Positions 1 through 54,942 of a stretch of DNA of 54,942 bases are shown here, piece by piece. How positions within the stretch are numbered: position 1 is the stretch's first letter; every line of letters begins with the position of its first letter. This DNA is from a virus. Both the position numbers and the translations under genes were made by a program. The stretch spans positions 1-54,942 of the IMG/VR virus record IMGVR_UViG_3300036766_000429. The stretch is one strand, 5' to 3'. The notes beneath the pieces were generated by a model. That model was not told the origin of the DNA, did not search any database, and was given only the letters and a program-made list of their open reading frames with translations.

Positions 1-1
1 T

Positions 2-319
2 GATATAACAGAAATTATCTCGGCAATTTGTGTGGATTGGCGCCATGACGATCTTCGTAGAGCAGGCGTTTTAATTAAAAAAATATCTGTTGGGGCGCCA
101 TCTGAAAAAGAAGATAGAAACAATAAATTATTTACACAAACAATAACCCTTGAGGTACGCAGTGAGTGGCGTCGAGAAATACCGATTGATAATATAATTG
201 ATATCATCAGTTTCTGCGTAGAATTTGGCCATACCAATACTAAAACAGGCGAATTCATACCTGACCCTAATTTGGAATGGCACAGTAATTTGAGTTTAAT
301 TGATGCTTTTGGGCTGTAA
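2..319 (+). CDS. 5'-truncated hypothetical protein upstream of the tail sheath
   Basis: The frame is open from the first bases of the window to a TAA at 317-319, giving 105 visible residues, so the gene begins outside the window; the GTG at 32 is only an internal codon. The visible part is a compact soluble alpha/beta sequence ending in IDAFGL. I see no signal peptide, membrane segment or recognisable motif. Its place just before the sheath gene (with an HNH gene inserted between) would suit a neck, tail-terminator or tail-completion protein. That is inference from gene order only; I do not recognise the family. Confidence 0.6.
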   Translation, partial: DITEIISAICVDWRHDDLRRAGVLIKKISVGAPSEKEDRNNKLFTQTITLEVRSEWRREIPIDNIIDIISFCVEFGHTNTKTGEFIPDPNLEWHSNLSLIDAFGL

Positions 320-358
320 AATAAGAGTAAGATTTTAACATTGGGTAATTGGTGATAA

Positions 359-1639
359 ATGGAAAGAGCATGTAATCAATGCGGAATTTATAAGGAGCTA
401 AATGCTGATAATTTTAGAGAAACTTTAGGGGCTGATAAAACAATATATTTTAGAAAAATATGTGCTATTTGCGAAAAAGAATATAAAAAACAATGGAAAA
501 AAGATAATAAAGAACGCCTAAAAGAAAACAATAGAAAATATGAACAATCTATTCCTGTAAAATTAAAAAAAATATTACTGCAAGATACTATAAAAATTCA
601 CGGATCAAAAAATGCTGCAATTATAAACGATCTTCCTTACACAATGGAAGATTTACAAGCTTATGTAGAGGCTCAGTTTTTACATTGGGTTAACTGGGAT
701 AATTACGGTTCATTTAGAAAGAATTGGGATGATGCTGATTCTTCTACCTGGACTTGGCGCATTTATCACAAAATTAGACACGAAGATTTTTATGAACGTT
801 GGCAGCTATCTAATATTATAATTTTAAGCTCAAAAGAAATATTAGTTGTTGAAGCAAATTTACGAGAAAGAAAGTGTTATTGTGGTGAAATAAATAAAGA
901 AAGGTTTCGAAAGAATGTAGCTAATATCTGTATTAAATGTGAAAAAGAAAAAGCAAGCAAAAACATCATAACATATAGTGAGAGTAAAGATAAAATTGAT
1001 ATTTTTGCCTCCTTATTGCCAATTAAATATAAAACATGTGCTGGAAAGTGTAAGAAAAACAAAATATTTAACAAAGATAACTTTAGAATAAAAAAGGCTA
1101 AAATTATTGACGGTATAGTTACTAATATTTATTTCGATTCAGAATGTAGAGTTTGTGCCAAAGAAAGAGACGATAATATTAGTCCTGAAAAATTAAGAGA
1201 AAAATGCCGAAGAAGATATAAAAAAGATAGGGCTAGATTTGAAGGTGATCCTGAGTATAGAAAATATTGGACTACTCGTAATTTGATTTCAAGGGCTATT
1301 TATGATGCGCTAAAAAATTCGGGATCGTCAAAATATGGAGATTCTAGTATTGAAAAATTAAAATATACTATTGACGAACTAAACTCTCATATTAATGTTA
1401 AATTTGAATGGTGGATGACTTGGGATAATAGGGGCAAGTACAATAAAAAAACGTGGAAAGATGACGCTCCTTCTACTTGGGTATGGAATTTAGATCATAT
1501 TATCCCTCAATCAGACCTTCCATATACTAGCATGGACGATGAAAACTTTAAAAAATGCTGGGCACTAGAGAATTTAAGACCGTATTCAGCTAAACAAAAT
1601 ATAATTGATGGTGTAACAAGGGTAAGGCATAAAAAATAG
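359..1639 (+). CDS. Zinc-finger/HNH homing endonuclease, internally duplicated with a decayed first HNH unit
   Basis: A 426-aa free-standing homing endonuclease expected to nick or cut DNA near its insertion site. The N-terminal finger has C5/C8 and C35/C38. A first catalytic-type unit follows at about residues 91-165: it keeps the W-rich lead-in (LPYTMEDL, WVNWDNYG, STWTW), but the LDHIIP motif reads IYHKIR and the NLRP segment reads NIIIL, so it is probably dead. Two more Cys-pair fingers follow (near residues 173-196 and 227-268). An intact unit at about 334-426 has WNLDHIIPQSDLPY, a NFKKCWAL segment, ENLRP and the family ending DGVTRVRHKK. It lies between the truncated first gene and the sheath gene. 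It is AT-rich and lysine-rich compared with its neighbours, as expected of a mobile gene. The family call is confident; activity is not known. Confidence 0.88.
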   Translation: MERACNQCGIYKELNADNFRETLGADKTIYFRKICAICEKEYKKQWKKDNKERLKENNRKYEQSIPVKLKKILLQDTIKIHGSKNAAIINDLPYTMEDLQAYVEAQFLHWVNWDNYGSFRKNWDDADSSTWTWRIYHKIRHEDFYERWQLSNIIILSSKEILVVEANLRERKCYCGEINKERFRKNVANICIKCEKEKASKNIITYSESKDKIDIFASLLPIKYKTCAGKCKKNKIFNKDNFRIKKAKIIDGIVTNIYFDSECRVCAKERDDNISPEKLREKCRRRYKKDRARFEGDPEYRKYWTTRNLISRAIYDALKNSGSSKYGDSSIEKLKYTIDELNSHINVKFEWWMTWDNRGKYNKKTWKDDAPSTWVWNLDHIIPQSDLPYTSMDDENFKKCWALENLRPYSAKQNIIDGVTRVRHKK

Positions 1640-1723
1640 ATATTCCTAATAATAAAACAGTATCTAGATAGTACAGGCAATAATTTTGTATTCATTTAGA
1701 TTTCGTTTTAAAAAGGACCATAT

Positions 1724-4165
1724 ATGGCAGCCACATTTCCAGGCAGTACTAATGATTTACCGGGTGTAATAGTTAACGTAGAAACTCTAAGTCGTGGTGT
1801 CTCAGCTCCTAGCGGCATTAGACTCGCTTGCTTAATGGGTGAGGGCGCTAGACAAGAAACACTAGTAGCCAATGCTGTAGGCGGCGGTAATGACGGCCTT
1901 GACCCAACCTACTCAACTTCAAAAGGTTCGGACGGAAGGCACTTTACTACATCACTTGCCTCGCTCATCTCAAATCGTTCAAGATTATTCAAAAACGGAA
2001 TTGAGCTAAGTATTCTTCAAGGCGCAATTGATAGCAATCCTTTTGACCATAATTACGACGCCAAACTAGAAATCTCTACCGGTCACATTGAACTTCAAGC
2101 GGCTCAATTAGTAGATCAGGGTGGTTCATTTTATTCGGCAAGCGCTACAAATGTTGGAAACGGAGTAATTCAAAATCTTTCTTTGGTTGATACTGACGCT
2201 CCAACTGAGACTTGGACTGTTCGTTGTACTAGCGTTAGGAGAGATGGTTATGGAGCGGCTATCGACGGTTATGCTCGCTTTATTGCAAGAGGAACAAAGT
2301 CAGGAATCATACTTGATGGGTATGGAAATCAAATAGTATGGCAATCAAACGGAATCATTACCAGCAATACCATTCTTTCTTTTGATATTGCGGAAGGCTC
2401 AACGAAGTTCCTAGAGGGAGACACGTTTGTTATTCAGGTTAAAGGCGGTGCATTAGTAGCTGCCGATTCGCTTACAGTAAATTATATATCAGAAGCAGAC
2501 ATTAATGATCCTGAGTTTTTCAGCGATATAAACTCACTTGCTGCTAAACATGGATTTGCAAGCTTAACAAACAGATTAAGTTTGGGCGCGCAGATTTCTT
2601 TTGCAAACGCTACTCCTGGGGTATTTGCTTGTGAAACGGCCCCGGCATTACCTCGTAGAATTTCGTATTCACTAGTAACTTCGGCTAGTGGTGGAGTTAC
2701 GGCTGATGACCTAACATTCCCGCTACCATTAGGAGTTGTTCCGGATGCGAATTCCAACATACACTTCTTTATTACAAATGCAATTACCGGAGTTGAGTCT
2801 CAGGTAATTCCTAATAAAACTGATTATTACAACTCTTCAATTACTGCCAGTCCTAATACGTTTATTTTCGGAGCGTATGTATTTGCTTATACGGTTGTTC
2901 TTGAAAATTCAGTGCAGAAAGCAGGTATTGATGGAGTAATTACAGCGGCAGGAAATCTAAGTTCTGCTACTGTACAGTTTAACACTGACGATGTATCCGC
3001 CACTAGAACTGTTAAGATATATGACGCAACAAACGCCGGTAACAACGGAACATTTACTATTGTGTCTGTTGCTAATGGTATTATTAAGATATCTGGAGGA
3101 TCGTTTGTGGCTGAGTCTAATATTAGATTCCAAGTATTAGATTCTTCTTCACAGAGTGCAAAGGTTCTATTTACTGATGATTTGGCGCTTACTGCTGGGT
3201 CTGCGTTAAGAGCAACGATTGTAGATGAGAAAGATGCAACGTTCTTTGATGCTGGCTGGATTAATGCGTATGAGGCGTTAGAAAAAATTGACATTGATAT
3301 AGTTGTACCTCTTCCGTCACAAACAATTAGTGCAATATTTCAAAGTGGTAAAGCGCATGTTGTAACTCAAAGCAATTTACAGAATAAACACGAAAGAATG
3401 TTGTTTGTAGGAGCGATTCAGGGGCTAACTCCAGAAAATGTTATTGGATCTAAGCTTGCTGCGGCAGAGGATATTGGAATTCTTGAGGGAATTCAGGGAG
3501 ATACTGTTTCCGAGGTATTAGCTGGAAATACAGAGGACTTAACTAATTACGGTGTTCAAGATGCATTTGGAGATACATACAGGGTTGTGTATTTCTATCC
3601 TGATCAAATAGTAGTTCAGGTAGGATCTGATCGTCAGTTTGTTGATGGATTCTTTATAGCGGCAGCAGCGGCAGCGTTCTTCTCCGCCACAAACACCATT
3701 AACACACCGCTTACGAATAAAGTTCTTTCAGGATTTACGATTCTAAGGAACAAGATATATTCACCGATGACGCTTGCGAATATAGCGGCGGCGGGAATTT
3801 CAGTACTTCAGCCGGTTATCGGTGGAGGAAAGGTTCTTTGGGGCAAGACAACTACAACGAGTGGATTTGCTGAGGAAGAGGAAATTTCGGTTATATTCAT
3901 TCGTGACAGGATTGCGAAATCGTTACGAAAGACATTTGCTGGATTTATTGGTACGGCAGAGAATCCAACGTTCCAGACAACGCTCTTTGCAACGGCAACT
4001 GATGCATTCGGGTCTTTCATATCTCAGCGTCTAATCACAGACTTTAAGGATATAACTGTAACGAGAAATTCATTCGAGCCAAGGCAGTGGGACGTTACAG
4101 CGGCCGTTCAACCAGTACAGGCGATTAACTGGATATATTGCAGAGTTGACGTTGGGACATTATAA
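1724..4165 (+). CDS. Contractile tail sheath protein
   Basis: An 813-aa protein forming the contractile outer tube of the tail. The C-terminal part (about residues 690-813) carries the typical sheath signature: an FIRDRIAKSLR helix, an NPTFQTTLFATA stretch, and a final strand region with FEPRQWDV and a short terminal RVDVGTL, as in sheaths that exchange terminal arms between subunits. The N-terminus (FPGSTNDLPGVIVNVE) also fits sheaths. It is longer than the usual 400-700 residues, and the extra middle part probably forms surface domains; near residues 172-205 it carries three DGY motifs also seen in the fibre-like proteins downstream. The start ATG is preceded by AAGGA at 1713-1717, 6 nt away. 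The tail tube gene follows after an inserted HNH gene. Confidence 0.92.
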   Translation: MAATFPGSTNDLPGVIVNVETLSRGVSAPSGIRLACLMGEGARQETLVANAVGGGNDGLDPTYSTSKGSDGRHFTTSLASLISNRSRLFKNGIELSILQGAIDSNPFDHNYDAKLEISTGHIELQAAQLVDQGGSFYSASATNVGNGVIQNLSLVDTDAPTETWTVRCTSVRRDGYGAAIDGYARFIARGTKSGIILDGYGNQIVWQSNGIITSNTILSFDIAEGSTKFLEGDTFVIQVKGGALVAADSLTVNYISEADINDPEFFSDINSLAAKHGFASLTNRLSLGAQISFANATPGVFACETAPALPRRISYSLVTSASGGVTADDLTFPLPLGVVPDANSNIHFFITNAITGVESQVIPNKTDYYNSSITASPNTFIFGAYVFAYTVVLENSVQKAGIDGVITAAGNLSSATVQFNTDDVSATRTVKIYDATNAGNNGTFTIVSVANGIIKISGGSFVAESNIRFQVLDSSSQSAKVLFTDDLALTAGSALRATIVDEKDATFFDAGWINAYEALEKIDIDIVVPLPSQTISAIFQSGKAHVVTQSNLQNKHERMLFVGAIQGLTPENVIGSKLAAAEDIGILEGIQGDTVSEVLAGNTEDLTNYGVQDAFGDTYRVVYFYPDQIVVQVGSDRQFVDGFFIAAAAAAFFSATNTINTPLTNKVLSGFTILRNKIYSPMTLANIAAAGISVLQPVIGGGKVLWGKTTTTSGFAEEEEISVIFIRDRIAKSLRKTFAGFIGTAENPTFQTTLFATATDAFGSFISQRLITDFKDITVTRNSFEPRQWDVTAAVQPVQAINWIYCRVDVGTL

Positions 4166-4799
4166 AATATGTTTAACTGAAGATTGCGGGGCCCAAGCTT
4201 ATAAAAGTGGTCGTTGCAGAGACTGCTCTAACGCAATGGGAAGGGCATTATATATAAAAAATAGAGATAAAAGAATTGCGTCAGCAAAAAAATGTGCAGC
4301 CAAACATGCAGATCGCGTAGCTGCATATGACAGAGAATATCGTGCCAAAAACAAGGATATTTTGCAGGAAAAAGCAAATGTTCGCAGAAATAAAAGAATA
4401 AAAAACGATCCATTCTTTAAATTACGAATATATGTGTCAACAGCAATCTTTACAGGATTAAAAAATAATAACGGATCTAAATGCGGCGTGTCGATAATAT
4501 TAGCATTGCCATATACAATAGGGGAATTAAAACTGTATTTAGAGTCTTTGTTTGAGCCTTGGATGACATGGGAAAATAGAGGAAGGTATGTAGCTAAAAA
4601 ATGGGATGATAACGATCCTACTACTTGGAGATGGCAATTAGATCACATTATTCCGCAGGCTGATTTGCCGTACGATTTAATGGAACATCCTAATTTTAAA
4701 AAGTGTTGGGCGCTGTCTAATTTGCGGCCATTAAGTGCAAAAACAAACGTATTAGATGGAATTCATAAAGTTAGACATAATAGCGTTGCATTTTTATAG
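4146..4799 (+). CDS. Zinc-finger/HNH homing endonuclease overlapping the sheath gene end
   Basis: About 217 aa if translation starts at the TTG at 4146, inside the last codons of the sheath gene and in another frame (overlap 20 nt). The upstream start is favoured because the next in-frame ATG would remove the zinc finger C9/C14/C24/C27. After a short basic linker come LPYTIGELK, WMTWENRG, a TTWRWQLDHIIPQADLPY motif, NFKKCWAL, NLRPLSAK and the family ending DGIHKVRH. The extra C-terminal residues SVAFL replace the usual KK. No strong Shine-Dalgarno precedes the TTG, so coupling to termination of the sheath gene, or a frameshift from it, is possible. The HNH call is firm; the exact start is uncertain. 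Confidence 0.85.
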   Translation: MTLGHYKICLTEDCGAQAYKSGRCRDCSNAMGRALYIKNRDKRIASAKKCAAKHADRVAAYDREYRAKNKDILQEKANVRRNKRIKNDPFFKLRIYVSTAIFTGLKNNNGSKCGVSIILALPYTIGELKLYLESLFEPWMTWENRGRYVAKKWDDNDPTTWRWQLDHIIPQADLPYDLMEHPNFKKCWALSNLRPLSAKTNVLDGIHKVRHNSVAFL

Positions 4800-4862
4800 A
4801 TTAGAACGTAGGCATAATGGTGTATTTTGATGAGTGTATAACAACTTAAATTGGATGGATAA

Positions 4863-5483
4863 ATGGTAACTTTAAATACAGAGTCTAGTTCTTCTGATGG
4901 GCAGAATAAAACTTTCACATCGGTAAGCACAAACATCATAATTAAAGTAGGTGCCAATCCGGTTGGAGCTATAACCTCTCTGTCAATTAATGAAAACAGA
5001 CCGATTGCAATGATTGATGAAGTTGGAACTGACGGTCATATTGATAGCGTTCCGAAATCAGCTACTAATATTACCGGAGATTGCAAGCGTACTCGTTTTG
5101 ATAATTTAAGAATTGCGGCGGCGTTTAGTAGAGGGTTTATCCACGTAGCGTCACAAAGAGTTCCGTTTGACATTCATATTATTGATACGTTTGCTGGTTC
5201 TGATCCTGGCTCGATGCTTACAACTGTTATTAAAAGCGTTTGGATCAGTAAAATTAATTATACATACAGCGCGTCTGACTTTATCATTGTTGAAGATATG
5301 TCTTGGGAAGCCGAGAGAATTTATTCTACAATTGGATCTGGCAACGCAGTAACAACTGTCGCTGGCGGCCGTAACTTAATATTGCCAGGAACCCCGAATG
5401 AATTTGAGCGTCAAACTGATAGGGGCGGTCGCATTGGTTCTTTGGATGCCTCTGGGTTACTACTTGAAATTGGTTTGGTATAA
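4863..5483 (+). CDS. Tail tube protein
   Basis: A 206-aa protein placed directly after the sheath (apart from the inserted HNH gene) and before the tail chaperones and tape measure, which is the standard position of the inner tube subunit. The sequence is rich in beta strands (for example NIIIKVGANPVGAITSLSI), typical of the tube beta-sandwich, and contains a DEVGTDGHIDSVPKSA loop and a C-terminal SGLLLEIGLV strand. There is no signal peptide or membrane segment. The ATG has a weak GGATGG signal just upstream. The assignment rests on length, secondary-structure character and gene order rather than on a unique motif. Confidence 0.75.
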   Translation: MVTLNTESSSSDGQNKTFTSVSTNIIIKVGANPVGAITSLSINENRPIAMIDEVGTDGHIDSVPKSATNITGDCKRTRFDNLRIAAAFSRGFIHVASQRVPFDIHIIDTFAGSDPGSMLTTVIKSVWISKINYTYSASDFIIVEDMSWEAERIYSTIGSGNAVTTVAGGRNLILPGTPNEFERQTDRGGRIGSLDASGLLLEIGLV

Positions 5484-5520
5484 CTGATCGAAACTGCCTG
5501 ATATATATACTTGTTGTGCG

Positions 5521-5526
5521 TATAAT
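5521..5526 (+). promoter_or_regulatory. Possible -10 promoter element upstream of the tail chaperone gene
   Basis: In the 67-nt gap between the tail tube and chaperone genes there is a TATAAT hexamer preceded by TG at the usual extended -10 region (TTGTGCGTATAAT). No good -35 hexamer lies about 17 nt upstream. AGGAG at 5541-5545, 5 nt before the ATG, serves as ribosome binding site. The promoter call is tentative because AT-rich gaps often contain such hexamers. Confidence 0.3.
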
Positions 5527-5550
5527 GTCGCATAATAACAAGGAGTATAT

Positions 5551-6180
5551 ATGGGAAGAATAGAAAGCGATATTGGATCTAGAGAATTTGATTCTTCTGG
5601 GTCTGGGATGAGAAACTTTACTGTAAACGATGAAAGTCAGCCTCAGCAGCCTCAAATGACAGCTGCCGAGGTAATGGCGGCTCGTCAACGAAAGGTACAG
5701 GAATATGGGCAAGTAAGCGATTCTGCAAAGCGTAGAATTGAATTACTTGTTGGTATTGGGAGATCAAAAGTTGATGTCCCGGTAGAAACTGATAATGGCA
5801 AAACTACGTATTCTTTACGAACTCTTAAGAGCAGAGAGGTAAAAAAAGTACTTCATCTTGCAACAGAATTATCTGACAATAAAACAAGTCAATTAGAAGG
5901 CGTGTTAATATTAAGAGAAAGAGTTTTGGCGTATTCGCTATATGCTATTGACGGCGTTGATGTTGATATAATGCTTAATATAGTTGGGAACGAGCATGAG
6001 AGGATAGCGGCGCGGGCGGCATTTTTAGAGGAGCAAGATGACAGTTTTATTGGTCACATTTACGAGCATTATGAAAAATTAACAAAAAACAATACAGCTA
6101 AATATTCTGTTAAGACAGAAGAGGAGGCGAAGGAGGTTGCTGAGCAAATGACCAAAAGTGGTGAAGGACCCAGGGCATAG
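5551..6180 (+). CDS. Tail assembly chaperone-like protein (lambda gpG position)
   Basis: A 209-aa mostly helical, charged soluble protein between tail tube and tape measure, the place of the tail-assembly chaperone that coats the tape measure before tube polymerisation in many phages. Residues 1-60 are a low-complexity QPQQPQ and MAARQRK type region, followed by helical segments with SLRTLKSREVKKVL and ERVLAYSLYAIDGVDV. The start has AGGAG 5 nt upstream. The 3' end overlaps the next frame by 23 nt, the arrangement that in lambda-like and many other phages allows a frameshifted longer product. Family membership is inferred from order, size and overlap. Confidence 0.65.
   Translation: MGRIESDIGSREFDSSGSGMRNFTVNDESQPQQPQMTAAEVMAARQRKVQEYGQVSDSAKRRIELLVGIGRSKVDVPVETDNGKTTYSLRTLKSREVKKVLHLATELSDNKTSQLEGVLILRERVLAYSLYAIDGVDVDIMLNIVGNEHERIAARAAFLEEQDDSFIGHIYEHYEKLTKNNTAKYSVKTEEEAKEVAEQMTKSGEGPRA
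6152..6180 (+). other. Candidate programmed frameshift window between the two tail chaperone frames
   Basis: The second frame is open from 6152 (just after a TGA at 6149-6151), and the first frame ends at the TAG at 6178-6180. A fusion product would therefore need a +1 or -2 shift in these 29 nt. Candidate slip points are the AAAAG run (6154-6158) and GGA CCC AGG (6163-6171). An AGGAGG stretch at 6131-6136 lies upstream and is too far (21 nt) from the GTG at 6158 to be an ordinary ribosome binding site, but could stimulate slippage. This is sequence inference only. Confidence 0.45.
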
Positions 6181-6517
6181 ATTCCTTCATTATTTATGTG
6201 AGACATTTGGAAAGAATCCTGACGATGATTTTTTTGAGGAGATGGATCCGTTTGTAAAACTTTGGTGGTTCGAGCATTGGTCAAACAAAATCGTGACTGA
6301 ACTTGAGAATTATAAGTCTTTAGCAATTTTAGTTGGGTCATTTTCTAATTTGGAGATGGCTCAGAAAATGGTAAAGAAAGACAATCCAGATTTCCAGTCA
6401 TCAGAAGAGGATGTAGAAAAATCTATGAAAATGATAAGAGAGTATAAATCAGAGGAAGAGATACAACAAGCAACAACGCCACCACGTAGGAGAAGAAGAA
6501 AAGTGGTTAAGGAATAA
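6158..6517 (+). CDS. Second tail assembly chaperone frame (lambda gpT position)
   Basis: A reading frame of 119 codons from the GTG at 6158, overlapping the preceding chaperone gene by 23 nt and ending 4 nt before the tape measure. The early part has an FFEEMDPFVKLWWFEHW stretch of the kind seen in tail chaperone C-terminal extensions, then helices and a basic tail PPRRRRRKVVKE. It may be made as a frameshift extension of the upstream protein or from its own GTG start. The latter lacks a well-placed Shine-Dalgarno. The role in loading the tape measure is known for the lambda counterpart and inferred here. Confidence 0.65.
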   Translation: MVKDPGHRFLHYLCETFGKNPDDDFFEEMDPFVKLWWFEHWSNKIVTELENYKSLAILVGSFSNLEMAQKMVKKDNPDFQSSEEDVEKSMKMIREYKSEEEIQQATTPPRRRRRKVVKE

Positions 6518-6521
6518 TTAG

Positions 6522-8666
6522 ATGGCAGCAGGAGATCCAATAGCACCGGAGGCACCGGCGATATCGCCAGGAACGCCAACCACAATTGATGCAGCAACAG
6601 CCAGCGCCAGTAAATATAAAGATGTTATGGGGGCGCTGAATGAGATGACAAAGTTGGCCGGAAATACAATTGAGCAAGTTTGGAATAATTTGTCGAAGAT
6701 AAATTTAGACAGTATTACCGATCAATTGTCTGTTGCTAGTTCTGGAATAAATGATTTTGGTGCGCAGGGAGGTTTTGCACTTCTTGCTATGAGTAATGTT
6801 ATAAAAGTTAATGCTGACTTATTTGGGCAGCTTGGAGTTGCCGGCAAACAATCTGGATTATCTATTGCTGAAGGATTTACAAGTTTAAAACCATTTTTAG
6901 AGAAAATTCCATTAATAGGACTTTTAGCTCCCGGTCTTGAGCGAGTAGCTAGTGCGGCGGATCAATTTCAGTCTTTAGAGACGGGTATAATCGCAGCAGC
7001 GGCGGCTTCAGGCAATCTAAACAACATAATGGGCGCGGTTCATGAAAATTTTGATGGACTAGATGATGTAGCTGCTCAATACAACGCGCAAATAAATGAC
7101 GCAGCTACACGCAGTGGAATGTTGATACCAACTGTTGCCAAGTATGCTGCTGAATTAATGAAAATACCTGGCGCATTAACAGATACAACTTATGAGTTCG
7201 GAGAAAGTGCGGGCAAAACAAAGACATCTGTGAACGATCTTTCTGACGGAATGAAGGTCGCGGCTGCATACGGTCTTAATCTTGCCGATGTTAGCAAAAG
7301 ACAAAATGAGCTTTATACTAAGTTTAATATAGAAGGCGGAGCGAGTCTAAGTATTATTGCAAAAATGGCCAAGGCAAGTCAAGATTTGGAAGTGCCAATG
7401 GAAATAATAAATAGTTCTACTATGAAAATAGCCGACTCATTTAAATTATTTGGAGATAATACCAGTAGTGCGTTGACGATTGTGAGTGCTTTCCAGGGAG
7501 CTTTGAAAGACACGACATCAAAGGAAGCAATTACAGAGGTAGTTGAGGGGTTTTCTTCTGGAATAAAAAGTATGGACACGGCTCAACAGGCATTTATTTC
7601 TGCGCAATCAGGAGGTAAAGGCGGTATTGCCGGAGCTATGCACGTTCAGTTTTTGCAGCAACAGGGCAAAATGGATGAAGTGGCGGAAATGGCAAGAAAA
7701 GCTATGACCCGCCAATTTGGTAGAATATCAACAACCGCAGATGTAGAAAAAAATGCAGCATTAGCCCCACAAGTACTAAAAGAACAAACCATGTTAATAA
7801 ATATGGGGTTAGCAAAAGATCAAGGCTCTGCTAATAAACTTATTGAATTTCTTGCGACTGGCAAAAAAATTGAAGAGAAAAAAGACGATCAAAAAGTTTT
7901 ATCGGAAGCCATAGACAGAGGAGATAGATTTCAACAAAAACAAACAAGTGATTTAATAAGTATTGCTAATGCTGGGACTATAGCTCAGCAATTAACAGCG
8001 GCGTCTAGCTATGCACTTTTGCAAACTATGAAAGGCACCGCTGAAAAAGGTATGAGTAAAATTCCTACTGGCGAAATGGCTAGTTATTTAAACCCTGCCG
8101 TAGATGCATTCAAGAGCAGTATGAATGTTAAGAATCTAATGGATACAGACGCATTGTCCGGTATGGCGGCAGCAATCGCGGAGAAAGCGGGTGCGAAAGA
8201 ATATATTAGACCAGTATTTGCGGCAGATGAGGCAAAAGAGGCAGAAGAAAAGAAGAAAGCGGAAAAGGCAAAAACAGGAATTGATTTATTATCTGTAAAG
8301 GCGGAAGAAGAAAACCCAGCTAGACATGAAGAAGCGTTACGTCGCTCTGGTATTCTTGGAATTTCTCCGTCCGCACCAGTAGCCCCTGAAAGTCGCTCTG
8401 GTATTCTTGGAATTTCTCCGTCCGCACCAGTAGCCCCTGAAACGCGCGCCGATCTTCTGCCACCACACGAGGAAAGATTACCTGCTGGGGCACATGGAGC
8501 CGCTGCACGAGCAATTGGAGGAGGCGCTGGCGTTCGAGGGCAAGATAATTTAGTTAATATAAAAATACAAATTGTAGAATCAGATTTATTTAAAGTCAAA
8601 ATCCACGAAGAATCTAAAAAATATCTAGATGGAGTTTTTAACATTACAACGGGGAGTTCTAAATAA
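6522..8666 (+). CDS. Tail tape measure protein
   Basis: A 714-aa protein, largely alpha-helical with Ala/Gly-rich hydrophobic segments (for example near residues 80-160), as is usual for tape measures that fill the tail tube and set its length. It follows two chaperone-like frames and precedes baseplate genes. By the rough family rule of about 1.5 angstrom per residue, the tail would be near 105 nm, short for a large phage. The C-terminal region holds an E/K-rich stretch (about 565-590) and then an exact 17-codon tandem duplication (SGILGISPSAPVAPE units at 8343-8444). No lysozyme or peptidase domain was recognised. The stop overlaps the next ATG (TAATG). Confidence 0.85.
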   Translation: MAAGDPIAPEAPAISPGTPTTIDAATASASKYKDVMGALNEMTKLAGNTIEQVWNNLSKINLDSITDQLSVASSGINDFGAQGGFALLAMSNVIKVNADLFGQLGVAGKQSGLSIAEGFTSLKPFLEKIPLIGLLAPGLERVASAADQFQSLETGIIAAAAASGNLNNIMGAVHENFDGLDDVAAQYNAQINDAATRSGMLIPTVAKYAAELMKIPGALTDTTYEFGESAGKTKTSVNDLSDGMKVAAAYGLNLADVSKRQNELYTKFNIEGGASLSIIAKMAKASQDLEVPMEIINSSTMKIADSFKLFGDNTSSALTIVSAFQGALKDTTSKEAITEVVEGFSSGIKSMDTAQQAFISAQSGGKGGIAGAMHVQFLQQQGKMDEVAEMARKAMTRQFGRISTTADVEKNAALAPQVLKEQTMLINMGLAKDQGSANKLIEFLATGKKIEEKKDDQKVLSEAIDRGDRFQQKQTSDLISIANAGTIAQQLTAASSYALLQTMKGTAEKGMSKIPTGEMASYLNPAVDAFKSSMNVKNLMDTDALSGMAAAIAEKAGAKEYIRPVFAADEAKEAEEKKKAEKAKTGIDLLSVKAEEENPARHEEALRRSGILGISPSAPVAPESRSGILGISPSAPVAPETRADLLPPHEERLPAGAHGAAARAIGGGAGVRGQDNLVNIKIQIVESDLFKVKIHEESKKYLDGVFNITTGSSK
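8343..8444 (+). repeat. 51-bp in-frame tandem duplication in the tape measure gene
   Basis: Two adjacent 17-codon units (8343-8393 and 8394-8444) encode RSGILGISPSAPVAPE plus one residue and are identical except at the final codon (AGT versus ACG). They lie in a linker near the C-terminus. The near-perfect identity points to a recent slippage or recombination event. Because the unit is a multiple of three, copy changes would lengthen or shorten the linker without breaking the frame. Confidence 0.95.
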
Positions 8667-9607
8667 TGTCTTATCCTAAAGAACCACAGGATGTTTTTTC
8701 GCTAACTAGCCAAGCAATTGTAGGTGGTAATAGAGACGTTCCTGGTTTTACGACATCTTCTGCCGGCAATGGCGGAGGTACTGCTAACAATATAACTCCG
8801 AACATTCCAGCTGACAGATCGGCAGTTTTATCGCGTAATATTATTCATTGGTTTATTCCTGAGTCCGGCGTTATTGAAATGTATGTTAATCCGCAAAGCA
8901 TTTCGTATAGCGAGAAAAAACACATAACAAGCAACAGAACTAAGGGCGGTTATGTTATGCAATATTGGGGAGAAGAGTTATCTCAAATGAAAATACAGGG
9001 CACAACAGGAAGCTCTGGAATTGAAGGTATAAATGTATTAGAAAATATTTACAGAAGTGAGCAGAGAGCATTTGATCCGTATGCCCTTGCGTTAGCGTCT
9101 GATAGGGATGCTGAGAACAATGATCAGTTTTCGTTCTTAGGAGATTTTCCAAGTAATAGTCTTGGGGCAACGTTAACTGGTGCTGGCAAAAGCTTTCTTG
9201 ACCTAGCCTCAAACGCAATTGAGACAGGGAGCACTGTGTCTACAAGAGCCCAACCAACCCTAGCATCATTAGCATTTGGGGTAGAAATGTATTATTCCGG
9301 GTGGGTATTCCGTGGATATTTTACAGACTTTTCAGTTGAAGAGAAAGCCAGCAACTTAGGGCTTTTTGATTACAACATGGCATTTGTAGTTGTACAGCGC
9401 AGAGGAACTAGAAACAACTTCTTGGGATGGCACCGAAGCCCAACGCACGGGCCAAGCATGAGCGATCCTGAGCACGGGCCGCCATACAGCTATAAGAGCC
9501 TGTATAATGAGCAAGCTACTCCGAACAGAATTTCTAAATCAAATCAAGGGCTTTCTCTTAAGGATGCGCTTGAAGATGCTGGAGATTTTATAACAAGCAT
9601 ATTTTAG
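8666..9607 (+). CDS. Tail tube/baseplate structural protein
   Basis: A 313-aa soluble protein directly after the tape measure and before the hub gene. After a Gly/Ser/Asn-rich N-terminus (about 1-50) it has a beta-rich domain with FIPESGVIEMYVNPQSI and GGYVMQYWGEEL. A second half has GVEMYYSGWVFRGYFTDFSV and FDYNMAFVVVQRRG. This pattern is common in phage proteins that join the tube to the baseplate hub, but I cannot assign a precise family. It overlaps the tape measure stop by one base, so the two are probably translationally coupled. Confidence 0.62.
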   Translation: MSYPKEPQDVFSLTSQAIVGGNRDVPGFTTSSAGNGGGTANNITPNIPADRSAVLSRNIIHWFIPESGVIEMYVNPQSISYSEKKHITSNRTKGGYVMQYWGEELSQMKIQGTTGSSGIEGINVLENIYRSEQRAFDPYALALASDRDAENNDQFSFLGDFPSNSLGATLTGAGKSFLDLASNAIETGSTVSTRAQPTLASLAFGVEMYYSGWVFRGYFTDFSVEEKASNLGLFDYNMAFVVVQRRGTRNNFLGWHRSPTHGPSMSDPEHGPPYSYKSLYNEQATPNRISKSNQGLSLKDALEDAGDFITSIF

Positions 9608-9615
9608 GAAGTTAT

Positions 9616-12600
9616 ATGTCGTTTTTATCTAGTTTGGGCAGCGCAATCAATGAGCAATATGGGTTTGGTGAAAATAGCGTCACCAGCCTTGATACTATTG
9701 ATGATAAAGGAAGAGTAAAGCCGTTTGGTTTGCTTGGAGATTTTGCAAAAAAGTTTGATCAGTCTGCGCAACGGTCTTATGTAGAAGATGGTTTTATCAG
9801 AAATGTTAGGCCGAATTTAAGAGACATTGTATGGCAGCAGCCTGATATTTGTATCCTTATAAAGAAGCGTATGTTTTCTTCTTTGTCTGAAAACTATAAT
9901 CTTGAAAAGCTTGAAGAGAATGAGAAATTATTTATACGCGCTTCAAAAAAACTATTTCAAAACAAATGTAGAGTTATTTCTGCTTATGAGCGTTTAACTA
10001 AAATTGAATCATTGGCAATAGAAAGCGGACATATGAATTCGTATATGTTTCCGACTCTAATGAATGGTGTTGCTGAGTTGGAAAACGCTGGTATTTTACA
10101 TAATATTATGGATACCAAAACCCGTTCAATATTTGAGACATTGAGACGAGTGCATGCGTTCTCTGAGCCTAACTCAACTACAACATGGCTAATTGATAAC
10201 GAAACTGCTTTTATGAGTGCTTTAGGAGAAGGCACAGGAGTCATTGAACTAACTACAGTCACACAGGTAAACAGCAAGTGTGGCGTTACATTTAATTCAG
10301 GCAGTGCCAACTTTACTATAGAAGACCCTTACAAGATGTTTGTTATAACTGGTGACGATATTGATGTTGCTATAAGGGACGCTACCAATTACTTTAAAAA
10401 TAGTGCTTTTGGCAGGTTTACAGAGATTGAAACTAAAAAGCTAATTGAGCAACAAAAGCAGCAATTAAACCAACAAAGAGCTGCTAGAGGGGCTTCAACA
10501 ATTACTATCGTGTTATCTCCTGTTACAATTGTTTCGAAAAAAATAAAAGCAATACTTGATGGAGGGCTTGTAGGAGATGAGGGACTTGGAGATCGCCCAA
10601 CTCCAGAAATTAACTTTACATTCAACTCTGGTTTGGCCGGATTTGGTTCTGACGTTGATATAGATCCAGTGGCGTTGAGAGGAAAGAATGGGCTTAGTAC
10701 AAAAGATGTTAGTGTATTTAAAGAGTTAATAAGAAACACATATCAATTGCTTGCCTTCCAAAATGAGACAAGATCAAATGTTGTTCAATTTAATAAAGAT
10801 ACTAATTATGCTAGACGAAAAATGTTGCAGCATTTTAATGGTAGACCGCTAATCCAACCAATGGATACTGTAAACATATTTATGACCTCAAGAACCATGC
10901 ATGACACAAATGCAACACAGGGGTTTGAATTACAAAGCAGAGGTCTTTCATTCGCTAACAAACTAAACAGTCTTGTAAAAAATATAAATACATTAGCAAC
11001 ATCTGGGGCAAGAGGTGCTGATGGGTTATCGATTCCGTCTGTAGATGACATGGAAAGAACGCTAATTGCCGGGGCTGACTTTCCTCCTTGGCTATGGCGT
11101 CTTTACAAAAACGACTTCACAAAACAGGCGGCTGGTACATCTACATTTGTTGGCTTAGTTAAAAATGCAGTTCACAACTATTCTTCTGGTGAGGCAAAGT
11201 ATACGTTAGCGGTTTCATGTGAAGATAACGCGGGATACTTTACGAAAAGCCAAATAAATACAGTTCCCGCGCTGGATGTATTTAATCAGAGGTTATACGA
11301 TCCATTGACTCCTTTTAAAGTAAGTTTTGACGGATCCTCCGGGGAAGTTTTAACAGACGTTCAACAAGGCAATATTCCAGAACTTTTAAGTGAAAACGTT
11401 GCCATTTTACAATCTGACGCTACCAAATTTGTTAACGGTCAATTTAGGGGACAGAAAGCAAATCAAGATTTATATGTGGCTCCAAACGGTGAAGTAGATT
11501 CGTCTGGCAATTTCGAGCGTGTGCTACATGATCCGCCTGGGTTTGTATATAGGTGGAAAGAAGGAATCGGAACCGTAACAAAAACAGAACGCGCTTATCC
11601 TAACAGTTCTGTTGACGATACTTCTGTAACTCTATTAACTGCCAATCCGTTTGCCGGACAAGATGTTATGAATACGTTATCGCTGCTTGTTACTGGGCAG
11701 CCATATAATTACAATACATTTTTGCAAGCAGCCATGGCAAACGGTAATGCATTGGCAACGACAGATGAGCAAAAAAATTCAAATGTTGCCAAGACATATA
11801 TAGCGCATATTACACAGCAGCTTACAAAAAGAAATGCGATTTGGGGAAATTTCGTACCATTTAAAAAATTAACCATTAGCGAGCAAGCCGAAACATTTAT
11901 TCGTTCTGGTCAAGCTGACTTCTCAAAGCAAAATTCTGATTTGGCAGATCTTATAAATCAACGTGCCGGACTACAAGATCGCTTACTTTTACATGATTCT
12001 GCCGCTCCGCAAACTGTAGCTAGAGATGCCTCAGGCCAAACAAAGGCAGTTAACCCAAATGGTACAAGTACTGAAATAGAAGGGCTAAGAACGCAAATAC
12101 ATTTACTAGACCAACAAATCGATGCGGCCAAAAGAGAGTTTGAAAAAACCATTAATAAATTAGCGCCATCAAACAGTGGAAGGATTATTATTATAGGCGA
12201 TGACATTTCTTTAAGCCCAAGTGTTTCTAGCTCAAGTTCACAAACAGAAGAACAGCGCCTTGAAGATTCTGAAGAGTTTAAGCTGAAACTAAATGTTATA
12301 ACTCAAAGGAGATTGTGGAAAGTTAAATCCAATGAGGACGCAAACTTATTTATAGTTGACGATCAATACGATAAAAACTTTGACATTATGGCTTTTGAAA
12401 GAAAGCTAGGCGGAAAACAAGAGCTTCTTAAAAGTGAATATACAACCATTGATAAACAAATAATAAGCACTGCTGAATTACTTGGGTTAGAGATATTTGC
12501 AGATACTCAGGGACATATACAAGCTAGACCTCCGCAATATAATAGGATGCCAAGTAGTGTTTTCTATAGAATGTTCAGAGCTAAAGAGCGCAGTGGTTTC

Positions 12601-14637
12601 CAGGTATTTCCTCAATTTTTAGAAAGTTTATTATTTAATCAATTTCAATCTATTGTTTCTCGTATTGAAATAGTGGAAGATGAAATACGAATTCGCGCTC
12701 TTGCATTAGGAGTTGTTTCTGCCGGCGATATCGATCCTAATAAAAGTATCGGAGCTTTTTTGCGAGGCTCCTCTGGCAATAGTGCAGGAGCTACGTTTAG
12801 CTTTGTTTCTAGTTTTGATACCGGTAAAATTGGAGATCAATCATTTCAAAAATTCATTACGCAAAGCGATCCTGAAAGTGCAAATTATGTAAATAGTGGA
12901 GGCCTAACAAATGACGTTCTTGGAATTAATAACGCGGTAAAAGCCACTATACTATTTGATCCTGTAGCTAGAATTGGAGCAATAGGAGCAGCCACACAAG
13001 CTCTAAGCACTCAAATAAGCGCCGTTAATGATACTTTCCTTATAGACAAAATATCTGAGAGATTAACTCGTAACAAAGGCGGCTCTCAAATAACCACTAG
13101 AGAATTACAATCTGACACCAGGCTATCTAATAATAGAGTAAATAGCACCGGCATTACCAAAATAATAAATGAGATATCTGCATTTGTTTCAGAGCGCCAA
13201 AAACTATTACTATCAGCAACTAACTTAATTAAAAACTTAACAGAAGGAATCCAGTTAAACGACCAAAAGAAAGGAGCAACTTCAGCGCTATTTCCGTCTC
13301 TAAATAAAAAGGGATCTATTCCTGGCATTTTGAAGCACATGATTGAACACGAAGACAATGATGATTTTGGGCCTGGTTCTGGTGATCGGTTTGTGATTAG
13401 GGAGCGGCAAATACTAAATCTTAAAATACAAGAAGAGCCGCCAGCGCATACAATAGTTGGTGTTAACGGGCTTTTTGGAGACGGGTTTGTAAGTGCCGCA
13501 CAAGCGCTTGCGCTGTCTGCTGATGGAGGCAATGTTGTTACAAGTGCTTATGCCGTTGATTATGATATGTGGCGTCAATATGGATTTAAAGCTCCAAGGT
13601 CAGTTAGTGCTCCGTATTTTTCAGATCCCGACACTCAATGTGCTCCGTACGCAGTATACCTTTTAAATTTGGCACGAAAAGATATATTACAAGGAAGTGT
13701 TGATGTTATTGGCAATGAGTATTATCAGCCTGGAGATGTTATATATTTAGAAAGCTACGATCTATTATTTTATGTAACCGATGTAAGCCATAGCTTTGCG
13801 TATAGTGGTAACTTTACAACATCATTAACATTGCGTTATGGACATACTCCGGGAGAATATATTCCAACGCAACTAGATATAATTGGTAAATTTATGTATA
13901 AAACAAAAGAGTATACGAATTATTTTAGAAGTAATCGTGAAGATGCCGGAGGGGACAATCATATATCAGTTGTAACATTTAGTAACGGCCGCACTGGGAC
14001 AATACTTGAGCAATTACTATCTGGAAATATGGGGCAACAGAACATTAAAGCTATGAGCCAAATGCTAGTTGCCACCACAGGAATAGTTGATCCTATTAAT
14101 TTTGTAGATAAAAAACCAATTATACAATTAAGAATATATGCTGATTTAAATTCGAATTTAAAAGCCGCCGCAGAAGAGGTAAAAAACTGGCTTCAAAATC
14201 CTCAAAAGTTAACGGCAAATCAAACTGTAATTGCCATGCATAAGGAAAATGAAGGGGTTGATATAAATACCGTTAATGTTGAGATTAAAATTATCGATGT
14301 AAAAGCTCCAAATGCGCCGAGCCCATCTGCTGCTGCCTGGCATATGGTTAGAACTCTTATGGAACAAAATTCAGACATCAATGTTTTTTCATCGCCCACC
14401 CAAAAAATAGCAAATACCGCACAGCAACAAGATCAGGTGTTATATAACAATATCATAGATGCTTGGTTAGTTTTTGAAGATATTAAGCCTTCTATAAGTA
14501 CTGGTGCTCAGCCAACAAATAGTGAGGCCGCACAAACTGATAACAAGGCATTAAGTATAGCACAAACTGACGCATTAAACAAAAGCGAATTAAGTGCGGC
14601 AGAAGTTAATGCAACATTAGGTCCTTCTACTTTTTAG
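9616..14637 (+). CDS. Large baseplate hub-type protein
   Basis: A 1673-aa protein preceding the spike gene. Near residues 1341-1417 it has the motif pattern of baseplate hub proteins (gp27/gpD group): YYQPGDVIYLES, LLFYVTDVSHSFAYSG, SLTLRYGHTPGEYIPT. The middle contains long helical Q/E-rich stretches (about 265-290 and 780-860) and the end (1480-1673) is Ala/Gln/Asn-rich. It is far longer than a minimal hub, so it probably combines the hub with scaffold or wedge-contact domains. I see no catalytic lysozyme or peptidase motif. AGGAAG at 9607-9612 precedes the start. The hub assignment is moderately sure; the function of the first 1300 residues is not identified. Confidence 0.7.
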   Translation: MSFLSSLGSAINEQYGFGENSVTSLDTIDDKGRVKPFGLLGDFAKKFDQSAQRSYVEDGFIRNVRPNLRDIVWQQPDICILIKKRMFSSLSENYNLEKLEENEKLFIRASKKLFQNKCRVISAYERLTKIESLAIESGHMNSYMFPTLMNGVAELENAGILHNIMDTKTRSIFETLRRVHAFSEPNSTTTWLIDNETAFMSALGEGTGVIELTTVTQVNSKCGVTFNSGSANFTIEDPYKMFVITGDDIDVAIRDATNYFKNSAFGRFTEIETKKLIEQQKQQLNQQRAARGASTITIVLSPVTIVSKKIKAILDGGLVGDEGLGDRPTPEINFTFNSGLAGFGSDVDIDPVALRGKNGLSTKDVSVFKELIRNTYQLLAFQNETRSNVVQFNKDTNYARRKMLQHFNGRPLIQPMDTVNIFMTSRTMHDTNATQGFELQSRGLSFANKLNSLVKNINTLATSGARGADGLSIPSVDDMERTLIAGADFPPWLWRLYKNDFTKQAAGTSTFVGLVKNAVHNYSSGEAKYTLAVSCEDNAGYFTKSQINTVPALDVFNQRLYDPLTPFKVSFDGSSGEVLTDVQQGNIPELLSENVAILQSDATKFVNGQFRGQKANQDLYVAPNGEVDSSGNFERVLHDPPGFVYRWKEGIGTVTKTERAYPNSSVDDTSVTLLTANPFAGQDVMNTLSLLVTGQPYNYNTFLQAAMANGNALATTDEQKNSNVAKTYIAHITQQLTKRNAIWGNFVPFKKLTISEQAETFIRSGQADFSKQNSDLADLINQRAGLQDRLLLHDSAAPQTVARDASGQTKAVNPNGTSTEIEGLRTQIHLLDQQIDAAKREFEKTINKLAPSNSGRIIIIGDDISLSPSVSSSSSQTEEQRLEDSEEFKLKLNVITQRRLWKVKSNEDANLFIVDDQYDKNFDIMAFERKLGGKQELLKSEYTTIDKQIISTAELLGLEIFADTQGHIQARPPQYNRMPSSVFYRMFRAKERSGFQVFPQFLESLLFNQFQSIVSRIEIVEDEIRIRALALGVVSAGDIDPNKSIGAFLRGSSGNSAGATFSFVSSFDTGKIGDQSFQKFITQSDPESANYVNSGGLTNDVLGINNAVKATILFDPVARIGAIGAATQALSTQISAVNDTFLIDKISERLTRNKGGSQITTRELQSDTRLSNNRVNSTGITKIINEISAFVSERQKLLLSATNLIKNLTEGIQLNDQKKGATSALFPSLNKKGSIPGILKHMIEHEDNDDFGPGSGDRFVIRERQILNLKIQEEPPAHTIVGVNGLFGDGFVSAAQALALSADGGNVVTSAYAVDYDMWRQYGFKAPRSVSAPYFSDPDTQCAPYAVYLLNLARKDILQGSVDVIGNEYYQPGDVIYLESYDLLFYVTDVSHSFAYSGNFTTSLTLRYGHTPGEYIPTQLDIIGKFMYKTKEYTNYFRSNREDAGGDNHISVVTFSNGRTGTILEQLLSGNMGQQNIKAMSQMLVATTGIVDPINFVDKKPIIQLRIYADLNSNLKAAAEEVKNWLQNPQKLTANQTVIAMHKENEGVDINTVNVEIKIIDVKAPNAPSPSAAAWHMVRTLMEQNSDINVFSSPTQKIANTAQQQDQVLYNNIIDAWLVFEDIKPSISTGAQPTNSEAAQTDNKALSIAQTDALNKSELSAAEVNATLGPSTF

Positions 14638-14649
14638 GTTAAATAATAT

Positions 14650-16686
14650 ATGGATATAAATAGCTTAGGGCCAAGTCTTCCTGGAACAATCCATCAAGGC
14701 ACAATACGTAGGTACAATAAAAACGGTACCGTGCGTGTAGGCCTTAATATGTTGAAGTCCGGGCATACGTTCCCTGCTGAATATGATATGTCCATTCCTA
14801 CGTCTTGGGCCGGTCCTAATGGTCAGTTTAGCGGAGGGTTCCCAGTAACAGGAGCTTCCGTTTGGTGCGCCATGACTCAAGGTGGTCAGTGGAGTGTAAT
14901 ATCTTATATGAAATCAGATAATACATTTGATAGTAGTTTAAGTAGCAACAGAAGAAATATTATGGCCTCTTTGCTTCCAGGCAGATGGCTAACGCAAGTA
15001 GATAACAATATCAAAATAATTGCAGATCCAAATACCGGGGTAACTATAGGAAATGCAGTTCAGTATATACAGATAGATCCGATTCAGAAAATATACAGCA
15101 ATACATTAAGTGAACATTTATCTTTTTCTGAGGCTAATAGAAAAATCACAGGCGTTGTAAAAAGAGATATAGAATCAGATCAAAACCGCAATATCACTGG
15201 TTCGGCACTTACTTCACACACGTATGCTTTGCGGCCTATTGGATTAGATCCTACAGCCACAACATCTATATCATCTTCTTTTAGGGGCAATCCTTCATTT
15301 ACGGAAAATCGCGAGTTAGTTTATGAATTTGATAATAGCTTCGGTTTTACGGATGACAAGACAGAAGTAACATTATATGATAACCCTGAAATTAAAGTTC
15401 CAACTACTTTGTTTTTTAATAGACGGGATGGAAGAAGCGACACATTAAGTTTAAGTCTAGTTGCCCCAAATCAATTAATGGAATCGATTAAAGGTACCGT
15501 TGTTGATGCAAATGGTAATCTTATTGATTTGAATCGTAATATTCTTCCCAGCGGCAAAGATTCATTATCATTCCAATCTTCAGAAAATAACAAATCTGCA
15601 ACGTTTATATCTCTTAGAGAACAAGCTAGAAAAACAATCGCGTATCATTTTGAGTTAAATGCGCGTAAGGCAAAAATTCCAGATAATGCCAGCATCGCAA
15701 CTCCAACAGATTATGCAAGAGATAGAAGTAGATTTTCAATAGATATAGATAAAGAAGGTCAGTTTAAAATAAATGTACCATCTTCTAGCGAGATTGGTAA
15801 CGTTCCATTATTAACGAGGTATGAAAACTTTTCAACGTTACGATCAGTTGCTACAAATGGAGAAACTGATCCTAATGAATTTTTAAGAAACCCAAACAAC
15901 ATAGATATCTATAATGAATCATTTGGCGTTGGCGTAATAGAAATTACCAGCAAGTCAGATACGCTAAAAAGTTACGCATCAACAAATGATAGGGTCACTG
16001 GAACTCCTATAAAACTTGGCACCGCTTATCACGATTTACAGCAAACACTTCAATTGCATAATAGAGTTAATCCAGTTGCCTGGTATACAGACAGCACTTT
16101 AAATAATCAAGACATTACTCCTTTGCCGGGGAATATTGTCAGCCCAAATATAATTGTTTCAGGCCCTGATTCCGGCACAGATAAGCCTAATGCTGGTGGC
16201 CGCTCAGGAACAATTAATTTGGACGGATTTTTAAGTATCAGTATTGGATCTAGCACAGTAGATCGGCAATCAATATGGCTAGATATGGCAGGCGGTATGG
16301 TAATGAACGTAGGAAGAGATTTAAGCAATAGGAGTTTATCAGGAAGATTTGATGGTGATATATTAGTACAAGTAGGTGGAGAAACTGTTGCTAATGATAG
16401 TAGATTTGGCTCATCTAACAATGCCGTAAGGGCTGGGACAGTTGATATAAGAGTAGTTGCCGGAGCTGGACCTGGGGCGCAAGGAAACATGACAATTGTA
16501 AGAATAGATAATACTGGAGTTAGAATATCAAGTGCTGGCGGCGTCGATATAGTAAGTCACGGATTAATGCGCTTTAAATCTATTTATAACGACATTATTT
16601 TTGATGCTAAGTCAATATATTTCTATGAGAATGGGTCTGGAAATGGCCGTTTGGTTATGCGAAATCCAAAGCACGTTATTACTTAA
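14650..16686 (+). CDS. Baseplate central spike protein, gp5/gpV-like
   Basis: A 678-aa protein after the hub gene. Residues about 13-95 look like the OB-fold of spike proteins: GTIRRYNKNGTVRVGL, a FPVTGASVWCAM turn and QWSVISYM. The middle is long and of unknown fold. The C-terminal 150 residues are short repeating beta segments (GFLSISIGS, GGMVMNVGRDLS, GDILVQVGGETV, IDNTGVRISSAGGVDIVSHG), as expected of a trimeric beta-helical spike, ending in YFYENGSGNG. No terminal metal-binding HxH tip and no lysozyme domain were seen. It likely pierces the outer cell surface. Confidence 0.72.
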   Translation: MDINSLGPSLPGTIHQGTIRRYNKNGTVRVGLNMLKSGHTFPAEYDMSIPTSWAGPNGQFSGGFPVTGASVWCAMTQGGQWSVISYMKSDNTFDSSLSSNRRNIMASLLPGRWLTQVDNNIKIIADPNTGVTIGNAVQYIQIDPIQKIYSNTLSEHLSFSEANRKITGVVKRDIESDQNRNITGSALTSHTYALRPIGLDPTATTSISSSFRGNPSFTENRELVYEFDNSFGFTDDKTEVTLYDNPEIKVPTTLFFNRRDGRSDTLSLSLVAPNQLMESIKGTVVDANGNLIDLNRNILPSGKDSLSFQSSENNKSATFISLREQARKTIAYHFELNARKAKIPDNASIATPTDYARDRSRFSIDIDKEGQFKINVPSSSEIGNVPLLTRYENFSTLRSVATNGETDPNEFLRNPNNIDIYNESFGVGVIEITSKSDTLKSYASTNDRVTGTPIKLGTAYHDLQQTLQLHNRVNPVAWYTDSTLNNQDITPLPGNIVSPNIIVSGPDSGTDKPNAGGRSGTINLDGFLSISIGSSTVDRQSIWLDMAGGMVMNVGRDLSNRSLSGRFDGDILVQVGGETVANDSRFGSSNNAVRAGTVDIRVVAGAGPGAQGNMTIVRIDNTGVRISSAGGVDIVSHGLMRFKSIYNDIIFDAKSIYFYENGSGNGRLVMRNPKHVIT

Positions 16687-16693
16687 GGTTTAA

Positions 16694-18802
16694 ATGGTTT
16701 GCTCACCCTCTGACAATAATCTGAATCCTGGTCCAAGTATACCAGTTCCGCCTATTCCTGGGTTTGGCTTTCCGTTCATGCCCCCAGCAATACCTTATCC
16801 TGACATTAAACTTCCCGATGGAATTCCAGAAGATCTGCTAAACCTTCTGAGCAAAATCCTTGCAAACATTCCTGGCGGTATAATGCTGCCATTTGTAAAT
16901 ACAGCTTCTAAAAAAATATTAGATTTGATTGCAAGTTTACTTAATCAGCTTTCCCCGTATTTATCGTTGTATAATTTCTTTCAAGCGCTACTTAACATGA
17001 TTATGTGTATCATGGATGTTTTGTGCGCTTTGATGAATCCGTTTGCAATTTTCCGCGCTCTTAATAGATTGTTTAAACGTTGCTTGCCAGACTTTCTTAA
17101 TTTGTTTCCATGGCTGGCTCTTATCGCCATGATTATAGCTTTATTGCTTCTTCTGCTTGCTTTAATTGATTATCTCATATCTCAGATAATAGCAATCATT
17201 CGTGACATCATTGAGAATTTACTTCTACTCGCTAAAGTTATATCATTCAAAGGAACTGAATCTGACATAATTGCAGCGGCTAGAAAAATTGCAATGTTAC
17301 TTTGTATAATTGAACAACTGTTTGCAATATTGGTTGCCTTTAAAGCTATTATGGCAATTATACAGGCATTAGCTGCCATAGCCGGAAGAAGTGTGTGTGG
17401 CTCTGGAGATACTGAGACTGGAGACGACCCTGGGTGTTGTGATCAAAATTCTTGCCCAGATTTCATAAGTCAAAATCCAGACGGACTAACTGGTACCGTT
17501 GGAGAATTAATTTATTACTCTCAAGCAAACAACGTATTGATAGGACTCCTTGCCGATCTTGTTGTTCCGCCACTAAGAAATGAAAGTTGGCAATTTGTGG
17601 ATCTTAAAACTCAGCAGTTCAATATAAAAGATATAATCACCCCTAGCGCAGATGGAAGTATTTATTGGCCAGACGGAAATACATTCGCTGCTGACTCAAG
17701 TGTAAAACGCGCGCCTTACTTACTTGACATGACCATGAGTATAAACCCTCATGTATTTAATAGCTCTGATGTTGGCGGACTTCGTGAATTTGTAATAAAA
17801 GACGCAATAGCAGTGCAAAAACCATATATCGGAGCAACCACATTTAACGGGAGCATTGATTATAACAAACAGAACGGCACAATACTAGTTCAAGGTGGTT
17901 TGGTATATGAGGCCGACGGAACAACTCCATATTTAATTAGCGGGGTACAGGCAACATTAAATACCTTTATACATAAGCCGGCTATTCAAGGGGCTCCCGC
18001 GTCTGAAGATGGATATTTTATACACAATATAAAGTATACATTAAAACCAAATCATGCAGCGTTGGCGATAACGTATGGATTAATTACTGCTGGGTGTATT
18101 CCTGCCATTGCTTCTGAGCGCGCCATAGTAAACATTGTAGCGCAAACGGCGGTCCCACAACTTGCATCTGTTATAAGTAGGATTGGGCCGCTTCCAGATA
18201 TTGACGCTGCTATAACTTGTATGACTACTGCTTTGGCAAAACTAAGAACAGATGTATCTCCAGTTAACACGGCAATATTTCAGGCTGAAGTTGAAGTATG
18301 TTTGGGGACTTTAAGGAAACAAACTATAGATTCGTATACCGCTTGTGTTACCGGTGGGGTTAGTCCATTTAAAACAACTGTGTCACTAAACACCAATTTA
18401 CAATTCACTAGTTTACCAATCAAGGTTTCCGTGACATTGAGAGATCCAAGCGGAACTGTGATTACTCAAAACATGCCTATAGAAAGCCAGGCCGAAATAG
18501 CAAAATTAATTACCTCTGATGTTACTTTTGGGAATGTGTCAACCTTTGTATACGATGGGTATCAAGATTTCGTGGCAGATTTGACATCAACCGCTCCTGG
18601 AAGTGGTGAGCTTACGGCGTCATTTGAGGGAAATGTAATTAGTATTGTTACCGGGCAAAATAATGATGCTACCCCTACCGCAATAACTAATGACACTAAG
18701 ACGTATACTTTTGTTGGTGCTGGTGCTGGTGCTGGTGCTGGTGCTGGCAGTGCGGATCCTGTACCGCGCCGTAACGAAAGCGATATTGGTGGTGGTGATT
18801 AA
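16694..18802 (+). CDS. Baseplate-region protein with strongly hydrophobic N-terminal half
   Basis: A 702-aa protein between spike and baseplate genes. It begins with a Pro/Gly-rich stretch (residues 5-50) and then has long hydrophobic helices at about 60-230, including a segment of almost pure Leu/Ile/Ala near 135-165 (ALIAMIIALLLLLLALIDYL). There follows a Cys-rich patch (VCGSG, PGCCDQNSCPD at about 235-255) and then a soluble beta-rich half with an NTNLQFTSLPIKVSVTL region. The C-terminus carries a five-unit GA repeat. The membrane-like helices are unusual for a tail protein. A role in contact with or penetration of the host membrane is possible but unproven. I do not recognise the family. 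Confidence 0.65.
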   Translation: MVCSPSDNNLNPGPSIPVPPIPGFGFPFMPPAIPYPDIKLPDGIPEDLLNLLSKILANIPGGIMLPFVNTASKKILDLIASLLNQLSPYLSLYNFFQALLNMIMCIMDVLCALMNPFAIFRALNRLFKRCLPDFLNLFPWLALIAMIIALLLLLLALIDYLISQIIAIIRDIIENLLLLAKVISFKGTESDIIAAARKIAMLLCIIEQLFAILVAFKAIMAIIQALAAIAGRSVCGSGDTETGDDPGCCDQNSCPDFISQNPDGLTGTVGELIYYSQANNVLIGLLADLVVPPLRNESWQFVDLKTQQFNIKDIITPSADGSIYWPDGNTFAADSSVKRAPYLLDMTMSINPHVFNSSDVGGLREFVIKDAIAVQKPYIGATTFNGSIDYNKQNGTILVQGGLVYEADGTTPYLISGVQATLNTFIHKPAIQGAPASEDGYFIHNIKYTLKPNHAALAITYGLITAGCIPAIASERAIVNIVAQTAVPQLASVISRIGPLPDIDAAITCMTTALAKLRTDVSPVNTAIFQAEVEVCLGTLRKQTIDSYTACVTGGVSPFKTTVSLNTNLQFTSLPIKVSVTLRDPSGTVITQNMPIESQAEIAKLITSDVTFGNVSTFVYDGYQDFVADLTSTAPGSGELTASFEGNVISIVTGQNNDATPTAITNDTKTYTFVGAGAGAGAGAGSADPVPRRNESDIGGGD
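18716..18745 (+). repeat. Five tandem GGTGCT hexamers
   Basis: Five exact copies of the hexamer encode Gly-Ala dipeptides near the C-terminus of the hydrophobic tail protein, followed by a GGC. Copy-number change would keep the reading frame, so it would only alter linker length. Confidence 0.95.
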
Positions 18803-20565
18803 TGGCGGACAAGATAGTATCTGATAAGTCTGTTGATGAGTTTGGACCAGATCCAGTAACCGAAGCAGACAGTGATGACATTAGCAGTGTTCATATTAAT
18901 TTAGACGATTTATATCAGCGTTTTATTGGGCCGATTGAGGCTAAACGCAGTGTATCTGCTCCTAACACATTGACGCAATCAATTGCGAAAAAAACAAATA
19001 GTAGCGCGGCGTTGCTCATCGAACGTATCTCTAAAACATCACAAAGCAATTTAAGCAACGCATTAGTTGATCCTAAAAAAGCACAAGAAAGCAGAGCGCA
19101 TACTTTTTATCGCATGATTGGGCTTCCGGTAATTCATAGCAACTTGGGTGATTTTTATAATCCGGGCTTTAATCCTGAAGACAGCGGTGAAGTTGCTACC
19201 AAAAATTCTGATGTTAAAAACAACCCAGATCCAAATATATTAAAACTTCAAACTAATAGAGAAAATGAGGCAAGAAAAAGAATTCAAATGTTTCAAAACT
19301 TGCCATTGGACTCGTCAGTATTCCCTATTGCGATGGCATTTGTTAAACCATTTAGAGTTATTAATGCTAAAGGAAATTTTGTTAATTTTAATGATTTGGA
19401 CCCTCAAACATTTACAATTACTGCTAGGCAACTATGGATTTCTAATAATTATGAGTTGCAAGGGGGCGGGGCAATAACTAATTTTTTCAGTTCAAATTCT
19501 CATATATTAAGGCCGCTTTGTGTCAATTCTGTTATTAGCGATACAGTCCAGCCTGAAAAAAATATTATCTGTGTCCCATTTCTGAAGGATAAAATAAGTA
19601 CAAGATGCGAGACAAATGTATATTGTGACCGGCCTGGGATTGAATTCATTTTAAGAATTCGTTTGGCACAGAGGTCATTAGACAGCAATTTAGCTAAAAA
19701 TATAATATCCAAGATAGATCCTAAAAAGCCAGTTCAAGGACTAACATCATCAGATCTTCAGCAGTTAGCTCAGGCGCTACTTGGTGAAAAAAAGATAGAC
19801 TCTTCTCAAATATTGAGTTCATTAAAACTTAACTCTTCTGGGCTTAAAACAGGACAAAGTTTAGTAAAAATGATTAAGGCTCTGATTGAGATTTTAGTCA
19901 AATCTGTGAATACAATATCTGATTCTAGTAAAAATATTGATTGGACCCCTATATGTAGCGAGTTGGGCCCCGAAGACTCTAAACATATGAAATTTGAAAG
20001 CTCCGTTAAATTAAAAAAAAGCAGCTCTCAAATACAGCAAAGATTAGATCAGTTAAATACCAAATCAATTATATCAAAAATGTCTAGCATATCGCCAGAT
20101 TTAAGTCTTGGTAATTATGCACTTTCATATTTTCAGCAAACAGAACAGCTTTATGATTCTTTTATTCAGGAGGCTGAGGGACAAAAAAACCATTATTTAG
20201 AATCAGCAGCCGATGCATTGAGAGCTATAGAAATTATTACAGGAGAAGTTAGTGGACTTGGCTTAATAGATATTCTTTGTATTTACACTGCATTATGGAC
20301 CATAGATTTAGACGTTTTAATTAGTATGTTAGACGTTTCATCATTTCAAAGGCTTGTAAGTTACAATCCACAATTAATAAATGAAAATGTACAAAAAAGA
20401 ATGTTTGCGTCCGGATTTGAGCCTGTGTTTCCAATAGGTAAAGCAATGCAGATGTTAGAAGATAAGGTTGTTCATTTATTATCTTATGCTGACGCCCTTT
20501 ATGTAAGCGTACAGCTTGGCCAGCCAAAAATTGTAGATGGGGGCTCTTCTCCAGAAGGAACATAA
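18802..20565 (+). CDS. Baseplate structural protein of unknown family
   Basis: A 587-aa soluble protein starting on the stop of the previous gene (TAATG). The first 60 residues are acidic (DEFGPDPVTEADSDDI). The rest is mostly helical with Ser/Lys/Gln-rich stretches (for example 400-480), and a hydrophobic helix LGLIDILCIYTALWTIDLDV lies at about 500. It ends in GQPKIVDGGSSPEGT. Its position between the spike/hydrophobic genes and the gp25-like gene makes a baseplate role likely. The end of this gene is repeated in diverged form 67 bp downstream, where the HNH gene was inserted. No family recognised. Confidence 0.65.
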   Translation: MADKIVSDKSVDEFGPDPVTEADSDDISSVHINLDDLYQRFIGPIEAKRSVSAPNTLTQSIAKKTNSSAALLIERISKTSQSNLSNALVDPKKAQESRAHTFYRMIGLPVIHSNLGDFYNPGFNPEDSGEVATKNSDVKNNPDPNILKLQTNRENEARKRIQMFQNLPLDSSVFPIAMAFVKPFRVINAKGNFVNFNDLDPQTFTITARQLWISNNYELQGGGAITNFFSSNSHILRPLCVNSVISDTVQPEKNIICVPFLKDKISTRCETNVYCDRPGIEFILRIRLAQRSLDSNLAKNIISKIDPKKPVQGLTSSDLQQLAQALLGEKKIDSSQILSSLKLNSSGLKTGQSLVKMIKALIEILVKSVNTISDSSKNIDWTPICSELGPEDSKHMKFESSVKLKKSSSQIQQRLDQLNTKSIISKMSSISPDLSLGNYALSYFQQTEQLYDSFIQEAEGQKNHYLESAADALRAIEIITGEVSGLGLIDILCIYTALWTIDLDVLISMLDVSSFQRLVSYNPQLINENVQKRMFASGFEPVFPIGKAMQMLEDKVVHLLSYADALYVSVQLGQPKIVDGGSSPEGT

Positions 20566-20634
20566 TGTCATTTGGAAAGAAATTGGTCAACCAGAAATTG
20601 TTGCGGGCGGATCTACACCAGAAGGAACTTAATG
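20518..20634 (+). repeat. Insertion footprint: 50-bp imperfect repeat of the upstream gene end
   Basis: Copy A (20518-20567) is the real end of the baseplate gene, GQPKIVDGGSSPEGT, stop, ATG. Copy B (20585-20634) matches it at 39 of 50 bases and encodes GQPEIVAGGSTPEGT, stop, ATG; its ATG is the HNH start. Between them, 20565-20574 is ATGTCATTTG, identical to the first 10 bases of the gp25-like gene at 21371-21380. The 27-codon frame from 20565 (MSFGKKL at its start, compare MSFDLKL) looks like a dead start of the gp25-like gene. Copy B therefore probably arrived with the HNH gene from a related phage. Confidence 0.9.
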
Positions 20635-21381
20635 AAAAAATGTATTAAGTGTGGTGAAGAAAAAAAAATAAATAAAGACAATTTTTATTTTCGTAAAAGC
20701 AAAAATAATACTTATATATGTAATTCTAAATGCATAGTTTGTATTAAATTAGATAGAAAAATATACAGAGAAAACAATAAAGAAAAAATTAAAGCAACAA
20801 AAAAAATATACAGAGAAAATAATAAAGAAAAAGTACTTGCTGCATCTAAAAAATGGATAGATGAAAATAAGAAATCATACGAAGAGTACCAAAATAAATA
20901 TAGAGAGTTAAATAGAGAAAAAAGCAAGGAGCGCCATAAAAACAATAAAGAAAAAGAACAAAAACAAAATAAAGAATGGGAGTCTAAAAACAAAGAAAAA
21001 AGAAATAAATACAGAAGTGAACGAAGAAAAAATAATTGTATTATATCTATTAGAGAGGGTTTTGGTAGGGCAATTAATAAGGCTTTAAAAAAGAATTGTT
21101 CATCTAAGAAGGGTAATTCTTGCTTGCTTTATTTGCCATACACCATAGATGAATTAAAAAAGCACTTACAATCTTTGTGGGAGCCGTGGATGAATTGGGA
21201 TAATTATGGGAAATATAAAACTGGCGGCCCTAGAAAGTGGCATATAGATCATGTAATTCCACAATCATTATTACCATATCATTCTATGGATCATATTAAT
21301 TTTCAGAAATGTTGGGCGTTATCTAATTTGAGACCTTTAGACGCCGTTCAAAATATGTCAAAAGGGAAAAATGTCATTTGA
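20632..21381 (+). CDS. Zinc-finger/HNH homing endonuclease with repeated linker
   Basis: A 249-aa homing endonuclease. The ATG at 20632 is preferred over upstream TTG codons because the zinc finger begins at once (C4/C7, later C34/C37) and the bases before it are the copied end of the upstream gene, with GAAGGAAC acting as ribosome binding site. A long Lys/Glu/Asn-rich linker contains repeats of the type YRENNKEKI. The catalytic region has LPYTIDELKKHL, WEPWMNWDNYG, a KWHIDHVIPQSLLPY motif, NFQKCWAL and NLRPLD. The end (QNMSKGKNVI) runs 11 nt into the gp25-like gene, so the last residues are dictated by the target gene. Confidence 0.88.
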   Translation: MKKCIKCGEEKKINKDNFYFRKSKNNTYICNSKCIVCIKLDRKIYRENNKEKIKATKKIYRENNKEKVLAASKKWIDENKKSYEEYQNKYRELNREKSKERHKNNKEKEQKQNKEWESKNKEKRNKYRSERRKNNCIISIREGFGRAINKALKKNCSSKKGNSCLLYLPYTIDELKKHLQSLWEPWMNWDNYGKYKTGGPRKWHIDHVIPQSLLPYHSMDHINFQKCWALSNLRPLDAVQNMSKGKNVI

Positions 21382-21802
21382 TTTAAAATTACAAAACGGA
21401 GACCTACAAATATCTAATACTAATGATATAGCAAAAGTTGAAGGGTCTGATAAATTAAAACAAGATATTATTAAAATTATTAGCACACCCATTGGATCTA
21501 ACCCATTATTCCCATGGTACGGATCACCCATTAACCAGTCTTTAATAGGAACTGCCTTTTCCAGCAATTTTATTTCAAATTTAGCATCGGTACAATTAAA
21601 GGCGTCTTTAGAAAATCTACAAAATATACAAAAAGAACAAGCCAAAGGTAACCAAATAGTAACGCCGCAAGAGCAAATAGCGGCAGTTCAAGACGTAATA
21701 ATACAAAGAAATACTGAAGATCCTAGATTTTTCAAAATAATGTTAACGGTATTAAGTAAAGCATTTAGACAAGTTCAAACTTCATTGAATATTCAAATCT
21801 AA
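21371..21802 (+). CDS. Baseplate wedge protein, gp25/GPW-like
   Basis: A 143-aa small wedge protein. The start MSFDLKLQNGDLQISNTNDIAKVEG followed by KLKQDIIKII, GSNPLFPWYGSPI and a following helical region matches the gp25/lysozyme-like wedge family (which is not a functional lysozyme). Family length is about 100-140, so it is complete. It directly precedes the gpJ/gp6-like gene, its normal partner in the wedge. The start overlaps the inserted HNH gene by 11 nt, and ribosomes may reach it through coupling because its original upstream leader has been displaced. Confidence 0.85.
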   Translation: MSFDLKLQNGDLQISNTNDIAKVEGSDKLKQDIIKIISTPIGSNPLFPWYGSPINQSLIGTAFSSNFISNLASVQLKASLENLQNIQKEQAKGNQIVTPQEQIAAVQDVIIQRNTEDPRFFKIMLTVLSKAFRQVQTSLNIQI

Positions 21803-21806
21803 AGTC

Positions 21807-21821
21807 GGCATTTTTTCGCAT
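21807..21821 (+). promoter_or_regulatory. Shared 15-nt intergenic motif, copy 1
   Basis: GGCATTTTTTCGCAT starts 5 nt after the stop of the gp25-like gene, in the 85-nt gap before the gpJ-like gene. The same 15 bases occur just after the stop at 31789. There is no hairpin before the T run, so it is not a standard terminator. It could be a processing, promoter or protein-binding site. The gap also holds GAGG at 21877-21880, the ribosome binding site of the next gene. Confidence 0.4.
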
Positions 21822-21887
21822 CATATCAGGTTCTCTTGATATATAATAGGTCGAATTAATGAATGATTTTTACAATGAGGCGGTATA

Positions 21888-24800
21888 ATGGCTCGTTTAA
21901 AAAGTACAAACGATCTCATTTTGAATGCTTTGGATTTTTTTAGAGCTGCACAGCCTCAGCTCAGCTTAAACCCAGGAACTGTCGCAAGAGATTTATTTGT
22001 TGACAACCCCTCCACACAATTATCTAGACTTTACGAAGAGTTAGCTCGTATTCGTACCTCTCAGTCATTACGACTTTCTATTGGTATTGATTTAGACAGA
22101 TTGGGGCAAAATTATGGAGCTACCAGAAAGCAGGGCTCTAAATCAAGTGGGCCGGCTCTTTTTACATTTAACGCAATAGATGCAGATATCCCAATAAATA
22201 AAGGGGATATTGTTACTGCTAATAATGGCGCAACATTTGTAGTTGTTAATAGCCAAACAGTAAGTGCAGTTTTCGCTAACACATATAGGGCAACCGCGTC
22301 ATTATTTAGGACCGCGTTAGATTTCGTTGGAAACACTGACCAATATGCAGCGCAAGTAAGTCTTGAAGCCACATCAATCGGCACTATTGGCAACATTTCT
22401 AAGTATGCATTAAGTACAGCGAGTACTGCCGGTGTATCAGGGGTAATTAATGCGGTTGCGTTTGGTGGCGGGTCAAATTCCGAAGATGATTCTGCTTTTA
22501 GGAATAGAGTCCTTGCTATATTCAGCGGGGCAAATACCGGCACATCTTTAGGGTATAGAAACGCGGCCCTATCAGATAACGCCGTGCTTGATGCAATAGT
22601 TGTTGGGCCAGGAGACACTTTAATGACTCGTGACGGGACGCAGGTTAATGTAAGTGAAGACGGAACTAGAACAATAGTATCAGAAGGTACTGGCGGGAAA
22701 GTAGATGTTTATATTTTCGGAACAAGGCTTACCGAGATACTTGATAGTTTTGTATACCAAGACAAGAGCAATAAGCAGGATCCTACAGATCCTAAAAATG
22801 ATTTTGTGTTAGGGCAAATTGCTGCTGATGCCGGGAAGACTGTTTCAAGAAAGCGACTTGATGATTTACAAACCGGGGTATTGCCAAGCCAGCCGGTTAA
22901 CAACATCTTTATTGTTTCAGGATCTTCAAGTGGTGAAAATTTCTCACAAAAACAAACTGATTCACTTGGCAGAGTAACTGGAAATTACGAACTAATTAAA
23001 GATACAGGTGCTTTTGCCGGAAGTCCTTGGGGTTTTGACAAGCTACATTGGATTAGTAATAAAATATCTGGATTTTCAGAAGATTTAACTAAAGGGCGTT
23101 TTAACGGGCAAGATCCTGTAACATTTACTGATGTTTTAAAAATAAGCGCTATAAAACAAAACATTCAAGTAAATAATGAAAACAGTAGAATAAACACATC
23201 AGACAGAACATCAATTCAGCTTTCACACTTCCCAATTACTTCAGTCACAAGAGTATTTAATCTTACAACTGGAGAGAGGTATGTTGTTGCAAATCAAAAC
23301 CCAGATGGAACAGGCTCTACCAACACAACTGGCCGAATAGTTATTTCGGGCAACACATTACCTGCGACTAGCGACATTTTGCAAGTTGATTATACGTGGC
23401 TTTACAGTTATGACCCCAGCTTTGATTTTGACAACAAAGTAAATGGCAATAATCCAAGGCAGGTAACAGACAGCGTTGATTGGGGATTTTCAAATGCTGT
23501 CAGGCGGCAACAATCATTAATTACCGTTACGGGATCTCAATTTACCACGACCGTTACACACCCAATAACAGCCGTAATAAGTGTAAATACATTTCTTAGT
23601 CAGTCATCAATTGTTACGTTAATTTCGGGAAGACTTGCAGTTGTTGTTTCTAATACGGTGGCAAATGTAGTTAGTATACTGAAAACTACAGATTTGGCAG
23701 AGCTATTTGTTACCGGGGCGAACAATGGTACGTTTAGTGGTTTAACAATATTCTTACCAACAGACACAACGGCCGAAGTTGGAGATGCGGTAGATGTTGT
23801 CTATAATGCTAATGATGTATTTACTGTAAGTGGCATTAGCGGAAGTTTCGATGGTAACATTATTACTTTGTCTGCTGATGCCAATGTGGTGGCTGGTACG
23901 CTAGTAGAGTGCAACTATATATCGAATATAAAGACGTTACTTCCCACAACACTTCTTCCAAATTTGCCCGCTATTCGCAACGAAAATACGTTTAAGACTG
24001 CTATAAATGTAAGTATAGGAACGCAGCCAGTAACAAATATATTCTCTTCTCCTGGTGTAATTGAACAAAACCTTAGGCAGGCTCCAAGCAGATTACAACT
24101 ATCTATTTCTGGAAACATTTCTCCTGGCGTTATTACTGTTTCTGGAACAACTTTTTCTGGCGTTTTTGATTCAATTATCACGTCATCATCAAACTTACTA
24201 ACATATAACTTGTCATCAGTTATAAAGTCGGCACTTGGTTTAAGTTCGGCTCAAACTGTTCCAAGCAACGTTGAAGTTGTTAGAGTAATTAATGTCGAAA
24301 AAGTAACTACAACATCTTCTCTTGATGTTTTAAGCGTAGACCATTCATTTGATATTAAGAACTATAAATTAAGAAATAATAGCTTTGTTAAATCTGAGTG
24401 TGTTTCTGATTCATTATTAACAACTACAGAATTTTCTCTTCCTGAAACCCCTGATAATTTGGCTAATATTCCTAATATTGGAGACAGGTTGAGAGTTACG
24501 TTCTACTTCTCAACTACTAGCGATAGCGAAAATGTGGCTTTCAGTAAAACAGGGTCTCTATTTACACAGAAAATTTTTGCATTAGTTGATACGGTTGCCA
24601 TTTCAAGCGGGTTTACTTCTGCACAATCTCAATCGGCCAGCATTTCAATATTGAACCAAAACCAACCCGCATCTGGCACAAGGTATTCTCCGGCGTATGA
24701 TTATCTAGCCCCAAAAAGCAATGAAAGAATTATAATTAAATATAATGAAAATAAATTAATTTCTGATTCAACAATAAACATAGAGGCTGTTAGGCCAATT

Positions 24801-25136
24801 AGCGCTGATATTTTAGTAAAGTCTGCGGTAGCACTGCTCGTAGATGCTTCGCTAGTAATTGTTGTCTCTACTTCATTTGCTAGCCAAGGAGCAAGTCAAA
24901 TAGTAGCACAAAACGTACGAGACGCAATTACATCTACGTTAAATGCTCAAGCGCTAGGGACATCTATTAACTCTTCTAATTTGGTTAATGCGGCGTATAC
25001 AGTTCAGGGAGTTGACAGGGTTAGAGTTTCTTATTTTAATATAAACGGACAAATTGGAAGCGTACTAACGATAGCCGCAACAAAAAACCAATTTATACAA
25101 GCAAATAATGTTCAAGTGACAGTTGAGACTGCATAA
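21888..25136 (+). CDS. Baseplate wedge protein, gpJ/gp6-like
   Basis: A 1082-aa protein. Residues 1-250 carry the Baseplate_J pattern: LNPGTVARDLFVDNPS, IGIDLDRLGQNYG, IPINKGDIVTANNGATF, AVAFGGGSNSEDDSAFRNRV and TSLGYRNAALSDNAV. The following 600 residues are repeated beta domains and are an expansion over phage Mu or P2 gpJ. Near the end comes ADILVKSAVALLVDAS, then a helical segment with VRDAITSTLNAQALG and a VQGVDRVRVSYFN strand, which is the usual end of J proteins. It forms the wedge ring around the hub together with the gp25-like protein. GAGG 7 nt upstream supports the ATG. Confidence 0.85.
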   Translation: MARLKSTNDLILNALDFFRAAQPQLSLNPGTVARDLFVDNPSTQLSRLYEELARIRTSQSLRLSIGIDLDRLGQNYGATRKQGSKSSGPALFTFNAIDADIPINKGDIVTANNGATFVVVNSQTVSAVFANTYRATASLFRTALDFVGNTDQYAAQVSLEATSIGTIGNISKYALSTASTAGVSGVINAVAFGGGSNSEDDSAFRNRVLAIFSGANTGTSLGYRNAALSDNAVLDAIVVGPGDTLMTRDGTQVNVSEDGTRTIVSEGTGGKVDVYIFGTRLTEILDSFVYQDKSNKQDPTDPKNDFVLGQIAADAGKTVSRKRLDDLQTGVLPSQPVNNIFIVSGSSSGENFSQKQTDSLGRVTGNYELIKDTGAFAGSPWGFDKLHWISNKISGFSEDLTKGRFNGQDPVTFTDVLKISAIKQNIQVNNENSRINTSDRTSIQLSHFPITSVTRVFNLTTGERYVVANQNPDGTGSTNTTGRIVISGNTLPATSDILQVDYTWLYSYDPSFDFDNKVNGNNPRQVTDSVDWGFSNAVRRQQSLITVTGSQFTTTVTHPITAVISVNTFLSQSSIVTLISGRLAVVVSNTVANVVSILKTTDLAELFVTGANNGTFSGLTIFLPTDTTAEVGDAVDVVYNANDVFTVSGISGSFDGNIITLSADANVVAGTLVECNYISNIKTLLPTTLLPNLPAIRNENTFKTAINVSIGTQPVTNIFSSPGVIEQNLRQAPSRLQLSISGNISPGVITVSGTTFSGVFDSIITSSSNLLTYNLSSVIKSALGLSSAQTVPSNVEVVRVINVEKVTTTSSLDVLSVDHSFDIKNYKLRNNSFVKSECVSDSLLTTTEFSLPETPDNLANIPNIGDRLRVTFYFSTTSDSENVAFSKTGSLFTQKIFALVDTVAISSGFTSAQSQSASISILNQNQPASGTRYSPAYDYLAPKSNERIIIKYNENKLISDSTINIEAVRPISADILVKSAVALLVDASLVIVVSTSFASQGASQIVAQNVRDAITSTLNAQALGTSINSSNLVNAAYTVQGVDRVRVSYFNINGQIGSVLTIAATKNQFIQANNVQVTVETA

Positions 25137-28100
25137 TGGCCAATTTAAGATTAATACAAGTAAAAGCTGGCGATATACGCACAATAAATGCTAGTTTTAA
25201 TAATACGCTTGATCCCTTAATAGGCACATCTAACGTTACAGTATCATCTCTTATTGTTGGGACCCCTGATGCTGAGATTATTGCGGTTAGCGTAAGTGGA
25301 AATAAGCTTGCCATTACAGTTCAGCCGCTTACTCCTCACGCTGCATATTTAGTGACATTTAAGTCTACACAAACGGTTATCTTTAAATCTCTAGATGGCG
25401 CCTCTGTTTTATTTGAAGATGGAAGTACAAATACCGCACAAATATTAGGCCCAGAAGATCCTGAAAATCCAATAAGAAACAATCTAGTATCATTCTTAAA
25501 AGATAACGTTTATAATCTTAGCCGTGGTACATTAGTAAGATTAATTATAGATCAATTGGCAACCTCTTATTTGGGAGCGAGAACCGATATAAGACAATCG
25601 AAAACTGATAATTATTTGAAATTTCAGGTTTTTGATGAAAGAAAAGTTAGAGGAAGTGGTCCATTTGACAGGCTTAATGAAGAGGGCGTGTTTAATGTGG
25701 TTAGGGTTGGGAAGACGCCAACTGGAGACACTGGTAAGTTAAGCTTTAGTTTTGACAGTTTCCCATTTGATTTGATCACTTTACAGAGAACGGATGTTAT
25801 TGGAGAGTCTCTTCAGGCGGGAAACTCAGACGTTAAGGGCACATTTGATGGGCTAACATTAACTGTAAATAATGGGCCGGTTACAAAAGTAAATAGCGTT
25901 GTCATAAAATACCAAAACTCAACTGTGTTTACGTATGATATTCGTTCTTATGGGTACAGGCTACAAAATCCCGTATATGACACTGCGTACGCTTCAACAT
26001 TATTATCACTAGAAGACAACCAAGTAAAACTAAGCGATGAAATTTTGGATGCCGCCGGATTTGTTGTTCCGGGTGGTGGCGACATTATATCTATTAATTA
26101 TGAATACAAATTTGTTGGTCGTTTTGTTGATGAGTCTACCGTGCAAGTTTCGCAAGTATTAAATGAGGCGCGCGAACCAACCCCGGCGCTTTTGAATCAA
26201 TTTTCATTGGGGCATGCTCCGATTGTTACTGCGGCAGATCAAATTCCAACTAGTGGTGGCGTTCAATTTTTAGACCCAAATTCAGCCACACCATTTTTGA
26301 CAATACATCCGGCCTTTACCACGGAGATACCGTTTGTTAAGAACGCAATTCCAAGCAGCATCGGAGAGTACGCTGTAGATTATGAAACTGGCACCGTGTT
26401 AGTTTATGGAGCAACATCAGCTCATGATGGTTCAGGAAATTTCCCACCAGGCGCTACATACAATTACAGGAATGTTTTTGTTAGCGGCTTAGACTATACG
26501 TATAGGGCAGAAACTAGCGAATTAGTTGCAAGCCCCATTAGAGATTTAATATCTCAGTCAGCAAAAATATCTTTTAGTTTTGAAGACGTATTAGTTGCCG
26601 GAAAAGATTATAACGCCCTAGTACATAAAGAAGTAATTGACGAAAGAATTCAAAATAGAATTAAAACAACAAATAGCATTGGGACATTAAACGCATCATT
26701 GACAGATGTTTTTAGAATTTTTAATGAAACAACCGGCGAAGTATATTCTCTAACACGATTCAATGACAGTTCCGTATTTTTTAATTTTAGAAATGCCCCA
26801 AGAATATTACAATCGATAAGAGAAAGGGCCACGTTTGAAAGCGTGACAAATGAATCACTAATAGTATCAAAAGATTCTGTTAATATTTTAAGCACAAGAG
26901 TATTAAAAGCACAATTACTAAATAATAGAATTATGTCAACTACTGATGACGTAATAGGTTCTAGTTATAATACAAGCGCTCAATTTAGCAAAACAAGTAT
27001 ATTTGTTACAGAATTATACTATGATACGCTATTAAGCCCCACAATAAATACAAATAGGCTTAATGTTGGCCAGTATCAAATTGATTATAGAAACGGAACT
27101 GTATATGTCGGGGTAACAAATGCGCAAACTTTTGACATTGGAACAGTCTCATATAAAAAGCCGGCTGTCGTATCTCAAAACGCACATATTCTCGGGGTCT
27201 CTAATATTTATTATAGCCTAGACCCAAACACAGGAGTAACTAAGACACTAAATTATACAAGCTTTAATGACACTGAAATATTTCCAAGCTCATTTGATGT
27301 GTCTGATGAAAGGTTTTTAAATGGCGATACTACGCTTCCATATTTTGAGAACGCCGGCACAATTACAGTTACTGACGATATAAAAAATATTCGTCATATA
27401 TTTGATGTATATGACCTAGATCATAATATTGTTCCTACCGATTTTTCTGATGGTGCAACTTTTTCAGCAAACATTATTACCCTGGATCCAAGCGGTGTTG
27501 AAAAAAGAGAAGTATTAGTTGTTGAGCCTGGGCTAAAGCTAAATGTAAGTTTTATATCTCCTGGCATTGAAGTTAAAGGAGCAATTAGCGCTGTACGAAT
27601 AATTGACGGGTACCAACTTCTTGATGGCTATGAAACCATTTCCGGAAACACAATAACCTTATCAGTAACAAGCGGAGCAGTAGTTGGAAATGTTGTTGAT
27701 GTCATTTATACAGTAGTAATGAATGGTGCAGCAACTCCGATAGTCGATTATAATAGAGGAGATTACTTTATAGATTATACGTATTTAGCCGATGAGATAC
27801 TTGTAAGTTATGAGTACGGAGATAACGTATTAGATTTTAGGGAAGGATCTGCGCTTGGAGAGGGAGATGAGTATTTCGTAACGTACCAAGCTGGTGCCCT
27901 TAGAGACGCATTACAAAACAACTTTGGAAGTTTAGTTGATATTCCAGAGTTAAACGCTGTTGATATTCATTTGTCAAGAGATACGTACAGAGATGCATTA
28001 ACCGCGGCATTACAGTGTTTTACAAAAGGGCCAACTATACCCGCCATTAGCGCAATTGCCTCTAATATAACCAAAATAAATCCGCAAATTATAGAATCTG

Positions 28101-31100
28101 TATTTGATGTTTGGTCACTAGGCATTAGTTATTTGTTCAAAGATGAAATTGTTACATACGGAAACCCTAAATTAGTTGCCGGAAAGTTTGACCAAGGAAT
28201 ATTAATTGATACGCCTGGCCAAGCAGTATCATTTTCTGTTTCTAATAATGTGCGGCTTGATGAAGGCACTATAGAAACATGGATTATACCAGAGTGGAAC
28301 GGGCTAGATAATGATGCCACGCTTACAATATCTCCAATATTAAAGGGCGGCTATGCTATATCTGCCTCAGCAATATTTATTGGGGCAAGTAGTTTCAACC
28401 CAACACTTGATGATAGCGGATCTTTTTCTTTAAACAGAAGAGATGATTTGAGTCCGGTAGGATTGCCATCAGCCATTTACACTAAACTTGGAATGTTTAT
28501 ATTTTATGACACAGACGTCAATCACTGGAAAATAATATCTAAAGATTTCGCAGACGGATATGTATACTCTGGAACGGTGCAATCGTCAGGGGAAGTGTAT
28601 GACGCAAAGTTTATAGACAATTTCAGTCATCCAGGCGATATAATAAGAAGCAGTGGCAATAAAATAGATTTTTCATTTAATATGGACGGTTATCAAGACG
28701 GATATATCGATGGCTATACTCCCGGATATGCTTTCGACGGAATTACATTTATGGCTGACGAGGAACATTTTATATTTGACTTTGCTGAAACAAAGGACAA
28801 GAACAGATTTTCATTATTTAAGGATGGCAGCGGGTATTTAAACTTTAGCGTTTGGGATCGTGGCGGAAAATATAATCAAAAGAAAGACAGAAGAAATAAT
28901 TACAATATTAGCGCCGACATTCAAGGGTGGTTAGCTGGAGAAAAACATCATGTCGCTATATCCTGGAAACTAAATACTTCAGACAGAAGAGACGAAATGC
29001 ATCTTTTCGTTGACGGCTTCGAGGTTCCTAATATTATGCTTTATGGAGGAAGGCCTATATCAACATCAACAGATAGGTTTGGAACAGTTAAGCCAGAAAT
29101 AATTGCCGGAACAGTCCCTCTTACCTGTGTTGTCGGTGCGGATCTTCAAACAAATTCAGGATCTTATTTCGTAACATCTGCTAGCAATAATTTTACGTCA
29201 GACGGAATTCTTCCTGGTAATACAATTCAAATTAATGAGACTGGTTTTAGTACATACTCAATACTAGCGGTTAGCGGGAACACATTGCAATTAAACACTG
29301 CTATGCCAGCAACATTATCAGATGCTAAATTCTCTGTAAACCCATATTCTGCCGTTGTATCCAGCGAAATAGATTTGTACTCCAATATAGCCGTATCAAT
29401 TCTAAGTGGAGCCGTAGAAACAGAAATACCTGGGTTAAGGGCTACTGTTCCCGCTTATTCTATCAGCAAAAACGGACTAAATCAAAATGTATTAACGCTT
29501 TTAGGTGACGCTAAGGCTGGCGATAAGGTATTGATAAGAACCCTTGGAAGAAATCACAGACGATGTAGAGATCAAGTATTTATATGGGGCAATACACAGG
29601 CCGTTCTTAAAACCGCATTACCCCCGCCAATAAATCTTGATGAAGCAAGCATCGTGGCGGTAGTTATGCCTTATACCGTAATTGGCCCAGCAAACTCTAC
29701 AATTTCTTTTGGAAACTTTGTAGCAACAGGACTCCCTATAACTCAACCGACCAATAGCACAGAAGGCCGTAAACTATCGATTAGAGTTACTGGCGGAAAT
29801 GTAAACTTTGGTACGCCGACAACAGTAACTATTAACGGAACAACAGCAGCAGGCCCATTACTTGAAACATTAACATTCTCTGCCGCAGGAACGCAAAGCA
29901 CAACCAATAAATTCAAAACAACTTCTTCCGTTGATGTACAGACAACTCCATTGATAACTAGTAAAAATGGAGTAGCAGTAGAGATAAAGGAAGTGTATCC
30001 GATCACAATCCCAGATGGAAATAATGCATATCCAGTAATTAGATTTGCTTATAAAACGCAATCTGGTTTTTCTTTGCAGGGTACTGGAAATACAACAGTT
30101 ACAGATAATAATGGATTCTTTCCGTTATCTGATGTTGGAAATTTGTTAGTAATTACTTATCCGGCCCCGGTAGCAGGAACATACACTATAGCTAATCGTC
30201 TAAATAACACGAACGTACAGTTAAACATTCCTACTGGCTCTGCGTTTTCTGGTGGGAAATATGATACGTTTAACGTTTCAATTGGTCGTAGCGGATTTCA
30301 GAATGGATTTTTCTTCTTAGAAACCGCCGGAATGACAAATATACCGTACCCAATTCCTCAAGGCGTTTATGAATTTGATTATCAGTCTTTCTTAGAAGTT
30401 CCATTTGATCCAATAAACCAAACAGCATTTGTTGGTTCGGATTTTAATTTAACCAAGCCGGCCAAAGCGGTGTTGGATGAACTCAGAATATCTTCTCACA
30501 TGATGACTGACACAAGGGTTGGGGAAACTATTGCGGCAAACCAAGAGTCTATCACAACTGATTTTATATCAATTAGAGAACTTAGGAAAAATCATTCTAC
30601 ATTGGCACTGCTGCACTTTAACTCATTGCCGCTAATTAATGATTCTGATTTTTATGTATTGGCAGATAGAGATTTCGTTCAGTCGGCAGATAGTGTTAAT
30701 GCTAATTTTGGCCAGAGTATAGTTATAACCGATAAGGGGCTATCTTTTGATAATAATGGCAGGCTGACAACTAGAAGCGAAGGGACAATAGAATTTTGGG
30801 TTAGTCCAAGATTTGATACATATAACGACCCTGTTCCAAGAGTTTATTTTGACGCCACAAGCTCTGTAGTAGAAGAGGAAGTTAGTATTACAAAGGGGAC
30901 TGTGAAGGTATCAAGAAGTATAGAGCAGGTTCTTAGTGTAAGATTGCAAACTGATACTAAAGATTCTGGTCAAGATTATTTTCAAAGCGGCACAGTTTCA
31001 AGTGACCGCCAAACAATTAATTTAAAAGTAGCGCTACCATACCAACAAACACCTGTTAAAATTGCCTACATACCTTCTGGCCTTGGCGGGGACCGAATTA

Positions 31101-31789
31101 CTATACTTAAAGATCAATCTGGGTTTATTGCTTTTAATGTGAGAGCGCAAGGAAAGGACGTTCAGATAAGACAGCCAATTTTCTGGGCTCGCGATAGCTG
31201 GCACCGAATCAGAGCAACTTACAAATTCAACCGAGCAGACAATAAAGATGAAATTAGATTGTTTTGTGACGGGGAAGAAAGGGGCGTTGTTTTATTTGGA
31301 AGCGGATTGCTGTTTGGACAAGGATTTATATTCGGACAAACAACAGTAGGCGTAACTAATCAAATACTTGTTACGGATATTAACTTCAAAGATCCTATAA
31401 ATCAATTTTTTATTGGCTCTGATTATTTAGGAGTTCATGCCGCAGAAGCTAGAATTGATAACTTCAGGCTAAGCGATATAGCGAGAATACCTGTAACAAT
31501 TGCCGGTCAACCAATAGACACAACATATAGCTCTAATTTCAATGTTGTATTTCCGGTAATAGAAGATGCGTTTACTACATTTCTGCTTGATTTTAACAGT
31601 CTATTAACAAAAAATACCGACTTTGCCATATTAAGAGATGATGTATTTGGAATATTTGACTTCACAATGAATATAATAGATAGTTTTAATATAGTTTCTA
31701 GCAGTTCAAGGGTTCAAAAAATTCTGGAGAGTTTAATTTTGGCGCTCAAACCAGCAACAGCTATAGCCGAAATTCACATCATTAAGTAA
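25136..31789 (+). CDS. Giant baseplate/tail fibre protein with two LamG-like domains
   Basis: At 2217 aa this is the largest protein here. It starts on the stop of the gpJ-like gene (TAATG). The N-terminal 950 residues are repeated beta-sandwich segments with recurrent DYETGTVLVYG or DYRNGTVYVG type motifs. Two concanavalin/LamG-like lectin domains follow. The first, at about 1040-1310, has EGTIETWIIPEWNG and GWLAGEKHHVAISWKLN with HLFVDGFEV. The second, at about 1875-2135, has EGTIEFWVSPRFDT and RDSWHRIRATYKFN with RLFCDGEERG. A DGYQDGYIDGYTPGY run lies near 1185. These folds usually bind carbohydrate, so host-receptor binding is likely but inferred. No chaperone or peptidase tail domain was seen. 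Confidence 0.78.
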   Translation: MANLRLIQVKAGDIRTINASFNNTLDPLIGTSNVTVSSLIVGTPDAEIIAVSVSGNKLAITVQPLTPHAAYLVTFKSTQTVIFKSLDGASVLFEDGSTNTAQILGPEDPENPIRNNLVSFLKDNVYNLSRGTLVRLIIDQLATSYLGARTDIRQSKTDNYLKFQVFDERKVRGSGPFDRLNEEGVFNVVRVGKTPTGDTGKLSFSFDSFPFDLITLQRTDVIGESLQAGNSDVKGTFDGLTLTVNNGPVTKVNSVVIKYQNSTVFTYDIRSYGYRLQNPVYDTAYASTLLSLEDNQVKLSDEILDAAGFVVPGGGDIISINYEYKFVGRFVDESTVQVSQVLNEAREPTPALLNQFSLGHAPIVTAADQIPTSGGVQFLDPNSATPFLTIHPAFTTEIPFVKNAIPSSIGEYAVDYETGTVLVYGATSAHDGSGNFPPGATYNYRNVFVSGLDYTYRAETSELVASPIRDLISQSAKISFSFEDVLVAGKDYNALVHKEVIDERIQNRIKTTNSIGTLNASLTDVFRIFNETTGEVYSLTRFNDSSVFFNFRNAPRILQSIRERATFESVTNESLIVSKDSVNILSTRVLKAQLLNNRIMSTTDDVIGSSYNTSAQFSKTSIFVTELYYDTLLSPTINTNRLNVGQYQIDYRNGTVYVGVTNAQTFDIGTVSYKKPAVVSQNAHILGVSNIYYSLDPNTGVTKTLNYTSFNDTEIFPSSFDVSDERFLNGDTTLPYFENAGTITVTDDIKNIRHIFDVYDLDHNIVPTDFSDGATFSANIITLDPSGVEKREVLVVEPGLKLNVSFISPGIEVKGAISAVRIIDGYQLLDGYETISGNTITLSVTSGAVVGNVVDVIYTVVMNGAATPIVDYNRGDYFIDYTYLADEILVSYEYGDNVLDFREGSALGEGDEYFVTYQAGALRDALQNNFGSLVDIPELNAVDIHLSRDTYRDALTAALQCFTKGPTIPAISAIASNITKINPQIIESVFDVWSLGISYLFKDEIVTYGNPKLVAGKFDQGILIDTPGQAVSFSVSNNVRLDEGTIETWIIPEWNGLDNDATLTISPILKGGYAISASAIFIGASSFNPTLDDSGSFSLNRRDDLSPVGLPSAIYTKLGMFIFYDTDVNHWKIISKDFADGYVYSGTVQSSGEVYDAKFIDNFSHPGDIIRSSGNKIDFSFNMDGYQDGYIDGYTPGYAFDGITFMADEEHFIFDFAETKDKNRFSLFKDGSGYLNFSVWDRGGKYNQKKDRRNNYNISADIQGWLAGEKHHVAISWKLNTSDRRDEMHLFVDGFEVPNIMLYGGRPISTSTDRFGTVKPEIIAGTVPLTCVVGADLQTNSGSYFVTSASNNFTSDGILPGNTIQINETGFSTYSILAVSGNTLQLNTAMPATLSDAKFSVNPYSAVVSSEIDLYSNIAVSILSGAVETEIPGLRATVPAYSISKNGLNQNVLTLLGDAKAGDKVLIRTLGRNHRRCRDQVFIWGNTQAVLKTALPPPINLDEASIVAVVMPYTVIGPANSTISFGNFVATGLPITQPTNSTEGRKLSIRVTGGNVNFGTPTTVTINGTTAAGPLLETLTFSAAGTQSTTNKFKTTSSVDVQTTPLITSKNGVAVEIKEVYPITIPDGNNAYPVIRFAYKTQSGFSLQGTGNTTVTDNNGFFPLSDVGNLLVITYPAPVAGTYTIANRLNNTNVQLNIPTGSAFSGGKYDTFNVSIGRSGFQNGFFFLETAGMTNIPYPIPQGVYEFDYQSFLEVPFDPINQTAFVGSDFNLTKPAKAVLDELRISSHMMTDTRVGETIAANQESITTDFISIRELRKNHSTLALLHFNSLPLINDSDFYVLADRDFVQSADSVNANFGQSIVITDKGLSFDNNGRLTTRSEGTIEFWVSPRFDTYNDPVPRVYFDATSSVVEEEVSITKGTVKVSRSIEQVLSVRLQTDTKDSGQDYFQSGTVSSDRQTINLKVALPYQQTPVKIAYIPSGLGGDRITILKDQSGFIAFNVRAQGKDVQIRQPIFWARDSWHRIRATYKFNRADNKDEIRLFCDGEERGVVLFGSGLLFGQGFIFGQTTVGVTNQILVTDINFKDPINQFFIGSDYLGVHAAEARIDNFRLSDIARIPVTIAGQPIDTTYSSNFNVVFPVIEDAFTTFLLDFNSLLTKNTDFAILRDDVFGIFDFTMNIIDSFNIVSSSSRVQKILESLILALKPATAIAEIHIIK

Positions 31790-31791
31790 GT

Positions 31792-31806
31792 GGCATTTTT
31801 TCGCAT
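31792..31806 (+). promoter_or_regulatory. Shared 15-nt intergenic motif, copy 2
   Basis: GGCATTTTTTCGCAT begins 2 nt after the stop of the giant fibre gene and ends 11 nt before the next ATG; the same 15 bases are at 21807-21821. Here it fills almost the whole 28-nt gap and is followed by TATAAA touching the start codon. No ribosome binding site is evident before that ATG. Confidence 0.4.
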
Positions 31807-31817
31807 TTGGGTATAAA

Positions 31818-34739
31818 ATGACAACTAGAACACCTGTCTCCACAATTTTTAACAAGTTTCACGATGCCGAGCAAATTACTGTTCAGGATTTGGATGTTGA
31901 ACAAAACCGAAATATAGTGACCGACGCATCGATCATTAATAACCATTTTGGGTCTGGCGTTTTGCCCTCTTCTTTAGTTCAAAACATCATATTTGACTCA
32001 GACAATTTAACACAAATTCAAGCATCAATTTTAGCGGCAGGAAATTTCGACGGGACCGGCTTACAAGCTCAATTACAACCAAGCGACACTAACCTAGGAA
32101 ACCAGTTAGAGGTAGAACTAACAGGAACATCTGCCTTTGGACGCTTAAGCACTAAAGTTTTAATAATTGGTGTAGATTTTCAAGGCTTACCACAATATGA
32201 CCGGTTTACGTTTCACAAAAGCGAAAAACAAGTAACAAGAAAACATTATGCAAGAATCCTTGGAATTTTCTTCAATGATTTCAAGGGGAATAACAATTGT
32301 TCTCGTGATTTAGGTGGCTCCATTGTTATTAGAGAGTCCTCATCGTTTGAGTTATCTCGTGATGCTATAATGGTAGCGCAAGACATAGAGCCAAACTTAT
32401 TTTTCCGCGATTTCAAGGTATCAAATCCGGCAGTTAGCCTTTATAATACAATACAGACTGGAATTGGCCCTGAGTTTAGTGTTGACTCATTAAATATTAA
32501 TACAACAGTTAAACAAAACAGATCTTTGGCAGCCGGAGATGTAACGTCTAAAATTGGCGAAAAATTTCAAGCAGCCACAAATAATATTCAAAAAATTACA
32601 CTTTTACTTGGGGCTCAGGCTAATAACGCTGTACCGGTCGCAAATGAATTTGATTGGACTGGAAGTTTGGTTATTAGCGTTTGGGCATTACAAACTACGG
32701 TAAGCTCGCCAACAGATATTGTTCCTCAGCTAGCTATAGATTTTGATCCATCAAGCCATCCATTAGCTCAATTAAGTTTAAGCCGGGCAGATTTGAAAGA
32801 TTTAGGATATGTTTTAAACGACGTTCTTCAGCCTGTTGATTTTGTTTTTAGTGCAACTCAACTAGGAATGATCACTAACAGCATAATAGTTCCTGGTAAT
32901 TTTTATGCTGTAACAATAAATCGTTCTGGCGCAGCTGGCTCTGGTGTTGTTTTTACTGGGGCGGCAAATCATAGCACGGAAAACGCACGCCTCACTCTTT
33001 TTAATAATGTTTGGGTTGATGTGCCAGAAGAAGATTTGTGGTTCCAGGTATGGACTGATGCCGCTAAAGTTGCTGACGGAATGGCGTATGATGCTGGCAA
33101 TGGTATTCAATTAGAAAAAACAGAAATCAATGCAGATGGCGCGCAGGTTGATTTCTGCCTAGATGCATTGGCCTTATCTGACTCTGGCGAAAATACTTTA
33201 AACATTGCTATAGTTCAGGCCATACAGCAGCAATCAGATCAGTCACAAGATGAACGCACTGGATCTCCAATATTTTTACGACAACAATTTGAGCCTCAGG
33301 TAAGTTTCGTTACAAATTCTGGTCTTGTTAGTTTACAATCGGTAAGTGAGCCAATCATTATCGGAGGCGCTGAAGACATTAATCCTAAAACAAATTTTGT
33401 CATACAGAAAACACAAAAACTACCAGGATTAGCAAAAGGTGATGTATTTACTGTAGTTGCTCCTGATCCCGATTTGCTTTCTAATAACCTAATAGGAAGT
33501 AAACTTATACCTGATGTTGGGTGCTCGATTATTGATTACCGCATATTTAAAACAGTTGTGTGTACAGATGGGTATGGGGACGTTAATGGAGATGGCGTAA
33601 TTGATGCTTTGGACGTGATTAGAGCGGCATATCTTTTGGGAGAAGGAATTAGTAATCCATCAACTCAACAGAAAATAATTGACGGATATATTTCTACGCT
33701 TGAATTATTACGCTGTGACGTAGATGGCGACGGCTATATTACAACTAACGACTTAAATCTAATTACTCAATATGTAAATCGACAAATACATGCATTTCCA
33801 GTCGGCAGTTCATTCACACATATGGACATCACAGTTCAAGAAAGCATTGGCAGATTCGATGGGTATTATGACTGTGGCGATGGTTATGTAAGAATAGATG
33901 GGTATAACAACAAAATTCTTGAAAGCTCTCTAAACCCATACGTTGCGATTTATGACGGTTATATAGTTACGCCAAATATTGCTGCGTCAGATGTTGTGTT
34001 TACTACTATTCCGTTTGTGCCAATAGATTATAAAATAGCTCCGCAGCCTTTCTGGGCCGATTACATGTTAGTAACTAGTAGTGATGCCAAGGTTGTGCCG
34101 GCAGCATTTAGCTTTCCTGATTCCGTTGTGGTTAAAGACTGTGTGCCTGCGTTGCTATTAAATTGCCGAGATACTACAGATATTGTTCCGAAGAGTGATC
34201 CGGGAAGAAACGATATAATGATTCCTGATAACCTTATAATGCGTAAGGGGGCTATCTTAAATCCAGACGGAACAAATTATAGATTAGATTTTGAGGTTGG
34301 GCAGATTGTTTTGAATCTTCCCGCGGTGCCACTGGAAGAAGTTTCATTGAATATATTTGATAAATTTGTAGTTGAAGCCGATGCTGGATTTACTATTGCC
34401 GGATTGCCAGCCATGAAGTTTTCTGATTGTACTTATGTTAAATCAGACGCTTTACTAAAAAATCAACTTAGATTTGATGTGTCGATCCAAGCCTGGTACC
34501 CATCAATCGATGGATATTCTGTGACAGACGGATATGGGGTGATAGTGGATAACACGATAGGAGTATATTTAGATCATAACACAGGAATATTAACGCTGAC
34601 TATGCAGGATTTATCAGTAGATCCTATATTTAAAACGTTAGTGTCAAAAATACAAATAACCGTATATCTTAAAAAAGCGGGGTTCGTCAACAACCCCTTA
34701 ATAATAGATAGTTCACAATTTGTGGGATTATTAAGTTAA
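31818..34739 (+). CDS. Virion/tail fibre-associated protein with a dockerin-like module
   Basis: A 973-aa protein. The N-terminal 550 residues are beta-rich and structural in character (for example LVISVWALQTTV and EEDLWFQVWTDAAK). Residues about 582-645 form a type I dockerin-like pair: a calcium loop DVNGDGVID followed by helix ALDVIRAAYLL, then DVDGDGYIT followed by NDLNLITQYVN. Several DGY motifs surround it. The C-terminal third is again beta-rich. Dockerins bind cohesins with calcium in cellulosomes, and dockerin-like modules also occur in other proteins. In a phage it may be a calcium-stabilised linker or an attachment module. It is last in the tail block and next to an inserted HNH gene. 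Confidence 0.75.
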   Translation: MTTRTPVSTIFNKFHDAEQITVQDLDVEQNRNIVTDASIINNHFGSGVLPSSLVQNIIFDSDNLTQIQASILAAGNFDGTGLQAQLQPSDTNLGNQLEVELTGTSAFGRLSTKVLIIGVDFQGLPQYDRFTFHKSEKQVTRKHYARILGIFFNDFKGNNNCSRDLGGSIVIRESSSFELSRDAIMVAQDIEPNLFFRDFKVSNPAVSLYNTIQTGIGPEFSVDSLNINTTVKQNRSLAAGDVTSKIGEKFQAATNNIQKITLLLGAQANNAVPVANEFDWTGSLVISVWALQTTVSSPTDIVPQLAIDFDPSSHPLAQLSLSRADLKDLGYVLNDVLQPVDFVFSATQLGMITNSIIVPGNFYAVTINRSGAAGSGVVFTGAANHSTENARLTLFNNVWVDVPEEDLWFQVWTDAAKVADGMAYDAGNGIQLEKTEINADGAQVDFCLDALALSDSGENTLNIAIVQAIQQQSDQSQDERTGSPIFLRQQFEPQVSFVTNSGLVSLQSVSEPIIIGGAEDINPKTNFVIQKTQKLPGLAKGDVFTVVAPDPDLLSNNLIGSKLIPDVGCSIIDYRIFKTVVCTDGYGDVNGDGVIDALDVIRAAYLLGEGISNPSTQQKIIDGYISTLELLRCDVDGDGYITTNDLNLITQYVNRQIHAFPVGSSFTHMDITVQESIGRFDGYYDCGDGYVRIDGYNNKILESSLNPYVAIYDGYIVTPNIAASDVVFTTIPFVPIDYKIAPQPFWADYMLVTSSDAKVVPAAFSFPDSVVVKDCVPALLLNCRDTTDIVPKSDPGRNDIMIPDNLIMRKGAILNPDGTNYRLDFEVGQIVLNLPAVPLEEVSLNIFDKFVVEADAGFTIAGLPAMKFSDCTYVKSDALLKNQLRFDVSIQAWYPSIDGYSVTDGYGVIVDNTIGVYLDHNTGILTLTMQDLSVDPIFKTLVSKIQITVYLKKAGFVNNPLIIDSSQFVGLLS
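33568..33771 (+). other. Dockerin-like calcium-binding region inside the 973-aa protein
   Basis: Two EF-hand-like loops with the spacing of a type I dockerin repeat: Asp positions 1, 3 and 5 are D-V-N-G-D-G and D-V-D-G-D-G. Each is followed by a hydrophobic helix, with an insert of about 20 residues (SNPSTQQKIIDGYIS region) between the repeats. The calcium ligands are all present by eye. Confidence 0.8.
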
Positions 34740-34780
34740 TTTATTTGTCGAGTTGTTGGTAATAATTCGCTAAAACAAAT

Positions 34781-35804
34781 ATGAAAAATAAAACAAGCCA
34801 CACAACAATTATAAATAATAAAAAATTTCAGAAGTGTACTGGGCCTTGTGGCTTAGAAAAAGAATTAACTGCTGATAATTTTTATTGGCGCAAGGATATT
34901 AATAACTGGAGGACGGAGTGAATGTAAAAGGAAAAAAGAAAAAGAAAAACATATCAAAAAACAAAAAATAACCAATATAATTATAGTTAATGGCGTAGAG
35001 TTCAAAAAGTGCACTGGAAATTGTGGTCAATTTAAAGAGCTAAATAAAAAAAATTTTGACTGGAGAAATGATACAAATAATTGGGTTGGTAAATGTAGAA
35101 ATTGTAAGTCAGAACACAGTAAAAAATATATAAACACCCTCAATAAACAAGAGCTAAAAACAAAAAGAAAAGAATATAATACAAATAATAAAGAAAAAAT
35201 AAAAATATGTGGCCAAAAATACAGAGAAAATAATAAAGAAAAAATAAAAGAAGCAAAAAAAGAATATTTGAAAAACAATGAAGAAAAAATTAAAGCACAA
35301 GCCAAAGAATATAGAGATAATAATAAAGAAAAAATTGAGAAATATTACAAAGAGTATCTTGCGGCAGATGAGAATATAAAAAAAAGAAATAAATATTATA
35401 GAGACAGATATCATAATAATTTAGCGTTTAGATTAAGAGATCGTATGAGCGGGTCTATACGAAACGCTATGAAAAAAAATAAATCTAAAAAGTCAAAATC
35501 AATAATGAAAAGCGTTTCATATACCGGGTTAGATTTGGTAGAGCATATGGTTTCTAAATTTGAATGGTGGATGACCAAAGAAAACTATGGTATATATGAT
35601 AAAAAAACATGGGATGATAATTACCCTTCTACATGGACTTGGCAAATAGATCATATTATTCCAGTATCTGATTTTAATTTTACAAGTGAAGATGATGAAG
35701 ATTTTAAGAAATGTTTTGCTATTGAAAATTTAAGGCCATATTCTGCAAAACAAAATGTATTAGATGGGGCAAGCAGAATTAGACATAAAAAGAAGAGCTT
35801 ATGA
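34781..35804 (+). pseudogene. Frameshifted zinc-finger/HNH homing endonuclease with two N-terminal fingers
   Basis: The ATG at 34781 opens a frame with a finger start (KCTGPCGLEKELTADNF, then YWRKD) that ends at a TGA at 34919 in the middle of the second Cys pair. From 34917 another frame is open to 35804. It begins SECKRKK, then has a second full finger (KCTGNCGQFKELNKKNF and KCRNCK), a linker with YRENNKEKI repeats, and an intact HNH region (WQIDHIIPVSDF, FKKCFAIENLRP, DGASRIRHKK). One extra base near 34916 explains the break. The first finger is close to that of the HNH gene at 43132. No ATG exists early in the second frame; TTG at 35268 would give only the C-terminal part. It may be a decayed gene, an error, or frameshift-expressed. 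Confidence 0.75.
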
Positions 35805-36901
35805 ATATTAAAATAATGCAATTTCTTTACCAAAATCATTCCTGGAGTGTGTGTGGCTGGAATATTTGCCGCTCGTTATTAAAACTAAACCATATTGTTG
35901 ATTTATATCCGACTGACAAGGATAAAACATGTTATTTGCCAGAATATTTAAAACCATATCAAATAAATAAAATTGATAAAAAATATGATATGCAAATTAG
36001 CTATACCGCCCCTATAAATTTTCAATCATATTTACTTGATGGCAAAAGCAAGCGATATGGAATGTGGGCTTATGAATTTGGTGGCAAAAACACTCTTCCA
36101 GAAGGATTTGCAAAGTATCACAAATATACAGATAAAATACTAGTGCCATCTAATTTTTGCAGGCAAATATTTATAGACAGTCATATACCCCAAGAAAAGG
36201 TAATAACTATACCTCACGGAATTCATTTGGAGGATTTTGAAAATAAAACAAAGTACACATTAAAAACTAACAAAAAAATTAAATACCTAGTTGTAATAGG
36301 CCAGCCACATGCTAGAAAAAATATTTCAGGTATATTTGAGGCGTGGGGACGGGCATTTAATAAAACAGATGACGCATGCTTAGTATTTAAAGTTAATCCA
36401 CAAAAAGAAAAAATAAAAAAACATATGTTTGATGTTGATTTTTATGAAATATATAATGAATTCTTACGTAAATATAAAAATCACGCCGAAATAGAAATAA
36501 TAACAGAATTCATTCCAAATATGGTAGAACTAACTAACGCTTGTAATATTATGTTTTCAATGTCAAATTGCGAAGGGTTTTATATACCAGGAATAGATGC
36601 GTTAGGCGCCAATATATTTAATATTTGCCCTAACTACGGCGGACAATTAGATTTTTTAAACAATAAAAATTCATTATTAATTAAAGGGGTAATAGTTAGA
36701 GCTAAATCTAAATATACATATTGGAACAGTAATCCATATGCACAAATGTTTGAACCTAATATAGACCACGCAGCAGAATTACTTAAAAAAGCATATAACG
36801 AATACGACTCTTTACTTCTAGATTTTATGCCATCGATATTAGAAACTAGAGAGGTGTTCACATGGGATAATGCCGTAAAAAAGATATTAGAAATCCAGTG
36901 A
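35801..36901 (+). CDS. Glycosyltransferase, GT-B fold, GT4-like
   Basis: A 366-aa protein starting on the stop of the HNH gene (ATGA). It has the two-domain layout of GT-B enzymes. The N-terminal half has KILVPSNFCRQIFIDSHIP and VITIPHGIHLEDFE (the usual domain linker region). The C-terminal half has KYLVVIGQPHARKNISGIFEAW, a YIPGIDALG segment (GT4 enzymes use a similar place to hold the donor phosphate and sugar), and CNIMFSMSNCEGF. It probably transfers a sugar from a nucleotide donor in the cytoplasm. It is the first gene of the glycan cluster; donor and acceptor are unknown. Confidence 0.75.
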   Translation: MNIKIMQFLYQNHSWSVCGWNICRSLLKLNHIVDLYPTDKDKTCYLPEYLKPYQINKIDKKYDMQISYTAPINFQSYLLDGKSKRYGMWAYEFGGKNTLPEGFAKYHKYTDKILVPSNFCRQIFIDSHIPQEKVITIPHGIHLEDFENKTKYTLKTNKKIKYLVVIGQPHARKNISGIFEAWGRAFNKTDDACLVFKVNPQKEKIKKHMFDVDFYEIYNEFLRKYKNHAEIEIITEFIPNMVELTNACNIMFSMSNCEGFYIPGIDALGANIFNICPNYGGQLDFLNNKNSLLIKGVIVRAKSKYTYWNSNPYAQMFEPNIDHAAELLKKAYNEYDSLLLDFMPSILETREVFTWDNAVKKILEIQ

Positions 36902-37020
36902 GACTGTAATCTTCTTAAATCAAATATGAGGCTGTTTCAAAAATAACGACCTTGGCTATGTCTGGACAATAAAAGGTCAAAATTGAGTCGAGGAAGGTGT
37001 TAGGGAGCTATATAAACAAT

Positions 37021-37722
37021 ATGTCAGCGAGACTTTCAATAATAATTCCGGTATACAATTCGGCTCCATATACCAAGGCATGTTTAACTGATTTATCTTA
37101 TTTGCCACCGGGCGTAGAAATAGTAGTGGTAGATAATGGCAGCACAGATGAAACGCCTGATATAATTAAAGAACTAAACCTACCAAATATAAAATATGAG
37201 CGTCTAGAAAGAAATTTTGGCTTCGCCGGCGGTTGCAACTGGGGCTATTTAATAAGTTCTGGCAAATATGTAATGTTTCTAAATAACGATATTAGGGTTC
37301 GCGGTGATAAAACTAATTGGATTGATAAATGTTTAGAGAAGGCTGACACACATTTAGTTGGTCCGGCATTGGGTATTTTAGATTTGAATTTTAATTTTGC
37401 CAGTGAAGTAGAGGATTTCCCTAAATATAAGTGTCATACGTATATTAGTGGATGGTGTTTGACTAGTTCTAGGGAGATATTTGATAAGCTCATTATACCT
37501 CCATACACTGGGCCGTTCACTGAAGAGTTTGGAAAAGCTTACTTTGAGGATTCTGACCTTTCTTTAAGGGCAGCCGAATTAAACATACCATTAGAGATAG
37601 TAAAAATACCTGTTGTTCATTTTGGAAAGACTACTAGTAAAAAGCTAAACACATTATCATTGTATATGCCTGCCAAAAGGAAATTTATAGAAAAATGGAA
37701 AACCCGAGTACCCAAGAAATAA
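37021..37722 (+). CDS. Glycosyltransferase family 2
   Basis: A 233-aa GT-A enzyme: LSIIIPVYNSAPYTKAC at the start, VVVDNGSTDETPD, the NFGFAGGCNWGY donor-site motif, and MFLNNDIRVRG as metal-binding segment. The acceptor region has YFEDSDLSLRAAEL. The ATG at 37021 is chosen because the fold begins right after it; AGGGAG at 37002-37007 is somewhat far upstream, and a GTG at 36997 is the alternative. The 119-nt gap before it (36902-37020) has only a weak GACCTT/AAGGTC inverted repeat. It overlaps the next small gene by 28 nt. Confidence 0.85.
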   Translation: MSARLSIIIPVYNSAPYTKACLTDLSYLPPGVEIVVVDNGSTDETPDIIKELNLPNIKYERLERNFGFAGGCNWGYLISSGKYVMFLNNDIRVRGDKTNWIDKCLEKADTHLVGPALGILDLNFNFASEVEDFPKYKCHTYISGWCLTSSREIFDKLIIPPYTGPFTEEFGKAYFEDSDLSLRAAELNIPLEIVKIPVVHFGKTTSKKLNTLSLYMPAKRKFIEKWKTRVPKK

Positions 37723-37907
37723 TAGACGCATTAAATATATTAAGTTGCAGCACTATTCCGTATTTAATAATGTCTGCTATGTTTTGTATATCATATATTT
37801 TTAATTTTGACACTGCGACTACAATATCATCAATTTTGTTTAGTGGGATAATTTCGTCATGTATTGTCGGATATAAGGCCTTTAAAAACATAACAGAGCA
37901 TAGATGA
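37695..37907 (+). CDS. Small membrane protein with two predicted helices
   Basis: A 70-aa protein with two hydrophobic segments, about residues 19-36 (STIPYLIMSAMFCISYIF) and 42-62 (TTISSILFSGIISSCIVGYKAF), and a polar tail KNITEHR. It overlaps the GT2 gene before it by 28 nt and the GT2 gene after it by 4 nt (ATGA), so it fits into the operon rather than being a chance frame. Size and shape would suit a holin or a membrane helper for glycan transfer, but nothing identifies the function. Confidence 0.6.
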   Translation: MENPSTQEIIDALNILSCSTIPYLIMSAMFCISYIFNFDTATTISSILFSGIISSCIVGYKAFKNITEHR

Positions 37908-38731
37908 ACCTTAGTATATTAACGCTTTCGTGGAATGGGTTGGATAAATTAAAAACTCTTTACGGAGGAGTGTCTGACAATTGTTCTTATTTGCCTAAAA
38001 ACATACAGTATACCTGGCACATAAGAGATAACGGATCTTCTGATGATACGATTAAGGTGGTTAATGGTTGGGGGCGAAATTGGATTAAAACATATGATAT
38101 AGGACACAATCGACATTCATTTTCTGCCGGCATGAATTTTTTGTTTGATAAAGTGGCTCCAGCAGATGATGATTTAATATTGCTTCTTAATAATGATGTT
38201 GAGTTTGGCGATATGGAATCTTTATCTAAAATGATTCAGTTAATGAGCAAACCCAATGCGGCGGTTGTTGGGGCTAGGCTTTTATATGCTGGCACAAACA
38301 AAATTCAATTCGGAGGAACAATTTTTTCTTCTAAGTACGGCAATCTAGCTTGGCATTATAGGGCGGGAGAAGAATCAGATAAGGCGGCAGAAAAGAATAG
38401 ATATTTTCAAGCAGTAACGGCGGCGGTGTGTTTAGTTAAAGCATCAAGTTTTAAAAGGGTTGGCGGGTTTGATGAAGAATTCATGTGGTCATTTGAGGAC
38501 GTTGATTTGTGCTTAAAAATAGGGCAAACAGAGAAAATAGCATATTGCGGAGAGACAAAAATATACCACGAAGAATCAGCGTCTCTAAAAAAGAATCCTG
38601 TCAATAAAATGTTCATGCAGCACAATGTTAATCATTTTAAATCTAAGTGGTGGGAGAATGGCAAGCCAAAATACAAAATTGATCATGATTTATATTTAAA
38701 AGATTCTGGATATAATGAAATCAAAGTATAG
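37904..38731 (+). CDS. Glycosyltransferase family 2, rhamnosyltransferase-like
   Basis: A 275-aa GT-A enzyme with LSILTLSWNGLDKLKTL, RDNGSSDDTIKVV, GHNRHSFSAGMNFLF, LLLNNDVEFGD (metal site), AVVGARLLYAG, AAVCLVKASSFKRVGGFDEEFMWSFEDVDLCLKIG (the conserved acceptor loop with ED) and a terminal lid region. This pattern is typical of GT2 enzymes that add rhamnose or related sugars. It lies within a run of overlapping genes. The substrate is not readable from sequence. Confidence 0.87.
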   Translation: MNLSILTLSWNGLDKLKTLYGGVSDNCSYLPKNIQYTWHIRDNGSSDDTIKVVNGWGRNWIKTYDIGHNRHSFSAGMNFLFDKVAPADDDLILLLNNDVEFGDMESLSKMIQLMSKPNAAVVGARLLYAGTNKIQFGGTIFSSKYGNLAWHYRAGEESDKAAEKNRYFQAVTAAVCLVKASSFKRVGGFDEEFMWSFEDVDLCLKIGQTEKIAYCGETKIYHEESASLKKNPVNKMFMQHNVNHFKSKWWENGKPKYKIDHDLYLKDSGYNEIKV

Positions 38732-39692
38732 CACAAAATATTTTCCATTTTCTCCCGGAATACCTTGGAAGATAAAAAATAATAAATACGTTGTCCCAGA
38801 AATTACTACAGATACATGGAAAGATACGCTAAAAGATCGTGATATTGTTATTTTATCTCACGGAGGATTATTAGAATCATTTTTCTCTTTATATTTTGTT
38901 GCCGCGATAAATAAAATAGAGTCTAACAATATATATTGGGCTGGAAATAAAGAATTTGAGCCATTAATAAAAGCCAACGCCATATCCAAATATAAAGAAG
39001 TGCCAGATATAGCTCATAAATATCCGGTGCCTTTATTTTTAGGTAATGATAATTTGGCGTATTTTAATTGTCTGAATAATTATTTGATTATGCAAAGTTA
39101 TTATTTAAGAAATGATTATGAACGCACAGAGCCCGTTGTAAAGCAAATATTTGATAATTTGATGTTAGAATATAAATCTGAATACAAACCGAAATTTAAT
39201 TACTTTGATTATGTTGAATATAAAAAATGGGCGGATACAAATAAATTTTATGATAATCAGAAATTTATCTTTATAATATTAAACCACACAAAATATTCAA
39301 ATCATAATATAGATTGTTTAAATTGGGGATGGGATGATGTTCTTAATTTTGCGGCTATAATAAAACGTTTTGATATTAATATAGTTGTGTGCTCTGATAA
39401 TAATATTGTTTTGCCCTATAAAGCCGGTATATTTATTGCCCCGGTTAAATTACCTATAATATTTCCGTTATTAGAAAAATCTTGGATGATATTATCGCAG
39501 GATATTGACTATTTATTAGTTTCATTATGGGCATCTAAATCAAATGTAGTTTTTAATAATTTGCGCAAACTAAAAAAGAGCGCATTTAACGTATATAAAA
39601 ATGCCGAGGTTTTAGAGTCAGAGTGCCAAATAATCGGATCTAATGATTTAAACCCAATGGAAGTATATACAGCAATAGAAGGATTAGTTTAA
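38715..39692 (+). CDS. Hypothetical protein of the glycan cluster
   Basis: A 325-aa soluble protein overlapping the preceding GT2 gene by 17 nt and sharing TAATG with the next GT2. Near residue 45 it has RDIVILSHGGLLESFFSLYF, and in the second half FIFIILNHTKYSN and MILSQDIDYLLVSLWASKSN, suggesting two Rossmann-like halves as in GT-B enzymes. No clear family motif was recognised. Context suggests a glycosyltransferase-like role, stated as inference only. Confidence 0.6.
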   Translation: MKSKYSTKYFPFSPGIPWKIKNNKYVVPEITTDTWKDTLKDRDIVILSHGGLLESFFSLYFVAAINKIESNNIYWAGNKEFEPLIKANAISKYKEVPDIAHKYPVPLFLGNDNLAYFNCLNNYLIMQSYYLRNDYERTEPVVKQIFDNLMLEYKSEYKPKFNYFDYVEYKKWADTNKFYDNQKFIFIILNHTKYSNHNIDCLNWGWDDVLNFAAIIKRFDINIVVCSDNNIVLPYKAGIFIAPVKLPIIFPLLEKSWMILSQDIDYLLVSLWASKSNVVFNNLRKLKKSAFNVYKNAEVLESECQIIGSNDLNPMEVYTAIEGLV

Positions 39693-40435
39693 TGACTGCT
39701 AACATAATGTGTGTAACGTACAACAGATTACCATTGACCAAGCAAACATTTGATTCTTTGTGCGAAACAACAGATTATCCTTTTAATTTAATTGTTATAG
39801 ATAATGCTTCGTCCGATGGCACCAAGGAATATTTAGAAAGTTTAAAACTAGAGTGTAAATATTTAAAACAAACTGTAATAAGGTATAATTCTGAAAATAA
39901 AGGTATTGCTGTTGGTAGAAATCAAGGGCTGGTGGAGGCTAACAAACTAGATGGAGAATGGTTAGTCACTTTAGACAACGACGTTATTTTGCCGAATGGA
40001 TGGTTGAGTGAATGCATTGATGTCCTAGAAAATAATCCTACATATGCTGCGTGTGGAGTAAATTTTGAAGATACTAAATATCCATTGGTAACAAAAAACG
40101 GAGTAGAGTTCCAGAATAAATCTCAGGGTAATTTGGGAACCGCCTGCATGTGCTTCAATAAAAAAATACATAAACTGATCGGTTTTTTTAATACGTCTTA
40201 TGGCCATTATGGGCTTGAAGATGCGGACTATGGTCTTAGGCTTAGAGCAATAAAGCTTCAATTATGTTATTTAAAAGAAAACGGTAATCACATTGGCTCT
40301 GGAGAAAATGACAAAGGAGAATACAGGAAGTGGAAAACGGAAACCCATGATAAATTTCTAAAAGACTTTAACGCTAATTGTGCTGCTTATTACAACAGAA
40401 CAAAACCAATATACATTCCATTCAAAGAGGAATAA
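39692..40435 (+). CDS. Glycosyltransferase family 2
   Basis: A 247-aa GT-A enzyme: NIMCVTYNRLPLTKQTF, LIVIDNASSDGTKEYL, the ENKGIAVGRNQGL donor-site motif, WLVTLDNDVILPNGW as metal site, and an HYGLEDADYGLRLRAI acceptor loop. It starts on the stop of the previous gene (TAATG), and the next gene follows without a gap. Transfers a sugar from a nucleotide donor; the specific sugar is unknown. Confidence 0.88.
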   Translation: MTANIMCVTYNRLPLTKQTFDSLCETTDYPFNLIVIDNASSDGTKEYLESLKLECKYLKQTVIRYNSENKGIAVGRNQGLVEANKLDGEWLVTLDNDVILPNGWLSECIDVLENNPTYAACGVNFEDTKYPLVTKNGVEFQNKSQGNLGTACMCFNKKIHKLIGFFNTSYGHYGLEDADYGLRLRAIKLQLCYLKENGNHIGSGENDKGEYRKWKTETHDKFLKDFNANCAAYYNRTKPIYIPFKEE

Positions 40436-43135
40436 TTGGATCTTGTCAGAAATATATCCATATCAGAGCTTAAAAGTTATGTTACAGCCTCTCGTGCGTG
40501 TAAATTTGGGCAAACATATGAACTAGACGCTAAATTTGGAGCTTTAGAATTAGATTTTAGCGTTTTTAATACAGCTGATATATGTAATGTATATGTTCGG
40601 CGCAAATCTGGAAACGGCCAGTCTATTATAAATGATAAAGAAACGAGCATATTAAGTAAATCCCGCCAAAATTTACAAATACAACTAGATAGTAGCAAAA
40701 AATTAATAATCAAAAGGACTCAAAATAGTTTAGGAATAATAGAAATTTTAAGCATAGACTTGTATACATCTGGAACTAATGGAGAATCGAAAGTGTCAGA
40801 ATGGAAAAATACATTAAACAGATGCAAATCATATAAATGTATTCGTATTGTTGACGGTCGTCTATATGCTTCAGAGGGTGCTCTTGTTGAGGCGGATAAC
40901 ATTGCACAGGTATCAACTAATCCTCCAAATATGTTTAAACTAAGTGATGGAAATGTTAAATTTCTTGGCACTTGCGAAATAACAGAATTACAAATAAATA
41001 GCGAAAGGCAAAATGTTCCAGTTTTATATCAGCTATCGGAGATGCCCCCAGCGCCTATTACATTACAACCCATAGCGTACAAAGTAATTACATCAATGAC
41101 AAACGAACAAAGCTCAGATTCATTGCCAATATATAATGTGTTGTATGAAGCCGCCCCTAGCCATTTGTTTCGGCTTAACGCAATTAAAGATTCTAAATTT
41201 AACGGCAAAAGTATTATATTGGGAGTTAACGGCAAAATAACCATACCAATACAAGAGATACACCCAAACTCTAATTATATAGTGATAATTGAGGCAAGTA
41301 AAACAATAGGAAATGGAAAATTAACTGCGTACATTCAGTCAGCGCAGGGTGTAGAGCCGGCTTTCGCTTTTTGTTCAGAGGTTCATAGGGCAATTAACTT
41401 AAGGGTTAGTAGCTCAAACATTCCAGAAGACGGTATGTTTAAACTGGTAATAGCCCGACCTGATTCATCTACTGGCGAAGTTGCAATTTCCAAAGTCATA
41501 TTAATAGCAGATCAAAATTACAAACTACCTATAAAATACAGACCGCCGCCGTATCAAAGCCCAGTATATGACGATAATTCAATTAAAAGCACAATAATAT
41601 CAAACAAACTAGCTCCTGTAAAATTAAGGAATGAAATAGATTTGCGACCAGGGAAAGATAGAAAGTTCGTGATTATTATTCCTAGCTATAATAATGAGGG
41701 GTATGTTGTTAAAAATTTAGAGTCAGCACTAAGCCAAAGCTACAAAAACTACAGAGTAATATATATAGATGACTGTTCTTCCGACAGCACATTCGAGACT
41801 GCTAAAGCAACAATTGATCGTACTGGAGGTAATATAAGAACAAATCTAGTAAAAAACCTAACTAGAGTTGGTGCATTAGAAAATTTATATAACGCAATTC
41901 ACAGTTGTGCGGACGATGAGATTGTTTTGACTTTAGACGGAGATGACTGGTTAGCACATAATCACGTTCTTAATTACCTTAACCAGGCGTATAATAGCGG
42001 CGACGTATGGATGACATATGGGCAGTACGAAAACAGTAACGATAGGACGATAGGAACTTGCCAACAAATACCAAATAATATTATTGATAAAAATGGATTT
42101 AGGGGTTATGCATGGTGTTCTTCTCATTTAAGAACATTTTATGCTTGGTTATTTAAAAAAATCAATAGAGATGATTTGATGGCCGATGGAAGGTTCTATA
42201 GTATGACTTGGGATTTTGCTATGATGTTCCCTATGCTTGAAATGGCGGGTCAACACTCAAGATTTATGAACGACATATTATATATTTATAATTTAGACAA
42301 TCCATTAAACGATCACAAAGTTGATAGAAGATTACAGGCGCAACTTGACAAATCAATAAGAAACAAACAAAAATATAATACGATAAATATTTCTAGCGAT
42401 AAAAATCCAAACAAAACAAAAATTGGTTTATTGTTAATATCTACCGGAAAATATCACTCATTTATAGACCCACTAATATCATCAGCAGATAGATACTTTT
42501 TTAATACTGATGATTTTGAGGTATCTTACTTTTTATTTTCTGACAAGGAACATGATTTGGGCACTCATCGAAATGTAACGCAAATCCATATTGATCATGT
42601 TCCGTTTCCATACGCAACCATGGATAGATTTAAACATTTTACTAATAATAGTGATAAATTTGATGGTATGGATTATCTTTATTATGTAGATATAGATTGT
42701 TTGTTTATGAACGCCGTTTCTTCTGAGGCGCTAGGAGATCTTGTGGGGGTAAGGCATTGTGGATACTATAGTGGAGGCGGAACTTTTGAAAACAATACCA
42801 AATCAGTATTTTGCAGACCTCTAAATAATTACAAACATTACTATGGCGGCGGTTATCAAGGAGGAAAAAAAGAAAACTACTTACAGCTAGCAAAATGGTG
42901 TTATGAGAAGATAGAAGAAGATTTAAAAAATAACATTATACCAATTTATCATGACGAAACAGCTTTAAACACATATTTTTCCGAAACCCCGCCAACAATA
43001 GAATTATCGCCTCAGTACCATTACCCTCAGAACGCGGAGCACTTTATAAAAGAGCAGCCTAAGATGCGTTATTTAGCTGATATGCTGCCTATAATTTTAT
43101 TGTTAGAAAAAGACCACAAAGAGATAAGATCATGA
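40436..43135 (+). CDS. Fusion of unknown domain, GT2 and GT6 (blood-group transferase family) glycosyltransferase
   Basis: An 899-aa multidomain protein. TTG at 40436 is the start, with AGAGGA at 40426-40431 at proper spacing and no early ATG. Residues 1-400 are beta-rich and unrecognised. Residues about 405-650 are GT2 (FVIIIPSYNNEGYVVKN, DDCSSDSTF, VLTLDGDDW near 500). Residues about 658-880 fit GT6, the family of the human ABO enzymes: KIGLLLISTGKY, the metal motif D752-I753-D754 in YYVDIDCLF, GVRHCGYYS, HYYGGGYQGGKKE, H839-D840-E841 in YHDETALNTYF, and ELSPQYHYP. GT6 enzymes add Gal or GalNAc in alpha-1,3 linkage. The DXD motif is kept, unlike the NXN of many bacterial members. The stop overlaps the next ATG (ATGA). 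Confidence 0.85.
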   Translation: MDLVRNISISELKSYVTASRACKFGQTYELDAKFGALELDFSVFNTADICNVYVRRKSGNGQSIINDKETSILSKSRQNLQIQLDSSKKLIIKRTQNSLGIIEILSIDLYTSGTNGESKVSEWKNTLNRCKSYKCIRIVDGRLYASEGALVEADNIAQVSTNPPNMFKLSDGNVKFLGTCEITELQINSERQNVPVLYQLSEMPPAPITLQPIAYKVITSMTNEQSSDSLPIYNVLYEAAPSHLFRLNAIKDSKFNGKSIILGVNGKITIPIQEIHPNSNYIVIIEASKTIGNGKLTAYIQSAQGVEPAFAFCSEVHRAINLRVSSSNIPEDGMFKLVIARPDSSTGEVAISKVILIADQNYKLPIKYRPPPYQSPVYDDNSIKSTIISNKLAPVKLRNEIDLRPGKDRKFVIIIPSYNNEGYVVKNLESALSQSYKNYRVIYIDDCSSDSTFETAKATIDRTGGNIRTNLVKNLTRVGALENLYNAIHSCADDEIVLTLDGDDWLAHNHVLNYLNQAYNSGDVWMTYGQYENSNDRTIGTCQQIPNNIIDKNGFRGYAWCSSHLRTFYAWLFKKINRDDLMADGRFYSMTWDFAMMFPMLEMAGQHSRFMNDILYIYNLDNPLNDHKVDRRLQAQLDKSIRNKQKYNTINISSDKNPNKTKIGLLLISTGKYHSFIDPLISSADRYFFNTDDFEVSYFLFSDKEHDLGTHRNVTQIHIDHVPFPYATMDRFKHFTNNSDKFDGMDYLYYVDIDCLFMNAVSSEALGDLVGVRHCGYYSGGGTFENNTKSVFCRPLNNYKHYYGGGYQGGKKENYLQLAKWCYEKIEEDLKNNIIPIYHDETALNTYFSETPPTIELSPQYHYPQNAEHFIKEQPKMRYLADMLPIILLLEKDHKEIRS

Positions 43136-43923
43136 TAAAATTAATAAAATGTATAGGAAAATGTGGTTTAGAAAAAGAGGCCAGCAAAGACAATTTTTAT
43201 TGGCGCAAAGATTCTAATAAATGGCGCGCGGAATGTATTATTTGTGTATGTAAAAGAAGAGGCGATAATCATCAAAAAAACAAAGAAATAGAAAATAAAA
43301 AAGCAAAACAAAGATACGAAAACAATAAAGAAAAAATTGCAATTTATAATAAAAAATACAGAGAGGATAATTCAAAAGAAATATCAAAAAACAAACAAAA
43401 ATATTATTTAGAAAACAAAGTTACTGTATTAAATAATGTAAAAATATACAGACCTAAAAATATAGACAAAATAAATGAATACAAAAGAGAGTATCATAAA
43501 ATAAAATACAAAGAAAATTTGATTTATAAACTAAGACATGATGTATCTTCTAAAATTAGTAAGGGCCTAAAAAAGAATTTAGGATCTAAGTTTGACGAAT
43601 CAATAACGATATATTTATGTTACACAACTGGGGTTTTAATATCTTATATAACGTCATTATTTGAGCCGTGGATGACCTGGGAAAACAGAGGAAAATATAA
43701 TAAAAAAACTTGGAATGATAATGATCCTTCTACTTGGACTTGGCAATTAGATCATATTATTCCGCAGTCAGATCTGCCATATGCCGAAATGTCGCATAAC
43801 GCGGATAGTAATTTTCAAAAATGTTGGGCCTTGTCTAACTTAAGGCCATTAAGTTCTAAGCAAAATGTTATTGATGGAGTCAGAAGAACTCGCCATAAGA
43901 AAACAAATGCCAGTAACCTATAA
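43132..43923 (+). CDS. Zinc-finger/HNH homing endonuclease between two glycosyltransferase genes
   Basis: A 263-aa homing endonuclease. The finger has C7/C11 and C35/C38, followed by a Lys/Asn/Glu-rich linker with degenerate YRENNKEKI-like repeats (about 50-125). The catalytic part has FEPWMTWENRG, STWTWQLDHIIPQSDLPY (the DH pair near residue 207), NFQKCWALSNLRPLSSKQN and DGVRRTRHKK, with an extra tail TNASNL read from the start of the fucosyltransferase gene. Start and stop overlap its neighbours by 4 and 17 nt, so it sits between them without interrupting either. Confidence 0.9.
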   Translation: MIKLIKCIGKCGLEKEASKDNFYWRKDSNKWRAECIICVCKRRGDNHQKNKEIENKKAKQRYENNKEKIAIYNKKYREDNSKEISKNKQKYYLENKVTVLNNVKIYRPKNIDKINEYKREYHKIKYKENLIYKLRHDVSSKISKGLKKNLGSKFDESITIYLCYTTGVLISYITSLFEPWMTWENRGKYNKKTWNDNDPSTWTWQLDHIIPQSDLPYAEMSHNADSNFQKCWALSNLRPLSSKQNVIDGVRRTRHKKTNASNL

Positions 43924-44632
43924 AGATCTTGGTAAAAATGGCCGCTTGGGCAACGCTATTTTCGAAATGTGCGCAGCTATTGGCCTGGCAGTAAAGCACA
44001 GTGATAGCTACATCTTTCCTTATTGGCAATATTCTGAAAGTTTTAACTTTCCATCAGGGAGCTTTATCGCAGAGAACAACATTAAATATGATAATACATA
44101 TGTGGAAAAATCATTTACGTACAACGAAATACCATATAGCCAAAACTTGAACCTGGAGGGATATTATCAAAGTTACAAATATTTCGAGCATTGTAAGCAT
44201 TATATTTCAGATGTGTTTACGATGAAAAATATGTCGCCAATAAATAATACGGCAATTCATGTGAGGCGTGGAGATTATATTAATTTAGGTAATTCGTACT
44301 ATATAGATTTGGCTGCCACAAATTATTACGAGCAAGCAATGGAAATTATTGGGCCGGGTAATTATTTGATATTTTCTGACGATCCTGCTTGGTGCAGAAA
44401 CAGATTTAAAGGGATAGATGTTGTCGAGTCAGGCGGAGATGTTATACAAGACTTTAATATGTTGCTAAGGTGTGAAAACCAAATCATAGCAAATAGCAGT
44501 TTTTCTTGGTGGGCGGCATATTTAAACAGAAACCCAAACAAAAAAGTAATAGCTCCTAAAAATTGGTTTGGGCATAAATTATCTTATAACGATACTAGGG
44601 ATCTTATACCAACAGATTGGATGCTTATATGA
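43907..44632 (+). CDS. Glycosyltransferase family 11, alpha-1,2-fucosyltransferase-like
   Basis: A 241-aa protein. The ATG at 43907 is chosen because the GT11 fold starts at once (NGRLGNAIFEMCAAIGLA). The key family motif HVRRGDY is at residues 118-124 (GDP-fucose binding, with the two Arg). Further conserved parts are NYYEQAMEII, YLIFSDDPAWCR, DFNMLLRCENQIIANSSFSWWAAYLN and VIAPKNWFG. GT11 enzymes transfer fucose from GDP-fucose to galactose in alpha-1,2 linkage. Length is slightly below the usual 270-300 because the middle is compact. The product would be an H-type structure, the natural acceptor of GT6 enzymes such as the one encoded just upstream. Linkage is inferred from the family. Confidence 0.9.
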   Translation: MPVTYKDLGKNGRLGNAIFEMCAAIGLAVKHSDSYIFPYWQYSESFNFPSGSFIAENNIKYDNTYVEKSFTYNEIPYSQNLNLEGYYQSYKYFEHCKHYISDVFTMKNMSPINNTAIHVRRGDYINLGNSYYIDLAATNYYEQAMEIIGPGNYLIFSDDPAWCRNRFKGIDVVESGGDVIQDFNMLLRCENQIIANSSFSWWAAYLNRNPNKKVIAPKNWFGHKLSYNDTRDLIPTDWMLI

Positions 44633-45291
44633 TTTATCCAGATCCTTCCAAAAATATAGGCACTGAGTTCGAAGTTGATAAATCAATTATTTCTAACTTT
44701 GTTATTGAAAAGTTGCCCTTAACTAGAACCTACCCACTAGATGAGCTTATGTTGATGACGGCGGTAGTTTGTAGATTTAAACCGCAATTAATATTAGAAT
44801 GGGGCACTAATATTGGAATTTCTGCTAAAATTTTTTACGAAATTGTAGAGGGATTTGGTTTAGATTCAGAAATTCATTCTATTGATTTGCCGGATGATGT
44901 AGTTCACTCAGAGCACGATCCTAATGTTGTCGGATCTTTTATAAAAGGCATCGACAAAATTCATCTACACAAAGGAGATGGATTAACGTGTTCGCTAGAA
45001 ATTATTAAAAACAATAATATAAACAGAAATATTTTGTTTTTTGTCGATAGAAATCATCATTATGACGCTGTAAAACATGAGATTACTACAATTTTATCAA
45101 ATGTTAAAACTGCGGTGATATTAGCTCATGATACGTTTTATCAATCTGAGAACTCTGGGTATTATGTTGGGCCATTTAACGCAGTAAAAGATACGTTAAA
45201 AAATTACAATGATTATAAATTGGTTACTATGAATATTGGCGGGCCGGGAATGTCGTTAATATACAATTTAAACAATTTGAGGACAAGATGA
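44629..45291 (+). CDS. SAM-dependent methyltransferase-like/cephalosporin hydroxylase-like protein
   Basis: A 220-aa protein with a class I methyltransferase-like Rossmann fold: LILEWGTNIGISAKIF (residues 54-69) as nucleotide-binding loop, then IHSIDLPDD and IHLHKGDG as later strands, and ILFFVDRNHHYDAV followed by AVILAHDTF. This order resembles the CmcI/cephalosporin hydroxylase group often found in glycan loci. The start is the ATG at 44629 on the stop of the fucosyltransferase (ATGA). A sugar O-methyl transfer is a reasonable guess. Confidence 0.65.
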   Translation: MIYPDPSKNIGTEFEVDKSIISNFVIEKLPLTRTYPLDELMLMTAVVCRFKPQLILEWGTNIGISAKIFYEIVEGFGLDSEIHSIDLPDDVVHSEHDPNVVGSFIKGIDKIHLHKGDGLTCSLEIIKNNNINRNILFFVDRNHHYDAVKHEITTILSNVKTAVILAHDTFYQSENSGYYVGPFNAVKDTLKNYNDYKLVTMNIGGPGMSLIYNLNNLRTR

Positions 45292-45944
45292 CAGATTGGT
45301 GGAATAAAAACGTAGAAAACAACCTAGAAACATTCTTTAGCTGGGTTAAAGACTTTAATAATTTAAACAAAGTTTATTGTAGAAATCACGTTAAAAATAA
45401 TAACTATAAAAGCATCTTAGATTGCGGATGTGGCTTCGCTACAGAATATTATGGGTATAAATACGATGATTATGCTATAAAATATACCGGAGTTGATAGT
45501 TGTAAATATTTTATTAATTTTAATACTACACAAGGCATTAGCATGATTGATGCCGACCTTGACGGTGAACTTCCAATTGAAAGCAATTCATATGATTGCG
45601 TATTTAGCAGAGAGGTAATAGAGCACCTTCCGTATTATGAAAAAGCAATAAGCGAATTTATTAGAATTGGGACAAAAGAGATTATTATAGTTTGGTTTTT
45701 GAAGCCTGGTTCACTTCCATTATGCGGAGATGAATTACCAGAGTCATTAAAAAATAAACCATGGATAAGTGCCGGAGAAGATCAAATTAATTATTGGGAA
45801 GAGGAAGATTTGTTCCATAATGTATACGCTATTAATAAATTTGAAAGTTTTGTTTTATCAAACCCAAAGGTAAAAAAAATAACTTGGAATGATTTTAGTG
45901 AAAAAGAAAGCGTTTTACATATAGCCTTGAAGGATATTTTATAA
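45288..45944 (+). CDS. Class I SAM-dependent methyltransferase
   Basis: A 218-aa protein with motif I SILDCGCGFATEYYG (residues 42-56), acidic motif II TGVDSCKYF, YDCVFSREVIEHLPYYEKAISEF as motif IV and helix, and EIIIVWFLKPG as the following strand. This is the Methyltransf_11/25 type. It overlaps both neighbours by one or a few bases, so it is part of the operon. The substrate is probably a sugar or a small acid in the same pathway (inference). Confidence 0.82.
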   Translation: MTDWWNKNVENNLETFFSWVKDFNNLNKVYCRNHVKNNNYKSILDCGCGFATEYYGYKYDDYAIKYTGVDSCKYFINFNTTQGISMIDADLDGELPIESNSYDCVFSREVIEHLPYYEKAISEFIRIGTKEIIIVWFLKPGSLPLCGDELPESLKNKPWISAGEDQINYWEEEDLFHNVYAINKFESFVLSNPKVKKITWNDFSEKESVLHIALKDIL

Positions 45945-46888
45945 TGAAATTTTCTAAAGCTATTATTTGGGGGCATAAAGAAAATACACATAGTCATTCG
46001 TATATTCACTTAGGGTTTTATAAAGCCTTAAAACATCTTGGCTATGATACATATTGGTTGAATGATGACGATGATGTTTCTGGCATTGATTTTAATAATT
46101 CGTTATTCATTACAGAATGCCAAGTAGAGAAAAATATACCAATTTCAAAAACCAGCAAATACATATCGCACAATATAGGTACAGAATACATATCATCTAC
46201 AACCGGTGAAATTTTATATAGTACTGGGCGGCCATTAAAATTTAATCGTTTTTATGAGCCAGATATTATTATTGATACATTTGGTTATTGTTCCATTAAA
46301 AACGCTGAGAAAGTAAATGATTATAGTTATGTAAATGGCAACATACTAATACAACCTTGGGCAACAGATCTTTTGCCGCACGAATTTGATTTTGATTTGG
46401 CGTTAAAGAAAAGAAAAATGGAAGCTTATTTTTTCGGAACAGTAGTAAGCTCTGGATGGAACAATAATAAAAAAGAAATAGATATATTTAGAGAAACTTG
46501 CTCATTAAATGGAATTATATTTGACTATCGTGGTCTTTACTCGAAAGAATATATTAAAAACGAAGAGGCTATAACCCTAATGCGTCAAGCTACCGCGGCT
46601 CCCGCAATACAGAGCAAAGATCAAATTGATGCAGGGTACATCTCTTGTAGATTTTTCAAAAATATTAGTTATGGGCACTATGGGCTCACAAACTGCGCTG
46701 CGGTATATAATATTTTTAACAAGCATATTCAAGGATTAATTTATGATGATCCAAAAAATATGATTGATAGTTTGTTTAAATTAGAAAAAAATGATTATAA
46801 TAAATCCATTTTAATTGAACAAATGAAATATGTACAAAACAATCATACATACATAAACAGACTTAATTTTATTCTGGAAAGATTATAA
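45944..46888 (+). CDS. Putative GT-B-like glycosyltransferase
   Basis: A 314-aa protein. The N-terminal start KAIIWGHKENTHSHSYIHLGFYKALKHLGYDTYWL fits an N-terminal Rossmann half with a transferase-like GFYKAL helix. The C-terminal half has APAIQSKDQIDAGYISCRFFKNISYGHYGLTNC and LIYDDPKNMIDSLFKL, ending NHTYINRLNFILERL, which resembles the donor-binding half and terminal helix of GT-B enzymes. No exact family was recognised. Stop and next ATG overlap (TAATG). Confidence 0.6.
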   Translation: MKFSKAIIWGHKENTHSHSYIHLGFYKALKHLGYDTYWLNDDDDVSGIDFNNSLFITECQVEKNIPISKTSKYISHNIGTEYISSTTGEILYSTGRPLKFNRFYEPDIIIDTFGYCSIKNAEKVNDYSYVNGNILIQPWATDLLPHEFDFDLALKKRKMEAYFFGTVVSSGWNNNKKEIDIFRETCSLNGIIFDYRGLYSKEYIKNEEAITLMRQATAAPAIQSKDQIDAGYISCRFFKNISYGHYGLTNCAAVYNIFNKHIQGLIYDDPKNMIDSLFKLEKNDYNKSILIEQMKYVQNNHTYINRLNFILERL

Positions 46889-47613
46889 TGTCAAAAGTAG
46901 CAATAGCAATAGTTGTATTTAATATTTCAAGCCTTATCTCAATACAAGTTGAGTTTATAAAACGATTTTGCACTGATAATAATTTTGATATTATAATTAC
47001 AGATAATAGTAACAATACTACGGAAGCTAGTCTTATAAAAACACATGCTGATAATTTGGGGTTACGCTATTTTAAAACAAGTTTTGGAGAAGATTTTAGC
47101 CAAAGTCACGCTGCTGCCTGTAATTATTCATATAAAGCACTAAAAGACCTATATGATTACATATTCTTTTTAGATCACGATAATTTTCCTATAAAAAACT
47201 TTTCTGTAAAAGATATTTTAAATGATAAAATTATTGGCGGGGTTGGACTGATTAGGCCGCCCGATAAGTATTATTTTTGGCCCGGATGTGTAATGTTTAA
47301 TCAAAAAATAATAGAAAAAAACTTAGTTGATTTTTCTGTAAATTATAACTTTGGATTAGATACCGGAGGAAATTTATATCAGATAATTGATAAGTATGGC
47401 CTTGACAATTGCGTATTTTTCAATAAGAAAGAAGTTGTAAATGATACTTTTAATTGGTATAAAACATCTTACGATGTAATATATAATAAAGAGTCAGATC
47501 CTTTGTTTTGCTTTATGCATTTTAGAAGCTCATCCAATTGGAATAAGGCAGATCGCAATGATGAACGTATTAATTCACTACTTGTAATACTAAACAATAA
47601 GGCCAATGAATGA
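46888..47613 (+). CDS. Glycosyltransferase, GT2-like
   Basis: A 241-aa protein with a GT-A start VAIAIVVFNISSLISI, IIITDNSNNTTEASL, EDFSQSHAAACNYSYKAL as donor-site helix, and YIFFLDHDNFPI, in which the metal motif is DHD. The second half has YFWPGCVMFN and FGLDTGGNLYQII. It ends 4 nt into the next gene. The sugar is unknown. Confidence 0.75.
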   Translation: MSKVAIAIVVFNISSLISIQVEFIKRFCTDNNFDIIITDNSNNTTEASLIKTHADNLGLRYFKTSFGEDFSQSHAAACNYSYKALKDLYDYIFFLDHDNFPIKNFSVKDILNDKIIGGVGLIRPPDKYYFWPGCVMFNQKIIEKNLVDFSVNYNFGLDTGGNLYQIIDKYGLDNCVFFNKKEVVNDTFNWYKTSYDVIYNKESDPLFCFMHFRSSSNWNKADRNDERINSLLVILNNKANE

Positions 47614-48281
47614 CCTCTTGCCTTCTTATATCTGGACTAGCAAGACACGTTGAAATATCATATGATAATATATTAAAAAATATTATTGAGCCAAATAAAC
47701 CAGATGTATTTATTCATACATGGTTAGATACCGACATTAATCCAGGGTTAGACTCAACAATATTAAACCTATACAAACCAAAAAAAATCGTAATGGAAAA
47801 AGGGTTATCATTTAATAATACTAATCTCAATATGGATAGGATGATGGCTTCATACGCAAAGCCGTATGTAAGAAATAGTTTTGTTGAAACTTTCTATAGC
47901 GCTTGGTATAGCGTACAACAATCTAATATAATAAAGGAACAACACAGACTTGAGAATAATTTAGTTTATGATTATTGTATTAGGGCGAGGTTTGATATAA
48001 ATTATAGCATACCTATCATTTGTGAAAATTATGATAAAAATATTATTCACCTATCAAATAGAGATTTGCCGGCAGAAATGATTGATGATAGGTTTGCTTT
48101 TGCTTCCAACTCCATAATGAACACTTATTGTAGTAATTTTAACTTCATAGACTTCATACACGAAATGAAAGATAAAAAAGACGGAATATTTTGCGGAGAA
48201 ACAATTGTCTATGAAATGTGTAAAATGCACAATATAAAATATTCAAAAATAGGAAACTTACACTGTAGCCACGTTAGGTAA
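47610..48281 (+). CDS. Glycan-cluster protein related to the one at 49064
   Basis: A 223-aa protein. The start SCLLISGLARHVEISYDNILKNIIEPNKPDVFIHTW matches the pattern of the protein at 49064 (LHGNLRTF, then PNNADVFIFT). A central YDYCIRARFDINY corresponds to its YELLVKWRPDIS. This layout is seen in uncharacterised glycosyltransferase-like proteins of phage and capsule loci. No direct catalytic evidence. Confidence 0.6.
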   Translation: MTSCLLISGLARHVEISYDNILKNIIEPNKPDVFIHTWLDTDINPGLDSTILNLYKPKKIVMEKGLSFNNTNLNMDRMMASYAKPYVRNSFVETFYSAWYSVQQSNIIKEQHRLENNLVYDYCIRARFDINYSIPIICENYDKNIIHLSNRDLPAEMIDDRFAFASNSIMNTYCSNFNFIDFIHEMKDKKDGIFCGETIVYEMCKMHNIKYSKIGNLHCSHVR

Positions 48282-48284
48282 ATA

Positions 48285-49067
48285 ATGATAAATTTTATAG
48301 CCGGAGGTATGATGGGTGACTTCATTCATTCATTGTATGCTGTTAAAAATATATGTGAACAAAAAGCGGACAAAGCAAACCTTTACTTATCAGATGGGGA
48401 CGGTGATGTTTGGAAGTTTGGCTTACAAAGAACACATGACGACTTAAATGATCTAATCATGTCTCAACCATATATAAATTCTTTTAACATTTGTAAAATG
48501 AGTGAATTTAAAGAGTCTTTTATAAACCTAAATGACTGGAGAAGAATTCTCAGGCATACAGATGCTGGATATGAAAATTGTTGGTCAGATGTTTTATCTG
48601 AGTGTTACGGATTTTCTATTCCGCCTGATTATAAATGGCTTAACGACAAACCAAACGAAACAGTATCTGGCAAAATTTTAATACATAAATCTACTCATCG
48701 TCATAACCCTGAATTTCCGTGGGCTAAAATATTAAACAATTTAAATGATGACATTTTGTTCTTAACATCAAATTCTGACGAGTGGGATAAATTTCAATTT
48801 AAAAGCGCAAAAATTAAACTACATCACGTATCTACTATAACCGAGATGGCATCTGCTATAGGGTCGTGTAAAGCGTTTATAGGAAATCAATCAGCTCCGG
48901 CCGCGTTAGCTTGTGCGCTAGATGTCCAGAGGCTTGTTGAGCTTGATGCGGATCCTTCAAAATTTTATATGGACGAAACTAAATACTCAAACAATGTTTC
49001 TTGGTTTCTAAACTGTTCAAACAAATTCTTGACTAAAACTCTTATTGATTTAACTGGCCAACTGTGA
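48285..49067 (+). CDS. GT9-like (heptosyltransferase-like) protein
   Basis: A 260-aa protein. The first residues FIAGGMMGDFIHSLYAVKNI resemble the GxxGDxxxxxPAxxxL start of GT9 enzymes. The second half has KILIHKSTHRHNPEFPWAKI, DDILFLTSNSDEWDKF, and FIGNQSAPAALACALDV, matching the donor-site FIGNDSGPxHLAAAL segment of heptosyltransferases. It is shorter than the usual 320-350, so it may be a reduced version. Linked genes for a possible activated heptose or pentose lie downstream. Confidence 0.68.
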   Translation: MINFIAGGMMGDFIHSLYAVKNICEQKADKANLYLSDGDGDVWKFGLQRTHDDLNDLIMSQPYINSFNICKMSEFKESFINLNDWRRILRHTDAGYENCWSDVLSECYGFSIPPDYKWLNDKPNETVSGKILIHKSTHRHNPEFPWAKILNNLNDDILFLTSNSDEWDKFQFKSAKIKLHHVSTITEMASAIGSCKAFIGNQSAPAALACALDVQRLVELDADPSKFYMDETKYSNNVSWFLNCSNKFLTKTLIDLTGQL

Positions 49068-50050
49068 AGACGGCAATTATTTTGCACGGCAATCTTAGAA
49101 CATTTTTTATGCCGTTACGAGAATCTGCCGGTAGACTGTGTGATTCTTTTATGAAAAACATCGTTATACCAAATAATGCCGACGTATTTATATTCACTGA
49201 CACTAATGACTTTTATCACAACGGTGTGCAATATTACGCAACTGATCGTCGTATTGAAATTCTTAACGACAATGCTTATCGTTTATACCACAAAGTAGAT
49301 TTCATTTCAAATGACCAAGCTAGACATATTATAAATGAAGAAATTAATGCTCTTGGCCCAAATATAAAGGCAATTAATGTAGAAGATCCGTTTGACGCAA
49401 CTACAGACCCAAAATTTAAAATTTTAAACGACGCAAACGTAAAAGGCAGTAGTCCTGAGCTTTTAATACACCAATTTAGGAAACTTAAATTGTGTTACGA
49501 AATGATTAAGACATATGAACAAGAAAATAATTTTAAATATGAGCTACTTGTAAAATGGCGTCCCGATATATCTGCTCCAAACTATGGCGAACTTAAATTT
49601 CATGAATATGATTATGTAAATAATGATATTTATGTTGCCGGCAATCATTCTCCAATTATTTATGATTGGCATGCTTTTGGCCGACCGCGGCCTATGGATT
49701 ATTGCCTTTCTCTTTATGATAGGCTTGGCAACTATTTACACGAAGGCTTAGTTTTTATTTGTGATAAATGTAGGTACTATGGCGAGCACAACGTTTGTCA
49801 AATGTGTGGCAAAATAGATTATATGTCAGAAATAACACTTGCTCCAGAATATCATTTGTTTCGTATTTATAAAGAAAATAATATAAAAATCAGAAATTCT
49901 GGATACGACGCTTATCCGTACAGATATAAAAACACCAACGTAAATACACCGATAGATGAAGTTATGAATGAATTAAATATTAATGCAACTTTGGTAACAT
50001 ACTCTACAGGAATTGACATAAAAAAAACGCTATATAAAGAAAGGAAATAA
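49064..50050 (+). CDS. Glycan-cluster protein with inserted zinc ribbon
   Basis: A 328-aa protein, related in pattern to the one at 47610: IILHGNLRTFFMPL, NNADVFIFTDTNDFY, YELLVKWRPDIS and DIYVAGNHSP. Between about residues 233 and 248 it carries a CX2C-X8-CX2C ribbon (CDKC and CQMC), which the 47610 protein lacks. The start GTG overlaps the stop of the previous gene (GTGA). Function unknown; probably a glycosyltransferase-like enzyme with a metal-stabilised insert. Confidence 0.6.
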   Translation: MKTAIILHGNLRTFFMPLRESAGRLCDSFMKNIVIPNNADVFIFTDTNDFYHNGVQYYATDRRIEILNDNAYRLYHKVDFISNDQARHIINEEINALGPNIKAINVEDPFDATTDPKFKILNDANVKGSSPELLIHQFRKLKLCYEMIKTYEQENNFKYELLVKWRPDISAPNYGELKFHEYDYVNNDIYVAGNHSPIIYDWHAFGRPRPMDYCLSLYDRLGNYLHEGLVFICDKCRYYGEHNVCQMCGKIDYMSEITLAPEYHLFRIYKENNIKIRNSGYDAYPYRYKNTNVNTPIDEVMNELNINATLVTYSTGIDIKKTLYKERK

Positions 50051-50052
50051 TA

Positions 50053-51045
50053 ATGAAGTTTATTTGTCACAGAGGTAATATAAACGGGCCAAATACACAA
50101 TATGAAAATAAACCTGAATATATTCAGAATGCTCTGGCCGCCGGCTATGATGTAGAGGTTGACGTTTGGTTAATGTCTGATGGATTTTACCTTGGGCACG
50201 ATATGCCGCACTATAAAATAGATAAGTATTTTTTAAGAAATCAAAGACTATGGGTTCATTGTAAAAATTCAAAGGCATATTTTGATTTGATAAAACACAA
50301 TGACGTAAATTGTTTCTTTCAAACAGATGAAGAGTTTGTGTTAACATCAAGAGGGTATATTTGGGCACATTCAAAAGCAACAACACGGAATGAAAAAACT
50401 ATTATTGTACAATTAAACTGTAGCGATTGGGATAGATTAAATCCTCCTTTTGCAATTTGTTCAGACTATGTACAGCGTAATAGTACCGACTGGGATGTTT
50501 GCAATCCACAGGCTGTTCCGCAAAATATATCGCAACATAAACTTCCATTTGACTTGTTAATTATAGATATAGATGGAGTTATGACCGATGGAACGAAAAT
50601 GTATGACAAAGAAGGTAAAATATTCGGCAAACGCTACTCAGATCTAGATTTTACGGCAATTAAAAGGTTTATGGCGGCGGGCGTAAATGTTTGTTTTTTA
50701 TCTGGCGACAAAACAATAAACGAAGCAATGGCAAAAACAAGAAAAATTGATTTTTATCATAATGAACCAGGAGTAGATAAGGCAGATATGCTTACAGAAA
50801 TAAAAAAACACTACAAAGCAAATAGCACAGCATATATCGGTGATGATTATTATGATATTTCAATAATGAATTCTGTTAATCTGTCATTTTGCCCCCAAAA
50901 TTCTCCAGCGGCAGTACGGCGTACAGCATCAGCAATAATTAATGTTACTGCTGGTAATGGGGTTATTGCCGGGTTATATGACTTGTTTGAAGAAAAAATT
51001 CCATATGTTTTCCCAAAAGATTCGCCAGATGTCAATCCAAGATGA
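50053..51045 (+). CDS. Fusion of GDPD-like domain and KdsC-type HAD phosphatase
   Basis: A 330-aa protein with two parts. Residues 1-160 match the glycerophosphodiester phosphodiesterase fold: H6-R7-G8, E35-x-D37, H49-D50, the usual metal and catalytic set, though the domain is short. Residues about 165-318 match the HAD phosphatase KdsC (KDO 8-phosphate phosphatase): motif I DIDGVMTDG with D172 and D174, motif II LSGD, a Lys in GVDKADML, and motif IV GDDYYDIS (263-270). KdsC-type enzymes dephosphorylate sugar phosphates. The next two genes are a sugar kinase and an NTP-transferase/isomerase fusion. The role of the GDPD part (perhaps releasing glycerol or sugar phosphates) is unclear. Confidence 0.82.
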   Translation: MKFICHRGNINGPNTQYENKPEYIQNALAAGYDVEVDVWLMSDGFYLGHDMPHYKIDKYFLRNQRLWVHCKNSKAYFDLIKHNDVNCFFQTDEEFVLTSRGYIWAHSKATTRNEKTIIVQLNCSDWDRLNPPFAICSDYVQRNSTDWDVCNPQAVPQNISQHKLPFDLLIIDIDGVMTDGTKMYDKEGKIFGKRYSDLDFTAIKRFMAAGVNVCFLSGDKTINEAMAKTRKIDFYHNEPGVDKADMLTEIKKHYKANSTAYIGDDYYDISIMNSVNLSFCPQNSPAAVRRTASAIINVTAGNGVIAGLYDLFEEKIPYVFPKDSPDVNPR

Positions 51046-51892
51046 ATATGACCTAACCATACTTGGCAATGCTATTGTGGACGACATTTATTGCACGTCA
51101 ACATGGGCAAAAGAAGGCACCTCCAATACCTTTGAAAGTTATAAGACAGCTATAGGTGGGATAGGCAATATTGTCAAAGCACTTGATGGCAGCAACCTGA
51201 AAATACTGGCGGAGACTGTTATTGGTAACGATTCAGACGGCAACAAAATTATAAAATACTTTGAATCAAAAAAGATTGATACAAATGCTAAAAAGTCCCT
51301 TTTGCCAACAAGCAGGGCTTTAATTTTAAGTAATTTGAAATCAAAAGAACGTACCAGCTTTGTTAGTTGGGGCTGCGGGCAAGATGCAATTACCCCTTCT
51401 TGTAAAAAAACAAAATGGACACACATCTCATATCTAGATACCTTGGCACCATTTGACATAAAAGAAATTCGCAAAAATTCTACTATCATTTCTGCCGACC
51501 TTTGCCTTTCTAATCCGCCAACTGATGTTATAGAGACCACCTTACAGCAATTGTCATATTTAGACTATTTATTTATATCAGAAACGGAAGCTGAATGGCT
51601 AATTGGTAAAAAAATATCTATTAGTTCTGGTTTTGATTTTATAGAAAAATATAGACTTAAAACACTTATTTACCACACAAAACTTAAAACAATAATTATA
51701 AATAGCGAATCATATATCGAAGTACCCGGGCTACATTTAACTATTGAAAACATCAATGTTCTTGGCGCTGGTGATGCATATTGTGCTGGGTTTATCTATT
51801 ATCAGCTAAAAAATAATGAAAATGCTATAAATGCTGCCTTATGGGCACACGAGTCTGCTACTAAATTCATATCAACATATGAAAAGGTATAA
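51029..51892 (+). CDS. PfkB-family sugar kinase
   Basis: A 287-aa protein. The ATG at 51029 is chosen because the fold begins with YDLTILGNAIVDDIY; it overlaps the preceding gene by 17 nt. Conserved elements are YKTAIGGIGNIVKAL (substrate lid/Gly motif), ETVIGNDSDGNKI, YLFISETEAEWLIG, and the signature VLGAGDAYCAGF with D249 as the likely catalytic base. The family phosphorylates sugars or sugar phosphates (for example the HldE kinase domain acting on heptose 7-phosphate). Together with the neighbours it could make a sugar 1-phosphate for nucleotide transfer. Confidence 0.85.
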   Translation: MSIQDEYDLTILGNAIVDDIYCTSTWAKEGTSNTFESYKTAIGGIGNIVKALDGSNLKILAETVIGNDSDGNKIIKYFESKKIDTNAKKSLLPTSRALILSNLKSKERTSFVSWGCGQDAITPSCKKTKWTHISYLDTLAPFDIKEIRKNSTIISADLCLSNPPTDVIETTLQQLSYLDYLFISETEAEWLIGKKISISSGFDFIEKYRLKTLIYHTKLKTIIINSESYIEVPGLHLTIENINVLGAGDAYCAGFIYYQLKNNENAINAALWAHESATKFISTYEKV

Positions 51893-53057
51893 TTTATTGG
51901 TGCCGCTAGCTGGGAAAGGCCAAAGAATGATTAATGGCGGTTACACAGTACCAAAGCCATTAATTTTGGCAGGAGATAGGCACATAATAGATTATTCATT
52001 AGGGTCAATAGATATAACGAACTGTAACTTAATATTTGTCGTTAGAAGAGATCATATTTGTAACTACGCAATTGACAAGGTATTACAGAGCAAATACGGA
52101 AAAGATATAACTATAGTTATTTCAGAGGAAGATACAGACGGATCTGTCTCAAGTTGCTATTTAGCTAAAGATATTATTAATAACGATATTCCTTTAATTG
52201 TATTTTGTCCAGATATATACTTTGAACCAAAATTTGTGCCAACTGACGAAATATTTAAAGATGACGGACTAATTTTGACATTTAAAGCAAATTCCACAAA
52301 TTATAGTTATGTTCAGCATGACGAAAATAACGTAGTAACAAAAACCGCAGAAAAAATAGTCATTAGTGACAACGCTTCTGTTGGTGTTTATTGTTTTAAA
52401 ACCGGAAGAACGTTTTTGCAACTTGCCGAGATTGCAGTTAATACCCGTTTAGCCAATGCGAAAGATGAGCATTATATCTGCCCACTATACAATATGCTTA
52501 TAGCAAAAGGCGGAGTTGTTAGAATAAAACAGGTTCCGTTAATGTATATAATGGGAACCCCGGATGAAATGACTTTTTTTAAGAATGTTATTTTCCCATA
52601 TTTTTTGCAGCGCTCTTTTATATTGTGTTCAGATCACTCTGGGTTTGAGCTAAAAGAATCTGCTAAAAAAATAATTGAAGAATTAAATATTAACTATATG
52701 GATTGTGGATGCTATTCTGCTGATGATTGTGATTATGACGATTATGTGTCACAAGCAGTGGAAACAAAAAAATATTTTCCAGGAGCTATAGTTTTAGGGT
52801 TCTGTAGGTCTGGTCAAGGTGTTAACATATGCGCTAATAAACACAAGGATATTAGAGGCGCCTTAATAACAACTCCGCAGGCTGCCTCTCTTGGCATAAG
52901 ACATAATGCTGCTAATTTTTTCGCTGTTGCGGCCGAAAACACAACAGAAAATGCTATAAGAGAAATAATACAAATATTGATGGTAGAAAAATTTGAAGGA
53001 GGAAGACACCAAAACAGACTGCAAAAAAGATATATAAATGATCGTCTCAAACATTAG
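51879..53057 (+). CDS. Fusion of sugar nucleotidyltransferase and RpiB/LacAB isomerase
   Basis: A 392-aa protein; the start ATG (51879) overlaps the kinase stop by 14 nt. Residues about 5-240 match sugar-phosphate nucleotidyltransferases: LLVPLAGKGQRM, PKPLILAGDRHIIDYSL, FCPDIYF as metal site, and KDEHYICPLYN. Residues about 247-380 match RpiB/LacAB isomerases: ILCSDHSGFELKE, DCGCYSADDCDYDDYVSQAV, GFCRSGQGVNICANKHKDIRGAL (with C in the usual active-site loop), and RHNAANFFAV. An RpiB domain normally interconverts ketose and aldose phosphates. The fusion joins an early isomerase step and the final activation step in one protein. Substrate unknown. Confidence 0.85.
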   Translation: MKRYNLLVPLAGKGQRMINGGYTVPKPLILAGDRHIIDYSLGSIDITNCNLIFVVRRDHICNYAIDKVLQSKYGKDITIVISEEDTDGSVSSCYLAKDIINNDIPLIVFCPDIYFEPKFVPTDEIFKDDGLILTFKANSTNYSYVQHDENNVVTKTAEKIVISDNASVGVYCFKTGRTFLQLAEIAVNTRLANAKDEHYICPLYNMLIAKGGVVRIKQVPLMYIMGTPDEMTFFKNVIFPYFLQRSFILCSDHSGFELKESAKKIIEELNINYMDCGCYSADDCDYDDYVSQAVETKKYFPGAIVLGFCRSGQGVNICANKHKDIRGALITTPQAASLGIRHNAANFFAVAAENTTENAIREIIQILMVEKFEGGRHQNRLQKRYINDRLKH

Positions 53058-53364
53058 TAAATTTACTGGTGGGTGGTTTATAGGAAATTTTACTCCATCT
53101 TTATTGAAAACTGAAGAGTTTGAAGCGGCTCATCACTTTTATAAAAAAGGATTTAAAGGCACTCCACATACGCATAAGGCGTCTACTGAATATAACTACA
53201 TATTATCAGGAAAACTAATTGCGTCTAATCAAATACTTAGTAGCGGTGATATATTTATTTATGAAAAAAACGATATATCGGATGTAAGTTTTATAGAAGA
53301 TACAAATCTTATTATTATAAAAACACCATCAATTCCTAATGACAAATTTACTGAGGAAAAATGA
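53038..53364 (+). CDS. Cupin-domain protein
   Basis: A 108-aa protein overlapping the fusion gene by 20 nt and the next gene by 4. The cupin core has GTPHTHKASTEYNYILSGKL (a His pair, then Glu) and SSGDIFIYEKND. Single-domain cupins in sugar loci are often isomerases, epimerases or binding proteins. Which applies here is not visible. Confidence 0.75.
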   Translation: MIVSNISKFTGGWFIGNFTPSLLKTEEFEAAHHFYKKGFKGTPHTHKASTEYNYILSGKLIASNQILSSGDIFIYEKNDISDVSFIEDTNLIIIKTPSIPNDKFTEEK

Positions 53365-54038
53365 ATATATACAACAAATCATATTTAAAATACAACCATA
53401 ACTTAGTAGCCCCAAATATAGTTGACGTTGGAGCAAATATAGGAATAGAGGCTATGAAATTATTTGAAATATATCCTGATGGAAAAATTACTCTAGTAGA
53501 GCCGCAAGAAAATAATTGTGATCGCATTAATAATTATATTGAAACTAATAATCTTAAAAATAATTGGTCAGTTTTTAAATGTGCTCTAGATTTAACTTCT
53601 GGATTTAAAGAATTTGGATTCCATCACTTTATGACAGACGGAAGGTTAAACGGATCTTTAGACCCATTTAATTGGAAACAGTGGAATTATGAGGGAACTA
53701 CAAAGGTTGAAACTAAAAGACTTGAAGATATTTGCGCCAATCCAAATATTATAAAGATGGATATAGAAAGACACGAATATATAGTACTTCCGGAAATAGT
53801 AAAAAACAGTAACATAAACATAATGTATGTAGAGATGCATGGGCCGTGTTACGAATTAAATGTTTTAGATTTCCTTGACAATTGTTTAAATGGAACCGGG
53901 CTTGAAGTTACTAGCTGGTTCCACGTTGAACAGCATCAAACTTATATGTCTGGAGAAGATGATATATGTAACAAAGTAGAACCACAACGCGATATAGGGT
54001 GCGGTAGTGACTATACCATAATTATAGAAAGGAATTAA
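53361..54038 (+). CDS. FkbM-family SAM methyltransferase
   Basis: A 225-aa protein with the FkbM pattern: IVDVGANIGIEAMKLFEIYPDGKITLVEP (motif I D22-V-G-A-N-I-G28, then acidic motif II), ETKRLEDIC, IIKMDIERHEYIVLPEI and INIMYVEMHGPC. Members O-methylate sugars or peptide products. Stop and next ATG overlap by a base (TAATG). Sugar methylation is the best guess from context. Confidence 0.85.
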   Translation: MNIYNKSYLKYNHNLVAPNIVDVGANIGIEAMKLFEIYPDGKITLVEPQENNCDRINNYIETNNLKNNWSVFKCALDLTSGFKEFGFHHFMTDGRLNGSLDPFNWKQWNYEGTTKVETKRLEDICANPNIIKMDIERHEYIVLPEIVKNSNINIMYVEMHGPCYELNVLDFLDNCLNGTGLEVTSWFHVEQHQTYMSGEDDICNKVEPQRDIGCGSDYTIIIERN

Positions 54039-54808
54039 TGACAACAAGAAAAGTTACAAGAACCCCAGATCTTTTAGCAAATATTGAACATAAACTTTAT
54101 ACTTCTCCAAGGACTGTTAAAAACAATACGGAAGGGATGAGTTGGAGTTTGCCAGCAGAAGAACTGCTTATTGGTTATGATTGGTATTTGGAAAAATATC
54201 AGCTTATCAATGCCGCTCCGCCAGGGTCAGTTATTATTGATGCTGGGTGTAAAACAGGGGATTGGATTTCTCATGTAAATTTTCTTATTCCAAAACACAC
54301 AAAGAGAATTGGGATTGATCCAATCAATTATAATACAATGCAGCATCACGTTGATTATTATCACGAAGTGGCTTTAGATGATGTTAACGAACCAACAACT
54401 ATGACATTTCATCTGTTTGATGAACCAGGGTGTAATTCATTGTTGTCAAAATCAGATCATCTAAGCATGAGAAATGTACTTAGCACTAAAACAGTGCAAG
54501 TTCAAACGCTTGAGTCAGTTTTACTCCAGCACGTTAGTCCCGCAACAATCATTCAATATGCTAAGTGCGATTGTCAGGGAAAAGACGTAGCAGCAATTAA
54601 AAGCTTACGATCATTTCTTCCATTTACAAAATATGTACAAGTGGAACTATCATTTAGTTGCGATCAACCGTTTTACAATGAACAACCAAGTTATGAAGAG
54701 GACATTGAAACTATGTCCGAGCTAGGATTTGAGCCAATGTTTTGGACAGAGTACCCAAATTCGCCACTGCCAGAAGGCGAAATACTATTCAAGAATAAAA
54801 ATATTTAA
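54038..54808 (+). CDS. FkbM-like SAM methyltransferase
   Basis: A 256-aa protein related to the preceding one. SVIIDAGCKTGDWISHV (residues 64-80) replaces the usual VGANxG, RIGIDPINY follows as motif II, then VQVQTLESVLLQ, IIQYAKCDCQGKDVAAIKSL and YVQVELSFSC, with LGFEPMFWT at the end. This order is FkbM-like, but the catalytic loop KxDxxGxE reads KCDCQGKD, so the specificity may differ. Its stop overlaps the next ATG. Confidence 0.78.
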   Translation: MTTRKVTRTPDLLANIEHKLYTSPRTVKNNTEGMSWSLPAEELLIGYDWYLEKYQLINAAPPGSVIIDAGCKTGDWISHVNFLIPKHTKRIGIDPINYNTMQHHVDYYHEVALDDVNEPTTMTFHLFDEPGCNSLLSKSDHLSMRNVLSTKTVQVQTLESVLLQHVSPATIIQYAKCDCQGKDVAAIKSLRSFLPFTKYVQVELSFSCDQPFYNEQPSYEEDIETMSELGFEPMFWTEYPNSPLPEGEILFKNKNI

Positions 54809-54942
54809 TGAGCCTATATATATATAGAAAATCAAAAACGTTTACAAGAAGTAAATGCCACATTATCAGGTACACTTCCTGGTATTGGTAAAATTGGTAT
54901 TTTTCTTGCTGGACAAAATGGAGATTTAATTACGGCAATGTC
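54808..54942 (+). CDS. Start of the next gene, out of frame with its ATG at a TA repeat
   Basis: ATG at 54808 overlaps the previous stop, like most starts in this cluster, but its frame ends after 27 codons (stop 54889-54891). Another frame is open from 54812 to the window end and reads ENQKRLQEVN, TLSGTLPGIGKIGIF, LAGQNGDLITAM. This looks like a real Gly-rich protein but has no early start codon of its own. The break lies in (TA)6 at 54815-54826; seven or four units would join the ATG to this frame. The product is not recognised. Confidence 0.5.
54815..54826 (+). repeat. (TA)6 dinucleotide repeat at a gene start
   Basis: Six TA units directly after the third base of the second codon (AGC, then C). 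Slippage by one or two units changes which frame follows the ATG at 54808: six units lead to an early stop, and seven or four lead into the long open frame. It is either a phase switch or a sequencing or assembly length error. Confidence 0.75.

What the first reader, a model, noticed from the sequence alone, without database searches (positions are those of the whole stretch)
40436..44632. Neighbouring GT6 and GT11 enzymes could build a blood-group A/B-like glycan
The C-terminal third of the 899-aa protein matches GT6, the ABO transferase family (DID metal motif, HDE triad region). The next glycan gene is a GT11 alpha-1,2-fucosyltransferase (HVRRGDY). In humans and in some bacterial O-antigens these two activities act in series: GT11 makes Fuc-alpha-1,2-Gal, and GT6 adds Gal or GalNAc alpha-1,3 to it. 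A phage carrying both side by side would be striking. Acceptor and donor are inference.
Basis: partly seen in the sequence, partly recalled or inferred. Interest (0 to 1): 0.85.

Follow-up and report, generated by a model that had tools for sequence, protein, structure and literature searches.

The report
Phage gene pair for blood-group-like sugar
This virus of bacteria carries, next to each other, relatives of the two human enzymes that build the A/B blood-group sugar, and a survey shows that many phages and bacteria keep these two genes together, so the pair probably works in series, although its exact product and target are untested.

Summary
Residues 656-867 of the 899-aa protein are GT6 (Pfam 94.8 bits, cut-off 25; predicted fold matches human ABO transferase and BoGT6a). 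The 241-aa protein is GT11 (81.1 bits; fucosyltransferase fold). An HNH-like endonuclease gene lies between them. In five of eight close relatives the two genes directly overlap or abut, without that insert.

Among 41 non-redundant viral GT6 loci, 36 carry GT11 nearby. It is adjacent in 13 (null 5, p = 5e-4) and within two genes in 22 (null 10, p = 5e-5). Bacteria show the same pattern. Two separate genomes fuse GT6 and GT11 in one polypeptide. GT11 is often found without GT6, but GT6 rarely without GT11, as expected if GT6 needs the GT11 product. Relatives of the window phage carry GDP-fucose genes in the same cluster. Acceptor, linkage and donor are not shown: GT11 includes one alpha-1,3 enzyme, Trp300 is Tyr here, and the donor tripeptide Gly-Gly-Gly fits GalNAc or both donors.

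Phage GT6 itself was already known in cyanophages, where GT11 is a neighbour. What appears new is the breadth of the coupled module, the fusions, and the HNH insertion hot spot.

The parts
40436..43135 (+). 899-aa fusion: N-terminal beta-sandwich domains, GT2, GT6
40436..41515 (+). N-terminal region (residues 1-360): two predicted beta-sandwich domains of unknown role; replaced by a SAM methyltransferase domain in the relatives L016 and L022, and apparently in L018 and L021
   Evidence: AlphaFold2; alignment; Pfam of L016 and L022
41663..42355 (+). GT2 domain (residues 410-640)
   Evidence: PF00535 62 bits
42401..43132 (+). GT6 domain (residues 656-899)
   Evidence: PF03414 94.8 bits; fold match to ABO and BoGT6a
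42689..42697 (+). DID (DXD) metal motif, residues 752-754
   Evidence: alignment; DXD in 49 of 49 viral GT6 representatives
42950..42958 (+). HDE, residues 839-841 (ABO H301-D302-E303); preceded by Tyr instead of Trp300
43109..43129 (+). C-terminal KDHKEIR (K-x-H-x3-R, spacing of the diphosphate-binding Lys/Arg of metal-dependent GT6)
   Evidence: PMC3961637
43132..43923 (+). HNH-like endonuclease gene inserted between GT6 and GT11, overlapping both
   Evidence: sequence motif DHIIP..N..NLRPL; paralogs in window and L021; no Pfam hit
43907..44632 (+). 241-aa GT11 (fucosyltransferase family)
   Evidence: PF01531 81.1 bits; phrog_2644 156.8 bits; fold
44258..44278 (+). HVRRGDY GT11 motif
   Evidence: sequence; conserved H118, R120, R121, D123
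35801..40435 (+). upstream glycan genes (GT4/GT1-like, GT2, GT2-like, unassigned 325 aa, GT2-like 247 aa), with synteny in L017, L019 and L020
44617..54808 (+). downstream glycan genes: methyltransferases, GT1, GT2-like, HAD, PfkB kinase, nucleotidyltransferase-RpiB fusion, FkbM

Best explanation
The GT2-GT6 fusion and the GT11 are consecutive enzymes of one phage glycan pathway. GT2 probably adds an earlier sugar, GT11 transfers L-fucose from GDP-fucose onto a galactose-type residue, and GT6, a metal-dependent retaining transferase, then adds GalNAc or Gal alpha-1,3 to the fucosylated residue, giving a blood-group A/B-like branch. Shown here: family membership, fold, catalytic residues and conserved coupling of GT6 with GT11. 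Inferred: order of action, linkages, donors and acceptor. The glycan most likely decorates a phage virion protein, since the cluster follows baseplate and large virion-type genes and no flippase, polymerase or oligosaccharyltransferase was found; this last step is a guess.
For: GT6 and GT11 profiles and folds. Five of the eight closest relatives (L015, L016, L017, L019, L022) have GT11 directly overlapping or abutting the GT2-GT6 gene, and L020 ends inside GT6. In 41 non-redundant viral GT6 loci, GT11 is adjacent in 13 (null 5.1, p=5e-4) and within two genes in 22 (null 9.8, p=5e-5), upstream 12 times and downstream 10 times. In bacteria, 23 of 33 are adjacent (null 9.0, p=5e-5). GT11 is the commonest neighbour family (35 of 41), and an SDR family with Gmd and other epimerases is next (30 of 41). 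Two GT6-GT11 fusions: viral L051 (GT2-GT6-GT11-GT7C, 975 aa) and the chromosome of Candidatus Haliotispira prima, L292 (GT6-GT11-GT2, 907 aa). Asymmetry: GT11-centred viral loci have GT6 in only 6 of 57 groups. Gmd in 7 of 9 relatives' records, next to an Fcl-like gene in four. Biochemical precedent: BoGT6a (PMC3961637) and E. coli O86 WbnI with an alpha-1,2-fucosyltransferase (PMC4202792).
Against: No activity data. GT11 contains an alpha-1,3-fucosyltransferase, HhFT2 (PMC4202792), so alpha-1,2 is not proven. In the window GT6, ABO Trp300 is Tyr and BoGT6a Trp66 is Phe. The window itself holds no Gmd or Fcl gene that was detected, although its record is probably a fragment. In cyanophages GT11 is common anyway: it is near GT25 in 24 of 32 groups.
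Confidence: 0.62

Rival explanations
1. The two enzymes belong to one glycan cluster but act on separate branches; proximity reflects the crowding of many transferases in one operon.
For: The window cluster holds several other transferases; GT11 is also near GT25 in 24 of 32 cyanophage groups, though usually not close.
Against: Proximity beyond permutation nulls in viruses and bacteria, both gene orders, two fusions in separate genomes, asymmetric co-occurrence.
Confidence: 0.17
2. GT6 and GT11 act in series but on other sugars: the GT11 makes another linkage or uses another GDP-sugar, and GT6 caps a product that is not the A/B antigen.
For: GT11 HhFT2 is alpha-1,3 (PMC4202792); some relatives have Gmd but no clear Fcl (L017); the Fcl-like proteins of L015, L016 and L095 score only 237-263 bits against a 500 cut-off.
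Against: P-SSM2, DSL-LC02 and the L022 phage have Fcl at 435-462 bits, near the cut-off; residues equivalent to ABO His233, Thr245 and Glu303, which contact the acceptor galactose, are kept in the window GT6 (the contacts themselves from general knowledge of ABO structures).
Confidence: 0.16
3. The product is built on phage DNA bases rather than on a protein or lipid.
For: Virus-encoded transferases can hypermodify DNA with diverse glycans (cited in PMC12619734).
Against: The cluster lies beside a baseplate gene and large virion-type genes; the GT6 and GT11 members characterised so far act on oligosaccharides.
Confidence: 0.05

Closest known systems
Prochlorococcus phage P-SSM2 glycan cluster (PSSM2_265 GT11, PSSM2_268 GT6, PSSM2_257 Gmd)
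   Same: GT11 and GT6 with two genes between them in one glycan operon with Gmd and a GDP-fucose-synthase-like gene
   Different: GT6 is a stand-alone 231-aa protein, 33% identical to the window GT6; order is GT11 then GT6; cyanophage
BoGT6a of Bacteroides ovatus (4AYJ)
   Same: GT6 fold (target-normalised TM 0.86-0.89) and most active-site residues
   Different: BoGT6a has NXN and is metal-independent; the window has DXD and the K-x-H-x3-R tail expected of metal-dependent GT6
Human ABO transferase (GTA/GTB)
   Same: DXD, His233, Thr245, Asp302, Glu303; best fold match is the cisAB mutant L266G/G268A
   Different: No membrane stem; fused to GT2; Trp300 is Tyr; donor tripeptide GGG instead of LGG/MGA
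E. coli O86 WbnI (GT6) and its alpha-1,2-fucosyltransferase
   Same: Bacterial GT6 acting after an alpha-1,2-fucosyltransferase to make blood group B (PMC4202792)
   Different: Host O-antigen; activity proven there, not here

Membership tests
GT6 (CAZy, PF03414) | Profile match above curated cut-off | tested here: met
   94.8 bits, cut-off 25
GT6 (CAZy, PF03414) | GT-A fold of GT6 | tested here: met
   Matches ABO and BoGT6a structures, E about 1e-21
GT6 (CAZy, PF03414) | DXD or NXN motif and catalytic Glu in HDE | tested here: met
   DID and HDE
GT6 (CAZy, PF03414) | Retaining alpha-1,3 Gal/GalNAc transfer | not testable with these tools
   Needs enzyme assay
GT11 (PF01531) | Profile match above cut-off and HxRRxD motif | tested here: met
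   81.1 bits, cut-off 23.9; HVRRGDY
GT11 (PF01531) | Fold of GDP-fucose-using transferases | tested here: met
   FUT8, POFUT1, Arabidopsis FUT1; distant, TM up to 0.60 normalised to the query
GT11 (PF01531) | alpha-1,2-fucosyltransferase activity on galactose | not testable with these tools
   Needs enzyme assay; one GT11 member is alpha-1,3 (PMC4202792)
Blood-group A/B biosynthetic module | alpha-1,2-FucT and GT6 genes together | tested here: inconclusive
   GT11 and GT6 genes together: met, with conserved proximity and fusions; that this GT11 is an alpha-1,2 enzyme is not shown
Blood-group A/B biosynthetic module | GDP-L-fucose supply | tested here: inconclusive
   No Gmd/Fcl seen in the window record; present in the clusters of relatives
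Blood-group A/B biosynthetic module | GT6 uses fucosylated acceptor; product GalNAc/Gal-alpha-1,3-(Fuc-alpha-1,2)-Gal | not testable with these tools
   Needs assay or glycan analysis

The most novel reading that the evidence does not exclude
Phages are a large reservoir of complete A/B-antigen-type pathways (Gmd, Fcl, GT11, metal-dependent GT6), in the window's lineage concentrated in a multifunctional GT2-GT6 enzyme coupled to GT11, and decorate their own particles with blood-group A/B-like sugars; the DXD class of GT6 to which vertebrate ABO belongs is mostly viral among the sequences sampled.
Probability: 0.3. Interest if true: 0.85.

Novelty: new variant of a known kind. Interest (0 to 1): 0.6.

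Why it matters
If the pair works as inferred, many aquatic phages make sugars that resemble human A/B antigens, which bears on how phage particles or infected cells are recognised and on the source of bacterial and perhaps vertebrate GT6 genes. It also gives a testable rule: GT6 in phages depends on GT11. The fusions are compact candidates for one-pot synthesis of A/B-type glycans.

Tried and rejected
A single-sequence viral scan found no relatives; the alignment query solved this. A GT25-centred control was too conserved at 70% identity (one group) and is usable only at 90%. The megablast search of phage records gave nothing. Literature searches for phage GT6 with fucosyltransferase found only PMC3961637 (two cyanophages with GT6) and reviews; several key papers are not held. 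That the pair is rare in phages was rejected. That the HNH gene belongs to the glycan pathway was rejected, since it is absent between GT6 and GT11 in five relatives. Tree placement of vertebrate ABO (support 0.76, long branch, midpoint root) was judged too weak to claim an origin.

Full report
Observation. The window is a whole 54,942-base IMG/VR record, probably a fragment of a larger genome, with a T4-type baseplate wedge gene (phrog_6, 111 bits) and a long one-strand glycan cluster from about 35.8 kb to the end. ORF 40436-43135 encodes 899 aa. Residues 656-867 match GT6 PF03414 at 94.8 bits and residues 413-538 match GT2 PF00535 at 62 bits. The best solved relatives are BoGT6a and human ABO. 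ORF 43907-44632 (241 aa) matches GT11 PF01531 at 81.1 bits and phrog_2644 at 156.8 bits. Between them, 43132-43923 is an HNH-like endonuclease gene.

Structure and active site. AlphaFold2 models the GT6 domain with pLDDT mostly above 90. The top PDB match is human GTA cisAB mutant L266G/G268A (E 7e-22, target-normalised TM 0.73), and BoGT6a gives TM 0.86-0.89. Against BoGT6a numbering the window keeps T10, Y13, T70, R73, H122, T134, G156, G157, H190, D191 and E192. It has DID in place of NXN, Ala for N69, Phe for W66 and Tyr for W189, the ABO Trp300 position. The C-terminus KDHKEIR has the Lys-to-Arg spacing of six residues seen for Lys359/Arg365 of metal-dependent alpha3GT (PMC3961637). In 49 viral representatives all have DXD and 36 have K-x-H-x3-R. 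Of 67 bacterial ones 40 have NXN, none with that tail, while 17 of the 21 with DXD have it. The phage enzyme therefore resembles the metal-dependent class. The donor tripeptide is GGG (ABO 266-268: LGG for A, MGA for B), which fits GalNAc or both donors; this is inference. The GT11 model (pLDDT 91.7) matches GDP-fucose transferases FUT8, POFUT1 and Arabidopsis FUT1.

Coupling. A search of viral contigs with a GT6 alignment found 484 encoding stretches, of which 80 were kept. Eight close relatives (L015-L022, 47-61% identical) have the same GT2-GT6 fusion. In L016, L017, L019 and L022 the GT11 start overlaps the GT6 stop by four bases, and in L015 the two abut; L020 ends inside GT6. Clustering all viral loci at 70% GT6 identity left 41 groups, 36 with GT11 in the same gene run, including one fusion. 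Permuting GT6 within eight genes on each side gave p=5e-4 for adjacency (13 against 5.1) and p=5e-5 for two genes or fewer (22 against 9.8). GT11 lies upstream in 12 and downstream in 10 of these, so the order was reshuffled while proximity was kept. In bacterial genomes 23 of 33 are adjacent against 9.0 expected. L051 (viral) joins GT2, GT6, GT11 and a GT7C-like domain in 975 aa. The chromosome of Candidatus Haliotispira prima (L292) joins GT6, GT11 and GT2 in 907 aa. Domain order and sequence differ (GT6 parts 29% identical), so these look like separate fusions. The reverse search shows GT11 without GT6 in 51 of 57 groups, as expected if GT6 depends on GT11.

GDP-fucose supply. Gmd is in 7 of 9 records of relatives, beside an Fcl-like gene in four (L022 436 bits, L095 263, L016 259, L015 237; cut-off 500). 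P-SSM2 and DSL-LC02 have Fcl at 462 and 435 bits. Within the fetched flanks of the 41 viral groups, 13 have a strict Gmd match and 8 a strict Fcl match. The window record ends 12 kb after GT6 and no Gmd was seen in it.

HNH insert. The HNH gene starts in the ATGA of the GT6 stop and ends inside the GT11 start. L021 has another HNH gene at the same junction, and L018 has a short insert that looks like a remnant. The window holds four other ORFs related to it. This junction is a recurrent insertion site.

Prior knowledge. GT6 in two cyanophages was noted in 2014 (PMC3961637). GT6 and GT11 are annotated in P-SSM2 and ACG-2014f, and GT11 beside the GT6 gene in B23. Serial action is established in E. 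coli O86, and BoGT6a makes A antigen on 2'-fucosyllactose (PMC4202792; PMC3961637). No held paper was found that describes the recurrent phage pair, its statistics or the fusions; this is limited to the open-access library.

Limits. The viral set was found through a pattern around the HDE motif, so it is biased to canonical GT6. Gene calls are ORF-based. One group collapses 33 mostly cyanophage loci. The permutation does not model phylogeny beyond the 70% clustering. The GT11-centred set was chosen by similarity to the window. The sugar target was not established. The Pfam searches of window and L017 genes showed no flippase, polymerase or oligosaccharyltransferase, which favours direct stepwise transfer, but this is weak evidence.

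Noticed in passing
window 43132-43923; also 359-1639, 4146-4799, 20572-21381, 35268-35804: Five related HNH-type ORFs in one 55-kb record, one intercalated at the GT6/GT11 start-stop overlap; L021 carries one at the same junction and L018 a probable remnant: a homing-type hot spot.
   Followed up: partly
window 31818-34739: 973-aa protein beside the glycan cluster with a dockerin type I match (33.1 bits, cut-off 22.9); ORFs of the same length sit at the same place in L017, L019 and L020.
   Followed up: no
window 40436-41515; L016, L018, L021, L022: N-terminal module swap in the same GT2-GT6 core: two beta-sandwich domains in the window group, a SAM methyltransferase in the other group (Pfam-confirmed in L016 and L022).
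   Followed up: partly
window 50053-53057: HAD phosphatase, PfkB kinase and a nucleotidyltransferase-RpiB fusion in a row, resembling a small nucleotide-sugar pathway of unknown product.
   Followed up: no
L292 (Candidatus Haliotispira prima chromosome) 7995-10718: GT6-GT11-GT2 fusion of 907 aa in a bacterial chromosome, with NGT instead of DXD/NXN in the GT6 part.
   Followed up: partly
fold search of the 899-aa model: Top viral match is a 958-aa GT6 of a Megaviridae environmental sample, so giant viruses of eukaryotes may also carry GT6.
   Followed up: no
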